NCBI RefSeq assembly: GCF_000025845.1
Contig: NC_014014.1
Location: 248,001 to 312,000, forward strand
DNA: 64,000 nucleotides
Direction: 5' to 3'
Origin: Mycoplasma crocodyli MP145
GTDB taxonomy: Bacteria > Bacillota_I > Bacilli_A > Mycoplasmatales > Metamycoplasmataceae
Shown here in pieces: positions 1 to 64,000 of the stretch. Position numbers and translations under genes: made by a program. The first letter of the stretch is position 1. Each line of letters starts with the position of its first letter. The notes below the pieces were generated by a model. The model was not told where the DNA came from and did no database searches. It saw only the letters and a program-made list of their open reading frames with translations.

Positions 1-62
1 AGCGAGGTGATAAAAACAAAAGGAAAAAGAAACTTTAATATTTTAGATTTTATTTTAATCAT
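1..62 (-). CDS. potD: N-terminus of polyamine ABC transporter substrate-binding protein (partial)
   Basis: Only the first 20 codons lie inside the window; the gene runs off the left edge. The visible start reads MIKIKSKILKFLFPFVFITS, a short basic stretch followed by a hydrophobic segment, as expected for the export signal of a substrate-binding lipoprotein. The ATG overlaps the end of potC by 8 bp, so translation is probably coupled. The identity is inferred from position: potA-potB-potC-potD is the usual order and the solute-binding protein is normally last. The binding domain itself is not visible. Confidence 0.6.
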   Translation of the reverse strand, partial: MIKIKSKILKFLFPFVFITS

Positions 63-939
63 TTTTATCAATTATTTCAGTTAAATTTGTATCTTGTAAA
101 TTATTTGTGTTGTAATTTGAATTAAGTTTCTTCTTATTTTTGTATAGTTTTTTTGTTGTTTTAGCTTTAAAAGCCACATAAACAATATTACCTAAAATGG
201 TAAAAGTAAGTAGTATTGCACCTATTACTAAAGCTCATGGTTCAAAAGCACCTTCATATAATTTAAGTCCCAATGTTGATGTATTAGAAACTGTTCTTGT
301 AATAATAAAGTCATCAAAACTTAAGAATGATGATACTAAAGCAACCATTATAATTGAAGGCATCATATAAATAAAATAAGTTTTAAATCATGATTTTATT
401 TTTGAATAGCCAAGATCTTGACTTGCTTCATAAAGATTTAGATTAAATTTTTCGCTACGAGGATACATTAGAGATATTCCATATGGTAAAGCCATAATTG
501 TATGACCGATTATTGCTCTTCATAGTCCTTCACTGTCTGACGCAATCACTCCAAAAAATAGTGCAAAAACCAAAACTAAACCAATGGCTGTAATATTGTC
601 GGGATTAATTAAAGGTATATTTGCAGTACTTGTTACCGTACCTCTAATCATTTTGTTTTTTTGTCTATATAGAGCAAATACAGTAATAAGTGAAAGTGTA
701 ATAACTAACAACGAAACCACAACAGCAATTATAATTGAATTTATAAGAGCTATATCTCTTCCCTGAGCAAAAAGCGTTTGTCATTGTTTTAAAGAAAATT
801 TATTTCATGTAGTTAGAAATCCACCTTTATTAGGATTAGAATTAAATGAAAAAACTGCTCCTACAACAAGTGGTATATAAAAAAGGCTAAGTAGAATATA
901 AACGTACGAACGTTTAAAAAATTCTTTAAATTTATTCAT
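55..939 (-). CDS. potC: Spermidine/putrescine ABC transporter permease PotC
   Basis: A 294-residue polytopic membrane protein, one of the two permease subunits of the polyamine importer. Several hydrophobic segments are visible, and the EAA loop that contacts the ATPase reads EASQDLGYSK at about residue 170. This is followed by a run (YMMPSIIMVALVSSFLSFDDF) typical of PotC/PotI-type permeases. The C-terminus is Lys/Asn-rich and cytoplasmic. It starts inside the stop region of potB (8-bp ATGAATAA overlap) and ends inside the start of potD, so it is translated from one polycistronic message. The length matches the family, and internal TGA codons are read as Trp. Confidence 0.9.
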
Positions 940-1774
940 AATTAGCTCCTTTCTTAAATTTGAAGAACAATTTTGGAAGAAGCAATATTAAACTATATAT
1001 ACCTATGAATAAGGCTGATACAACAATTACAAGTGAACTACCTTTACTTAAATCATATTTGTTTCCAGGGTTAATAGTTTTTGTTATGATATCTCCAATC
1101 ATTTGGTTTTGGCTACCGTCAGGAAGGAGTTTTGCACTAATAATAAATGTTGTAGCACTACTTAAAAATATCATTCCAAAACCACTTAAGATAGCTTTAA
1201 GAGCATAAGGTATAATAACTTTTACCATAGTTTTTGCACTTCCATTTCCTAAATCATGGCTAGCTTCTATAATGTTACCTGGCATGTCTTTAAGTACTGT
1301 ATAAAGCGGCATAATCATAAGTGGAAGGTTTAAATAAGTTAGACCAACTATTAAAAATCATTCTTTATTAAGAGCGTTATCGTCAAAGATATTTACAAAC
1401 AACGTTCTTAAAGAATAAACTCTAGCTATTGTGAAAATAGCCATTGGACTAAGCATTAAAGACATAGCATAAATTTGGAATATTTTAGATTTTGATGATG
1501 AAACAAAGTAAGCATATGGGAATCCTAAAACCAAGCACAATATAGCAGAAATAATTCCTACTCTTAAGCTTCTTGAAATAATATTTCAGGTGCTTAATGC
1601 TTTTAATAACTCTCAATTATCTGAATAACCTTGTTCACTTTTTTGTGGACTAAAAGCATTTATAATAATAAGAATTATTGGTAAAAGAATTAATAATAAA
1701 GCAACAACAAAATAAGGTATTAATAACATTAATCTTTTATTGTTAAGTACTTTTTCTTTAATTTTTGAATACAT
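932..1774 (-). CDS. potB: Spermidine/putrescine ABC transporter permease PotB
   Basis: A 280-residue polytopic permease, partner of PotC in the PotABCD importer. The EAA motif reads EASHDLGNGS at about residue 170, followed by hydrophobic segments through SGFGMIFLSSATTFIIS. The N-terminus is basic ([14 protein letters not shown]) before the first membrane segment, matching family topology. Its start lies 17 bp inside the end of potA and its stop overlaps potC by 8 bp. Two TGA codons in the central part are read as Trp. Family and partners are well known in mycoplasmas; polyamine specificity is inferred from operon and homology. Confidence 0.9.
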
Positions 1775-3134
1775 TAGAAGAATAATCTCACTTTACATCT
1801 TTGTTCATCAAATGAATTGAATCAATTGTTCAACTTAAATAAACTTTTTCATTTAAGTCAAATTTTTTAGCTGTTTCAACATATATATCATTGTCATCAT
1901 CTATATTTACTTTTAAGTAATAATAGCTACCTTTATAAGAAATTTCTTTTATCACTCCCTTGATTTTACCTTTTGTTTTAGTAGTTTGATTTGTTATGTC
2001 AATGTCTTCAGGTCTTACAAGAGCATCGACTTCTGTTCCAGGTGCGAATTCATCTTCATCATGAACAGTTTTAAATTCTTGATTTAACAACTTAACACGA
2101 TTATTACCTATAAATTTTGCTTTGAAAATATTTGAATCTCCAATAAATGATGCTACTCAGATGTTGACTGGGTAGTCATATATATTTTTAGGTGTATCAT
2201 ATTGTTCGATTTTTCCATCTCTCATAACTGCAATACGATCTGATAATTCAAGTGCTTCATCTTGATCATGTGTTACAAATACAAAGGTAAGCCCTAATTG
2301 TTGTTGAACTGATCTTAATAAAACTTGCATCTTTTGTCTTATTTTTGCATCAAGTGCACTAAGCGGTTCATCAAGTAATAAAATTTCTGGTTGAATAACT
2401 AAACTTCTTGCTAAAGCAACACGTTGCTTCATACCACCACTTAATTGGTTAATATTTCTTGTTTCATTTCCTTTTAAACCAACAAGTTCAATAATTTCAT
2501 TGATTTTACTTTGCATTTCATTTTTTGTCATTCTTCTTTTAAAGAACTTATTTTCAAATGCTAATTTTTTTTGGTCTGTGTAACTTTCTCAATATGAGTA
2601 CTTAAAATCAGAATCATCAAGTCAATTTTGACGTCTTTTGAATTGATATGTTTTTGGTTTAAGATTTTTAAGTTCGATTTCATATTGTTGTTGAATTTTA
2701 TCTAACTTTTTCATATTTTCTTTAGCCTTAGTTTCTCATTGAATTATTTTTTGATCAAGAAGTTTAATGTGCTTATCGTTAATATTTTCTTTTGGTACTT
2801 TTCTAAGTTTAAGTCCAAATTTTATATTACCTTCAACATTAAGATGTGGGAAAAGTGCATAATCTTGAAAAATTGTTGAAAGATTACGTTTGTGTGCAGG
2901 TAAGTCTTTGATATCTACACCATTGAATTTTATTTCACCACGTGTAGCTCATTCAAAACCACCAATTAGTCTTAAAATTGTTGTTTTACCTGAACCAGAA
3001 GGCCCAAGCAAGGTAACAAATTCACCTTTTTTTATTGTTAAATCAACATTATCAAGAACTTTCTTTCCAGAGAATTCTTTAACGACACTAGCTAATTGAA
3101 TTATGTCGCTAGTTTTTTTATTTTTAATTGCCAT
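1758..3134 (-). CDS. potA: Polyamine ABC transporter ATP-binding protein PotA (with mycoplasma-type insertion)
   Basis: A 458-residue ATPase that energises polyamine import. Walker [10 protein letters not shown] is at about 44-52, the Q-loop Gln at 90, signature LSGGMKQ at about 230, Walker B LLLDEP near 252-257, then THDQDEAL. The C-terminal third (after about 320) is the TOBE-type regulatory domain. Ordinary PotA is about 370 residues; the excess is a charged insertion of about 85 residues (about 118-201) between the Q-loop and the signature motif. The start is chosen for its GAAAGGAATAATAA leader. The gene heads the operon and is preceded by a long untranslated region carrying a small ORF. 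Confidence 0.93.
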
Positions 3135-3182
3135 TTATTATTCCTTTCATATTATTTTTTAAATAGTTATTAAAAACTAATA

Positions 3183-3320
3183 CTACAGGGAGACGGTATT
3201 AAACAAGTTAAGTGAAAATTCCTCCACAAGAAAGTCCAGTGAAGGATACTCTAAATCACAGAATTTAATTAAAGTAAATTTAGCTTTTATTTGATGCTCA
3301 TTTTTTAACTGTTTTTTCAT
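3183..3320 (-). CDS. Possible 45-residue leader ORF or structured 5' leader of potA
   Basis: An uninterrupted 45-codon ORF (MKKQLKNEHQ... ending ...LFNTVSL, TAG stop) lies 48 bp upstream of potA on the same strand. It is less A+T rich than the surrounding intergenic DNA. A TATAAT box (3328-3333, minus) lies only 7-8 bases before its ATG, so the message would be leaderless if the ORF is translated. The same DNA can also fold: CCTTCAC pairs with GTGGAGG (7 bp, 11-base loop) and AATAC pairs with GTATT near the end. I cannot tell a small protein from a regulatory RNA leader. No known family was recognised. Confidence 0.3.
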   Translation of the reverse strand: MKKQLKNEHQIKAKFTLIKFCDLEYPSLDFLVEEFSLNLFNTVSL

Positions 3321-3327
3321 AATTTTA

Positions 3328-3333
3328 ATTATA
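3328..3333 (-). promoter_or_regulatory. -10 box upstream of the potA leader
   Basis: TATAAT on the minus strand, about 190 bp upstream of potA. The predicted transcription start falls at about 3320, on or next to the ATG of the small leader ORF. The rest of 3321-3432 is A+T-rich DNA shared with the divergent ABC exporter genes, whose ribosome binding site GGAGGAAAG ends just before 3433. Confidence 0.4.
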
Positions 3334-3432
3334 CAAAAAGATTTTTTTTACATAAATATTTTATAAAATATATACATATTATTTTCTATATGTTATCATA
3401 TAAAATATTTTATTAATTGAAGGAGGAAAGCT

Positions 3433-5235
3433 ATGTTAAAAATTTTTAAAATTGTACCTGGAAAAGTTAAATTATATTTTTTTATAGGTGTTTTCTTACT
3501 TTTGATAAATGTTGTTACAAGTTTGCTTGTACCAATGTTTATGTCTCAGTTTATTAAGTTGATTGCACAAGGTTCAAATAGCAAAAGTGCAGATATTGTA
3601 CTTTTTCAAAAATTCATCATTTTTAGGGGTCAATATGATCAAACAATTAAAGCCTTAATTATTTTAACTTTATCTACAGTTATTATTTCATTTATAACTT
3701 CCTTAGCTTCTATTATAATTACAACATGAGCTGGAAATGAAACTACAAATTTCCTAAGAGATAAACTTTATAAGAAAATGCAAAAATTTAGCTTAAAAGA
3801 TATTGCTTCAATCTCTCAAGAAAGTTTAATTACAAGAGTTTCAAATGATGTAGCTCAATATTGAGACTTCTTAATAAGTTCAACTAGTACATTGGTTAGA
3901 GCTCCATTGTTAATTATTGGTGGAACCGTTTTTGCTTTATTAACAGATATGACTTTATCGGTTTCAATTCTTGTAATTGTTCCTATTTTGATTGGTTTAA
4001 TTGCTTTTATTATGATTAAAGCTGCTCCATTAATGAAAAAAAATCAAGTTGTTCTTGATGAAATAACAAAAGAAGTAGATGAAAATATTCTTGCTGCAAG
4101 GTTGATAAAGATTTATAACCTTAAAGATATGCAAGAAAAAAAATTCACAAGTACAAATGACAAATGACTTAAACTACAAGTTAAATCTAATAACATCTTT
4201 GCAATTGGACATCCCTTTTTCTTTGCGTTGATAAATGTTGTTTTGGTATTAATTTATGCACTTGCTGGTATCAAAATTTGAAATGGATTTGATGATTATA
4301 ATTATTTAGCAACAATCAATATTTTTATTGAATATATGTTTTTGATTTCGTTTGGAATAGTTTTATTATCACAATATTTAATTGTTTTTTATAGAGCTAA
4401 AGTTAGTTGTGGAAGAATAAATCAAGTCTTAGATTTTAAATTTACAAATCTATTTGTTGAAGATGGAGAATATCTTGACAAGGATAATAAAAAAGGATAT
4501 TCAATAGAATTTAAAGATCTTAATTTTAAATATTTTGATACATCAAAAGAAAAGGCATTGAGTGATATAAACTTTAAATTATTACCTGGTCAAACACTTG
4601 GAATAATAGGACCAACAGGTTCAGGAAAAAGCACAATTGCAAACTTGTTAGTTAATAATTTTGAGTATAAAAACGGATCTATTCGCATTGACAATAAAGA
4701 AGTAAATAAAATAAATTCAAAATCTCTTCATGAGAATGTAGGAATTGTTTATCAAGAAGCAATGCTCTATTCAGGAACTATAAGATCTAATTTAATGTTT
4801 GCTAAATCTGATGCTTCTATTGATGAAATTAATAAAGCAATGAGAGTTTCGTGTGCGATCGATTTTATACAAACTTTTGAAGATAGATTAGAACACCCAG
4901 TTGAGCAAAGAGGAAAAAACTTGAGTGGTGGTCAAAAGCAAAGATTAAGCATTGCAAGAACTCTACTAAGAACTCCGAAATTATTAATTTTAGACGATTC
5001 AACTTCGGCACTTGATAACATTACTACCAACAAGTTGCTAAAAGGTATAAAAGACGAATATGACTGTACCACAGTGATAATAAGTCAAAAAATAAATTCA
5101 ATAAAACATGCTGATTTAATATTAGTTTTAGATGAATCAAAAATTATTGGAAAAGGTAAGCACTCAGAATTAATAGAAAATAATGACTGATATAATAAGG
5201 TTTATTTAAACCAATTACAAAAACTAGAGGAATAA
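3433..5235 (+). CDS. ABC exporter half-transporter, degenerate-site subunit (pair 1)
   Basis: A 600-residue ABC half-transporter: an N-terminal membrane domain of about 330 residues fused to a nucleotide-binding domain. Walker A GPTGSGKST is at about 393 and a canonical signature LSGGQ at about 497. Walker B ends LILDDS, so the catalytic Glu after the Walker B Asp is replaced by Asp (about 522). The switch His is replaced by Gln in IISQKI (about 552). These changes mark the degenerate half of an asymmetric heterodimeric exporter of the LmrCD/BmrCD/TM287-288 kind. The next gene starts 1 base after its stop and supplies the canonical half. A strong GGAGG precedes the start. The substrate is unknown; drug or lipid export are the usual possibilities. 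Confidence 0.88.
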
Positions 5236-5236
5236 G

Positions 5237-7069
5237 ATGAATAAAAAAAAGAAACACGATTTAGGTTTTTCTTCAAAGGAAACTTTTAAAAACATAATCT
5301 CCTATTTAAAACATGATAGTAAAAAACTCTATCTTGGTATTTTCTTTTCGTTTTGTCATTCTATTTTTTATGTAATTGGAAGCTTTTTAATTGGTTATAT
5401 ATTTCAACAATATTTTGCTAATTATATTGCAAGCAGTTCAAAAAGCGATTTTAATGTTAAAAGCTTTTCCATATGACTTGTTATATTGGGATTGGTGTTT
5501 ATAGCTTATGGATTTTTTAGATACTTTGATGCTTATATGTATATAAAAGTTTCTTATCAAACTTCATCAAGAATGAGAAAAGAAGCAATGCATAAATTGA
5601 TTAAAATGCCTATTTCATACTATGATAAACAAAAAGCAGGTAACTTAATTTCTACATTAATTAATGATATTAATAATGTTTCAAACACAATGTATAACAC
5701 AATAAACCAATTTTTCTCAAGTATATTTAATGTTCTACTTTCTATAATTGCAATGATGTTTGTTGCTTCATTTATCACTTTAATTGTTGTCCCTCTTGCT
5801 TTATTCCTATTCTTTATTTCACTTATTGTTATAAAAAAAGCACAACCTTATTTTGTTAAGGTACAAAATTTATTTGGTGATTTAAATGCTTTTGTAGAGG
5901 AAAATCTTGCAAATACAAAAGTTATGAATGCTTTTGATCAACAAGATAATATTTTTAATGAGTTTAAAAAAATAACTAGAGGAATAAAACTTACTTCTTT
6001 TAAAGCTGATGCAATAGCAAGAAGTTCTGAGCCTTGATTTGGAATTACTTCGGGGATTGCTAACTTATGTGTTGCTGTTTTGGCTGTTTCATTCTATATT
6101 TACAAAATACCTGTTGGCGGGATAGGTGGTTTAGGAACTAATCCTGACGGAACTGCAACATCTGGATTAATAGTTACTTTTATTTCATTAAATTGAAACT
6201 TCATGGGTCCATTTCAAAACTTATTAAACATTAATTTTTCATTTCAAATGGGACTAGCTTCTTCAAGTAGGGTTTTTAAAATACTTAATTTAGATACTAA
6301 AAAACCACATGTTGAAGACATCACAATTGATAAAATAGACGGATTAATAGAATTTAAAAATGTTAGTTTTAAATACGATATAAATAGTAAAAAATATCAA
6401 TTATACAATGCATCATTTGTTGCTAAACCGGGACAAACCGTTGCAATAGTAGGGCCAACAGGAGCTGGAAAAACAACAATAATTAACTTGTTGGGTAAAT
6501 TCTACGATTATAATTCAGGTAGCATAAAAATAGATGGCTATGAATTAAGAAATATTAAAACAAATAATCTTAGAGAACATATGTCTGTTGTGCTCCAAGA
6601 TACATTTATGTTTAATGATACTATTGAAAACAATATTAAATTAGGCGATAAAAATGCAACAAAAGAAGATGTTGAAAGAGCTGCTAATTTATCAAATGCT
6701 ATTCATTTTATAAAAACTCTTCCAAACGGTTTTCAAACACAAATCGAAAACAATGGTCAAAATTTATCACAAGGCCAAAGACAATTAATAGCTATAGCAC
6801 GGGCTGTTTTAGCAAATAAAAGCATTTTGATACTAGATGAAGCTACATCAAATATTGATTCTAGTACTGAAGAAATTATACAAGCGAGTTTATTAAAAAT
6901 TATGGAATCTAAAACATCATTTGTTATAGCTCATAGACTAAGCACGATTAAAACAGCTGATTTAATTATTGTAGTTAACAATGGAGAAATAATTGAAATA
7001 GGAACACATAAAAACTTAATTCAACTTGACGGGTTCTATTCTAATTTATATAATTCACAATTTAAATAA
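5237..7069 (+). CDS. ABC exporter half-transporter, catalytic-site subunit (pair 1)
   Basis: A 610-residue ABC half-transporter with membrane domain then nucleotide-binding domain. Walker A GPTGAGKTT is at about 406, signature LSQGQ at about 510, Walker B ILILDEAT with the catalytic Glu at about 535, and the switch His in VIAHRLST at about 566. The catalytic residues are intact but the signature deviates from LSGGQ, the reverse of its upstream partner. Together they would form one competent and one degenerate ATP site. It begins 1 base after the partner's stop, so the two are co-translated, and a strong terminator follows. The transported substrate cannot be deduced. Confidence 0.88.
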
Positions 7070-7095
7070 AAACAGAAATTCAAGCTTCTGTTTTT
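7068..7095 (+). terminator. Rho-independent terminator after ABC exporter pair 1
   Basis: AAAAACAGAA pairs with TTCTGTTTTT around an 8-base loop, directly overlapping the stop codon of the upstream gene. Confidence 0.8.
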
Positions 7096-7142
7096 ATTTA
7101 AATTATTTGCAGAGTGTTTTTTTAATTTAAGAAACTTAAAAA

Positions 7143-7168
7143 AATAAAAAAACCAATTACCGGTTTTT
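7143..7168 (-). terminator. Terminator of the DUF2188 gene (possibly bidirectional)
   Basis: On the minus strand AAAACC pairs with GGTTTT around GGTAATT and is followed by a T-run. The plus strand also has a T-run after the hairpin, so it may stop transcription from both sides. Confidence 0.6.
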
Positions 7169-7188
7169 ATTATTGATTAAATTTACAA

Positions 7189-7398
7189 TTATTTTTTGTA
7201 ATTGTGACCTTTGCTGATTTTACCATCCATGTTGTGAATAAGAATACTACCATTGTTATTTTTAGCAACGCTTTTTGCATATTCAGTTGCTTCCGCTTTT
7301 GTTTTAAAGGTTTTTGTTGCCTTTACATTTCCACCTCTTACAACTCTTCATTCACCATCTATACATGTAATATGTCACACTGTTTTAACTTCAGCCAT
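7189..7398 (-). CDS. DUF2188 domain small protein
   Basis: A 69-residue protein beginning MAEVKTVWHITCIDGEWRV. The pattern W-H-(x5)-G-E-W-x-V, then a Lys/Thr-rich segment with KTKAEATEYAKSVAKN, then SILIHNMDGKIS and a basic end, is the arrangement of DUF2188 domains. In that family a WHV...GW.V strand pair, a T(K/Q)xEAxxxA helix and an (L/I)xIHxxDG.I strand follow each other. Three Trp residues, two encoded by TGA, lie in the first 18. A strong AGGAGGAATA site precedes the ATG, and it has its own promoter and terminator, so it is probably well expressed. No biochemical function can be assigned. Confidence 0.8.
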
Positions 7399-7420
7399 TA
7401 TTCCTCCTATTATTATTAAT

Positions 7421-7436
7421 ATTATTATATAATAAT
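7421..7436. promoter_or_regulatory. Palindromic -10 region of the DUF2188 gene
   Basis: ATTATTATATAATAAT is a perfect 16-bp palindrome containing TATAAT on both strands. The minus-strand box (7424-7429) lies about 26 bp before the DUF2188 start codon, and the plus-strand box (7428-7433) faces a region with no plus-strand gene. From here to 7657 I see only A+T-rich DNA and no gene. Confidence 0.45.
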
Positions 7437-7657
7437 ACAATTAAAAACATAGTTTTTCATTGTTTTTTTAACAAACCTAATATTTTTATAATTTATTTTT
7501 GTTTTTTTTATTTAAATTATGATCAAAAATATTGACAAATAACTAAATCTACTTATTTTCAAACAAATTTAATCTTTGGTTTTACATAACAATGATTTGA
7601 TTTTGAAAACGAAACACTAGATTTTAGTTAATGATTCAAAAATAAAATAACTCAACA

Positions 7658-7687
7658 AAAAATAGCAACCCAAAATTTGCTATTTTT
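7658..7687 (-). terminator. Terminator after the YitT-like gene
   Basis: AAAAATAGCAA pairs with TTGCTATTTTT around an 8-base loop, touching the stop codon region of the minus-strand gene at 7689. Confidence 0.75.
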
Positions 7688-7688
7688 A

Positions 7689-8945
7689 TTAAACATCATC
7701 TTTAATATAAATATTTCCATCAGCCTTTTTAATATCTATTACACTAAAGAATGAATTTTTATCAAAACTTCTTACAACTGAGTGTAAATCTGCTGCATCT
7801 AAATACATGCAATTTGTTATAAGCATTTTTTGTTCTTGTTTCGAATAACTTCCTATTACTTTAACAATACTAAATGAATACTTACCAAAGGTTTTTTCAC
7901 TAATATTTGATAACAAAGTTTCAGCATCTGAAGTAAATATTTGAACTTGCACCATTGTATATTTAGGAAATATTAAGTTAAGTACAAATGTATATAACAT
8001 AATCATTACAATTCCGGATAAGAAATTAGGATTAAATAGTAAGTCAACATTTCAAGCCTTATTTTGTAATTCTAAGAATGAACTTTGTTGAAGTGCTAAT
8101 GATGACGGGATGTAAGTACCAACAAAATTTGCAAATATTAAACTACCAAAGTTAAGAATAAAAAATATTTTACCCAAATCTTTTCTTGTCCTTTTTGCCT
8201 CGTACGAACCTAAAATATCTCATCCGCCAGTGCTTGCTTCCAAAATTAATAACAATGATGTAATTGAAGCATTTACTAATCCCCAAGATATTCCGTAAAG
8301 AAATACTGATAAATGTTTTGAAGCGTCATCAGGGTAATTTCACATTACTGAACTAATCCCGAATTTTTCAAAAACCGCAGGCGAATCCTTAGCTAGATCA
8401 GTAAAAAATGATACGCGTTCAATATTTGGAATAAATCCCATTAAAACTCCAACAATTGATTGTTCAATAATAAAGATTGCAGAAAGAATAGCAAATCTTT
8501 TTGAAAGGTGTTTGTATGCTAACCAAATCAAAGGAACATTCAAAACAAAGTATGAAACTCAAAAGAATGAGTTATAAACAGAATATGCAAGTTCTTGACT
8601 ACCGCCACCCTTTATAATTAAGTAACGACTTAATCTTCCAAATGCTTGTCCAAATGCACCGATTCCTATGTCGTACAATCCACTATTTTGTAATAAAAAA
8701 ACAGCTGGGACAGTAAATAAAACCGCTAATAAACTCACTAGTAAAAGTTGTTTGATAAAGTTATTTTTACTTCCATAAAGGTGTGAAAAATACAACATAT
8801 TAGCATTAACTTTTGTTCTAATATATTTGTTTCTTGAAGCAATTTTTAAGTCATTTGTAAGTGATGGCTTTATGTTATTTTGTTCGTTTTTTTCTTCAAA
8901 AATTTCATTATTTTTTTCTGTGTTATTTTCTAAATTTTTATTCAT
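7689..8945 (-). CDS. YitT family membrane protein (YitT membrane domain + DUF2179)
   Basis: A 418-residue membrane protein. A hydrophilic Asn/Glu-rich N-terminus of about 50 residues is followed by basic residues and about six hydrophobic segments. It carries the family landmark LEASTGGWDILGSYEAKRTR. After the last membrane segment comes a soluble C-terminal domain (about residue 330 onward: VQIFTSDAETLLSNISEK ... LITNCMYLDAADLHSVV ... FFSVIDI) that matches DUF2179. Bacillus YitT proteins are about 280-300 residues, so the long N-terminus is extra. Function in the family is unproven; a transport or sensing role is only a guess. Upstream of the ATG I see no good Shine-Dalgarno site. Confidence 0.8.
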
Positions 8946-8968
8946 ATTTAATAATTATATAATGAAAA

Positions 8969-9889
8969 TTATTTCTTGTGTTTCAATAATACAAAAAGTA
9001 TTGTTCTTTTAATTCGACTTGATGTATATCTTTTAGATGTACATTTTTCAACAAAAATATCATATGTTTTTTCTTCTATGTTTTTTTTAAATAGATTTTC
9101 AATTCCTTCTGAGATCATTTTGTATTTTCTTAATTTTTCAGGGCTTGTATTTCTTATAATTTTTTGAAATTTTTTATAGTAGCATCTAATATCTTTTTGT
9201 TTTTTATATTTTCCATAATCAACTGGTGTATAGTTTGATACATCAATATTATTTTTTATCATTTCTCTTAATTTTGTGGCTGATGCAAAATTATTTTCTA
9301 AATCTTGACTATGAAAATCAATTGTTCTTTTTATACAAATTGGTTCAATATTCAAGTTGTTATTTACTATGGTTTTAACATACTCTATTCCTAAGATATC
9401 ATTAGGCATACTAATGTTTGAATTAGTTAATTCTTGTAGTGCTAGGTTAGTAGATCTTGGAAAACTATTGCCGCCAACTTTTAAATATTTTTTAATAAGG
9501 TTATTATATTCACTTTCTTTTTCTTTTAGTGTAATTGCAATATTTTTGAACAAATTTATATCATTAGTTTCGGAACCGAAAACTAAATAATCTATCTTTT
9601 CTTTATTTAATTTTAAGATTGATTCTCTAGCGAAAATGTGAGCTGCTTGTGCTGAAATATTGACCCCTAATTTTATGAATTTATTAACTCCAAATTTCTT
9701 AGCAACTTTTTTTCTTTGTGATCATGAGTAAATACATCTTTCACCTCTTTGGCTGTATTTATAACTCATAGCAACAATGATATAAGGATTATTAAAACGT
9801 TCTTTAATTCAATTTAATTGAAAAAGATGTCCATTGTGAAATGGATTGTATTCAGCTATTATTCCTACTTTCGGCCTCTTGTTTGTCAT
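8969..9889 (-). CDS. tmcAL: tRNA(Met) cytidine acetate ligase TmcAL-like nucleotidyltransferase
   Basis: A 306-residue protein of the TmcAL (YlbM, DUF795) family, which in Bacillus uses ATP to acetylate the wobble cytidine of elongator tRNA(Met). The nucleotidyltransferase motif is at the N-terminus: VGIIAEYNPFHNGH. It is followed by AMSYKYSQRGERC (the family's QRGEP-like loop), AAHIFARES, LVFGSE and, further on, ATKLREMI. The gene ends in a basic stretch. Length is shorter than the Bacillus protein (about 400), as in other mycoplasmas. No Shine-Dalgarno is visible, so the mRNA may be leaderless. It follows galE on the same strand after a terminator hairpin. Confidence 0.82.
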
Positions 9890-9904
9890 ATAAATATAAG
9901 TATA

Positions 9905-9928
9905 TAAAAAAATGCATTAGTTGCATTT
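9905..9928 (-). terminator. Terminator after galE
   Basis: On the minus strand AAATGCA pairs with TGCATTT around a 5-base loop, followed by a T-run; it overlaps the galE stop codon. Confidence 0.65.
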
Positions 9929-10892
9929 ATTTATAATTTTTTTCTCTAAAAATAAAATCTGTTTCTATCATTTCTTTTAAAGTTTTTTTAGGACTTCATT
10001 TAAGTAATGATTTGATTTTAGAATTAGAAGCAATTAACATATCTGGATCGCCATCTCTTCTTGGTGAATATTTAAAGTTAAAGTTCTTAAATTTTAATCC
10101 TTCATCAATTACTTCCTTAACACTAAAACCTGAATTAGATCCTAAATTAACAATAAGAGATTTATTTTGCTTCGATAAGTATTCTAATGCTAAAACATGT
10201 GCCTCAGCAACGTCACTTACGTGAACATAATCTCTAATGCAAGTTCCATCAGGAGTGTTGTAGTCATTACCAAAAATGTTAAACATTTCTTGTGAAAGCA
10301 TTGAATTAGTCATAATAGGAATTATATGAGTAAGTTTATTTCCTTTAAGTCCCGTTCTAAGTTTTTGATCTGCACCTGCAACATTAAAATACCTTAAAAT
10401 TGCATAGTTGAAATCATATGAATGAGAACACCATTGAATAATTTTTTCGGCTGATAATTTAGACTCACCATATGGATTTATAGGTTTTAAAATTGTATCT
10501 TCATTGCAAATCCCACCATCTATTTTTCCATATACAGCAGCAGTTGATGAAAAAACAAAATTCTTAATTTTATGCAATTTCATTTGTTCTATTAATAATC
10601 TAACACCCTCTGTATTATTGTAAAAATATTCAAGCGGCTTAGACACACTTTCGGGGACTACAATTTTTGCTGCAAAATCCATTATGCAATCAAATTTATG
10701 TTTTTTAAATAAATTATCAAGATCATTTTTATTAGTAATATCACCAATAACTAACTCTATTTTTGACGGAATTGACTCCTTGTTCCCTGTACTTAAATTA
10801 TCAAAAACTACTATTTCGTAGCCTTTTTCATATAGAGCTCAAACCGTATGACTTCCAATATATCCGGCTCCACCACAAACTAATATTTTCAT
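9927..10892 (-). CDS. galE: UDP-glucose 4-epimerase
   Basis: A 321-residue short-chain dehydrogenase-type epimerase that interconverts UDP-glucose and UDP-galactose with bound NAD. The N-terminal Rossmann loop reads GGAGYIGSHT. The catalytic SSTAAVYG and YGESK (Tyr about 141, Lys about 145) are present, followed by ILRYFNVAGAD and RDYVHVSD, all GalE landmarks. Length is normal. An AGG-containing site sits a few bases before the ATG. The gene diverges from a glycosyltransferase across a 31-bp gap, which suggests UDP-galactose feeds surface glycolipid or polysaccharide synthesis. Confidence 0.93.
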
Positions 10893-10907
10893 TATTACCT
10901 CGGTTTT

Positions 10908-10917
10908 ATTATATAAT
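10908..10917. promoter_or_regulatory. Overlapping divergent -10 boxes between galE and the glycosyltransferase
   Basis: ATTATATAAT is a palindrome carrying TATAAT on each strand (plus 10912-10917, minus 10908-10913). The plus box is 6 bp from the ATG at 10924, implying a leaderless message; the minus box leaves room for a short leader with an AGG site before galE. Confidence 0.5.
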
Positions 10918-10923
10918 ATTAGA

Positions 10924-11925
10924 ATGAAAAATAAAAGTAAATATAATCCACTTGTTTCAATATTAATTCCCGTCTATAATTCTGCAACATTTTTTGAACA
11001 AACGATAGTAAAAAATTTAGAACAATCATATAAGAATATCGAGTACATTATTCATGATGATTGCTCGACAGATAACACTTATGAGTTATTAAAAAATTTA
11101 GCTAACAAAGATGAAAGAATTACAATTATTAAACCCGTATCTAACTGTGGGCTAGGGCAATCTAGAAATAATTTACTAAATGCAGCAAGAGGAGAATTTG
11201 TATTTTTTATTGATGATGACGATAGATTTGTCAGTAAAAAATCTATTGAAAAATGTGTGAAAAAACTTGATCCCAATACTGATATAATGGCTACTAATTT
11301 TCTATATAAATTATCATTTTTAAAAAAACCTTTTTTTGTATTGAATTTTGTAAAATCACATCTTAAACAAAAAAATGCACTTAAATATTATTCAAAAAAT
11401 ACAATCTATGCTTGAGCAAATTTTTATAGATTAAATTTTTTAAAGGAAAATAATATTCAGTTTTTATGTAGAAATTATGAAGACATGGCAACAATGGGAC
11501 ATATTTTCTCAAATTGTAAAAACTTTAAATCTACAGAAAAAAACACAATCATTTATAACCGTGTTTTGAGTAGAATTTCTAAATTTGATAATTCTTTTTC
11601 AAATAAACTTTATCAAATTGCTGATGCTTATAAAATCAACTTAAATGTTTTGAAACAAGATTTTGAAAAAAACAATATTTCAATGAAACTTCAAGAAAAA
11701 GTATTTCAAAGTCTTTTTATGCAACATTTGCACATTATAGCATCTTGGTACTTCTCATTAAGAAATACTTCAGACAAAAAAGCTTTTTCAGAATTTATAA
11801 ATAATAAATATTTAGATGAGATTAAAATTATCCATGGAAAGAGAAAAATTAAAATTAGATACATTTATAACATTCAACTTTTATTTGTTTGACATTTATT
11901 CAAGAAATGAAAAAGTAATATCTAA
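10924..11925 (+). CDS. Family 2 glycosyltransferase
   Basis: A 333-residue GT-A fold glycosyltransferase. The N-terminus has the family 2 start VSILIPVYNSATFFEQTI, then NIEYIIHDDCSTDNTYELL, and the metal/nucleotide-sugar binding run EFVFFIDDDDRF near residues 95-106. The C-terminal half is basic and aromatic, without clear membrane segments, and ends KWKSNI. It probably transfers sugar from a UDP-sugar to a lipid or polysaccharide at the membrane. Divergent pairing with galE supports galactose or glucose as donor sugar. The acceptor cannot be told from sequence. No Shine-Dalgarno is present because the -10 box is immediately upstream. Confidence 0.85.
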
Positions 11926-11932
11926 AGATATT
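11917..11932 (+). terminator. Weak terminator after the glycosyltransferase
   Basis: AATATC pairs with GATATT around TAAA, overlapping the stop codon. The T-run starts only 6-7 bases later, so this is a weak candidate. Confidence 0.3.
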
Positions 11933-12027
11933 GTATGATTTTTTTTGTTAAAAAAGTTCTTTGTTTTTATCAAATTAAAGTTATAATATTTATATCGTTT
12001 TTATAAATAATACATCAAGGAGGAAGA

Positions 12028-12228
12028 ATGGCTATAGTTCCAAAACGTAAAACTTCGAAACAACGTAAACACAAAAGAAGAAGTCACCACGCTTTAGCAA
12101 CACCTAACTTAGTTGCTTGTGCAAACTGTACACAATTAATCGAACAACATGTAACATGTAGATTTTGTGGATTTTACAAAGGTAAAAAAGTTGAAGGATT
12201 TAAATCAATTAACGACAAAGCTAAATAA
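12028..12228 (+). CDS. rpmF: 50S ribosomal protein L32
   Basis: A 66-residue basic ribosomal protein, beginning MAIVPKRKTSKQRKHKRRSH. It retains the zinc-binding form: CANC at the centre and CRFC further on make a C-x2-C...C-x2-C site. A strong AAGGAGGAAG site precedes the ATG. It is monocistronic, with a TATAAT-containing upstream region and a hairpin terminator just after the stop. Confidence 0.96.
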   Translation: MAIVPKRKTSKQRKHKRRSHHALATPNLVACANCTQLIEQHVTCRFCGFYKGKKVEGFKSINDKAK

Positions 12229-12230
12229 TA

Positions 12231-12255
12231 AAATATCCGGGTTGGATATTTTTTT
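12231..12255 (+). terminator. Terminator after rpmF
   Basis: AAATATCC pairs with GGATATTT around a 5-base loop, followed by a T-run. Confidence 0.8.
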
Positions 12256-12309
12256 TCCTTTTTTTGTTCACTTTCATAATTTTGATAATAAAGAAGCAAT
12301 GGAGGAAAA

Positions 12310-12915
12310 ATGACAATATATAAATTTGGAGAAATAGTTTATAAAAAAAATAAAAACTTAATATTAGAAAGTTATGGCACAGGCTACATGATACAAGTAG
12401 CTTGTGCTGATCGATTTGAATTAAATACTAAATTAAAAATGCACTTAGCTTATATTTATAATGAATTTGCTAAAACATTTTCAATATATGGATTTAAGGA
12501 TTATATGGAAAGAATATTATTTTTAGATCTTATTAATGTAAATGGTATTGGAGCTAAAATAGCAATGAATATATTGGACAACGGTTGAGAAACAGTTGCT
12601 GATTTAGTTGCTAGTGCAAATTATGAAACCTTGAGCAAATTAAATTTTGTTAATGAAAAAAATGCTAGAAATATTATTTTAAGTTTACAAGATAAATGAA
12701 AGAAAATAAGGAATGTTTCTAATAGCAATGAAACAGCGAAAAACATTAATGCATTATCTGATGTTTCAGAATCGCTCAAAATGCTTGGATTTAAAGAAAA
12801 GCAAATTTCTTATGCTCTTTCAAAAATTAAAATTTCAGAACAATTAGAAGACATGGTAGAACAAAGTATTAAATTAATTGCAAATAAATATCATGAAAAC
12901 AGACCTACGACCTAG
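12310..12915 (+). CDS. ruvA: Holliday junction branch migration protein RuvA
   Basis: A 201-residue protein that binds Holliday junctions and loads the RuvB motor. The N-terminal OB-like domain covers about residues 1-63. It is followed by the helix-hairpin-helix region (LINVNGIGAKIAMNIL at about 76-91), a second weaker one (ETVADLVASANYETLSKLN), and a C-terminal domain from about 150 (VSESLKMLGFKEKQISYALSKI) that contacts RuvB. It overlaps ruvB by 23 bp. GGAGG precedes the start. RuvC is not seen nearby, as is usual in mycoplasmas. Confidence 0.9.
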
Positions 12916-13837
12916 TAATTTCAAGGAGTTTATTGGGCAAAACAAAATAAAAGAAACATTAAAGGCAATGATAATTAGTGCAAATACTCAAAAAAGAGTT
13001 TTAGATCACATTTTGTTTTATGGCCCACCAGGTACTGGAAAAACTTCGCTTGCAACTATAATTGCAAACGAACAAAATGCAATAATTCATTATGTACAAG
13101 CTTCAAACATCGATAAGAAATCTGATTTAGTTAGTATTCTTTCAACAATAAATCATGGTGATATTCTATTTATAGATGAAGTTCATGGACTAAATAAAGT
13201 TATTGAAGAATTGCTTTATAATGCAATGGAAGACTTTGTTTTTGATATTTTGATAGGCACAGAGGAAAATGCAAAGACTATTAGAATGAAAATTAAACCT
13301 TTTACTTTAATAGCTGCTACTACAAAGTTAAATTTAATAAGTCAACCACTAAAAGATAGATTTGGTTTTATTGCAAAATTAAATAATTATGAACTTATTG
13401 AATTGGTAAGAATTTTAAAAAATTCAGCAAAAGCTTTAAAAATTGAAATTGGCGAATCTGAAGCTAATCTAATTTGTTCTTATTCAAGGCAGACACCTAG
13501 AATTGCTAATAATTTACTTAGAAGAGTGAATGACTTTAAGATAGCCAACAACAAGGAATTAATAGATTTTAAAATTATCGAAAAAACTTTTGATAATTTA
13601 GAATTATATGAATTCGGATTAACTAAGGATCATATTGAGTATTTAGATTTATTAAGGAACTCATTTGATGAAAAATGAGCTTCATTAGATACAATGTGCG
13701 GTTTATTAAATTTGGAAAAAGATAACTTACTAAATGAAGTTGAACCAATATTACTATATTATGGGTTAATAAAGAAATCATCACGCGGTAGGCAAATAAC
13801 AAACGAAGGAATTTCTTATACCTTAAAAAATATCTAA
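12893..13837 (+). CDS. ruvB: Holliday junction branch migration ATPase RuvB
   Basis: A 314-residue AAA+ motor. Walker A is GPPGTGKTS, Walker B is ILFIDEVHG, the RuvB-specific DFVFDILIG hairpin follows, then sensor 1 (LIAATTK), an arginine-bearing QPLKDRFGF and the C-terminal winged-helix domain (LNLEKDNLL ... YYGLIKKSSRGR). The ATG at 12893 is chosen over an in-frame TTG at 12878 because MKTDLRPSNFKEFIGQ matches the family N-terminus. It overlaps ruvA, giving coupled translation of the two partners. Confidence 0.95.
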
Positions 13838-13888
13838 TTCAAATATTAATTATTATTAAAATATTTAAAATATGATAATATATAAATT

Positions 13889-16486
13889 ATGAAACGCATT
13901 AGAGATTTTTTTACATGAAAAAACTGAAAGAGAATTGTAATTTTATCAATTACATTAATCTCTTCGGTTTTTGCAATTGTTTTTGGTAGTGTATTCTATG
14001 TTGCAAAAAATCCAAACCGTTCAATTGAATATGGTGGTGGAATTGAAGTTCTGGTTCAAGTAAAAAAAGATAATCAAAATGCTGATAAAACTTTAACTAA
14101 CAAGGTTTCAGAATCATTATTTGAAAGACTTACAGGTGGAACTGGTTTAACAGGTACTACTGTTTCAAGTGAGGGTGATGGAAAAATTAGAATAACAAAA
14201 AGTGGTAGTTTAAATGATTTGCAAAGAAGAGAATTTGAATCGAAAGTAGCGGATAAACCTATTTTAACAATGACTGATTTAAATATAAATCCTTTATTTA
14301 AAAATGGAGAGTTTAATCCACATGGTTCATTAGACAGTGGAAATGCTAAAGAATGGATTCCACCTTTTGCAGATAATGGTGCTAAATACATGATTGATCA
14401 CCAAGGTAAAGATTCGGTAAGTATTGATTTAAAGGATAATGATGCTATAGCTGAATGAACAAAAGCAACAAAGTTTATTTCAGAAAAACATCCTGGTCAA
14501 AATGTTATTTTGATGTGAATTAATATTGAAGAATTATTAACATTAGCTAAAACAAAATTTCCAACTGAATGAGATGCTAGTGGGCATAATTTATATAATT
14601 TTGTTCATGTTAATAATATGGCTGTTCAAGAAGTTCCTGATCCTACAAAAGAAAATCCTAATAATAAAAAAAGAATTAGAAATGTTCTTAAAGAAGCTGA
14701 ATTCAGAGCGAAGGACTATTTAATAAGTGAAGCGGCTGTTTCACAACCATTAAATACTAAATCCGTTATTGTTAGTGGTAACTTTACACAAACAGAAGCT
14801 AAGGAACTAGCTAATGATATTAATTATGGAACTAGCAAATATGATTTAGATATTTTATCAAGTGTTTATGTTGATTCAGCTTTAAACACATCTGCATTTA
14901 AATCTGCAATGCTAGCTGGACTTATAGTGTTTAGTTTGATATCGATATTTATGATTGTGAACTATGGATTATTAGGTGCATTAAGTACTATATCAATTGC
15001 ATTATATATATTCTTAACTTTATTAATGTTTACAGTTTTAAGAGGTGAATATTCACCTGCTACAATTGCTGCATTAATAATTGGTATCGGTATTTCTGTT
15101 GATGCAAACATTATAACCTTTGAACGACTTAAAAAAGATCTTTATAGCGGCTCCTCTCTTAAGAAGTCCTTTAAGAATTCTAATTCATTGTCTTTTTCTA
15201 CAATTATAGATGCTAATATAACAACATTAATTGTTGCATTTACATTGTTCTATTTCGGAACAAAGGATGTAAGAGGATTTAGTATTTCACTTATTCTCTC
15301 AATAATATTTACACTTATTGTTATGTTAATTTTTACGAGATTTACATCATCTTTATTGGTGAATACAGGGTGATTTGATAAAAAATTATGACTCCTAGGA
15401 GTTCATAAAAAACTTATAGCAAAAGATAATTCTAATAAGCTTTATGTAAGATTCGATTATGTTAAACAAGCTAAATGGTTTGCTTTAGTTTCGTTGATAA
15501 TTATTATTGCTTCAATTATTGTATTTGTTTCAATAGGGTTAAGTAAAAGTAATATATGAGATGGAATAGTAAGAAACATAGATTTTAAAGGCGGATTAAA
15601 TATTACAATTGCTGGAGACAAAGAAAAATTTGTTTCTCTAAGTCATAGTGATGCAGAAAGTATTAAAAACTATATTATCCAAAATGCAGCCGCATGAAAA
15701 ATAGAAGATGTTGATAGTATTATTTCACTTCAAAGAGTTGATAATGATCATGATAATTGAGCATTGATTATTAAATCAACACAAGATTTATCGGATAGCA
15801 TCTTATCAATTAAAAAAGGTCTTAATGAAAACTTTAATAACATCACTATTACTAATTATGTTGTATCAACAACAGAAGCAAAAAGATTGTTGTTAAATTC
15901 ATTATTAGCCATTTCAATTGCCTTTGTTGGTATTGTACTTTATACGTTAGTAAGAATGAGATGAACATTCTCAATATCTGCAATTATTGGATTATTACAT
16001 GACTTGTTAGTTGTTGTGGCTTTTATAATTTTAGCTAGATTACAATTATCATCAATTATGATAGCGGCTATTCTATCGATAGTTGGATTCTCAATTAATG
16101 ATACTATAGTTACATTTGATAGAATAAGAGAAATAATTATCAATAATTATCACAGAAAAGTTCTTGAAAAAGCTACAATTAAGAAAATTGCTAACACTGC
16201 AATTAGCGAAACAATTAAAAGAAGTTTCTATACAACAGCTACAACAATGACGGCTTTAATCATTCTATTAGCATTTGGAAATGCAACAGACTTTTCATTT
16301 AATATTGTTATGTTATTTGGTATGGCAATAGGGGTTTATTCATCAATATTCATTTGTACAAGAATTTGAGTATTTCTTGAAAACATTAGACAAAAAGGTA
16401 TTAAAAGAAGATCTGAAAATAAATTCTGAGAAGTTGCTAAACCTACAGAGCAAACATTTGTTGGAGTTAACGATTTCCAACCATAG
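13889..16486 (+). CDS. secDF: Protein translocase fusion protein SecDF
   Basis: An 865-residue fusion of SecD and SecF, the proton-driven accessory of the SecYEG translocon. The N-terminus has one membrane helix, then an extracytoplasmic domain with YGGGIEVLVQV. The SecD membrane block includes GIGISVDANIITFERLK. The second half starts near residue 525, with RNIDFKGGLNITI, and carries the SecF block GFSINDTIVTFDRIRE. Both halves keep the conserved Asp-containing helix 4 signatures, as in Gram-positive SecDF. Many TGA codons are read as Trp. It is monocistronic with a TATAA-rich region immediately before the ATG and a terminator right after the stop. Confidence 0.93.
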
Positions 16487-16516
16487 AAAAAAACGAGGTT
16501 AATTTCTCGTTTTTTA
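16487..16516. terminator. Shared terminator between secDF and the RpiR gene
   Basis: AAAAACGAG pairs with CTCGTTTTT around GTTAATTT. The A-run and T-run on either side make it usable by both convergent genes; the rpiR stop codon at 16514 lies inside it. Confidence 0.7.
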
Positions 16517-17377
16517 TTTGTTTTGATTTCATCTTTTTATTTCATTATTAATCTCGTAGAAGTTCTCTAAATCAGGATCAACTTTTAGAACTAAATACAA
16601 GAAGACAACGTCTGCTAAAAAGAACGATGATATTTTCGAACCCATTGCACTCACTCTATTTTCTTGATTGAGTGAATCATATAATAATATATGTTTTGCT
16701 TTCTTATGCTCGAGTTTTGAATTCTTTGTTCAAATTGTATAACATATATTATGACGTTCTAATATATCTCTAACTTTCAAAATTTCTACTGTATCAAACG
16801 TCTTTGAAATTAGTGTTACATGAAGTTTTCTATCTAATAAAAAATTAAATCCTAGAAAGTCATGAATCGAGTTTATCGCCATACTAAAAATTCCTATTTT
16901 ATTCAAGTTTTGTGCGTAGTATTCGGCAACCATCCCTGAGTTACCAATACCAAAAATGATATGTCTTTCACAAGTTAATAAATCCTTAGCATATTCAGTT
17001 ATATCACTATAATTTTTACCATAAGCTTCCATTGTTTTCTTAATTGAGTATTCATAATATGTATTTACATTATGAACTATTTCATTAAGACTTAATTCTG
17101 GACCTACCTTTATTTTAGTAGGTAAATTGTTTATCTCTGTTATTCTCTTAGCTACATATATTTGCAATTCTCTAAAAGATAAAAACCCTATTTTTTGAGC
17201 AAATCTTATTAATGTTGGTTGTGAAACAAACATTAAAGTAGCCAATTCCTTGGTTGTATTTTTAAGCAACAGTTCAGGATTATCTTCTATTCAATCCATA
17301 ATATATGAATTTGAATCGTTGTTATTTAAATGTTCGCTATATGACGAACCAAATATTTTTTCATTTTTCTTTTCCAT
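16514..17377 (-). CDS. RpiR family transcriptional regulator (HTH + SIS)
   Basis: A 287-residue regulator. An N-terminal helix-turn-helix (about 36-80: NTTKELATLMFVSQPTLIRFAQKIGFLSFRELQ) is followed by a SIS domain from about 120 (IIFGIGNSGMVAEYYAQNLNKIG), the fold that binds phosphosugars in this family. The C-terminus after the SIS core has a hydrophobic segment (SSFFLADVVFLYLVL). It lies just downstream of the PTS glucose-type operon on the same strand but after that operon's terminator, so it is probably separately transcribed. The most likely targets are the neighbouring EIICB genes or the amino-sugar operon; the effector is unknown. Confidence 0.85.
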
Positions 17378-17568
17378 AAACAAATTATAATAATTTTTAA
17401 GTCAATAGTTAAATATTCAAAAGAAATTTAGACATATTTTACTATGTAAGTTTTCATTTTTTAAAAAAAATTATTATTTTCTTATTATGCTTTCTTATAG
17501 TATTGTTTGTAAATAGTAATTTGTAGATTGTTTTGAAAAATAATTTAATTTTATTGTTAAAGAATCAA

Positions 17569-17592
17569 AAAATATCGGTTGCCCGATATTTT
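17569..17592 (-). terminator. Terminator after ptsG
   Basis: A 10-bp perfect stem (AAAATATCGG with CCGATATTTT) with a 4-base loop, followed by T residues on the minus strand. The 190 bp between here and the RpiR start codon holds no gene that I can see. Confidence 0.8.
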
Positions 17593-17605
17593 GAAGCGAA
17601 CAAAA

Positions 17606-19315
17606 TTATTTTAATTCAGTTCCTTTATTATCAACGATTTCGCCATTGATTGTTTCTGCTTCAACCCCTACTATTGTTTGAATTGATTTATCACTCAATC
17701 TAACTACTCCCATTGCTCCAGCTTTTTTAAGTAAAGCTTCATTAACTTTTGATCCATCTTTAACAATGTATCTTAATCTTGTTGAACAGTTAGCAAATTC
17801 TTCAATGTTTTCTCAACCACCATATCCTAAAACTATTAATTTTGCTTTAGTTGACATATTTGAATTTGAACTTAATTGAACATCATCAGCATTATCTTCC
17901 GCTAATTCAATTAAGTTTGTTCCACGTCCTGGTGTGTTTAAGTTTAATCCTTTAATCATGAAGAATGTTATTGTGAAGTATACCCCTGCACAAACTGCAC
18001 CAATAGGAAGAATTCATAATGGGTTTGCAAACACTGCTCTTAATGGAGAATTAATAAATACATCTGATTCTCTAATAATAGCTTGTGATTTAGGGAAGCT
18101 TAATACATAGTCCATAAATCCAGCTGAGAATCCAAATCCGATTTGAATACCGAATAATCCAGTAATAAATGCAAATATTCCTGTTAATAATGCATGTATG
18201 AAGTATAGTAATGGACTAACAAACATAAATGCAAATTCAATAGGTTCTGTAATTCCTGATAGGAATGATACAAGAGCTGCTGAACCATACATTGCTAATA
18301 CTCTTGTTTTTTGTTCTTTACCTTGCGCTGTTAAGTAGAATGCTCCAACCATTGCAGGTAATCCAAACATCATTGTTGGGAAGAATCCTGCTTGGAAAAT
18401 TCCACCTGGGTTATTTTTAGCAACCCCATTTAAGAACACAAAGATATCCCCATGAGCTAAAAGTGCAACACCTTTGTCATCAAATTTTCCTGTTGGGAAT
18501 TCTCCTAATTGGAATCAGAATAAGTTATTAGGAATGTGGTGTAATCCAAATGGAATTAATAAACGGTTAATAAATCCATATGCTCCCATAATTCCAGCTC
18601 TAGCAACAAATCCTGAGCTTGCTCCTTTATATAGAGCATCTGATATTAAGTAAATTAAGTAAGCGATTCATGGGAATACGATTGCTCATAAAACCCCAAA
18701 AATCATAACTGCTAATATTGTATAAGCAGGTACTAATCTTCTTCCAGCGAAGAAAGCTAGTAATTTTGGCATATCAACAGAGTGGATTCTGTTGTATATG
18801 AATGCTGTAAGTGAACCAACAACAATACCGTTAAGAACGTTAGATGCCATAACAGCATTATATTTTGAACCGAATAATGCTTTAAATCCATAAGTATATT
18901 GCATTATTCCTTCTGCGTTTTTACCGTCTGCTTCTTTTGCACCTAAATCTAGGTTTTTGTAAATTAAGTGAGGTAATCCTTTATTTGAAAGAAGAGCAGT
19001 TAGAAGAACCATTGCAATGAAACCAGCAAATGCTGCTTCACCACGAGAATCTTTTGTAAATCCAAATGCTAATCCAATAGCAAATAGGATAGGTAAGTTA
19101 TCAAACACTATTCCACCAGCATTTACGATCATAAATCCAATTGCTGCTGAGAAAGCTGTATCATTAGGAATATCAGCCTCTATTCTTAGTAAGATAGCTG
19201 CAATAGGAAGAACAGCAATTGGGAACATTAATGCTTTTCCAACTCTACCTAGTTTTTCCATTGCTTTTCTGAAGTAGTGATTAAATGAACTTGTTTGTGT
19301 TGTAGCTGTATTCAT
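17606..19315 (-). CDS. ptsG: PTS glucose-type transporter subunit EIICB
   Basis: A 569-residue phosphotransferase permease. The EIIC membrane domain runs from about residue 15 to about 460, with GLHHIPNNLFWFQLGEF, the family run GITEPIEFAFMFVSPLLYF and FGFSAGFMDY. A linker leads to a C-terminal EIIB domain with the phosphorylated Cys in NCSTRLRYIV (about Cys510). No EIIA domain is fused, so a separate EIIA must exist elsewhere. Glucose-family membership is clear; glucose versus GlcNAc or another hexose cannot be settled here, and the nearby amino-sugar genes make GlcNAc worth testing. It is translationally coupled (TAATG) to a small membrane protein upstream. Confidence 0.88.
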
Positions 19316-19563
19316 TATTTACCACCCTTCTTTTCTTTTTTTAACCGAGAATTAACAAACACGGTTGTAAAGATGGCTGCCATCATAATTAAAACGAAGA
19401 TCAAAGCTACTGCTGCAACGGCGTTGGAATTACCAATTTGTGTTTTAAACGAAACTACTAATACTGTTGTTATTAACATTACAGCAAATAGAATTCATAA
19501 AATTGAATAAATCTTTTTACCGGTCGGCATCTTTGATCACATTGTAACAATTTTATCCATCAT
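19315..19563 (-). CDS. Small two-helix membrane protein coupled to ptsG
   Basis: An 82-residue protein (81 if the second of two adjacent ATGs is used), missed by code-11 reading because of two TGA-Trp codons. It has a basic N-terminus (KMPTGKKIYS), a hydrophobic helix (about 20-39), a short loop (KTQIGNSN), a second helix (about 48-70), and a basic tail (SRLKKEKKGGK). Its TAA stop overlaps the ptsG ATG by one base. An AGAAAGGAA site lies upstream. I recognise no family; the tight coupling suggests it assists or regulates the EIICB permease. Confidence 0.7.
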
Positions 19564-19571
19564 TTCCTTTC

Positions 19572-19585
19572 TTGAAATATTTCAA
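19572..19585. promoter_or_regulatory. Palindrome upstream of the ptsG operon (candidate operator)
   Basis: TTGAAATATTTCAA is a perfect 14-bp palindrome 9 bp upstream of the first start codon of the operon. Its symmetry and position suit repressor binding, for example by the adjacent RpiR protein. This is inference. Confidence 0.4.
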
Positions 19586-19599
19586 AATTTCTTTATATA

Positions 19600-19623
19600 G
19601 TAAGGGCTTTTTCAGACCCTAAC
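19600..19623 (-). promoter_or_regulatory. Hairpin in the ptsG operon leader
   Basis: On the minus strand GTTAGGG can pair with CCCTTAC (one T-T mismatch) across a 10-base loop. It lies between likely promoter sequences and the 14-bp palindrome. It has no T-run, so it is not an ordinary terminator. Confidence 0.3.
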
Positions 19624-19752
19624 ATTATTATTAACTATTTTTTATAACTTGTATATACTTTGAATATTAAATTCACAAACACATAAAAGTTAAAGATTTT
19701 TAATAAAAATGTGGAATTTTTTTGCATATTTTCTTATTTTTAATTCATGAAT

Positions 19753-19774
19753 AAAAAAAGCCACATTTGGCTTA
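19753..19774 (-). terminator. Terminator after pgi
   Basis: AAGCCA pairs with TGGCTT around a 4-base loop, followed by a T-run on the minus strand, immediately after the pgi stop. Confidence 0.65.
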
Positions 19775-19775
19775 A

Positions 19776-21068
19776 TTATTTTTTTCCTAACATTGAAAAC
19801 ATATTTTTCTTATATACTTCAACACCAGGTTGATTAAATGGATTAACTCCAAGTAAGTAAGCAGACATAGCAAGTGCTCTTTCAAAGAACATAAATAATG
19901 ATCCTAAAGTTTCTTCATCAAATTGTCTAATTTGTAAAAGAATATTTGGAACCTTTCCTTCGATTGTATGTGCTTTAAGTGTTGCTTCAAAAGCTACGTT
20001 ATTTACATTGTGTAAATTATTGTTATCTAAATATCCTAATTTATCTAAATCTAATTCATCAGATCTAAAAGTTAAGTTTTTGATTGGATTTTGAAGAGTT
20101 AATATTGTTTCAAATAAGATTTTGCTACCTTCTTGAATCATTTGACCAAGTGAGTGTAGATCGGTTGAAAATATTCCACTTGCTGGTCAAATTCCTTTTC
20201 CGTTTTTTCCTTCACTTTCAGCAAAAAGTTGTTTTCATCATTCACAAAAGTATTGCAACTTAGGTTCGTAAGCCACCATCATTTCCACTGAGTAATTAAA
20301 TTTAGTATGTAATAAATATCTTGTTGTTGCATATTCATAAGCTGGGTTTTCAGTGATTTTATCACTTGTTAATTCATTGCAAACAATTTTTGCGCCTTCT
20401 AAAACTTTTTGACTATCTATCCCTGCACAATAAAACGGGAATAATCCAACACTTGTTAGAACGCTGAAACGTCCACCGATATCATCAGGTACTACAAATT
20501 TTTTATATCCTTTTTTAGTTGCTAAATCAAATAAGACACCTTTTTTAGCATCGGTGGTTGCGACTATATATTTACTTGCATCTTGTCCTATTTTGCTTTC
20601 AAGTAATTTTCTAAATTCTCTAAAAGCTATTGATGGTTCTAAAGTTGTTCCTGATTTAGAAATAACATTAATTGCAAACTTTCTATTTGAAACATAATTT
20701 AATTTAGCTATTAATGTTTCAGCTGATACATCATTTCCAGCGAAAACTAATTCCATTAAAGGTCTTTTTGTGGGGTATTGACCATATATAAAATCATAAC
20801 CAGTTTTTGCTCCTAAATATGATCCACCTATTCCAATAACAACAACAACTTCAACGTTATTGTCAGCTCATTCTTGAGCTGTTTTTTTCATTTCTTGTAG
20901 CTCTTCATTATTGTAATTATAAGGTAGATCAAATCAACCTAATCAATCTCTTTCAGCTACATTTTTTTTAACTAAATCATTGTGAATTTTAGTAACTTTA
21001 TCTTGTAATGTTAATAATTCTTTTGTATTAAACAAAACGTGATTTGTATTTAATTTTAAATTCTTCAT
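19776..21068 (-). CDS. pgi: Glucose-6-phosphate isomerase
   Basis: A 430-residue isomerase of glucose-6-phosphate and fructose-6-phosphate. The phosphosugar-binding SIS domains carry VVVVIGIGGSYLGAKTGYDF, VISKSGTTLEPSIAFREF and VPDDIGGRFSVLT, all PGI landmarks. The C-terminal part has GGXP-like FWPASGIFSTDLHSLGQ and NPFNQPGVEVYKKN. The length matches Gram-positive and mycoplasma PGI. It lies upstream of the ptsG operon but is separated by its own terminator. It links NagB's product, fructose-6-phosphate, and the PTS product to glycolysis. Confidence 0.95.
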
Positions 21069-21165
21069 TTCTTCCTCTCAAATCGCTTTTTATATTATAA
21101 AACAAATTTTTTTTCTTTGTTAAATATTAATGAATAAGAATTTAAAAATGTGCTAATATTAATGT

Positions 21166-21720
21166 ATGAAAAATATTATAGAAATTAAGGTTGAAATTCC
21201 AAAAGATTCACGTATTAAGTATGAATACGACAGAAAAACTAATCAACTTGTTGTTGATAGAATATTAAGAGAAGATTTTTTATATCCTTGCAATTATGGT
21301 TTTATTCCTAATGCACTTGACTGGGATGGAGACGAATTAGATGTGCTTATATATTCACAAGAAAAATTCCTTCCAGGTTCAATGCTAAATGCAAAAATTA
21401 TAGGAGCAATGAAAATGATTGATGATGGTGAAACTGATACCAAATTAATAGCAGTTCACGCAGATGATTATAGACTAGATAAGATCGAAAAATTAGCTGA
21501 TTTACCACGTCCATTTCTTGATCAAATTAAAACCTTCTTTAGCACATACAAAAACTGAAAACGTCCTGGTATTACAAGTGTAGATGGTTTTGAAGATGTT
21601 AAGTGAGCTTTAAATGAACTTGATGAGTGTATTGAATTAATGAATAAATATGGTTCAATGCCTAAAAAAGAATTTATAGCTAAAATGAAAAAAGAACATC
21701 CTAATAAATATACAAATTAA
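21166..21720 (+). CDS. ppa: Inorganic pyrophosphatase (family I)
   Basis: A 184-residue soluble pyrophosphatase that hydrolyses the pyrophosphate released in biosynthesis. The family I signature [13 protein letters not shown] carries the metal-binding aspartates, preceded by [18 protein letters not shown]. Two TGA-Trp codons lie in the last third ([20 protein letters not shown]). A TAATATTAATGT run sits directly before the ATG with no Shine-Dalgarno, so the message may be leaderless. Confidence 0.94.
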
Positions 21721-21728
21721 ATATTACT

Positions 21729-21756
21729 AAAGACATGTTTATGATAATGTGTCTTT
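21729..21756 (+). terminator. Terminator after ppa
   Basis: AAAGACA pairs with TGTCTTT across a 14-base loop, followed by TATTTT. It is weaker than the other terminators because of the loop size. Confidence 0.45.
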
Positions 21757-21774
21757 TATTTTAGAAAGGAAACG

Positions 21775-23553
21775 ATGTTAAAATTGTTGTTTAAATTACC
21801 TAAATGGCTATATCCATACATTTTACTATGTATTTTTTTCTCTTTGCTTCAACCAGTTTTTTTAATGATAATTCCCACCCTACTAAGACAATTTATCGAA
21901 ATGGTTGCCAATAATGAAGTTAAGGCTCCAAATATTTTAGGAATAGAAATTTATTTCGGTGATTTAGATCCCATTATTACACTTTCAATATTAACAACTT
22001 TATTTGTCTTTTTATTTGTTTCAACACTTTATATAGCAATTAAAATATCATCATATATTTGTATTAATGCGGCATATTTTTATAGAAAAATTTTATTTAG
22101 TCATCTTCTAACTTTGTCTAAATCTGACTTAGATAAAATTTCTTATGCTACAATTATTACTCGTTTTAGTAATGATATTTCAAAGTTAAGAGATGGTATT
22201 TTCATATTTATAAGAGTTATTTGAAGAAGTCCATTTTATATAGTTTGAGGATTAGTTTTTTCTTTATACTACAGCCTTACACTCTCTATTAGTATTTTAA
22301 TCATGATCCCACTTATAATAACTGGTTCTATTTTTGCTATAAAAAAACTTTTTCCGTTATACCGTAAGGAAAATTGGAAAACCGATGAGCTTAATGAATT
22401 AAGCAAACAAGATATAAACGGTATTTCTCTAATTAAGTCATATAACCTTGAAAATAGACAATTAAATAATTATATAAAAAGAAATAATGAATTTAGAGCA
22501 TTAAGTAATAAAGTTGGTGTTTTATCAAGTGTTAGTTGACCAATAATTGATCTTATGGTTAGTGTTGGCTCAATTGTTCTTTTTATAATTATGGCTTTTA
22601 TCATTAAACAATTTAGCCCTAATCAAGTATCATACCAAATAAGTATTTTATTCCAGTTTACTAGCTATATGGGATTTATTGCTTCTGGTGTTTTTGAAAC
22701 ATCATTCAACATAAACGGGATCTTTAGAGCAAAAGCTGCTGCAACAAGATTTAATGATTTAATCAACTATAAAAGTACAATTCCTTTTGTAAAAAATGAC
22801 ATAAAAGTTGAAACTGGATCAATAGAATTCAGAGATGTTTGCTTTGATTATAAAGATGAAAAGGAACCATTTATCAACAAAATGAATTTTATAATTCCGA
22901 GTGGTTCAACATATGGAATAATAGGAAAAACAGGTTCAGGGAAAAGTACAATTTCGCACTTAATTACTCGAGAATGTCTTGCTAAATCGGGTCAAATTCT
23001 AATTGATAATAAAGACATAAATTTAATTGATTCGAACAATTTTTATTCTACCGTTTCAAAGGTTTACCAAAAACCAACCTTGCTTAGTGGAAGTTTAAAA
23101 AGCAATTTGGCTTTTTCTAACCCTGAAATTCATAATTCAGAAATTGAAAAAGCAGTTAATTTATCATGTGCTGATTTCGTTAATGAATATGACAATAAAT
23201 ATGATTACATTATTGGACAAAAAGGAAACAATTTAAGCGGTGGCCAAAAACAAAGAATAGCAATAGCTCAATCTATTATTAAAAAACCAAAGATTTTAAT
23301 TCTTGATGATGCAACTAGTGCTCTTGATAATATCACCGATTCAAAAGTAAGAAAAAATATTAAGGATCAACTAAAAGACACTACACTTTTAATAATTACT
23401 CAAAGAATTTCATCGATAAAAGATGCAAACAAAATTATAGTTCTTGATAAAGGTAAAATTGTCGGTTTTGATACACATAAAAATTTACTTGCTAATAATA
23501 AATATTATCAAGATATTTATGAATCGCAAAGGGAGGTTGTAAATGAAGAATAA
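21775..23553 (+). CDS. ABC exporter half-transporter, degenerate-site subunit (pair 2)
   Basis: A 592-residue half-transporter, paralogous to the gene at 3433 and with the same asymmetry. Membrane domain to about 340, Walker A GKTGSGKST at about 384, canonical LSGGQ at about 487, Walker B ILILDDAT where the catalytic Glu is Asp (about 512), and the switch His replaced by Gln in IITQRISS (about 543). An AGAAAGGAAACG site precedes the ATG. It overlaps its partner by 11 bp, so both are made together. The substrate is unknown. Confidence 0.87.
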
Positions 23554-25342
23554 GAAAAATTCAGGCGGAATTATAAAACTTATCAGAGAGATTTTAATTT
23601 TTGCAAAAATTAAAAAAAGAATATATCTTTTTGCCTTAATTTCCTCGCTTTTGTTAACAGTGTTTCTATTTTTATCTTCATGGTTAATAGGATTTATATT
23701 TGACAAATTTTTTACAAAAGAAAAATTTAATGCCGATACATTTGATTACCGAATGTATATTATGTTTGTAACTTTTTTAGCAAGTTCATATATATTGACT
23801 ACTCTTTTTAGAATATTATTAAACTTAATTTCAAATAGAATTTATGTAACAATAGCAACTAGATTAAGAGAAGATATCTACAAGATAATACAAGATATGC
23901 CAATCTATTATTTTGAAACAAAGAAAACTGGTGATCTAATGTCTGCTATTACTAATGATACACTTAATTTAACCGATGCTATAAATTCGATAATTACAAC
24001 ATTATTATCATTTATTTTTGGTTTCTTTATAGCCTTTACAATGATGTATTTATATGCTCCGATATTAGCTTTAATTGTTACCATAACCTTGCCAACTTCA
24101 TCATTTTTAAGTTTATTTTTAATGAGAAAATCATCTTACTATTATAAAGAGCAACAAAAAGCTCTTGGTGATTTTAACGGGTATCTTGAAGAGATTCTTG
24201 AAGCATTACCTTTAGTGAATTTACATCAACAATCAAAACAAGTTAAAGACAAGTTTGAAAAATATAATTCAGCGCTTATTCCTAATGAATGAACATCAAG
24301 TAAGTATTGATTTAGTGGTTGAACTTTATTTAATGCACTTAAACATGTTAATACATTATTAGTAATGATTTTATCTCTTGTGTTCTTCTTCAATAATATT
24401 CCTTCATATGGAATAGCACCTTTTTCATTTGGAACAATTGCTGCCTTATCTCTCTATGTACAAGGTGCATCCGAAAGATTCCAAGGTTTTATAGACGTAG
24501 CAAATGTCTTGTATAGAGGTATGGGTAGTTGGCAACGAATAAAGGATGTTACTAACACGGAAATCGAAAAAGAACCTGATAATTTAGCAAATTTAAATTA
24601 CACAAACGGTAACATAGAATTTAAAAATCTTACTTTTTCTTATCCGTCAAAACCAGATGTTGAAGTTCTTAAAAATATTAATTTTAATATTAAACCTTCA
24701 AGTACCACTGCACTTGTCGGTGCAACAGGTTGCGGTAAAACAACACTTTCAAAAATTCTTTCAAAATTTTATTTACCAACATCAGGAGATGTTTTAATTG
24801 ATAATCAATCAATAAAAACTACAAGCCAAACAAGTTGAAGAAATCACATAGGAATTATCATGCAAGATACTTTCATTTTTGAAGATACTATAAAAAACAA
24901 TCTTAAATGTGCAAACGAAAATGTAAGTGATGATGTGATTTATGAAGCAACCAAAGCTTGTTCTTTACATGAATTTATCATGAGTCTTGAAAAGGGTTAT
25001 GACACGGTCATTAAACATAATGGTTCATCTCTTTCAGAAGGTCAAAGACAACTTTTAGCAATTGCTAGAGCTTTTATTGCAAACAAACCAATAATAATTT
25101 TAGATGAAGCTACTTCAAACATCGATACAATAACTGAACTTCAAATTCAAAAGGCATTAAGAGAAATGATGAAGAATAGAACAATGTTGATTATTGCTCA
25201 TAGACTAAGCACAATTAAAGAAGCTGATAACATTATAGTAATTGATAAAGGACAAATAATTGAACAAGGGAATCATGACAAATTAATCCTGCATAATGGA
25301 CAATATGCCAATTTGTATAAAACTGGTTTTGAAAACAAATAA
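23543..25342 (+). CDS. ABC exporter half-transporter, catalytic-site subunit (pair 2)
   Basis: A 599-residue half-transporter with complete catalytic residues. Walker A GATGCGKTT is at about 393, signature LSEGQ at about 497, Walker B IIILDEAT with Glu at about 522, and the switch His in IIAHRLST at about 553. The signature is altered (LSEGQ) while the partner keeps LSGGQ, the same reciprocal arrangement as pair 1. The membrane domain begins with a basic N-terminus. No terminator follows; the next gene, glyS, starts 53 bp later behind A+T-rich promoter-like DNA. Confidence 0.87.
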
Positions 25343-25395
25343 AATATTACTAATATTAATTAATAATATAAAATATAAAAATATAGAGGTATAAA

Positions 25396-26802
25396 ATGTC
25401 TAAAAAAAATAATCAAGAAATAGTTTTAAATAGCAAAGATAACAATATGAAAAAAAATAACATGATTGAAATTGTAAATCATTTAAAGTCATCAGGATTT
25501 GTTTTTCAAGGAAGTGAAATTTATGGTGGATTATCTAATACATGAGATTATGGACCACTTGGTTCATTATTGAAAGATAATATTGCTTATAGCTGAAAGC
25601 AAAATTTTATTTGAAAAGAAGCGAATAATCATTTAATAGATTCTAAAATTTTGATGAATCCAAACGTTTGAGTTACATCTGGACACGTTTCAAATTTTTC
25701 TGACCCATTAATCGAAAACAAAATTAACCAAAAGCGTTATAGAGCTGATAAATTAATCCAAGAAATAAATCCTGATATTATTCCTGAAAAAATGACTTTT
25801 GAAGAAATGCAAATTTTTTTAAATGAACATATGAAGGAATATGAAGGGTCAAAAGCAACATGAGGAGAAATTAAAAAATTTAATTTAATGTTCGAAACCA
25901 AACAAGGAGTAACCGAAGATAGTAAGTCTAAAGTTTATTTAAGACCAGAAACTGCACAAGGTATTTTCATTAATTTTAAAAATGTATTAAGAACAACAAG
26001 ATCAAAACTTCCGCTTGGAATAGGGCAAATAGGTAAAAGTTTTAGAAATGAAGTTACACCAGGAAACTTTATTTTTAGAACAAGAGAATTTGAACAAATG
26101 GAACTTGAAGTATTTTGTTATCCTGAATTAGCAAGCAATACATATGAATACTATATTCAAAAATGTTATGATTTTGTTATTAATTTAGGAGTATCTCCAA
26201 AACTAATTAGAAAAAGAGTGCATGACAAAGAAGAACTTTCTCATTACTCAGCAGGAACTACTGATATAGAATTTGAATTCCCTTTTGGCTGAGGAGAGTT
26301 ATTAGGTATTGCGAACAGAACTGATTTTGATCTCAAAGCTCATATGAGTGCAACAAATGAATCGCTTGAATATTTGGATCCCGAAACAAATAAAAAAATT
26401 ATCCCATTCATTATTGAACCAAGTGTTGGTTTAGATCGATTAATGCTTGCGATTTTATGTGCAGCATACGAAGAAGAAAAACTTGAAGATGGTGATACTA
26501 GAATTGTTTTAAGATTGAATAAAAAACTAAGTCCTTATAAAGTTGCTATTCTACCGCTTGTTAAAAAACTAGGAGACAAAGCAAAAGAAATTTTTGATAA
26601 ATTGATAGAAAACAGTGTTCAAGCAACATATGATGAAACCGGTTCAATTGGTAAAAGATATAGAAGACAAGATGCAATCGGAACTTTTTACTGTATAACA
26701 ATTGACTATGACTCTCTTGAAGATGATAGTGTTACTATTAGGGAAAGAGATACAATGAATCAAACAAGAATTAAAATTGATGATATAAAAAATTATTTAT
26801 AA
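25396..26802 (+). CDS. glyS: Glycyl-tRNA synthetase (single-chain, homodimeric type)
   Basis: A 468-residue class II synthetase that charges tRNA(Gly). Motifs: [20 protein letters not shown] near the N-terminus, [10 protein letters not shown], the motif 2 region [29 protein letters not shown], and a motif 3 region with [11 protein letters not shown]-terminal anticodon-binding domain starts near residue 370 ([11 protein letters not shown]). It is the short alpha2 type, not the tetrameric GlyQ/GlyS type. It heads a plus-strand run with dnaG, rpoD and nif3, at spacings of 9, 14 and 0 bp. Confidence 0.95.
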
Positions 26803-26811
26803 AGGAAAAGA

Positions 26812-28794
26812 ATGAATAATATACCTCAAGAAGTAATAGATGACATTTTACATAGTTCAGATATAGTTGCTGTTATAGGCAACTTTTTGACTTTAACTAA
26901 GAAAGGTAAGGACTTTGTCGGTCTTTGCCCGTTTCATTCTGATAACACTCCAAGTATGAACGTTTCAAGTGAAAAACAAATATTTAAGTGCTTTAGTTGT
27001 AATGTTGGTGGTAATGCTATTGCTTTTTTGATGAAGTTCAAGAATTTTAAGTATATTGAAGCTATTGAATATTTGGCAAAATTAATTAATTATGATTATG
27101 ATTTTTCGAATATTCTAAAAGTATCAAACAAACCAATTTATAACCAAACACAAACTTTAATTATTGACACTTTAAAAGCGGCTAACTTAACTTATAAAAA
27201 TAATATTTTTAATGATGATGAAGTAAAAAAATATCTTGATAAACGTGGGTTAACAACCAATATTTTAGATGTTTTTAATATTGGTTTTGCACCTTACAAC
27301 GGAATCAAACACACACTTATTAAAGAGTTTGCTTTTAATGAATTTGAGCTTAAAAAAGCAGGGATAATTAATAATGAAAACAATGAAATTTTAAGAAAAA
27401 GAATAACTTTTGCTATTAGTAATGAGCAAGGCGATGTAATTGGTTTTTCAGGTAGAAGCATAGGTGATGATAAACCAAAATACATTAATTCTCCTGAGAC
27501 AAATGTTTTTAAAAAAAATTCTATTTTATATAACTATTTTAATGCGAAAGAATCTATTAACCTAAAAAAACAAATTATAATAACAGAAGGTTTCATGGAT
27601 ACAATTGCTTTATATAAATGTGATGTAAAAAATGTAGTTTCTCTTATGGGTGTAGCTTTAAGTAAACATCATTTACATCTATTGAAAAATAATGAAGTTA
27701 TATTATTTCTTGATAATGATTCAGCTGGATTAAATGCTACTAAAAGCACTATACTTATGTTGATTAAGGAAAATATAAATGTAAAAGTTGTTATTAATAA
27801 TCACAAAAAAGATCCAGATGAAATTCTAAATTTTTATGGCTCTAAAACATTAACGGATACTTTAAATAACTTGACTAGTGGGATAGATTTTATTTATGAT
27901 TTATTAATAAAATCATATGGACTCGATAAAGAAATAACAAGTCAAAAAGCAAAATCATTTTGCACAGAATTTGCAAATTATTACTTTTTACTTGACAATG
28001 ATTTAAGAGGATTTTTTGCAAACAAAATAAACAAATCTCTTGGCTTTGATATAAACTCAATAAACCATAACAATGAAGTTCATAATAACTTCGATAACAA
28101 GATAAATTCATACATTGATGATGTAAAAACCAGTGAAATATTTTTAGGTTCAAATCAATATAATTCAACTAAACAATATAAAAATAAAAATGTGATTTAT
28201 AATGTACATCCAATGAATATTATTGTTAAGTTTCTTCTCGAAAATCCTAAACTAGTTTCGATCTATTTTAATAACTCAATAAAACCTCTTGGACTTGACT
28301 TAAAAAATAAATATCAATTTGCTTTTATTCAGAAAATAAAGAGCATTTATGAGTTAGTTGATAATGAAGAAATTAAACAAAAATTAATTAATAAACTTAA
28401 AATCATTTTTTTAAGATCTTTGAGTGTTGAATATACAGTTGATGATTTTGATACAGATTGCAAAAATAGTGCTATAATTGATAATTATAATTTTAATGAA
28501 TCAGATTATATTCAAGAAAAAAGAGCTTATGATAATATCACAACTATATCAATAGACATCGATGCTATTGAAAATATTGTTAAAGGCTCACAAGATTCAG
28601 AAGGTGATAATAAAGTAAAAAACAAAAAAGATTTTTCTAGTGAATTAGAGAAAGATTTAAGATCTAAACTTTCAAAAGTTGAAAAAATGTATAACCAATT
28701 TGCTTTAAAGGAGCAACTTGAAAAAAATGAAGATGAACCAATAATTCAAAAAAACCTACTTAAGGCAACATTGGTACAAAACCAGAAAAAATAA
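26812..28794 (+). CDS. dnaG: DNA primase
   Basis: A 660-residue primase that makes RNA primers for replication. The N-terminal CHC2 zinc site is C39-x2-H42...C60-x2-C63 (CPFH...CFSC). The TOPRIM catalytic core has IIITEGFMD (Glu near 260) and VILFLDNDSAG (Asp near 300-302). The C-terminal third is long, Asn/Lys-rich and poorly conserved; it should contain the helicase-binding part. The protein has no Trp at all, so no TGA interrupts it. An AGGAAAAGA site lies just before the ATG, 9 bp after glyS. Confidence 0.95.
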   Translation: MNNIPQEVIDDILHSSDIVAVIGNFLTLTKKGKDFVGLCPFHSDNTPSMNVSSEKQIFKCFSCNVGGNAIAFLMKFKNFKYIEAIEYLAKLINYDYDFSNILKVSNKPIYNQTQTLIIDTLKAANLTYKNNIFNDDEVKKYLDKRGLTTNILDVFNIGFAPYNGIKHTLIKEFAFNEFELKKAGIINNENNEILRKRITFAISNEQGDVIGFSGRSIGDDKPKYINSPETNVFKKNSILYNYFNAKESINLKKQIIITEGFMDTIALYKCDVKNVVSLMGVALSKHHLHLLKNNEVILFLDNDSAGLNATKSTILMLIKENINVKVVINNHKKDPDEILNFYGSKTLTDTLNNLTSGIDFIYDLLIKSYGLDKEITSQKAKSFCTEFANYYFLLDNDLRGFFANKINKSLGFDINSINHNNEVHNNFDNKINSYIDDVKTSEIFLGSNQYNSTKQYKNKNVIYNVHPMNIIVKFLLENPKLVSIYFNNSIKPLGLDLKNKYQFAFIQKIKSIYELVDNEEIKQKLINKLKIIFLRSLSVEYTVDDFDTDCKNSAIIDNYNFNESDYIQEKRAYDNITTISIDIDAIENIVKGSQDSEGDNKVKNKKDFSSELEKDLRSKLSKVEKMYNQFALKEQLEKNEDEPIIQKNLLKATLVQNQKK

Positions 28795-28808
28795 TTCGGA
28801 GAAGATAA

Positions 28809-30281
28809 ATGAATAACAATACAACACCTATATTATCATTAATTAAAAAATTCATGAAAGACAACAAAAAGAAATCGCTTAATCAAGAGGAAGTTTTTGC
28901 CTTTCTAGATTCGATTAATGTTTTTGTTGACGAAGATGATGCTGATGAACTTCTTGAAGAGTTAATTTCAAAAAAAATAATAAAAGATGAAGTTGATGCT
29001 GGTGATGAAGATAAAGTTACAAACGATGACTTTGATGATATTCCAGATTCAATTAAGAAAAAAATTAAAAACATAAATCTTGATGATGAAGATTTAGATG
29101 CACCAACTAACTTAGAAGATGACCTTTTCGATGATGAAGATGATTTAGATCTAATTGATGGCGAAATGGAAGATTTCGATGTTGAAGAGTTAATGAATCC
29201 TGATAATTTAAAACTAGAATCTGAGGAATCGGATGAAAAAGAAGATGATACTGATGAAGCGGCTGCAGATGATGAAGAATATCAACTTGATGAAATTGAT
29301 GATTTAGATCTTCATTCGCTTGACTTACAAAGATTTGCTGATGAAGAAGTATTACTTGAGGATACTCAAATTGCTTCGGGAAAAAGTTTAACAAATAAAC
29401 TTACTGAAACTAATGATATTGTAAAATGGTACATGAGATGAATTGGTAAATATGGAGAACTATTAAAACCGGACGAAGAAAGAAGATTAGCAAAATTAAT
29501 GGAAAAAGGTGGTTTCAGAGGTAAAAGAGCTAGAGATAAGCTTATTATGAGAAACCTTCGTTTGGTTATAAATAATGCTAAAAAATACAAAAATAGAGGT
29601 CTTACTTTTATTGATTTAATTTCAGAAGGAAATGCTGGTATTTTAAAAGCTGTGCAAAAATATAATGTTGAAAAAGGTTTTAAATTTTCAACATATGCAA
29701 CATGATGAATAAGACAAGCAATTACAAGAGCCGTTGCTGATCAAGCAAGAACAATTAGAGTTCCAGTTCACATGGTAGAAACAATAAATAAAATTACGAA
29801 AATCGAAAGAGAATTACAACAAGAATTAGGACACGAACCAACTGATGCTCAAATTGCAAATCGATTTGGTAATGAATATACAGAGGAAAAAGTTAGATAC
29901 ATTAGAAAAATTAACATTGATCCTATTTCATTAGATAAACAAATTGGTAAAGAAAATGATTCATCATTTAGTGATTTTGTTAAAGATGACAGTGTTATGA
30001 CCCCTGTTGATTTTGCATCGCAAGAACAACTTAGTGAATTGCTTTTGGAATTAATTAATAAGTCATTAGAAAGAGATGAAAGAGAATTAATTTGCAAACG
30101 TTTTGGAGTTGGAGTAGATAGTGAAGGTAACAAATATCGTGTTCATTCACTTGATGAATTAGCTAAAGAACGTGGTGGAGTTTCCAAAGAAAGAGTTAGA
30201 CAAATAGAAAATAAAATCTTAAGAAAACTAAAAAATTCTTCTAAAAACGGAAGACATTTAAGAGATTTTATTAAGAATTAA
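28809..30281 (+). CDS. rpoD: RNA polymerase primary sigma factor
   Basis: A 490-residue sigma-70. An N-terminal part of about 180 residues is strongly acidic (many D/E runs). Region 1.2 follows from about 195. Region 2 carries MRNLRLVINNAKKYKNRGL, EGNAGILKAVQKY and FKFSTYATWWIRQAI (-10 recognition). Region 3 has VPVHMVETINKI. Region 4 ends with VHSLDELAKERGGVSKERVRQIE, the -35 binding helix-turn-helix. The dnaG-rpoD order is the classic macromolecular synthesis operon. Confidence 0.96.
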
Positions 30282-31058
30282 ATGACTATAAAAACTGTTG
30301 TTGATTTTCTATTTTCTAAATATCCATTAAGCACAAAAGAACCATGAGATCCAAGCGGGTTTAGTGTCAAATTTAACCAGTCTAAAAAACTTACTGGTGT
30401 AATTTTAGCTATTGATTTAACCCAAAAAGTTTTAGAAGAAGCTATTAAGAATAATTGCAATTTAATTATTACTCACCACCCTTTTAAGTTTGAAAAAACT
30501 TGAGATGATGAGGATTTAAAAGCACCTTATAAACGTGATATATTTAACAAATTAAAGCATTATAAAATTAGTGTAATTGCATTTCATACCAATTATGATT
30601 ATGCACTTGAAGGTACATCATTTCAAATTGCAAAACAACTAAATTTACAAAACTATGTAGTTTTTCAAGAGAATGGCTATGATTGTAAAATTAAATATAA
30701 CACATCAGTAAATAATATGATAAATTTAATAAAAGATAAATTAAATTTGGAAGCATTTCGAACTAATATTCCTACGGCACAACTTGATACGAAAATTAGT
30801 AAGATAGCTATTTTATCTGGTGCAGGTTATATTTCTGAGGTTAATTTATTTTCTAAAAAAGGATATGAATTAATAATTACATCTGATATTAAATGAAGTG
30901 ATTGGATAGTATACGATCAAATAAAAGCACCTATTCTAGATATTCCTCACCTTGATGAAGAAGTATTTTGTTATGATATATTTCAACAATTGAAAAGTAA
31001 ATTTAATCTAGAAAATTTAATTATTGTAAAACACAAAACACCATACAAAAATATATAA
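30282..31058 (+). CDS. Nif3-like dinuclear metal-centre protein (DUF34)
   Basis: A 258-residue protein of the NIF3/YqfO family. Candidate metal ligands are visible: LIITHHPFKF near residue 63, IAFHTNYD near 103, and HLDEE near 227, giving the His/Asp/Glu set of the family. The start is MTIKTVVDFLFSKYPL with an EPWDPSGF motif close to the family's E-x2-A-x2-W-D-x2-G. The ATG follows the rpoD stop with no gap, so it is translationally coupled. In Firmicutes the same neighbourhood contains rpoD-trmK-nif3; trmK is absent here. The biochemical role is unsettled despite an automatic label of GTP cyclohydrolase-like protein. Confidence 0.88.
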
Positions 31059-31087
31059 AAATTGAAGCTTATCATTGCTTCAATTTT
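31057..31087. terminator. Shared terminator between nif3 and the second RpiR gene
   Basis: AAAATTGAAGC pairs with GCTTCAATTTT (11 bp) around TTATCATT, with T-runs on both strands. It serves the convergent genes on both sides. Confidence 0.75.
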
Positions 31088-31088
31088 T

Positions 31089-31958
31089 TTAGTTAACTTC
31101 GATTTCAGTTCTCTTTTTTGTTTTTTGATAAACCTTTCATTTTTGTCTAGCACTTTGTGCTCTTCTGTAATTGATTGAACATAAAGAAGATAAATTTAAA
31201 ATTTCCATAAGTATCATATTTGTAAATACATCAGCAAAAATATCATGTCTAGCTGTAACAAATTTATTAAAGAAATAAACTGAACCATATGATAATACAA
31301 TATCAGCTATTTTCTTAAATTGTTCAGCTGGAGCACTTGTAACAATAATAACTTTAATATCTTTGTTTTTGGCAAAATCGCTAATAAATTTAAATTCAAG
31401 TGAATTAGATTTATTAGTATAAACAATAACAACATCCCCTGACTTTGCATTTGCTACTATTGATAAAAGGTTATTAAAATTTGTAACTAAGTTAACTGTT
31501 AATCCAACATTTGATAATTCTGCAGACATACCAGTAGCCACCGAACTTTTTGATCCGCTTCCAAAAAGGATTATTCTATTTGAATTTAGGATTAATTTTG
31601 CTATTTCAGTAACTTTATCCAAATTATCACTATTTATTGAATCGTTTAATTTTTGTGTGTAATTGTCTAGTATTTTACCGGTTTGATCGGTTAGACTTAA
31701 ATGTTCATTCTGCTTCGAAATTTTAAATTCTTTCATTCTTCCGTTAAAGTATTTTGAAAAATCTTTATATGTATCAAATGATATTTTTTTAACAAATCTA
31801 GAAATAGTAGAAGTTGAAACATCGGCATTTTTTGCCAACTCAACTATTGTATCTGTAAATGTATCACCCTTATATTCATCAAAATATTTTATCAATTGTT
31901 TTTCTCCCTGAGTTAGTGGGATTTCTTTTGTTTTAAGTTTGTAATCATAATTCATCAT
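31089..31958 (-). CDS. RpiR family transcriptional regulator (second copy)
   Basis: A 289-residue regulator with an N-terminal helix-turn-helix (DTIVELAKNADVSTSTISRFVKKISFDTYKDF, about 38-70). A SIS domain follows (IILFGSGSKSSVATGMSAELSNVGLTV, from about 130; DVVIVYTNKSNS). The C-terminus extends through one TGA-Trp codon and ends KKRTEIEVN. It is a distant paralogue of the protein at 16514, sharing architecture but little sequence. It stands alone, divergent from the giant lipoprotein gene, so the 330-bp gap between them may carry its operator. Either this or the other copy could control murQ-nagA-nagB. Confidence 0.85.
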
Positions 31959-32291
31959 AGATAAAATTATAAGTTTTAAATGATTTTATAAATAAAAATC
32001 ATTAAAATCGATAAATTAATGCATTTATTCATTTTTTTGGTAAATATGAGAAAATAATAATATGAAAAGGTATATTTTCATTTTATAGCGATTTTTAGAA
32101 AATTTATTTAATTTAAAAAATAGTAAATAATACGTATTTTTATATTAAATTATCATTTTTTTCTTTTTTATATGTAAATACTAAATTAGTAATAAATTAG
32201 TTATTTTTGCTATTATATACATATAAATACAAACTCATATATTTTAAACATTTATATTAATATGTTTACTTTATAGGATAGGATAGTTATT
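31959..32291. promoter_or_regulatory. Divergent intergenic region with inverted repeat
   Basis: A+T-rich region between rpiR and the giant lipoprotein gene. It contains TGAAAA-N6-TTTTCA (32063-32080), many TATAAT-like sequences and a repeated AGGATAGGATAG close to the ATG at 32292 that may serve as ribosome binding site. No gene is visible in it. Confidence 0.35.
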
Positions 32292-35200
32292 ATGAAAAGA
32301 AAAAATCTAGCTTTATCACTTTTATTGTTAGGGACTCTAACCTCATCTGCAATTTTTGTAGCTTCATGCGGTAATTCAAAAGCAATTAAAGGAGACGATC
32401 CCAAAGTTGATACAGATGATAAAAACAAAAAAGATTTTGGAAGCCTTGTGTTACCAGAATCTAACACATCGAAAATAGATTATTCAAAAGTTAACAATTC
32501 AGAAGTGCCAGGACTTAGTGAAGTTAAAACTATTCCTGATTTTAGAAATACTTCAACAAATTTAATTAGAGCAAATCAAAAAATTAATTATGTTGCACTT
32601 GGTGATTCGATAAGCGCTGGTTTTGATGGTTCTTTAGATGCTGACTATCCAGGACATAAATCAAGTGATGGCAAAATAAGTGGTCTTTCCTTTCCCGCTT
32701 TTCTAGCTAGAGCTTTAGATCAAGATAATAGAGTTGGACAATTTAATAATTATGCAGTTAGTGGAGCTACTTTAATTGATTGAATAACACTTTTAGATTT
32801 TCAAAGTACTGATAGAAAAACAATTAGTCATGACTATTTAGTTAGTGTTTTTGGCAATGATTATTTAAATAAAGCAAAAGAAATAAAAGAAAATGTAAAA
32901 AATTCAAACTTAATCACCATTAGTCTTGGTGGTAATGATTTTATTCATGAGTTTATTGCTAGTTTAAGAAAAAACAATATTTTTAATGAATTGATTGATA
33001 TGCAATCAAAAGATTTTGCTCTAGGTCCTATTATAACTAAAGCAAAAGATATTTTAGACGATACTATAAAAGTTATGTCGTCTAGAATGATTGATTTTTC
33101 ACTTCAAATTAAACAACTAGCACCAAATGCAAACATTAATTTTGTTTCATATCCTCTTCCGTTCTTAAAACTAAAAAATTTAATTGATTCATCAACTAAA
33201 TCACTTAGCAAGCAATTGAATTTTTCTCTCAGTGAATTTATTTTAGGTCAAATAAACAACACAATAAAAATAGTTGCTCATAGAACAAATACAAATTTTA
33301 TTCAAGCTTATAATTCTAAATTTTGAGATGAAAATAAAAATGAACTAGCTTCTGTATTCTTTGATATCCATCCAAATACAAACGGATACAAAAAAATGGC
33401 TCTTGATGTTTATCTTAAGATTACAAACAAGTATCTTGATATTAAAGATTTTAAAGCACTTGGCAATTATGATTTCGATTTCGATTTTATTAAAACTGAT
33501 GCATTAAATGCGCAATATCAAATAGAAGTAGCAGACTATAAAAATACAATCAATAAAGTTTTTGGTTCAAGTTCACAAGCTTATATTAAACATGAAAGCT
33601 ATGCAGAATCACTAGTTAAATCGATTAGATCAACAAGTAATTATGGAAAGAGAATAGCACACCTTGCCACTACTTATCGTGGAATGGTTGATAATTTTCT
33701 TGAATTTGGATTTGAAAGTAAAATTTATTTAGATTTAGATCCAAACCAAGTTCTTAAAAATTTCTTATACAAAGACAATAAAAAACCTCTAAATGATTTT
33801 ATAGATTGATTTTTAGGAAGTGAATATCTTGATACAGTTCTTCAAAAAGTTCAAAACGATCTTGAAGAAAAATTCTCTAAAAATCCTAAATACGAAATAA
33901 CTGGTAAAGATATTTCTGCTTCATTCATGAATGCATTAGTAGGTAAAGAATCACTTTTTAAATTACTTAAGACCTTCCTAAATTCTAATTTTATAAATAA
34001 TTATGGGCAAGATTTTATCAAGACAATTAATATGCTTTTAGCAGGTCCTGCTGGTGATAAAATATACAATTTATTACTTGAAAATACGCCTAAATTAATA
34101 TTAGAAAATATTCCTAGTTTGAGTATTGATGAATCTTCAATTAAATCAAGTTTTATAAAAATATTACCAAAAACCAACTTATTTGATTTAATAAACAGCG
34201 TATTTGAGGCTCTTATTAATGAACGTATTAATTTTGCTAATGCAACAAATTTAGATCAAATAATTACTTTAATTTTTGAAAATCCTAAATCAAATATGGC
34301 TATAGACAAGTTTATTAAGTCAATCATCACTAATCCTGAAACTAAAAATTTTGTTTTACCAATAATTAAAAATTTCCTTTCTAAAGATCAATATAAATGA
34401 ATATTTGAAGGTATTAAGGATCTTGATAAATTACTCAATAATTCATTTGATTTATATTTAGATATTGATAAAAATATTCAAATAAGTTCACAATTTGTAT
34501 CAAGCTTAATTTCAAATATTACCGAATACGGTCTTGATACTAAAAAATGAAATATTTTTAAACCTATTCTTGCTTCATATACTCAAAAATGAGATTCTAA
34601 CCTTGAAGATAATATTGTAAATTTAATAAAAGCAATATCAAATTCTAAGTTAGTCCAAGAAAATAAAGATGATTTAAAAATAATTATTAAAAACTTTATA
34701 ACTTATCTTAAAAAAGAAAATAACATAGAAAAACTTATAGTTAAGTCTCTCAAAGATAATCAACAACTTATAAATTTATTTGGTGGTGAAGAAAGATTTG
34801 CTAGAGTACTCAACTTACTTTTAGTAGATACTGATTTTAATACTATTGTTGATGAAATAATTAATAAAGGAATTGAAAGTATTTCTGAATTTAAAGATAT
34901 TAAATCATTCAAAGACATACTTAAAATTGCATTTAATAAATTAGATTTAGATAAATTACATACATCTACTACTTCTTTAATTTCTAAACTCATTAAAAAT
35001 CCAGACATTAAAATTGTTTTTAAAAACATCCTTCTTGATTACTTAGCTAAAAATGGTTTTGATACTAACAATCAAGCAAACATTGATTTTATGGATGATT
35101 TAACAAACAATATTGATCAATTATTTGTATATTTTGAAATTAATAAAGACGTCGTAGATTTTGCTTTTAACAAACTAAAAGAAATTCAAAAATCAACAGA

Positions 35201-38200
35201 TATAGCTCAAGGACTTAAAGACTTTCCTGGTCAATTAGTTCAAATTATTGATAAAAAAGTTAATCCAGATCCAATTGCTTTTGTTAAAAAAGTACTTGAT
35301 TATTCAACTTTTAAAAATAAAAAACAAGGTTTTGCAAACCTTTTAAAAGTTGTATATAACATAGCAAAAACAAGCATTAATTTTGAAACCATTTTAACTG
35401 CTGAAAGCACATTAAAATGAGTCGATCCTTCTGAAATAAACGTATTATTAAGCGAACTATTTGCTAAGGAAGATTTTACAAAAATAGTTAATGAAACAAT
35501 TGATTTGTTGATTTTGGATCAAAATTGAGTATCAACATTTAAGTCAACAAATGATTTAATTAATCACATTTTTAAATCAAATGAATTTAAGAATAAAATA
35601 AATTCTAACTTAGAAAATATTGTTAAATTTACCTTAGATAAGATTCCAAATAATTTAAATAAAACAATTACAAAAGTGATTAAGAATACATTAAAGTCAT
35701 TTGACATTGATCTAAATGCAGAATTAACAAATGAACTAACCAACAAAATTTTGATTTCATTAGTTAATGGATTAAAGAAAAATAATCAATATGACTCTAT
35801 TTATTTATCAATTGTTCAAAGTATTTTGCAAGCAAATAATAGTAATGAATTTAGTTCAAAACTTCAAGAGTTACTATTACCCAAAGTTCAATTAAGTTTA
35901 GTTTCGATTCTAAATTCATTAGTTAATAATTTAGATTCGACCAATGAAAGTGCATTAAAATCAGTAATTAATAAAGTTATTACAGGAATTTTGGTAGATA
36001 AAAATGTTGAAAAAATAATTGGATTTATTGATCTAAATAAGTTGTTAAGTAAGTATGGAATTACAGATACAACAAATCTTAAAAATGATATTAAAGCATT
36101 ACTTGTTTCACCTGAATTTAAAACTAAATTAGATGCATTAATTGATACTTTCTTTAAAAATATAGCTAATTTTAAAGGTAAAGAAAATGATAATTTATTC
36201 TTACAATCTATATTTAGAAATGATGATTTAAATACAAAATTTAAAGAACTTTCTAAGCATTTAATTGAACAAATTATTGACAAGAATTCAATAAAAACAC
36301 TAGTTCAAAAATCATTCGATCATGTGTCTAAAAATGAACTTCAATGATTATTTGTTGGTTCTACTATGCCTTCTTCATTAGTGGAAGATATCATTACTTC
36401 TATTAAAAAAACAAACTTACATACAACATATGTAGATAGTATTTTTGATACACTAAAAATAATTGATTTTACTAAACAAACACTGAGTTCAATATTTACT
36501 AATTCACTTGTGGGAGTGTTAAATAAGGAAAATATAACTGTTCCTTTTATTACATCGATATTAAGATCAAACACTATTAAAACTAATCCACAATTACTGT
36601 CTACACTAATTAAAAATGTAATTAACAAACTTAATACAGATAGCACATTTTCATCAAAAGTCTTATCCATTATTCCAGCAACAACAAAAGTGGAAATTAA
36701 CAAATATGCAAGTGATGAAGAGTTATCAGGCTTAATAAAAGTCATTTTAAGTAATGAAGATTTAAAAGTAATTATTACAAGTACATTAGATAGTATTTCT
36801 AAAGATACTGAATCGTTAGAAGCAATAAAAACATATGATTCTTTATTAAATTATTTGTTTAAGAAAATTGACTTTACTGCAAATAAAGATAAAATAAAAT
36901 CAATATTAAATACACTTGGTTCTAACACAACCATTCAAGGAATTGTTAAAAAAGTTTTAGATAATTTATTAAAAGAAAAATTAAATATCTCAAATCAAAA
37001 CTCACAAAAATTAACAAAAAGTATATCAACTAAAATAATAGATTTACTTAAGTCACTTAATATTTATGATCAATCAATTGATACTTTAATTACTGAATTA
37101 AGTAAAGTATCAACATCAACTTCAACCAATGCCTTAGAAACACTTAAAACATTGCCAAGTGTATTAATTAAAGTGGTAACGGACGAAATAAACAAAGATC
37201 CTATTAAGTTTATTCAAACTATATTAAAGAATGAAATTGTTTCTCAAAACAAAGATTCTATAAAAGAAATTTTGGGATCTACTCTTGATTATTTAGCAAC
37301 TTATAATAAATTAAGTGATCTAACCAATTCTATATCAACAGCTATAGTAAAAGGAAAAAGTGCTGAATATCTTGAAGTTTCAGAAGTATCAATATTATTA
37401 ACTAACTTACTAAAGAATGAAAAATTCAGGGCTTTTGCCAAAAGTGCAATTAATAGTTTTATAGATAAAACAGACTTAACTACAAAGACTTATTCAAATA
37501 CGAATGAATTTATTTTAGATATTCTTAAATCAATTGATTTCTCTTCAAATAAAGAGAATTTAAGAGAAATTATAAATGTTGTTTTACAACCGAATCTATT
37601 TCCAAAAACAGTTAATAAAACAGTAAATAAAATTTTAGTTGATCAAAAAATATTGCAATCAACTGATACTAAATTAAGTGAAAAATTAACTAATAAAATA
37701 TTTGAATCAATTAATTCATATATTAATAAAGTTAATCTTTTTGATAGTTTATTTATTGCCCTTACAGAGTCGTTAAAAACTATAACATCACTTGACCAAC
37801 TAGGTTCTAATTTTGTTAATGAATTAAGCAAAGTAGTCGATTTTAAAGATTATAAATTCTTTAAAGAATTAATGAATTTATCAATTCTTCAAGAAAATAA
37901 AGTTGAAGTTAAAACGTTTGTTAATAAATTATTTGAATGATTTAAAACAAATGAACTTGATAAAAATCTAGATAGTTTATTACCTACAACTACAACAATT
38001 GGATTAAGTAAAGAGCAATTAAAAACCTTAGTTAAAAAAGTAATAACTAATGAAAATACAAAATCATTAATTGAACATGTAGTTGAAGAATTAGCAACAA
38101 ATTGAAATTCTAAATATGCTAATGGAAACTCATATGAACGTTTAATTCAATTAATGTTTAAAGAAGTTACATTTGTAAACAAGGTCCAACCTTCTATAAA

Positions 38201-41200
38201 GTCGTTGGTAACAAGTTTATTAAAAGATACTGATTTTAAATCGGGTGCTTCAGGAATAATAGTTAAATTTTTAGAAACTAAAGAGCTTGAACTAATTTTT
38301 AAAGGCATTACTAATAAACAAGATTTTGCAACTAATCTTTTATCAATAGTTGATATTCTAGATAAGCATTTAGATTTAATTGAAGTACTTAGTTCAGGAT
38401 TAATTGAAAGTGTAGCAAAAAGCGGATTCACCTTATCTATTCCAACAATCATTTCTAAAGTCGGCGAAAAAATAACTGCTAAATTTAGTGGATCAGACAA
38501 AGAAACAAAGATATTTGAATTTGTAAAAGATATTCTTAAGTCTGATTTAATTTCAAAAAATGGAAATGAAATAAAAACCGTTATTAATAATGCTATTGAA
38601 GCAATTGGTAAAAATGATGAATTCTTAACAAAAATTTATGATGGTTTATCAGATGCGCAAAAAACATCATTAAACAAATTTGCAAGTAAAGAAGATATTG
38701 TTTTAGTTCTTAAAACAATTGCAAATAATACTCATTTCAAGGCTCTGATTAGTAAATTAACTGATTTAATTTCAACACATCATGCGGATTTATCTTCAGC
38801 AACAGATATTAATGATTTAATTAAGAGATTAATTAAACATATTGATCCAATTTCTTTCAAAACTGAATTAAAAGGTCTTGTAAAAGATTTATTAACAAGC
38901 ACTGAAATTAAAAAGTCTCTAAAAAATGTTTTAAATAAAACACTAACAACTTATGGAGTTGTTGTAACTGATACAAATGTTATAAAAGTTGTTGATACCA
39001 TTATTGATAATGCAGAATCATTCATAAATTCTCTAGATATAATAGATTCTTCAATTGATTTAATTTTTGATGATTTATCAAAATTAAGCACAGGTACAAA
39101 ATTAGTTGATGAAATTGCAAAAATAGGACCAAAATTAAATGAACTATTTAATACCAAAATTACTAATAATTTAGGTGCTATAGTTAAAAAAGCATTAGAG
39201 TTACTCAATACACAAGAACACAAAACTGGTTTGACTACAATTGTTACTAGCGTTTATAAAAAAATGTCAAGCGATGGTTCTTTATCTAAGATATTAGAAA
39301 ATGAAATCAAAAAACTTGATCCTAATTCAATATTATTTAAATATGTTAATGTTGAAGATTTACCGGCTTTAATTGATGTTGTTCTAAAAAACAAAAATAT
39401 CGAAGCAATGCTAGAACCTACTATTACTAATTTATTAAATAATCAAGAATGAGTAGCAAAGTTAGACACCAAAGATACTTACCAAATAATCTTATCCATA
39501 GTTAAATCAGGAAATATATTTGTTTCAAACAAAATTAATGCAATTAAATTAGTTGAAGAATTATTAGCTTCAACTGAATTACATAAATCATTAAGTAAAA
39601 TTATAAATAGTTTAATTACTAAATACAATTTAAATATTAAATTTACTAATTTAGATGGTCTTATTACATCGTTAGCAAGCGATATTGCAACATTTCTTAG
39701 AGATAATGATATATTAGCACCTATTATTGACAAAATGGCTGCAAATACTACAACTGCTAATAAATTAATGGATTTATTTGTTGGAATTGATCAAATTCTT
39801 AAAGATAAATTTACAAAAGTACCATTAGAAACATTTAAAAAAGTTTTAAGTATTAAAACAATTGATTCAAATAAAGAAGACCTTAAATTACTATTAAAAG
39901 GTTTAGCAATTGAAATTCTTAAAGATACCAAAATTGCAGATGATTTATCAACAGGATTAATTTCAAAAATATTACCTGCAAAATATGCTATTTCAATTGA
40001 TGAAATTAAATCACTTTTAGCTGCTTTAGCTAAGTCAGAAAATTACAATAAAATAGCATCAGCATTTATAGATACATTAATAGATAATAAGGAAGAATAT
40101 AAATCAGCCGTTGATTTTAATCAAGTTCTTGTAAAAATATTATCAAATGATTCATTTATTAATAACATTAAAACATTAGTAGCACCATTATTTAATGATT
40201 TAATGAGTGATGAAAAATCAAGAATGTTATTTGCAAAGATAATCACTGAAGAGTTAAAAACATTTGAAAATAATTGATTATTAAATGGACTTACTAAACC
40301 AAACGACCTTATAAGTGCAATATTGCAATCTTCAAATATTATTAATTCTAAGTTAAATATATCTACTCATTTAATTGATTCTTTAGCAAAAGAAGCAAAG
40401 AAAAATTTAACAAAAATTGATTTTAAAATTATTGCTTCTGAAACATTTAATTTATTATCACAAGATTTAAGTACAAATTGAGAAACAAAAATCCTTGAAA
40501 TATTTAAAGAATTATCAAAATCGCAATTGTTAAGTGTAACCAATAAAGAAGATTTAAAAATATTAATTAAAAATGTTTTTGCACATCTTAATGTAGATAG
40601 TAAATTATCGAATTTAGTATATTCATCTATTCCTCAAGATAGCAAAAAATTACTCAATGATTATGTTGATGAAACACAAACAAAATCATTATTAGATAAA
40701 ATATTCAAGAATGAAAAATTAATTGAAATCGTTAATGATGCAATTGATTATTTAGTAAACGAACCAGATAAAATCGCTAGTGCAAAAACACTTTTAGATG
40801 TTATTAAAGTCATAATAACACCAGAAGATAAAACCAAAAAATTAATCACTAATTTAAATTCTATTGTTACAAGTGTTCTTAACGAACCAGAAACAAAAAC
40901 ACTTGTTAAGAATGCTTTATTGAAATTTATTAAGTTTGCTGGTATGGATGAAAACGATGCAGATGTTAAAACATTTACCGAAAAAATTTCTGATGGATTA
41001 GGGCAACTATTGTTAAATTTAGGTGTTGTTGATACAATGATAAATAGCCTTGTTTCAACAATTAAAACAGAACCAAATCTAACAACATTAGTTTCAAAAT
41101 TCCAAAGCATTTTAATTAAATCAATAGAAGTTCAAAATTACAAATTCGTTGCTAAATTATTAAAAGAACCATTGGTTGCTAATAATAAAACTATTATTGA

Positions 41201-42560
41201 AAAATTCCTATTAAAAGTGATGGATACACTTGTAGCAAATGATGATAAATTAAAGAAAACTGTTTATGAATTAGGCTTTACTTCTCTATTTGCATTTAAA
41301 GAAGAATTAGATTCAACTAAGATAGACAGCATGCTTGTATTCATCTTGAAATCAAAACACTTTAAAGAATTAATTAGAAGTTTTATTGAAGAATTTATTG
41401 GAAACAATCAAAAGTATTATGATTTAAATACTTGACCAGAAGCTATTAATGTTTTCTTAAATAGTGAAAAATCAGCTAATGTAAAATCACAATTAAAAGC
41501 ATTCCTAAACGAATCTCTTTCTGATACAAATGGTACTGTTGCACAGGGGTTTGCGGAAATTTTCTATAGTATTTTAAAATCAAGTGGATTTAATGTTCAA
41601 TCAAGTAATAAAGAATTATTACAAAGAGTGATTACTAAATTATTTAAATCCTTAGCTACAAGACCAGAATTTGATAATGTTATTGATAAAATATATGAAA
41701 ATATAAAAGCAATCGACTTTAAAAATGCAACAAAAGAGGATGCAACTACGAAGTTAATGTCTGCTATCAGTGATGGAATATTTAGCATTATCAAAAATAA
41801 CACAGGTCAAATATCGCTATATAATATTTTACAAAAGAAAGACATGATCAATACCTTAATTGAAGGTCTTGGAAAAGATGATTATATCGACTTTGTTAAC
41901 TTATTATTTGAAACATCTGATTATGACAAAAAAACAGGTGTGTATGGCATGATAGACGACATATTAAAACCTAAAACAAATGCTTCAGGGCCAGGATTTA
42001 AATTTGATGTTAATATCTTCAATGTTGTTTCTGATACAAGAAGTTTTATGAAAAACTTTTGAAGACCATTTTATGATGATTTATTTACTGAAATAGCAAA
42101 AGACAATAATACTTCTTACCTTAAAAATACCAATAATTATTATAAAGAATACAAGTCATACAAAGCAATGTATAGACTGTCAACTATGATGCTTTGAGCT
42201 CTTAAAGAACAAGTTAGCGGAACGCTATTCTGAAATGCTACTGATTTATCAGTTGAGGGAATAATAAATAACTCTATGTATGATGCATATACAGAAATGT
42301 ATGCTAAACATAGTTCATCATTATCATCTCAATCTAGTTCAGATTTATTGAAAGTTGGAGTTAAATACAGTAAATATAACACAGAATTTATAGTTGGTAA
42401 CAGAAGTAACTGAACTTCAAATAGCAACTATGATAATAATCAAGTATTAGCATATGTTTATTATTGAAAAACCAATACAACAGATAGACATGATAGATCA
42501 AAAACTAAGGAACAAGTTCTTTATGAATCGCTTAAAAAAGGATACTTAGGTTCAAAATAA
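32292..42560 (+). CDS. Giant surface lipoprotein with N-terminal SGNH/GDSL hydrolase domain and repeats
   Basis: A single uninterrupted 3,422-codon frame (code 4). The signal peptide ends in a lipobox (FVASC, Cys26). Residues about 98-385 form an SGNH/GDSL hydrolase: block I YVALGDSISAGF (Ser106), block III SLGGNDF (Asn215) and block V FDIHPNTNGY (Asp358, His360) are all present, so it is probably an active esterase or lipase. From about 546 to about 3,180 the protein consists of about twelve degenerate helical repeats of about 219 residues. The last 170 residues are Trp/Tyr-rich and differ. Secretion and lipid anchoring are predicted from sequence; the substrate is unknown. Large GDSL lipoproteins exist in other mycoplasmas, but the repeat array is the notable part here. 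A terminator follows. Confidence 0.9.
33927..41846 (+). repeat. About twelve degenerate 219-residue coding repeats
   Basis: The same submotif, K/N-x-D-x-[IL]-K-x-[IL]-[IL] followed about 40 residues later by an [ED]-[IV]-x-x-[LI]-L-x-x-[IL]-[LF] segment, recurs at residues of about 789, 1010, 1215, 1430, 1653, 1869, 2088, 2306, 2526, 2750 and 2962. The spacings I counted are mostly 212-224 residues. Within each unit a segment like D-x-[SL]-I-x-x-[LI]-x-x-x-L-S-x-[LV] lies just before the submotif. The copies are diverged in sequence but keep length and hydrophobic pattern. Confidence 0.7.
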
Positions 42561-42566
42561 AAATAA

Positions 42567-42596
42567 TAAGAAAGAGGGGAAACCTTCTTTTTTTAT
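42567..42596 (+). terminator. Terminator after the giant lipoprotein gene
   Basis: An AAGAAAGAGG / CCTTCTTTTT hairpin with a GGAAA-type loop (one G-T pair), then a long T-run. Confidence 0.7.
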
Positions 42597-42712
42597 TTTT
42601 CATTGTTTTTGCTATTTAAATGAAAATTTATGTTTAAAAATAATATAATTATTAAAAATTAAATAAATAACCAAAAATAAGGGATTTTAAAATTGTATTG
42701 AAAGGATGAATT

Positions 42713-45700
42713 ATGAAATTAAAAAAAGGAATGCTTTTAGCAAGTTCTACATTTTTATTATCTAGTGCGTTTGTATTTGCTACATCAGTTTCTGTGCATG
42801 AAGAAGCTCGTTATAAAACGCACATCACAGAGTTATCAGAGTATCCATATCAACAAAGATATCTTATTAAAAATTTGATAACAACCAGCTCACAATTTGA
42901 TGCTAATGTAAATTACATAAATACTCCTTTAATTTTTAAAACAAAAAAAGTTAATTACCCCCATTCTGATACTTCAAACCAATTCAAAAATTTTGTTTCT
43001 TGTTTTGATAGTTCAGTACCAAATGGCGAAAAAACACAAAATTTATCAATTAATGAATTGAACTCATTTGAAGTTAACTGTGATAAAAATAAAAAGGTAA
43101 AATGATTTGATTTTGTTTATAGATCTCTTGATTCATCAACATTCACATTAGAAGCTTTAGAATTTGATTTTTATATTTATGATAAATCAAATACTTCAAC
43201 CCCAATATTAATTAGTGATTTTGTAACAAAGATTGAATTGACAAATGATACTGGAATTTCATGAGAAATCCCACGTGCTAATTATAAAATTATTGAAAGT
43301 AGTGAAGAAAGTAATAAATATAAGATAATTTTTAATAATAAAAATATTACTAATAATTATAATAAACTTAAAACAATAAAAATTGCTTTAGATATTAGTT
43401 CAAATAAAAATTTCGAACAACTTACTCTTATGATAAATAAAGCATATATTTCCGATTATTCTTTTGCTAAGCTAATGATAATTGAAAGTCAAAAATTGTT
43501 AAATAATTTATCTTCTTATTTATCAAATCGGATTTATCCTCCATGAATTAAAAATCAAGTAACAACTCTTATTTCTTCGATAACTGATCCATATATTAAT
43601 CTTTCTCTCGAAAAATATCAACATGCAATTGATGACAAAAAATCACTAATTTATGGAGTTGATGCTAACGAATTGAATCTTGCTGTTAATGAACTAAGAA
43701 ACACTCAAAAATTTAAGGATATGTTTAAAACTTATAAAGAACTGTTGTTAATAAAAGTTAAAGAACTAGAAGATAAAATAAACAACCCTTTAAATAATGT
43801 ATCTTCCTTATATAAAGCATCTATTGAACAATTTATTAGCAATCTAAAAATTGAAATAAATTCAAAAAATGATAGCCAAATAATAGGCACTTATTATGAT
43901 AATACAAATGCTAAAATAGATACTTATTTAGCAAACTATCAATCATATTTTATGGATGGATTAGCTTTAATTCAAAATTATAAAACAAATCATGCTTTAA
44001 AATTGGATGATGACAAAAAAACTGAATTTATCAGTTATCTAGATGATAAAACAAATGAAATAAATAACTTTAACGAACAACAAAAAATAGAATTTAGTTT
44101 GGCAAAGTTTAATGATGATTTTAAAAATGAACTTGCACTAAAATTCGATTCATACAAATTAGATCAAATAGTAATTGATGAAATTAATAAGATTAAAACT
44201 GATGAAAATTTTTATACCAAGGAATCTTTTGATCAAAAAGTCTTAGAATTAAATCAAATTGCAAATTCATTTAGTGTTGAACACATATATAACACCCTGC
44301 AAAAAGAAGTTAAACTAAATGAAATTGCATGAATTAAGGAAAGTTTAATTAGTAATTTTACATTTTGTAAAGAAGAACGAGAAAAGGTTATTAATTTTGA
44401 CATTGTTAATTCACATTATTTTATTCAAAAGTTTAATAGTGGTAAAGCAAGTTTTATTGCTTATTCTTCATTTCTTGATAATCAAGCAAATATAACAAGG
44501 CAAAGAACAGAAGAATATATTAACTATATATCCGAATGAAAAAACAATAATTTAATTACAAATAAAAATGAAATGTTAAAAAGTATAGAAACCCTTGTTA
44601 ATGAAGAAAAATATAAAGATTATATGCTTGAATCTAAGAGATTAGAACTTGAATCAACAATCAATGAGTTTAAAAATAGCTTAATTTTAAAGGATGAAAA
44701 TCTAATAAAAGCAAATGAATATAATTCATTTGTATCAAATGATTTATCTAACTGAAATAATATTATCAGTCAATTCACAAATAAAAAATGATTGCTTGAA
44801 ACAATAGAAACTGAATTCAATCTTGATTATTCGTTCTATCATGAAAAAACAGTTGGAATATATAAAAAATATTTAGAAACTTTAAAAAACAACATTCTTA
44901 ATCAAACAGATTGAACAACTGCTCAAAAAGTTTCTAAGAACCAAGATTTAGAAACTAATAAAACTAAACTAGAAACCAATAAAACATGATTAAATAATTA
45001 CATTGAGCAAATACAGAATGAATCATATTTAGAATATGAAGAAGAAAGTTCTCAAAATTTTTTAAGTTGATTAACTAATTTTAAAGAAGCCCTACCTGCT
45101 AACATCAATAAATTGACAAGAGATAATAAATGTAATGAGATTAACAATAGTAAAAGTGAAATTATTACTAACTTTAAATGATTAAATGATTATATTACTG
45201 AATTACTTGATAAAAACTATGATATATATCTAAGTGAAAAAGTTGAATTGTTTAAAGAATATTTAAATAATCTTAAAGCGAACTTATTATCAACACCTAA
45301 GATTTTAAGGGTTGAAAAAGAACTTAAGAAATTTAATATTAATGAACAAAAAGAAAAACTTATTACAAATAAAAATTATTTAATCGAATTAATTAATAGC
45401 GATATTTTAGCTAATTATGAAAAATATACATTAGAAAGCGAAGAAAAGTTAAAAGCTAACCTTAATAACATTAAGAGAGAATTAATTAAAGATATTAATA
45501 CATCAGTTAAAAATAATTATATTTCTAGAATTTCATTATACAAAGGAAAAATGGTCTCGAATGTTAATGATTTACTTGAATATATTAATTTACATAAAAA
45601 TATTCAACCCATTTATTTAAATCCTGAATATGATATATTTGTAAATCTTCTTGATGATACAAAAAGAAAGGTTAATATATCTCCTTTTGTCCTTAGAACA

Positions 45701-47983
45701 ACAGCAGATGAATATAAAAGAACAATAATAACTTCAAAATCAACTCTTAAGACATTTCACCAAGATATAAAGGATAAAATGTATTCTGATAAAAATCATG
45801 TTGATAAAAATAGAGATATCTATTTACCACAACCTCTTGCAGAATACATAAGTAGTTTAGAAGACTTAACTTCTTTATTCAACATTAATTATACTCCGGA
45901 TATCTTTTTTGTTAGTCAATACAACCAAAAGGTTTCTGAGTTAAATGATCTAAAGAAAATTTTGGTATCATACAAACAAGATATTTTATCTCATATTCAA
46001 AAAGAAAACCTTATTGATGAAGAATTTTATCCAATTGATTCAATAACTACATATAGACTTGAACTAAGGATTCTTAGTGATGAAATAACACCAAAAAAAG
46101 AAACGTTAATTAATGAAGAAAAATATAACAAGTATAAAGAAAATATTAGTGCAAAAAAACATTCTCTTAAAACTTATAATAATCTTTTAGATGAAAAACT
46201 AACTAATGTATCTCATATTAATGGTTTAATTTATGATATTGATTCTGTTAACAAATTTGTTGAAGAAATAAAGAAACTAAGAACTGAAATAAAAGTTGGT
46301 TTCATAAAAAAAACATTGTATGATCAAAAAGTAGTTGAGATTTCAAAGATTCCTGAATTGCTTGTTACAAATAAAGCAAGTTATGATAAATTAATTAATG
46401 AGGCACTTTCAATAAGTTCTAGACTATATGTTCCTACATCATTTAACGCATATCTTATTGCTCTTAGAAATCTTCAAGCTAAATACAATAGTAAAACTGA
46501 TATAACAACAAATGAATTTAAGGTTATTAAAGAAGAATTAAACGAAAATGTTTATTCAAAACTTATTTCATATAAATCATTACTAATCAAAGACTTAAAT
46601 CTATATAGTCTTGATCCAAACAAAAATAATTATACAATCGAATCAAGCAAAGAATTGCTTGAAGAAGTATCTAAAATAAATGCTCTTATTTCAAAAGAAG
46701 ATTATGAAGTATCTTTAACGAATTATGAAGAATTTAAAAACAAATTACTTCTATTTAAAAATAAGTTAGTAACAAATAAATTCGAATTACTTGAAATAAT
46801 CAAGAAACTTGATGAATTCATCGACAAAGGAAAAAATCTATATAAGCCTGAAAGTGTAGAAAAATTTAGTTCCGCTATTAAAGAAATTAAATCAAAAGTC
46901 GTTTTATATGATGAAAAAATATTATATACAAGCATAGCTATTAATTTTAAAGAACAAATTGATAAAGCAAGTGCCTTGCTATTCAATTTTAAGGAGCAAT
47001 TGCTAAAAGATTTAAATACAAATCTATCAAATGATTATAACTATGCTACGCCAGGTAGTGTATCAATAGTAAATAAAGATTTAAATGATATTAAAGACAA
47101 TATTATAACTAGATCAGTAATAGAAATTGATGATTATATCGAATTAGATAAAAACATCAAAAAATCATTAAAAAAACTTATTACCTATAAAAGTTTACTT
47201 ATTAATAAAGTTTCTCTAATAAAAAATAAGTTACTCAATGATATTGCTGATTTTGAAATAAAACCTCTTTGAGATATTGATTTACAACTTTATAGTCAAA
47301 AATCAATAGATACCTTAGTAAATAAAATTAATACTCTTCTAAAAGACTATGAAAAAGAAGCATTAATAATTATTGATTCAACTTATAAAAATGAAAGTGT
47401 CAAACTTGACCAACTCATAAAAGAACTTTACAGCAATAAAGATGACTTAAACCAAACAATAGATAAAGCAAAAGATATTGATTTGAATCAATATTCCCCA
47501 GAGTCATATAGTGAATTCATTTTAAAAATTAATACTATTTCAGACTTGATAAATGCCGATTCAAAAATTACACACAATAAACATAGGTCTTATATTGAAC
47601 AAATAAACAACATAAACGATCTTTTAATATCATATAAGAAAAAAACATTGACCGATATTGAAACGTTAATATTCGAGGTTGCAAATGATAGAACCAAATA
47701 TAAAAATAAAGCTTACGAAAAATTCGATAAAAATATTAATGATTTAAAATCAAAGGTTTCAAACAATAATAATGTCCTAAAAAATGATTATTACCAATAC
47801 AATGATCGAATAAAAACTATCAAGTCTTACTTAAATAACTACTATTTCAATAAGAATCTTACATCGCATGAATTTGCAATGTGAGCTCTTGTTGTTGGTG
47901 GAAGTATGGGATTGTTTATGTTTTTAATCTTATTAATCTTCATATTTAAGAGTTTACTATTCAAAACCAAAGATAAATGATAA
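42713..47983 (+). CDS. Large repeat-containing surface protein 1 (signal, FIVAR-like repeats, C-terminal anchor)
   Basis: A 1,756-residue protein. The N-terminal signal (MKLKKGMLLASSTFLLSS) is followed by a beta-rich domain of about 230 residues with alternating hydrophobic strands (TIKIALDISSNKNFEQLTLMI), resembling a jelly-roll or carbohydrate-binding fold. The rest is a long helical stretch of repeats of about 80 residues (E-x-Y-x-x-E-S...F...I..L, then a YK-x-L-[LI]-x-[KD]-[IL] end), similar in style to FIVAR repeats of Gram-positive adhesins. Near the C-terminus comes a module shared with the next two genes (TKYKNKAYEKFDKNINDLKS ... YYFNKN), one membrane helix (ALVVGGSMGLFMFLILLIFI) and a basic tail. 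Promoter TATAAT at 42644; GAAAGGA before the ATG. The exact function is unknown; adhesion or a surface stalk is likely. Confidence 0.75.
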
Positions 47984-48179
47984 ACCAAAAAAGAACATAA
48001 AATAAATATTTAACAACAAACAAACTTTAAAAAAGATGAAAAATGAAACTTAATAATTTGATTATTTTCATTAAATTAGATTAATTTTATGAAAAATTAA
48101 TAATTTATGTTAATTTTAAAACAAATTTTAATAATTTTATTGCTTAAATGACTTTTTCATCTTGATATTTAAAGTTAAA

Positions 48180-48185
48180 TATAAT
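48180..48185 (+). promoter_or_regulatory. -10 box of large surface protein gene 2
   Basis: TATAAT 17 bp before the ATG, with GAAAGGAA as ribosome binding site between them. The 195 bp before this box holds no gene, only A+T-rich DNA with weak hairpins. Confidence 0.45.
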
Positions 48186-48202
48186 TTTTTTGAAAGGAAA
48201 TT

Positions 48203-51200
48203 ATGAATAAAAAAATAATTAAATCTAAAATATTTGCAGGAGGAGCACTGGCAACCTTATCTATGGCCACATTGGCTATAGTTCCTTCTGTAACATATGA
48301 ATATGAAAAGAATGAAAACAATATAAAATACACTTATTTAATAAATTCAATGAACCATATGAAATTTATCAATAAGAACAATACTCTTAAAATTAAAAGG
48401 TATTCTTATCATCTAAACAATGACCCAACACCGGATTTTTCTAAACTTAAGATAACTAATGATATTTTTTTTCCACGTGATGTCTGACGATCATTAGATG
48501 AAGTTAATAAAGCCTTTTTCAGATTTGATAATACTGATTATTTAAAAAATGATAAGTATTGTTTGTCCCACACATATGATGAACCGGTTGACATCAGATT
48601 TTTTTCTATGATTTTATCAACAAATTCAGTTAGAAAATTAAAGATAAGGTTATATGATAATTCTAATAATTTGCTTGACGAAGTAAATGATTTGTCTTCA
48701 AAAGATTTTTCAAACCCTGGAACTGGTTTCTTAAAACTTATTTTACCTTATGGTAAGTATCTAGCTTCTAAAAAAGAATCTAATTATCAAAATTATTTTT
48801 CATATGCTGGTAAGTTTATTGGAAATCCTGCATATATAAATCATTTTTATCCAACAAAAATTAAAAATGTAAAAAAAATAGAAATCATATTCAATGAAGT
48901 AAATATTCCTAATTGATCATCACGTCTTCAACCCTTATCTAATTCAGTGTATCTTCAACATATTGGTACATATAATGATAATTGTCAAATGAAAAATATA
49001 GACTTATTAGATGAATTGTCTAAAAAAGCTGATACTTTTTACACAAAACAGTCGCTTATTGATTATAGAAAAAAAATAGAATTTTTAAAAAATTCAGAAA
49101 TGGTTAAAATTAATAATTTTTTAAATGATTTTAGTTTTAGTGATATATCTTTCCAAAAACAAAGAGCGGCTTACACGTTTAAAAATTACTTTAGTTGAGA
49201 ACCAAATGAATTGGTAAATGAGCAAAACCATATAAAATCTGAGTTATCTAACATTCTTGTTTATATTAAAGATGAATTACTAAACTATTTAAATAATCAT
49301 AGAATTGATAATGAAAATGATTATACAAAAACTTCTTATGATACCTTTATAAGTAAAAAAACAAATCTTACAACCGAAATTAATAATATTAATAATGAAA
49401 ATTTTAATGAAACGATAAAGAATGAAAAAATAATAGTTTTTGAAAATTACATAAAAGAATTAGTATCTAATAAGAATGATTTTATCAAAAATCAATTACC
49501 TATTTTTGAATCTAAAAAGAATGATTTGAATTCTTTTCCTAACTCTGTAAAAGAAGAATGAAACACTTATGTTAATAATCTTAGTTCTAGAGTAAACACT
49601 ATGTTATCAATGTCAAGAAATCAACATTCAGAGTTAATTACTGAAGCTAACGATTATTTAATTAAACTTAAAAAACAAAACAAATCAAATAAGGATATTT
49701 TAATTGCTTTAATTGAGGAAAAAAAGAAAATAACCGATGAAAAACACACCAAAAAATCTGTTGAAGATTATTTAGCAAAATTGGAAACTATCCTTACAGA
49801 AATTAATAAAATTTCTATTATTGAACCTGACACTCAATTCAATAGTTTTAACGATCAAATTAAAAATGCTACTAATTTACTAATATCATATAAAGTTGAT
49901 ATAACTAACCTTACTATTTGACCAGATTCTATTATTAAGAATTATTATGACAAAGAAGTAGTGGCTTTGTTTGAAAAGTTGTTAAACGATATTAAAAGCC
50001 AATATGATGCTATTGATTTACCTACAAAAGAAAATTATCAAAATGTGAAAAATCAAATAGAAACAGGTAAAAATAATTTATTAGAAAATAGTTATAAAAA
50101 AATGCTTGATAAATTAATGTTTGCTTATGATACAAAAAAACCTGTGGGAATTATTAATATACTTGGTTCTAATCCTGAAGATAGCGGAATTAATTCTGAA
50201 TTATATAATTCTAAAAAGAATGAAATTCAAATAATTAAAAGTAAGTTAGATACATTAGATGTGATTGATGAAGCATTTTATTTAGAAAAGAAAATAATTG
50301 TTGATTCATGAATTAAAGATAATGTAAAAATATATAAAGATCAAATAATATCTAATATAGAAGATATTAAAAAATCACCTTTATTTGAATTCATGTACTT
50401 CGAGGAAAGAATAAAACTTTTAAATGAAATAAGTGATGAATTTAATTCAAAAGATATTACTGATTTCAAAACAATTAAAAAAGCAAATTATGATGAATTT
50501 ATTGTCAAAAGTAATGATTGAAAAAATAGGTTATCTAACAAAACAAATCAGCAATATCTATTAGACATTATTAAAAAAATAGAGGAAAATCAATTTGTAG
50601 GAAAAAACCAAGATTTGGTAAATACTCTAAAAACAAAAATCAATGAAATTAAAACCACTAAGGTTAATAGTGATAAAATTACCGATACGAAAACACAAGA
50701 AATAAAAAATGAAATAGATTTAGTTCTTTCAACTTTATTATCAAATAAAGAAATTTTAACAAAATTACTTGATGAATGAAAAGTTAATGAACAATTTTAT
50801 ACTATTGAAACATGGTTAGATTTTAATACAACATTAGCAGTGATAGAAAATGAAACAAATTCAAACCAAACAATTTCAGAAGATGAATTAGATTTATATA
50901 AATCTAGAATTACAAATGCTGCTATATCATTGGTAAAAAATAAAGATAATCTATTAGATTTAATTGATTCTAAGTTGATTATTCCTTCAACATCTTATAT
51001 ACCAAATTCACATGCTGTATTTATTCAAAAAATTAAAGAGTTAAAACTTGCTGTTGTAGGTTCACCTAACATATCAAATACTCAATATAAATCATTTAAT
51101 GATCAAATTAAAAACTTAGAAAAAAAACTTATCGGTTATAAAGATCAATTAATTTTATTGATTAATGATAAGAAAATAAAGAAGATTACAGTTTTCCCTA

Positions 51201-51907
51201 TTCCCTCTCAAAATGAATATAATAGAGAAGTCACTAAACTATTTGACCAAATAAACACTGAAAAATCAATTAATTTGACAAAATATAATGATTACAAAAA
51301 AAAGATAGATGAACTTGACAATTTATTACGTTCATATAGAGATAGATTATTGAATGAACTTGAATTGCTCGAACAAATAAGCGATACTTATTACGAAGAT
51401 AAATCATATTCTGCTTTTAGCAATGAAATAAAAACTCAAAAAAACCTAATTACTATCATTACCAATATTGGTGAGGATGAATATATTACATATTCAACAA
51501 ATTTAAATGCTGCAAAACTACTACTTGTTTCCTATAAGTCATTATTAATTAAAGAAATTGAAAAAGCAGAATCTACAAATCCTGATAATTATGTAGCAAG
51601 TTCGTTTAAAACTCTTACTGATTATTTAAAGGATAAAAGACAAGTATATAAAAGTGTTGAAAATATTAATCTTGAAGAATTCAATAGAGTCAAAGATGAA
51701 ATTGATAATTTGATAAACAATCTTCAAACATTTAAATTAGGTCTTGTTAAATATATTAATGATAAAAAAGTTGATGCTGTATTAGTTTATTATAGTAAAA
51801 CTTCTAAAGATAAATATATAAAAATGCTTGATAACGAATTATTAAGATTAGAATTACCTTCACTTAAAATAGATAAAACAGAATATGATATATATGTTAA
51901 AAAATAA
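48203..51907 (+). CDS. Large repeat-containing surface protein 2, N-terminal part ended by a frameshift
   Basis: 1,234 codons from the signal peptide (MNKKIIKSKIFAGGALATLS) to an in-frame TAA. It has a jelly-roll-like region (VRKLKIRLYDNSNNLLDEV ... VKKIEIIFNEVNI) up to about residue 250, then helical repeats of about 80 residues. From about residue 850 on it aligns with the paralogue at 53603 (for example YTPNSY/YIPNSH, IKELK, LLVSYK). The stop follows AAAAAA at 51899-51904. The reading frame that matches the paralogue continues in the -1 frame, so this product lacks the membrane anchor. It would be released or degraded unless the frame is restored. Confidence 0.75.
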
Positions 51908-53340
51908 ATAGAATATTTTTAGATAATCTTGAATCTAATAAATCTATTCTTGTTAAATATATTAACGATGTTCTTGCAACTGCAAAAGAAAAAAGTAAAT
52001 CGATACTTCCTGCTAAATATAATAACTTTATAAAAAATATAAAACAAATAGAAAATGATTTAATTTCAGTAGGAGATAAAATTGATGAGTCAGGATTATT
52101 AAGTTATAAGGAAAAAATTGATAAAGAAGTTGATTTAATCTATAATTTAAAGGAAGATTTATTAAAAATACTTACAAAAGAAAATAATAAACAAATTTAT
52201 ACAAATGAAAGTTGAAATATATATAAATCTAAAATAAATCAAACAATTGAATTTATCAAAGCAAAAGAAAAAATTACTTTTGAAGAATTTGAAAAAGAAG
52301 TTAATGAATTAGCAACGCTTGAAAAAAATGTACTCATTACTATCAGGTCTGTACTTCTTGAGTATATTAATGATTTAATTAAAGCTAAAAACTTCTCTGA
52401 ATATACACCTATTTCAGAGCAACTTTACCAAAAAGCTGTTGATGAAAAACTGGCTATATTAAATAATCCTTCTTCAATTGTAAATATATTTACTGAAACA
52501 TCAATAAAGGATGAATTTACAAAAGTAATAGAGCCTCTTCTTAAAAAGAATATTGATGAATATAACAATAAATTAAAAAATCTAAAAGAATATTCAGCCG
52601 ATAACTTCACCGAAGAATCTTGAGAAAAATTCGATAAGGAAATCCTTAAAAAAGTTGAAGAAGCTACCTTCCTTTCAACAATGGACCAAGCAACTTATGT
52701 TCAAAAGACAAATGAATTAAAAACAATTGAAAGTGTTTTGGTTGCTTATAAAGACTTATTGATTAAGGAACTAAGTAAAAATATTAAAGAATATAGTGCT
52801 AAAAAAACTAAATATAGATCATCAGCATTCAAGAAATATAATAAATATTTTGTAAAACTTGAAAATAATGTTAAAGAACAGCCTAATATTAATAGAGATG
52901 TATATCACAACTATCAAGATGAATTAGGAAAAACAACAAATCTATTAACAAACTATTATGCAAACAGCAAAATGACATTTATTGAATACTTTATTTGAAT
53001 ATTATTTATTGGTACTTTAGGTGCGACTGGTTTCTTAGCATACTTACTAACTCTAAGAACACTTAAAAAAGTAAAAGCAAAACAAAAAGCAAAGATGCTA
53101 AATGATCAAAATCAAACATTATCAAATGATTGATATGGACCAAATAACAGTTCAAATGCTGGATTAATAGGAAACACTCAATCAGTACCTGTTCAACCAC
53201 AAAACTTTACACAAATGAATGCACTTCCTGGAGTAAATAATCCTCAACCACAAGGCTACCCACAAGGACAACCAGGTTATGCTCAACCACAACAACCAAA
53301 TAACACCCAAACTTTTGATGAAACAAACTTTAAAAAATAA
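51908..53340 (+). pseudogene. Out-of-frame C-terminal part of large surface protein 2
   Basis: This continues the preceding gene in the -1 frame; with one extra A in the A6 tract the joined product would be about 1,712 residues. The part encodes more helical repeats, then the shared module KTKYRSSAFKKYNKYF ... LLTNYYANSKM. A membrane helix follows (FIEYFIWILFIGTLGATGFLAYLL), then a cytoplasmic tail rich in Pro and Gln (NNPQPQGYPQGQPGYAQPQQ). There is no suitable start at its beginning; the first in-frame ATG is at 52681, without a ribosome site. The coding pattern is otherwise undamaged, with no further stops, which suggests the shift is recent, reversible or recoded. Confidence 0.7.
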
Positions 53341-53357
53341 ATAAATTCTAAAATAAG

Positions 53358-53380
53358 AAAACCCTCTTTTGAGGGTTTTT
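53358..53380 (+). terminator. Terminator after large surface protein gene 2
   Basis: AAAACCCTC pairs with GAGGGTTTT around TTTT, followed by T residues. It is the strongest terminator in the region and lies just beyond the end of the out-of-frame part. Confidence 0.85.
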
Positions 53381-53555
53381 GTATATTGAGACAATTTATA
53401 TTTATCAAGCATTTATTAAAAGCAAAATATAAATTTATTGAAAATTAATATTTTAAATTAATTTAATTTTTATTAATATTTTCTTAAAAGTGAAAATTAT
53501 TGAGAAATAATTAATAAATTTGTTTTTTTAAATAATTGGTTGAATATCTCGTAAA

Positions 53556-53584
53556 TTGAAATAAATATTACAAAATAATATAAT
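53556..53584 (+). promoter_or_regulatory. Promoter of large surface protein gene 3
   Basis: TTGAAA (53556-53561) and TATAAT (53579-53584) separated by exactly 17 bp, close to the sigma-70 consensus. GTGAAAGGA follows before the ATG at 53603. The 175 bp between the previous terminator and this promoter hold no gene. Confidence 0.65.
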
Positions 53585-53602
53585 TATAGTGAAAGGATAA
53601 TT

Positions 53603-56600
53603 ATGACTAAAAAAATTAATAGAAAATTTTTGACTTTGTTATGTTCTTCTATATTTTTAGCTTCTTCTATTACTGTAGCAACTTCAGGTACAATAAAAGA
53701 CCCATTTATAAAAAGAGATTTTATTCAATACCTTGATACAAAACACAGAAATGTTACAGGAAAGAAAGGGTATTATTATATAAAATCATATAAAGAATAT
53801 TATTGAAAATATACAGCTTTATATGAGGAAGTATCTTCATTTGATGATGAAACTTTCACAGAAGATCTTTCTAGCCATTATACAACAATATATCAAAGAA
53901 TTGAAGGTGGTCTAATTTGGAATAAGGACTATCTATTAAAAAATTCATTTAATTGAGATCTCGATTTTCTAAAATATTTCTCTACAGTTAAAGAGCAATG
54001 AGATGCTTTTACTAATGATAAAAAACAAAAAATAAATAATCAACGTTTTATTGCTAATGCTGCCTTAAAAACTTATGAAAGTGAGATTAATGATTTTAAA
54101 ACAAATTTATTGTTAAGTAACAAAACATACAAGCAAACTTTACTAAATTATATCGATGAAATAAATAAAATAGATGATACATTTTATACTAGTACTTCTG
54201 TTAATGATTTCAACAGGGATATAGTTGATTTATTGAATAAAATAAATAAAACAGATTTAATTTATGTGTATGAATATAATGTTTTAAACAATCAAATACA
54301 TGCAGTCAAAAATAAACTAGAGACTTACAAAAAAACAATTGAAAATATTTTTTTAGATGTATTCCCATACCAAAAGATATATTTTGATGAAACTTCTTTT
54401 GATCAATTTCAAGTTGTTATTAAAGGTTTAAAAGATAAATATACATCTCTTGTGAAACCTTCTAAAACAGATACGATAACATTAACTGCTGAAATATTAC
54501 AAACTACACAAGAATTGGAAAAACATAGTTATAAAATACTTATGTCTAATTACATAAAAGCCTATGATAAAAACACTTTACTAGGTGTTATTGATTTAAT
54601 AAATTTTAATCTTGAAGAAAAAGGTGTACATCCCGATAATTACAATCAAAATTTAAGCGAGATTAATGCTATATATAATGTTAATAATTCATCAGCTTCT
54701 TGTGATAAAAACACATATAACGAAAGAAAAGAACTAATAGATACTTGGGTTTTAAATAATCTTGTTTTTTATAAAGATAAAATATTAGCAAATATTAAAA
54801 TATTTAAAGAATCACCTGAATTATTAGAATATACGGTTTTAGAAACAAAAACTACTGTTTTAAACGAACTTAACAATTATCAATATATTGTAGAGACTAA
54901 AACTACTGACACATTTAGAAATTCAGACTATGCCGATTATGAAACTAAAATAAATGAATGAAAACAAAAAATATTAACAGTTACTAATCATGATTATTTA
55001 ATTAACTTGATAAAAAATACAAAAGACAAGGTTTATGCTAATGTTTCACCAGATAGAATTAATTCATTCATTGTTAAATTAGATAAGATAAATGAAGATA
55101 TATTAAAACATAATCTTAAAATTAATCATGACTTATGTAAAAAATACAAAACTCAAATAAAAGAATTTGATGATTTAATATTAAGCAATAAGGAAAAAAT
55201 TTATCAATTAATTTCTGAATGAAGTTTAAAAAGCAAATATTACACCATTCAATCATGAGTTGATTTTAGAGAGTTAATAACAAATATAAAAAATCAAATT
55301 AATCCTGATTCTTTTGTTGTTTCAGATGAATTGTTTGAACAATATAAAACACAAATAACGACTGCTTTAAATTCTTTGGTATCAAATAAATCTAAGCTAG
55401 ATGAAATAATTGAACAAAAACTTTCTATTCAATCGACAAAATATACTCCAAATTCTTATGATAATTATTTAGTCAAAATTAAAGAACTAAAAATTTCATT
55501 AATAGGTTCTACAAATATTACAACAGATCAATTATCAGCAATAGAAATTCAAATAGCAAAATATGAAAAACTACTTGTTGAATATAAAAAACAATTATTA
55601 ATTTTGATAGATAATAAGAAAAAGGCTGATATTAGTTTATATCCGGATTTTTCACAAGAAGAATATCTTAAAAAACTAGACTCGTTATTGACAAATATTA
55701 ATAATGAAGCAGAGATAGATTTAATTAAGTTTAATGAATATGATACTTTAATTAATAATGCTAAAGAATTATTAAAAACTTATAAAGAGTTTCTTTTAAT
55801 TGATGTATTAGAACTTGAAGCAATAGAAAAAAAATACTATTCTGAAGATTCGTTTAATCTCTTTTCTAATGATTTTAAAAATCAAAAGAATTTAATTGCT
55901 TTTGACTCATCAATAGATTTAACTAAATATCTAACATATAAAAATAATTTATCTAAAAGTAAAGAACTTTTAGTTTCATATAAAACATTATTAAACAAAG
56001 AAATAGAAAAAGTTGAACGTTTAGATAAAAATAACTACTGAGATGATTCATATAACAAATTAATAAACTATATAAATGAATTAAAGATCGAATATAATTC
56101 AATTGAAAATATTGAATTTATAAAATATAATGAACTTAAAATAAAAATTCATGATTTAATGGATAATCTTCAAGATCTTAAAATTGGTTTGAAAATATAT
56201 ATCAACACTAGAAAGAACGATGGTCAATTAATTTACTTCACAGAACAGTCTAAAGCTCAGTATCTTCAAAATCTTGATGTTCAATTATCATCAATAAATA
56301 ATTCACCAATTAATTTTGATCGGGGACAATATAATAAGTACAAAGAATATATTGATAATCTCTCAACATCTCTTCAATCTAACAAGGAATGACTTATTAA
56401 ACAAATTGCTATAGCAACAAATAATGTTGAGGAATTTCAAGTTTCTATATTGCCTGAAAAATACAAAAAGTTTTTAACGGATGTAAAAGCACTTAAAAAA
56501 GAAGTGGAAGATCAATTACAAATATCTATTAAACAAGCAAAGATATATGATGATAATTTAAATATCTTAGTAAGCTTAGTATGTGATTTAAAAAATTCCT

Positions 56601-57727
56601 TATTAAGTAAAATAGATTTTTATCTTAATGAAAAAGACTATCAAATATATCTTGGTTCAAGTGTATCTTTATTTAAAGATAAAATTAAGTTAAAAAAAAC
56701 TTTTATCCAAAATAAAGATAAAATTTCATTTATTGAACACAACAAAATTATTGAGGAGATAGACATTTTAGAAATTTCATCATTGAAAACATTAAAAACC
56801 GATTTATTAATGAAAATTGAGAATCTAAATAAAAATAAAAACTTCCTTGAATATACTCCGCAATCAGAAAGTCAATATCATAAAGCAATTGATACTCAAC
56901 TTGAAATTCTTAATAATCCAAATTCGTTAGTTAATCTAGATGTTTATACATCAATGAAAAATGAGTTAGAAAATTCTATTGAAAAAATGCTTATTAAAAA
57001 TATTGATGATTATGCTCTTCAATTAGAAAAACAAATGGATCTTTCTAAAGATGATTATACTAGCGAATCATGAGAAAAATTTAATACTGAACTAAAAAAG
57101 AAAAATGATGAGTATTCATTCTTTACATCGTTAGACCAAATTAATTATCTAAGGTTGTCTAATGAATTAAATGGACTAAGTAAATTATTAATCACATATA
57201 AAGAGGTTCTTGAAAAAGAATTGATAAATAATCAAAAAGAGTATTCTTCTAATAAAGGCAAATATAGAAGTTCTGCATGCAAAAAATACGATAAATACTT
57301 TGAAAAATTAAAACATGAAGTCAATAACAAAATCATTATAAACAAAAATGATTACAATTCATATAAAGAAAAACTTAGTTCAACATCAAACTTATTAAAT
57401 AATTATTATGTCAACAATAAAATGAGCTTTATGGAATATCTTGTATGGATTTTACTTATTGCAACAACAGCTGGAATAGGAGTATTAGTTTTCTTTATTA
57501 AAAAATCAATAAAGAAAAGAAAAAATGTTATATATCCCAATAATCAAGATGCATCATTGAATTTAGACCTGAGCAACCAACTACCCAACGAAACTTATCC
57601 AAATTACTTAGAAGCTTTACCAGAACCAGAACTAAACAATTACACTAATGTACAACTTGAACCATTAGAAACACATAATACTAATATAAAACCTAATTCA
57701 AACAAACCTAAGCGTCACAAGAAATAA
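53603..57727 (+). CDS. Large repeat-containing surface protein 3 (intact paralogue)
   Basis: A 1,374-residue protein with signal segment (KFLTLLCSSIFLASSITVA) and no obvious beta domain, so the helical repeats begin almost at once. Repeats of about 80 residues share the [YF]K-x-x-L-[LI] ending. Its last 800 residues are homologous to protein 2. The shared module GKYRSSACKKYDKYFEKLK ... LLNNYYVNNKM precedes the membrane helix (FMEYLVWILLIATTAGIGVLVFF). The cytoplasmic tail is basic and then rich in Asn, Leu, Pro and Glu (ALPEPELNN). The reading frame is intact where protein 2 is broken. Strong promoter; own terminator. An adhesion or stalk role is inferred only. Confidence 0.78.
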
Positions 57728-57737
57728 TTACTATTAA

Positions 57738-57763
57738 AATCCTTCTTGGTATCAAGGAGGATT
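57738..57763. terminator. Terminator between surface protein gene 3 and the kinase gene
   Basis: AATCCTTCTTG pairs with CAAGGAGGATT (11 bp, one G-T pair) around GTAT, followed by a T-run on the plus strand. It lies between convergent genes and may act on both. Confidence 0.75.
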
Positions 57764-57774
57764 TTTTGTTAATA

Positions 57775-58746
57775 TTATTTATTAATCATAGAAAGTAAAA
57801 TTACAACAATAATAAGAAACATGATTGAAATAGAGTATCATAAAAAATATAACATGATTTTACTGTTTTTTGACTTCCTTTGAGAAGGAAGATTTTTAGA
57901 TAAGTATTCAATCTTTAAATATGTTTCTAAATCTTTATTAAAGTCAAATATGCAGCAATATCTATCATTTGGATTTTTGGCTGTAGCTTTATTAATTATC
58001 ATTTCAAGCGTTTCGCTTACACCTTTTATATTTCTTAAACTAGGCATTCTATATCGCTTGTGCATTAATATAGTTTCGATTGGAGTACTGCCTTTAAACG
58101 GATACTTACCTGTTAACATTTCATAAATTAAAATGCCTAATGAATAAATATCAACAGCATTTGAAATGTTATTGCTATTTTCTATTGTTTCTGGTGCATT
58201 ATAGTAAGAAGTACAAACGCTGTTTGGAACATTATTAACACTTTTTGAAGTGTCAAAAGAAATACCTAAGTCAATTATTTTTATTTTTTGATCATTTGTA
58301 ATCATTATATTTTCAGATTTTATATCACGATGAATTATTCCTAGGTTATGAATTTTTGAAATACCATTTGCAATTTGGCGTGCATACATAATCGCTATTC
58401 TTGTCTCTATAAAACGATTTTCCTTAATTATTTCTTTTAGAGTTTTTCCTTCGATATATTCCATAACAAAATATTGCTCATTAAATGCGTTAATGTATTC
58501 ATCAACTATGTATGGAAAATTTTTTGAATTAATTTTCTTGTGTAAAAATAATTCATTTCTAAATCTTAAAAGATTATCATTGTTATTGTCCTGCTTACGA
58601 TACTTAAGAGCAAAATGATATTTATTTTTATCTAAGGTTTCAACCAAGTAAACTATAGCCATTCCGCCTATGCCTAATACTTTTAAAACCTTGTAATCTT
58701 TATAAACATTTGATCAACTAGGAGGGAAATGTTTGTAATCATTCAT
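57775..58746 (-). CDS. Membrane-anchored Ser/Thr protein kinase (PrkC/PknB-like, short form)
   Basis: A 323-residue Hanks-type kinase. The glycine-rich loop LGIGGMAIVYL (about 24-34), ATP-binding Lys in FALKY (Lys48), catalytic loop IIHRDIKSEN (Asp141) and NAPE substrate segment are all present. The magnesium motif is DLG (Asp159) rather than DFG. One membrane helix lies at the very C-terminus (SIMFLIIVVILLSMI), with no extracellular PASTA domains, unlike Gram-positive PrkC. The kinase therefore faces the cytoplasm and is tail-anchored. It is convergent with the surface-protein genes. Mycoplasma kinases of this family are known to phosphorylate cytadherence proteins; that role here is inference. 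Confidence 0.9.
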
Positions 58747-58803
58747 TTTTTTTCCTTTCACAGCATAGTAATATAATTTTACATAAATTAAAATTAAAAA
58801 ATA

Positions 58804-58821
58804 AAAACACCTAAGTGTTTT
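58804..58821 (-). terminator. Terminator after nagB
   Basis: AAAACAC pairs with GTGTTTT around a 4-base loop, followed on the minus strand by TTTTTATTTTTT-like sequence. Confidence 0.6.
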
Positions 58822-58861
58822 AAGTTATGATTAAACGCTAAATTATTACTTAATTTTTAAA

Positions 58862-59590
58862 TTATCTTTTTAATAAATTAGCCGCTTCTTCATCAATAAT
58901 GAAAGTAACGTTTTGATGTGTTCTAAGAAAACTTGCTGGTACTTGTTCGGTCATATCACCATCTATACTATCATAAATAGCTCTTGCTTTATTAAGTCCA
59001 CTTGCTAAAAGAATTATTTTCTTAGCTTCAAGAATTGTCCCAATTCCCATTGAAATAGCCGTTTTAGGAATATCATTAGGATTATCAAAGTATTGTTCAT
59101 TTGAATTAATTGTACTTTTTGTTAATTTAACTTCTCTTGTTCTTCCTTCTTTTAAAGATCCTGGTTCATTAAAAGCGATATGAGCATTAGTTCCAATTCC
59201 TAGAATCATTAAGTCAATTCCTCCTTTTTGAGCAATTGTCTTTTCATATTCTTGTGCATTCTTTTCGATGTTTCCAATTCCGTTTGGAAAATTAATATTT
59301 GCTCTATCTATATCGATGTGATTAAATAGATTTTCATCCATAAAATAGTGATATGAACAATGATTTTTAGGATCTAAATTAACATATTCATCTAGGTTAA
59401 AACTAGTTACTCCTTTAAATGAAATTTCTTTTGATTTACATTTATCTATTAAGAACTTATATGTATCAATTGGTGTTGAACCGGTAGCGAAACAAATTTT
59501 AATATTTGGATTTTTCTTAATTTCCTTAGCAATTATATCTGCTGCTGTTCTTGACATTTCTTCATGGTTTTTTGTATAAAATATTGACAT
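58862..59590 (-). CDS. nagB: Glucosamine-6-phosphate deaminase
   Basis: A 242-residue enzyme converting glucosamine-6-phosphate to fructose-6-phosphate and ammonia. SFNLDEYVNL (Asp67) and GIGTNAHIAFNEPG (His137, Glu142) hold the catalytic residues, and ATGSTP binds phosphate. Length equals the short Gram-positive type, without the allosteric extension of E. coli NagB. It begins 2 bases after nagA and ends the operon. Confidence 0.95.
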   Translation of the reverse strand: MSIFYTKNHEEMSRTAADIIAKEIKKNPNIKICFATGSTPIDTYKFLIDKCKSKEISFKGVTSFNLDEYVNLDPKNHCSYHYFMDENLFNHIDIDRANINFPNGIGNIEKNAQEYEKTIAQKGGIDLMILGIGTNAHIAFNEPGSLKEGRTREVKLTKSTINSNEQYFDNPNDIPKTAISMGIGTILEAKKIILLASGLNKARAIYDSIDGDMTEQVPASFLRTHQNVTFIIDEEAANLLKR

Positions 59591-59592
59591 GA

Positions 59593-60699
59593 TTACCTTT
59601 CTATTCTTCTTCCTTCAACATAAACATCTAATATGTTTAGTTCGTTATCCATTATAACTAAATCTGCAATGTAATTTTTCTTGATTTGAGCAGTATTTTT
59701 AAGATTACAATTTTTTGCTGCATTATATGAAGTCATCTTAACAATTTTGCTTAGTGGAACATTTAGAGAAGCTAAATTTTTGAAAGCATCATATAAACAA
59801 ATTCCGCTTCCGGCAATAGTGTTTGTTCCATCTAAGGTTATTAATAAGCCTTTTTTATTGACAGGAATTCCACCTGAAATACTTTTACCGTCTTGACCAT
59901 GAGCTGGTCTAATTGCGTCTGAAACACAAATAATTTTATTTGCTCCGCGATTTTTAATTGAAAACTCAACCGATTCTTTTGAGACGTGCATAAAATCAAC
60001 AATTAATTCAACATATGGCTTTTTAACACTTAGTGCTGCTTGTAGCATTCCTGGATTACGTGAATCAACTCCACTCATTGCATTTCACATATGACATGTA
60101 CATGAAGCACCCGCTGCATAAGCGGCTATACTTGTAGCATAATCTGCTGCTGAATGACCAATAGAAGGAATTATTCTATTAGACACTAGATATTTTACTA
60201 TATCATTGTTCAAACGTGTTGGATCAAAAGAAATTTTTCGTAATGTATAATTTGAGCTTTCCATAATACTTTTTATATCATCCAATGTAGCAGTTCTCAA
60301 TCATTCGAGTTTGTGGGCTCCTTTTTTTTCTGGTCCAATATATGGACCTTCAATATGTATCCCGATATTTTTGCATACCAAGTTTTTTGCTTTTGAAATG
60401 TTATTTAGTGATTTTAGAAACACTTGTCAATCAGCGGTCATGGCCGTAGGCATAAAAGATGTTATTCCGAAGCTTGCTAGTTTTTTTGAAATTCTTTCAA
60501 CAGCTTCAGAACCATCCATTACATCATCTCCACCAAATCCATGAATGTGTGTGTCAATAAAACCTGGAACCAATATTCTTCTACCTTCACCATCTTTTTT
60601 TATTACTTGCTTTATTATATTATTTTCAATTACTACATCAGCATTTTTTATGATTTTATCATGATTTATAATTTTAACATTTTCAATTAATGTTTCCAT
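59593..60699 (-). CDS. nagA: N-acetylglucosamine-6-phosphate deacetylase
   Basis: A 368-residue amidohydrolase that removes acetate from GlcNAc-6-phosphate. The metal-site DTHIHGFGG (His51, His53), IGIHIEGPYIG (Glu117), IPSIGHSAADY, CHMWNAMSG and CVSDAIRP match NagA. The family HLFNAM is HMWNAM here, with Trp encoded by TGA. Two more TGA-Trp codons lie in the first half. It starts 4 bases after the murQ stop and is followed 2 bases later by nagB. Confidence 0.94.
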
Positions 60700-60703
60700 A
60701 TTA

Positions 60704-61567
60704 CTAACCTATTATCTTTCTTAAATTTCCGTATGATCCTTGTTGACTATTTGAAGTAACAAATAACTTTTTAGCCATATCTAATGAAACGTTTTTTACT
60801 TTCATAATTATAGCAAGAGATACATTTTCCTCTGATGCTTTAAAAAATTTTTCTGCTTCATCAATATCACAATTTGCAATGGTCGAAATCATATTAAGAC
60901 ATCTAGTATATGTTTTAATATTATTAGGTTTTAAACCAACCATAAGTCCATTATAAACCTTCCCTAACTTAATAGCACTAATTGTTGAAATATTATTTAG
61001 TGCTATTTTTAATGCGGTTGCTGCTTTTAGTCTTGACGATCCTTCAATTAATTCAGTTCCTGTTTTTAGTGCGAGTTCAAAGTCTACAATTTTTGAAATA
61101 TTTGAATTACATATACTGCAAATTAAAGCAGTTTTGCACCCTTTATCTTTAGCAAATAAAATTGCTTCATAAACATATTTTGTAGTTCCACTAGCACTCA
61201 TTCCTATAATAAAATCATTTGGCATTAAATTTAGTTTTTCAAGCTCTTTAATAGCTAGTGAAGTATCATCTTCGGTTTCTTCATTATTTGTTAATACAGA
61301 TTTATCTCCGCCACTAATTTGATATTTAAATCAATTTGATTCACCGAAAGTTGTTGCTATGTCTAAGGCATCAAGTAATCCTATCCTTCCACTTGTTCCA
61401 GCACCTATATAATATACTGAACCACCTTGGCTAATGCTTTTTATTGCTTGCTCAATTATAGCTTTTTGCTGTTTTTTAGAAACTTCAAGTGCTTTTATAA
61501 CATCATATGTACTATTATTGAATGTTTCTACTAGTTCTTCAATTTCTAATTCGTCAATTTTTTTCAT
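60704..61567 (-). CDS. murQ: MurNAc-6-phosphate etherase-like protein
   Basis: A 287-residue SIS-fold protein of the MurQ family, which cleaves the lactyl ether of MurNAc-6-phosphate to give GlcNAc-6-phosphate and lactate. Family blocks: VYYIGAGTSGRIGLLDA, FIIGMSASGTTKYVYEAI, EGSSRLKAATALKIALNNIS and GKVYNGLMVGLKPNN. The N-terminus lacks about 14 residues of the E. coli protein. The position of E. coli Glu83, proposed as catalytic acid, is Asp69, while the Glu114 equivalent is Glu99. It heads murQ-nagA-nagB with a GGGAGAATT site, so its product would feed directly into NagA. Activity is likely but not certain because of the changed residue. Confidence 0.83.
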
Positions 61568-61607
61568 AATTCTCCCATTATTATTTTCTAATTTTATTTA
61601 TTTTTGG

Positions 61608-61622
61608 TGAATTTAATATTCA
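61608..61622. promoter_or_regulatory. Inverted repeat between murQ and the cardiolipin synthase gene
   Basis: TGAATTTAATATTCA: half-sites TGAAT and ATTCA around 5 bp, about 40 bp from the murQ start and 28 bp from the divergent start. A candidate RpiR-type operator by position and symmetry only. Confidence 0.35.
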
Positions 61623-61636
61623 TTTGTAAAAAAATA

Positions 61637-61642
61637 TATAAT
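61637..61642 (+). promoter_or_regulatory. -10 box of the cardiolipin synthase gene
   Basis: TATAAT 7 bp before the ATG at 61650 with no Shine-Dalgarno, implying a leaderless transcript. Confidence 0.45.
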
Positions 61643-61649
61643 CATAACT

Positions 61650-63170
61650 ATGAACAAGCATGCACTTAATTACTGAAAAGTTTGAATTATTTGAATATTA
61701 GAATTATTTATAGTTTTGTTATATATAACAGGAACTTTTTTACTTATTTTTATTGTAAGCTCGTATTATTTATTTTTAGCAATAATTGTATATTTTCTAT
61801 TTAATGTTATCACAGGTAGTATTATTTTTAAACAACAAAGACAACACTCGTCAAGATTGAGTTGATTATTAATTACTATTCTTCTTCCGTTCATTGGGAA
61901 TGTTTTATTTTTTACATTTGGATTAAGATATAAAAATAAGCGAGAAAGTAGCTTAATGGTTTCACAAGAATATAATTATTCAAATATTTTACAAGAAAAT
62001 TTTGACAATTCATACTTTAATCAAAATTCTAAATTAAATAAAATACAAAGCATTAGTGAAACAATTAATATGCCTGCTAAATTTGAAATATTTAGTGAAG
62101 GTTATTATTTTTATAAAGAAATTTTTAAAGAAATAAAAAATGCTGAAAAATCAATCAACTTAGTGACTTATATTATTAAGCCATCTGAAACTTGTGATGA
62201 ATTCATTAGTCTTTTAGAACAAAAGGCGGCTGACGGTGTTAAAATTAATTGATTAATTGATTCGTTTGGTGTTACTTTTATGTCAAAAAGAGCTCTTAAA
62301 AAACTTCTTTCATATCCCAATGTATCTATAAAATACATTGGAAAAATTTATTATCCATTTATTCATTCTGCAAGTTTTTATAGAAATCACCAAAAGTTTA
62401 TTGTTATAGATAATACAAAAGTTTTTAGTGGTGGTAATAATATAAGTGATGAATATGCCTCGTTTTCAGCCAAATATGGACATTGAATTGATTTAAATTA
62501 CACTATTGAGGGGACGTATGTCATCCAATATATTATTCACTTTGCTTTTTTATGAGATGTTTTTAAAAAAGAAAAAATCGATATAGATCATGATATAAAT
62601 AGCATTTTAGCTAAAAATGTTCATAAAACAGATGATGCATTTTTGGTTTTTGACAGTCCAGTACTTAATTATTCAAGGGCTGAAAATTATTGAATTAAAC
62701 TATTTTCAGAAGCTAAAAAATCTATAAAAATATCAACACCATATTTTTCTGTAACAGAATCACTTTGAAAACAACTTTTTATAGCAATTAAGTGTGGAAT
62801 CGAAGTTGAAATATATTTTCCAGACTTACCTGACAAAAAACTTGTCCATGCTGTTGGAATAAGAACACTAAAAGATTTGAGTGATTTAGGTGCAAAAATT
62901 TATTTTTATAAAGACCATTTTTTACATTCTAAATTTGGAATTATTGATGATAACATTGCTTGAATGGGTACAAATAATTTTGATAGCAGATCAATGTTTG
63001 CTCAATATGAAACAATGGATATTGTTTCTGGGAATTCGGTTGTTAAACTAAATAAAATATTTGACGAATATAAATATCGAAGTGAATTATTTCAGAATAG
63101 TAAGTATTCAAAAATAAAATATAGCAAGATTAAAAAAATATTTTACAAGTTGATTAAACCACTAATATAA
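61650..63170 (+). CDS. cls: Cardiolipin synthase-like phospholipase D family protein
   Basis: A 506-residue enzyme with two N-terminal membrane segments (about 8-60), a third near 68-88, and two HKD motifs: HQKFIVIDNTKVFSGGNN (His247) and HSKFGIIDDNIAWMGTNNFD (His426). These are the two catalytic halves of bacterial cardiolipin synthases, which join two phosphatidylglycerols at the membrane. The spacing and membrane N-terminus fit ClsA-type enzymes. The C-terminus is strongly basic. Several TGA codons are read as Trp. Confidence 0.92.
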
Positions 63171-63216
63171 TGGTATAATTAGAAAAACTTATTTTTAAAT
63201 ATATTTAGGAGATGAA

Positions 63217-63486
63217 ATGAAAGAATTTACATGTACAATCATTGACCCAGCAGGACTTCATGCACGTCCAGCATCAATAATCGTAGGTACAGCCGGAAAA
63301 TTTAAAAGTGATTCAAGAGTTGCTAGTGCAGGTAAAGAAGGTAATTTAAAATCTATTATGAACATCATGGCTTTAGGTGTTAAACATGGAACAGAAATTA
63401 CAATCAAAGTATCTGGTGAAGATGAAGAAGTAGCAATTAAAGCAATTAAAGATGCGTTAATCACAAACAATTTAATTGAATCATAA
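63217..63486 (+). CDS. ptsH: Phosphocarrier protein HPr
   Basis: An 89-residue HPr. The phosphorylated His15 is in GLHARPAS and the regulatory Ser46 in LKSIMNIMALGV, so it can serve both sugar transport and HPr kinase-type regulation. It receives phosphate from enzyme I and passes it to EIIA proteins; neither is in this window. An AGGAGATGAA site overlaps the start region. A terminator follows at once. Confidence 0.97.
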   Translation: MKEFTCTIIDPAGLHARPASIIVGTAGKFKSDSRVASAGKEGNLKSIMNIMALGVKHGTEITIKVSGEDEEVAIKAIKDALITNNLIES

Positions 63487-63489
63487 AAA

Positions 63490-63517
63490 ATAAAGCCGGG
63501 TACATTCTCGGCTTTTA
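63490..63517 (+). terminator. Terminator after ptsH
   Basis: AAAGCCG pairs with CGGCTTT around a 10-base interior/loop sequence, followed by TATT. Confidence 0.65.
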
Positions 63518-63533
63518 TTGTAGAAAAGAGCCA

Positions 63534-64000
63534 ATGACAATTATAAAAATATTACTTAAGAAATTTTTCTTGATGCTAATAAGCATTTTAATTTTATTAT
63601 CAATTAGTTATTTCTTAATAACTATCTTTATTGTTAAATCACCATACAATAATTCAAGTAATTCAATCTTGTTATCTTATTTAATTTACTTTTCAAATTT
63701 ATTTAGATTTAACTTTGGTTCTATTTTTGATCCTACTATTTCCTTATCTTTTACAAATATACCATCTCTATTTTTTCAATATTTTAAGTGAAGTATTCTA
63801 ATTGTTACAACAACATTTTTATTGGGCATATTTATCGGATATTCATTGGGCTCATTACTTTCTTATAAGAGCAATTCATCAACCATTTTATTTTTTAATT
63901 CTCTTACTTTTTCTTTTGCTGCTATACCACTATTTATTCTTGCTCCCATATTTATTAACGTAGCTGAGTTCTATAACATTCCTACGGTTTTTATTGATAA
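63534..64000 (+). CDS. oppB: Oligopeptide ABC transporter permease OppB (N-terminal part)
   Basis: 155 codons are visible before the window ends, in one frame with one TGA-Trp. The N-terminus is a basic start and a membrane helix (FFLMLISILILLSISYFLI), then a loop containing FRFNFGSIFDP and a second hydrophobic block (ILIVTTTFLLGIFIGYSLGSLLSYK). This is the layout of OppB/DppB permeases. The EAA motif would lie beyond the edge. Neighbouring oppCDF cannot be seen. Peptide specificity is inferred from family resemblance only. Confidence 0.65.

Follow-up and report, generated by a model that had tools for sequence, protein, structure and literature searches.

A giant SGNH lipoprotein of Mycoplasma crocodyli is a MilA-family protein with an array of twelve helical units

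We analyzed a window of 64,000 nucleotides from the genome of Mycoplasma crocodyli MP145. At positions 32292 to 42560 of its forward strand the window contains a complete gene for a lipoprotein of 3,422 residues, in which an SGNH/GDSL hydrolase domain is followed first by a long array of helical units and then by a conserved C-terminal domain. This giant protein is real, and it belongs to the already described MilA family, which is carried by nearly every species of the genus. A preceding reading of the same DNA, made without database searches (the sequence-only reading), had recognized the uninterrupted frame of 10.3 kb, the lipobox, the hydrolase with four likely catalytic residues and about 2,600 residues of helical repeats, and the present analysis bears out all of these. 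It had also held that such an architecture would be unusual. This view has to be given up, because the architecture is found throughout the genus and includes the characterized M. bovis lipase MilA.

The gene and its place in the MilA family

Translation with table 4 gives 3,422 codons without interruption, including 20 TGA codons that are read as Trp. The gene makes up 1.10% of the 934,379 bp genome, in line with the earlier estimate of more than 1%. A chance origin of this frame is excluded because its SGNH part is encoded in 60/60 genomes of the same genus and because an intrinsic terminator-like hairpin with a T run (42568 to 42593, plus strand; one found versus 0.1 expected) lies 3' of the stop codon. 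Directly upstream are the genes for rpoD (sigma-70) and a NIF3 family protein (28809 to 31058, plus strand). These are conserved neighbors: 11 other fetched loci have both of them close to the homologue. A Pfam profile search of the M. crocodyli genome found the giant gene as the sole match to PF13472, and an NCBIfam search of the giant protein returned no family. A search for tandem DNA repeats and phase-variable tracts within the gene found just two short imperfect repeats.

The N-terminus (32292 to 32369, plus strand) reads directly from the translation as a lipoprotein signal peptide with a basic start, a hydrophobic core and the end IFVAS-C. The lipobox VAS-C26, identified by motif reading and not by a dedicated predictor, places the putative lipidated cysteine at Cys26.

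The relation to MilA could be examined directly since one of the homologues (locus L069 in genome G026) is MilA itself. It has 2,670 residues and a gene of 8,013 bp, which agrees with the 2,670 residues and 8,012 bp published for MBOVPG45_0710 of M. bovis PG45 (PMC4045577). In 2014 the M. crocodyli gene MCRO_0279 was included among the full or partial homologues of MilA (PMC4045577), and the giant protein is thus very probably already listed as a member of the family. The two proteins are colinear at both ends, with 26.6% identity over residues 76-920 and 22.2% over residues 2567-3419. They have in common an N-terminal membrane-targeting segment, an SGNH domain at about residues 90-390, the C-terminal domain and a long helical array whose units belong to one family; a single unit HMM detects 12 copies in the giant protein and 10 segments in MilA. 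They differ in length (2,670 versus 3,422 residues) and in the lipobox cysteine, which was not found in MilA but is present as Cys26 in the giant protein. Furthermore, arrays in the MilA lineage consist partly of blocks of about 315 residues, equivalent to 1.5 units, while the giant protein has units of about 215 residues.

MilA is reported to have lipase activity, and its surface exposure was demonstrated by trypsin treatment (PMC9630594, PMC9051441, PMC4045577). It reportedly binds various lipids, heparin and ATP (PMC9630594, PMC9051441). No transposon mutants in MilA were recovered and antibodies against it inhibit or slow growth (PMC9630594, PMC9051441), so that it is apparently needed for growth of M. 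bovis. A second enzyme with measured lipase activity is P65 of M. hyopneumoniae, which has 31% identity to residues 90-395 of MilA (PMC4045577). P65 shares the related N-terminal SGNH lipase domain, but the literature describes it as a short surface lipoprotein without a giant array, and this description sets it apart. In the literature searched, which did not include the primary MilA paper, the anatomy of the units, the variation in length and the C-terminal domain are apparently undescribed so far.

Hydrolase, repeat array and C-terminal domain

The hydrolase domain occupies residues 100-371 (32589 to 33404, plus strand). Two Pfam profiles match it above their curated cut-offs and are nearly fully covered: PF00657 (Lipase_GDSL) at residues 100-371 with E=1e-13 and 52.4 bits (cut-off 23.6), and PF13472 (Lipase_GDSL_2) at residues 102-367 with E=8e-12 and 46.4 bits (cut-off 32.9). 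The residues proposed earlier as catalytic, Ser106, Asn215, Asp358 and His360, were chosen correctly; in 62 homologues they are invariant or nearly so, with identities of 1.00, 1.00, 0.97 and 1.00, and Gly158 reaches 0.89. The invariant residues of the SGNH blocks are kept in the giant protein, namely Ser for block I, Gly for block II, Asn for block III and Asp/His for block V. In the 62-sequence alignment conservation is highest in the SGNH region, followed by the C-terminus, and poor in the array.

An AlphaFold2 model of residues 28-1150, built with 41 sequences, has a mean pLDDT of 83. It contains a foldable SGNH core in which pLDDT is mostly above 90; over the whole SGNH region the values are mostly 82-97, with a few weaker loops. 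A Foldseek search of this model against the PDB gave GDSL esterases and lipases as top matches (8ik1, 7e16, 5mal and 4hyq), all with probability 1.00 and TMt values of 0.58-0.76; the best solved fold match is EstL5 (8ik1, TMt 0.76). The SGNH-domain profile also reaches GDSL proteins of the PDB by sequence. These enzymes, which comprise EstL5/Geobacillus GDSL esterases and a Streptomyces PLA1/lipase, share the SGNH fold but are stand-alone proteins of about 205-236 residues and have no array. Profile matches, conservation and modeling support the assignment of this domain as a putative SGNH hydrolase, in which the catalytic residues are complete and the three-layer fold of the family is predicted. 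A conserved and, according to alignment and model, mainly helical linker (residues 372-539; 33405 to 33908, plus strand) connects it to the array.

The array spans residues 540-3146 (33909 to 41729, plus strand). An iterated unit HMM tiles these approximately 2,607 residues with 12 helical units of about 215 residues each, a more orderly arrangement than the sequence-only reading had seen. Profile-profile self comparison brought out pronounced repeats that recur about every 215 residues. This method was needed because BLASTP self-comparison and autocorrelation of the single sequence yielded no clear repeats at the protein level; identity between units of the giant protein is only about 12-27%. 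Units that are three, or multiples of three, apart are more alike than other pairs (permutation test, p=0.0002), which indicates a higher order of about 650 residues. The same 3-unit periodicity occurs in several relatives and is absent from the protein with six units. We also considered that the number of units might always be a multiple of three. Within the long lineage 6, 12 and 15 are indeed frequent numbers; since 11, 13, 14 and 17 detected segments occur as well, the rule was rejected.

Models of the array are all-helical with pLDDT mostly at 75-90. The pTM is 0.52-0.60 despite this locally good confidence, and for this reason the overall shape of the array is not established. Of the long surface rod envisaged by the sequence-only reading, the helical nature therefore stands and the rod shape does not. 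The model of the array plus C-terminus found no match at E≤0.001 among PDB structures and viral models; the fold of the array has a weak resemblance to HEAT/importin-type solenoids, none of it at E≤0.001, and lipovitellin matched the array by sequence at E=0.48 only. With the current Pfam, DUF445 is found neither in the giant protein (E≤0.1) nor in MilA (E≤10), so that the published assignment of multiple DUF445 copies to MilA was not reproduced, and we did not use this domain as a criterion for the family.

The C-terminal domain (residues ~3160-3422; 41769 to 42557, plus strand) is separate from the array. Alignments show that it is conserved across the genus, with F3206, G3216, R3295, W3314 and G3369 as conserved positions, and other genera of the family yield weaker matches. 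It has no relative in the PDB that is detectable by sequence.

Variation of the array among relatives

In a scan of genome contigs, an alignment as the query found homologues; the single protein as the query found none. Full frames were read at loci from 54/60 genomes and range from 884 residues, where a contig end cuts the frame, to 4,129 residues. The usual homologue has 1,100-4,130 residues, a variable number of units and the C-terminal domain of the giant protein. In complete relatives about 5 to 17 unit segments are detected. Most long-array homologues carry a lipobox-like motif, which was not found in the MilA sub-lineage.

In some short relatives of 860-930 residues the SGNH domain is accompanied by a weak match to the C-terminal domain, and no unit is detected. 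The fact that they hold both ends without detected units suggests that the array expanded between two older ends. The array extends beyond the genus of M. crocodyli, since long SGNH proteins of Ureaplasma (loci L107, L117 and L120) carry 6-9 detected units; they have no match to the C-terminal domain. Mycoplasmoides fastidiosum has four tandem short SGNH genes (locus L118, 9758-19218) for proteins of 521-723 residues, in which no array unit is detected.

The nearest relative is found in M. alligatoris A21JP2, with 56% identity over the N-terminal 430 residues. In this draft genome (locus L042, from about position 4473 downwards, minus strand) a single break near residue 1570 interrupts the homologous frame, and a different frame takes over from there up to the end of the contig; the cause is either a real lesion or an assembly error.

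Proposed function and genomic surroundings

Mycoplasmas of this kind are unable to synthesize fatty acids, and how these are acquired from the host is understood only in part. A search for ketoacyl synthase in the M. crocodyli genome was negative (the control was positive in 14/14), and the genome encodes two DegV/FakB-type proteins and one PlsX. The use of external fatty acids via FakB and PlsX is established biochemistry. Fatty acids must therefore come from outside, and the cell can use them. With its occurrence throughout the genus, and with an M. bovis form that is apparently needed for growth and serves as a diagnostic antigen, the lipase family is a good candidate for this supply.

On the basis of its sequence and of the analogy with MilA, the giant protein is probably a surface lipase/esterase of the MilA family, which hydrolyzes host lipid esters and whose array holds or presents lipid, a host ligand or both. 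Lipoprotein biology and MilA suggest that it would be exported, held by a lipid anchor at Cys26 and displayed on the surface of the wall-less cell, its SGNH domain close to the membrane. By homology this domain would hydrolyze host-derived lipid esters, and the freed fatty acids would enter the cell and be used by way of DegV/FakB and PlsX. The array and the C-terminal domain would point away from the cell, bind lipid and possibly also glycosaminoglycan or the cell surface of the host, and thereby supply the lipase with substrate; that the array of the giant protein binds lipid is proposed here by analogy. Over evolutionary time units are gained or lost, and the length of the array changes accordingly. 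MilA is reportedly released to the supernatant and cleaved into parts of 226 and 50 kDa (PMC9630594), and SGNH domain and array of the giant protein may likewise be separated by processing. For work on array function, the unit boundaries and the conserved C-terminal domain provide definite limits for the expression of fragments.

The sequence-only reading had named host lipids or glycans as substrates. Lipids are plausible by homology with MilA and P65, while glycans are without direct support. An enzyme of the latter kind would be a carbohydrate O-acetylesterase that acts on O-acetylated sialic acid or mucin of the host, with the array as a spacer. Sialate O-acetylesterases and acetylxylan esterases are indeed among the Foldseek matches, and NagB-like, amidohydrolase and GKRP-like SIS genes lie 16-19 kb downstream. 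However, GDSL esterases and lipases rank first among the fold matches, the activity measured for MilA and P65 is on lipid-type esters, and a family that is present genus-wide does not track one glycan niche; we regard glycan esterase activity as quite improbable. We give equally little credence to the idea that the protein serves mainly in adhesion or as a surface spacer, with a secondary role for the hydrolase and with host matrix, for example heparin, as the ligand of the array. Such a role would fit the heparin binding of MilA, the large share of the array in the protein mass, the wide variation in unit number between species and the presence downstream of three more large helical proteins with signal-like N-termini. 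It is at odds with the SGNH domain being by far the best conserved part, with catalytic residues kept in essentially all homologues, and with short relatives that retain this domain and have no detected units; moreover, the giant protein contains two XBBXBX and zero XBBBXXBX heparin motifs.

A stronger form of the surface lipase reading, which overlaps with it, would make the units a continuous hydrophobic groove or tube that is fed by the lipase and carries lipids or fatty acids from the membrane of the host to that of the mycoplasma. The lipase would sit on a superhelical solenoid with blocks of three units forming the lipid-collecting groove or conduit, and the number of units would set its reach. 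If true, the protein would work as a machine on the bacterial surface, cleaving lipids of the host and channeling what is released. The reported binding of various lipids by MilA is consistent with it, as is the 3-unit periodicity, which a superhelix could have. P116 (MPN_213) of M. pneumoniae, a surface protein able to extract lipids (PMC10023570), is a precedent for lipid acquisition at the mycoplasma surface; it is proposed as a parallel only, having no detected sequence relation, no hydrolase domain and another fold. In view of the low pTM and of the lack of a significant fold match to lipid carriers, with lipovitellin as a weak sequence match, we consider a conduit unlikely.

The surroundings of the gene contain further surface-protein candidates. 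Three more giant genes follow downstream at 42698-47983, 48203-51907 and 53603-57727 (plus strand) and encode proteins of 1,761, 1,234 and 1,374 residues. All three have signal-like N-termini and repeated segments that are helical in appearance; searches with Pfam and NCBIfam returned nothing for them, and none of the fetched loci of relatives contains a homologue. By eye they have some likeness to FIVAR-type repeat surface proteins. The 1,761- and 1,374-residue proteins finish with a hydrophobic segment and then a basic tail, an end that the 1,234-residue protein does not have. A gene for an RpiR-type regulator (31089-31958, minus strand) is located directly upstream of the giant gene on the opposite strand. 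Together with the NagB-like, amidohydrolase (NagA-like) and GKRP/MurQ-like SIS genes at 58862-61567 (minus strand), it possibly forms one amino-sugar regulon that is split by the surface-protein genes. The cluster of giant surface-protein genes is adjoined by a Ser/Thr protein kinase gene (57775-58761, minus strand; PF00069, E=3e-51).
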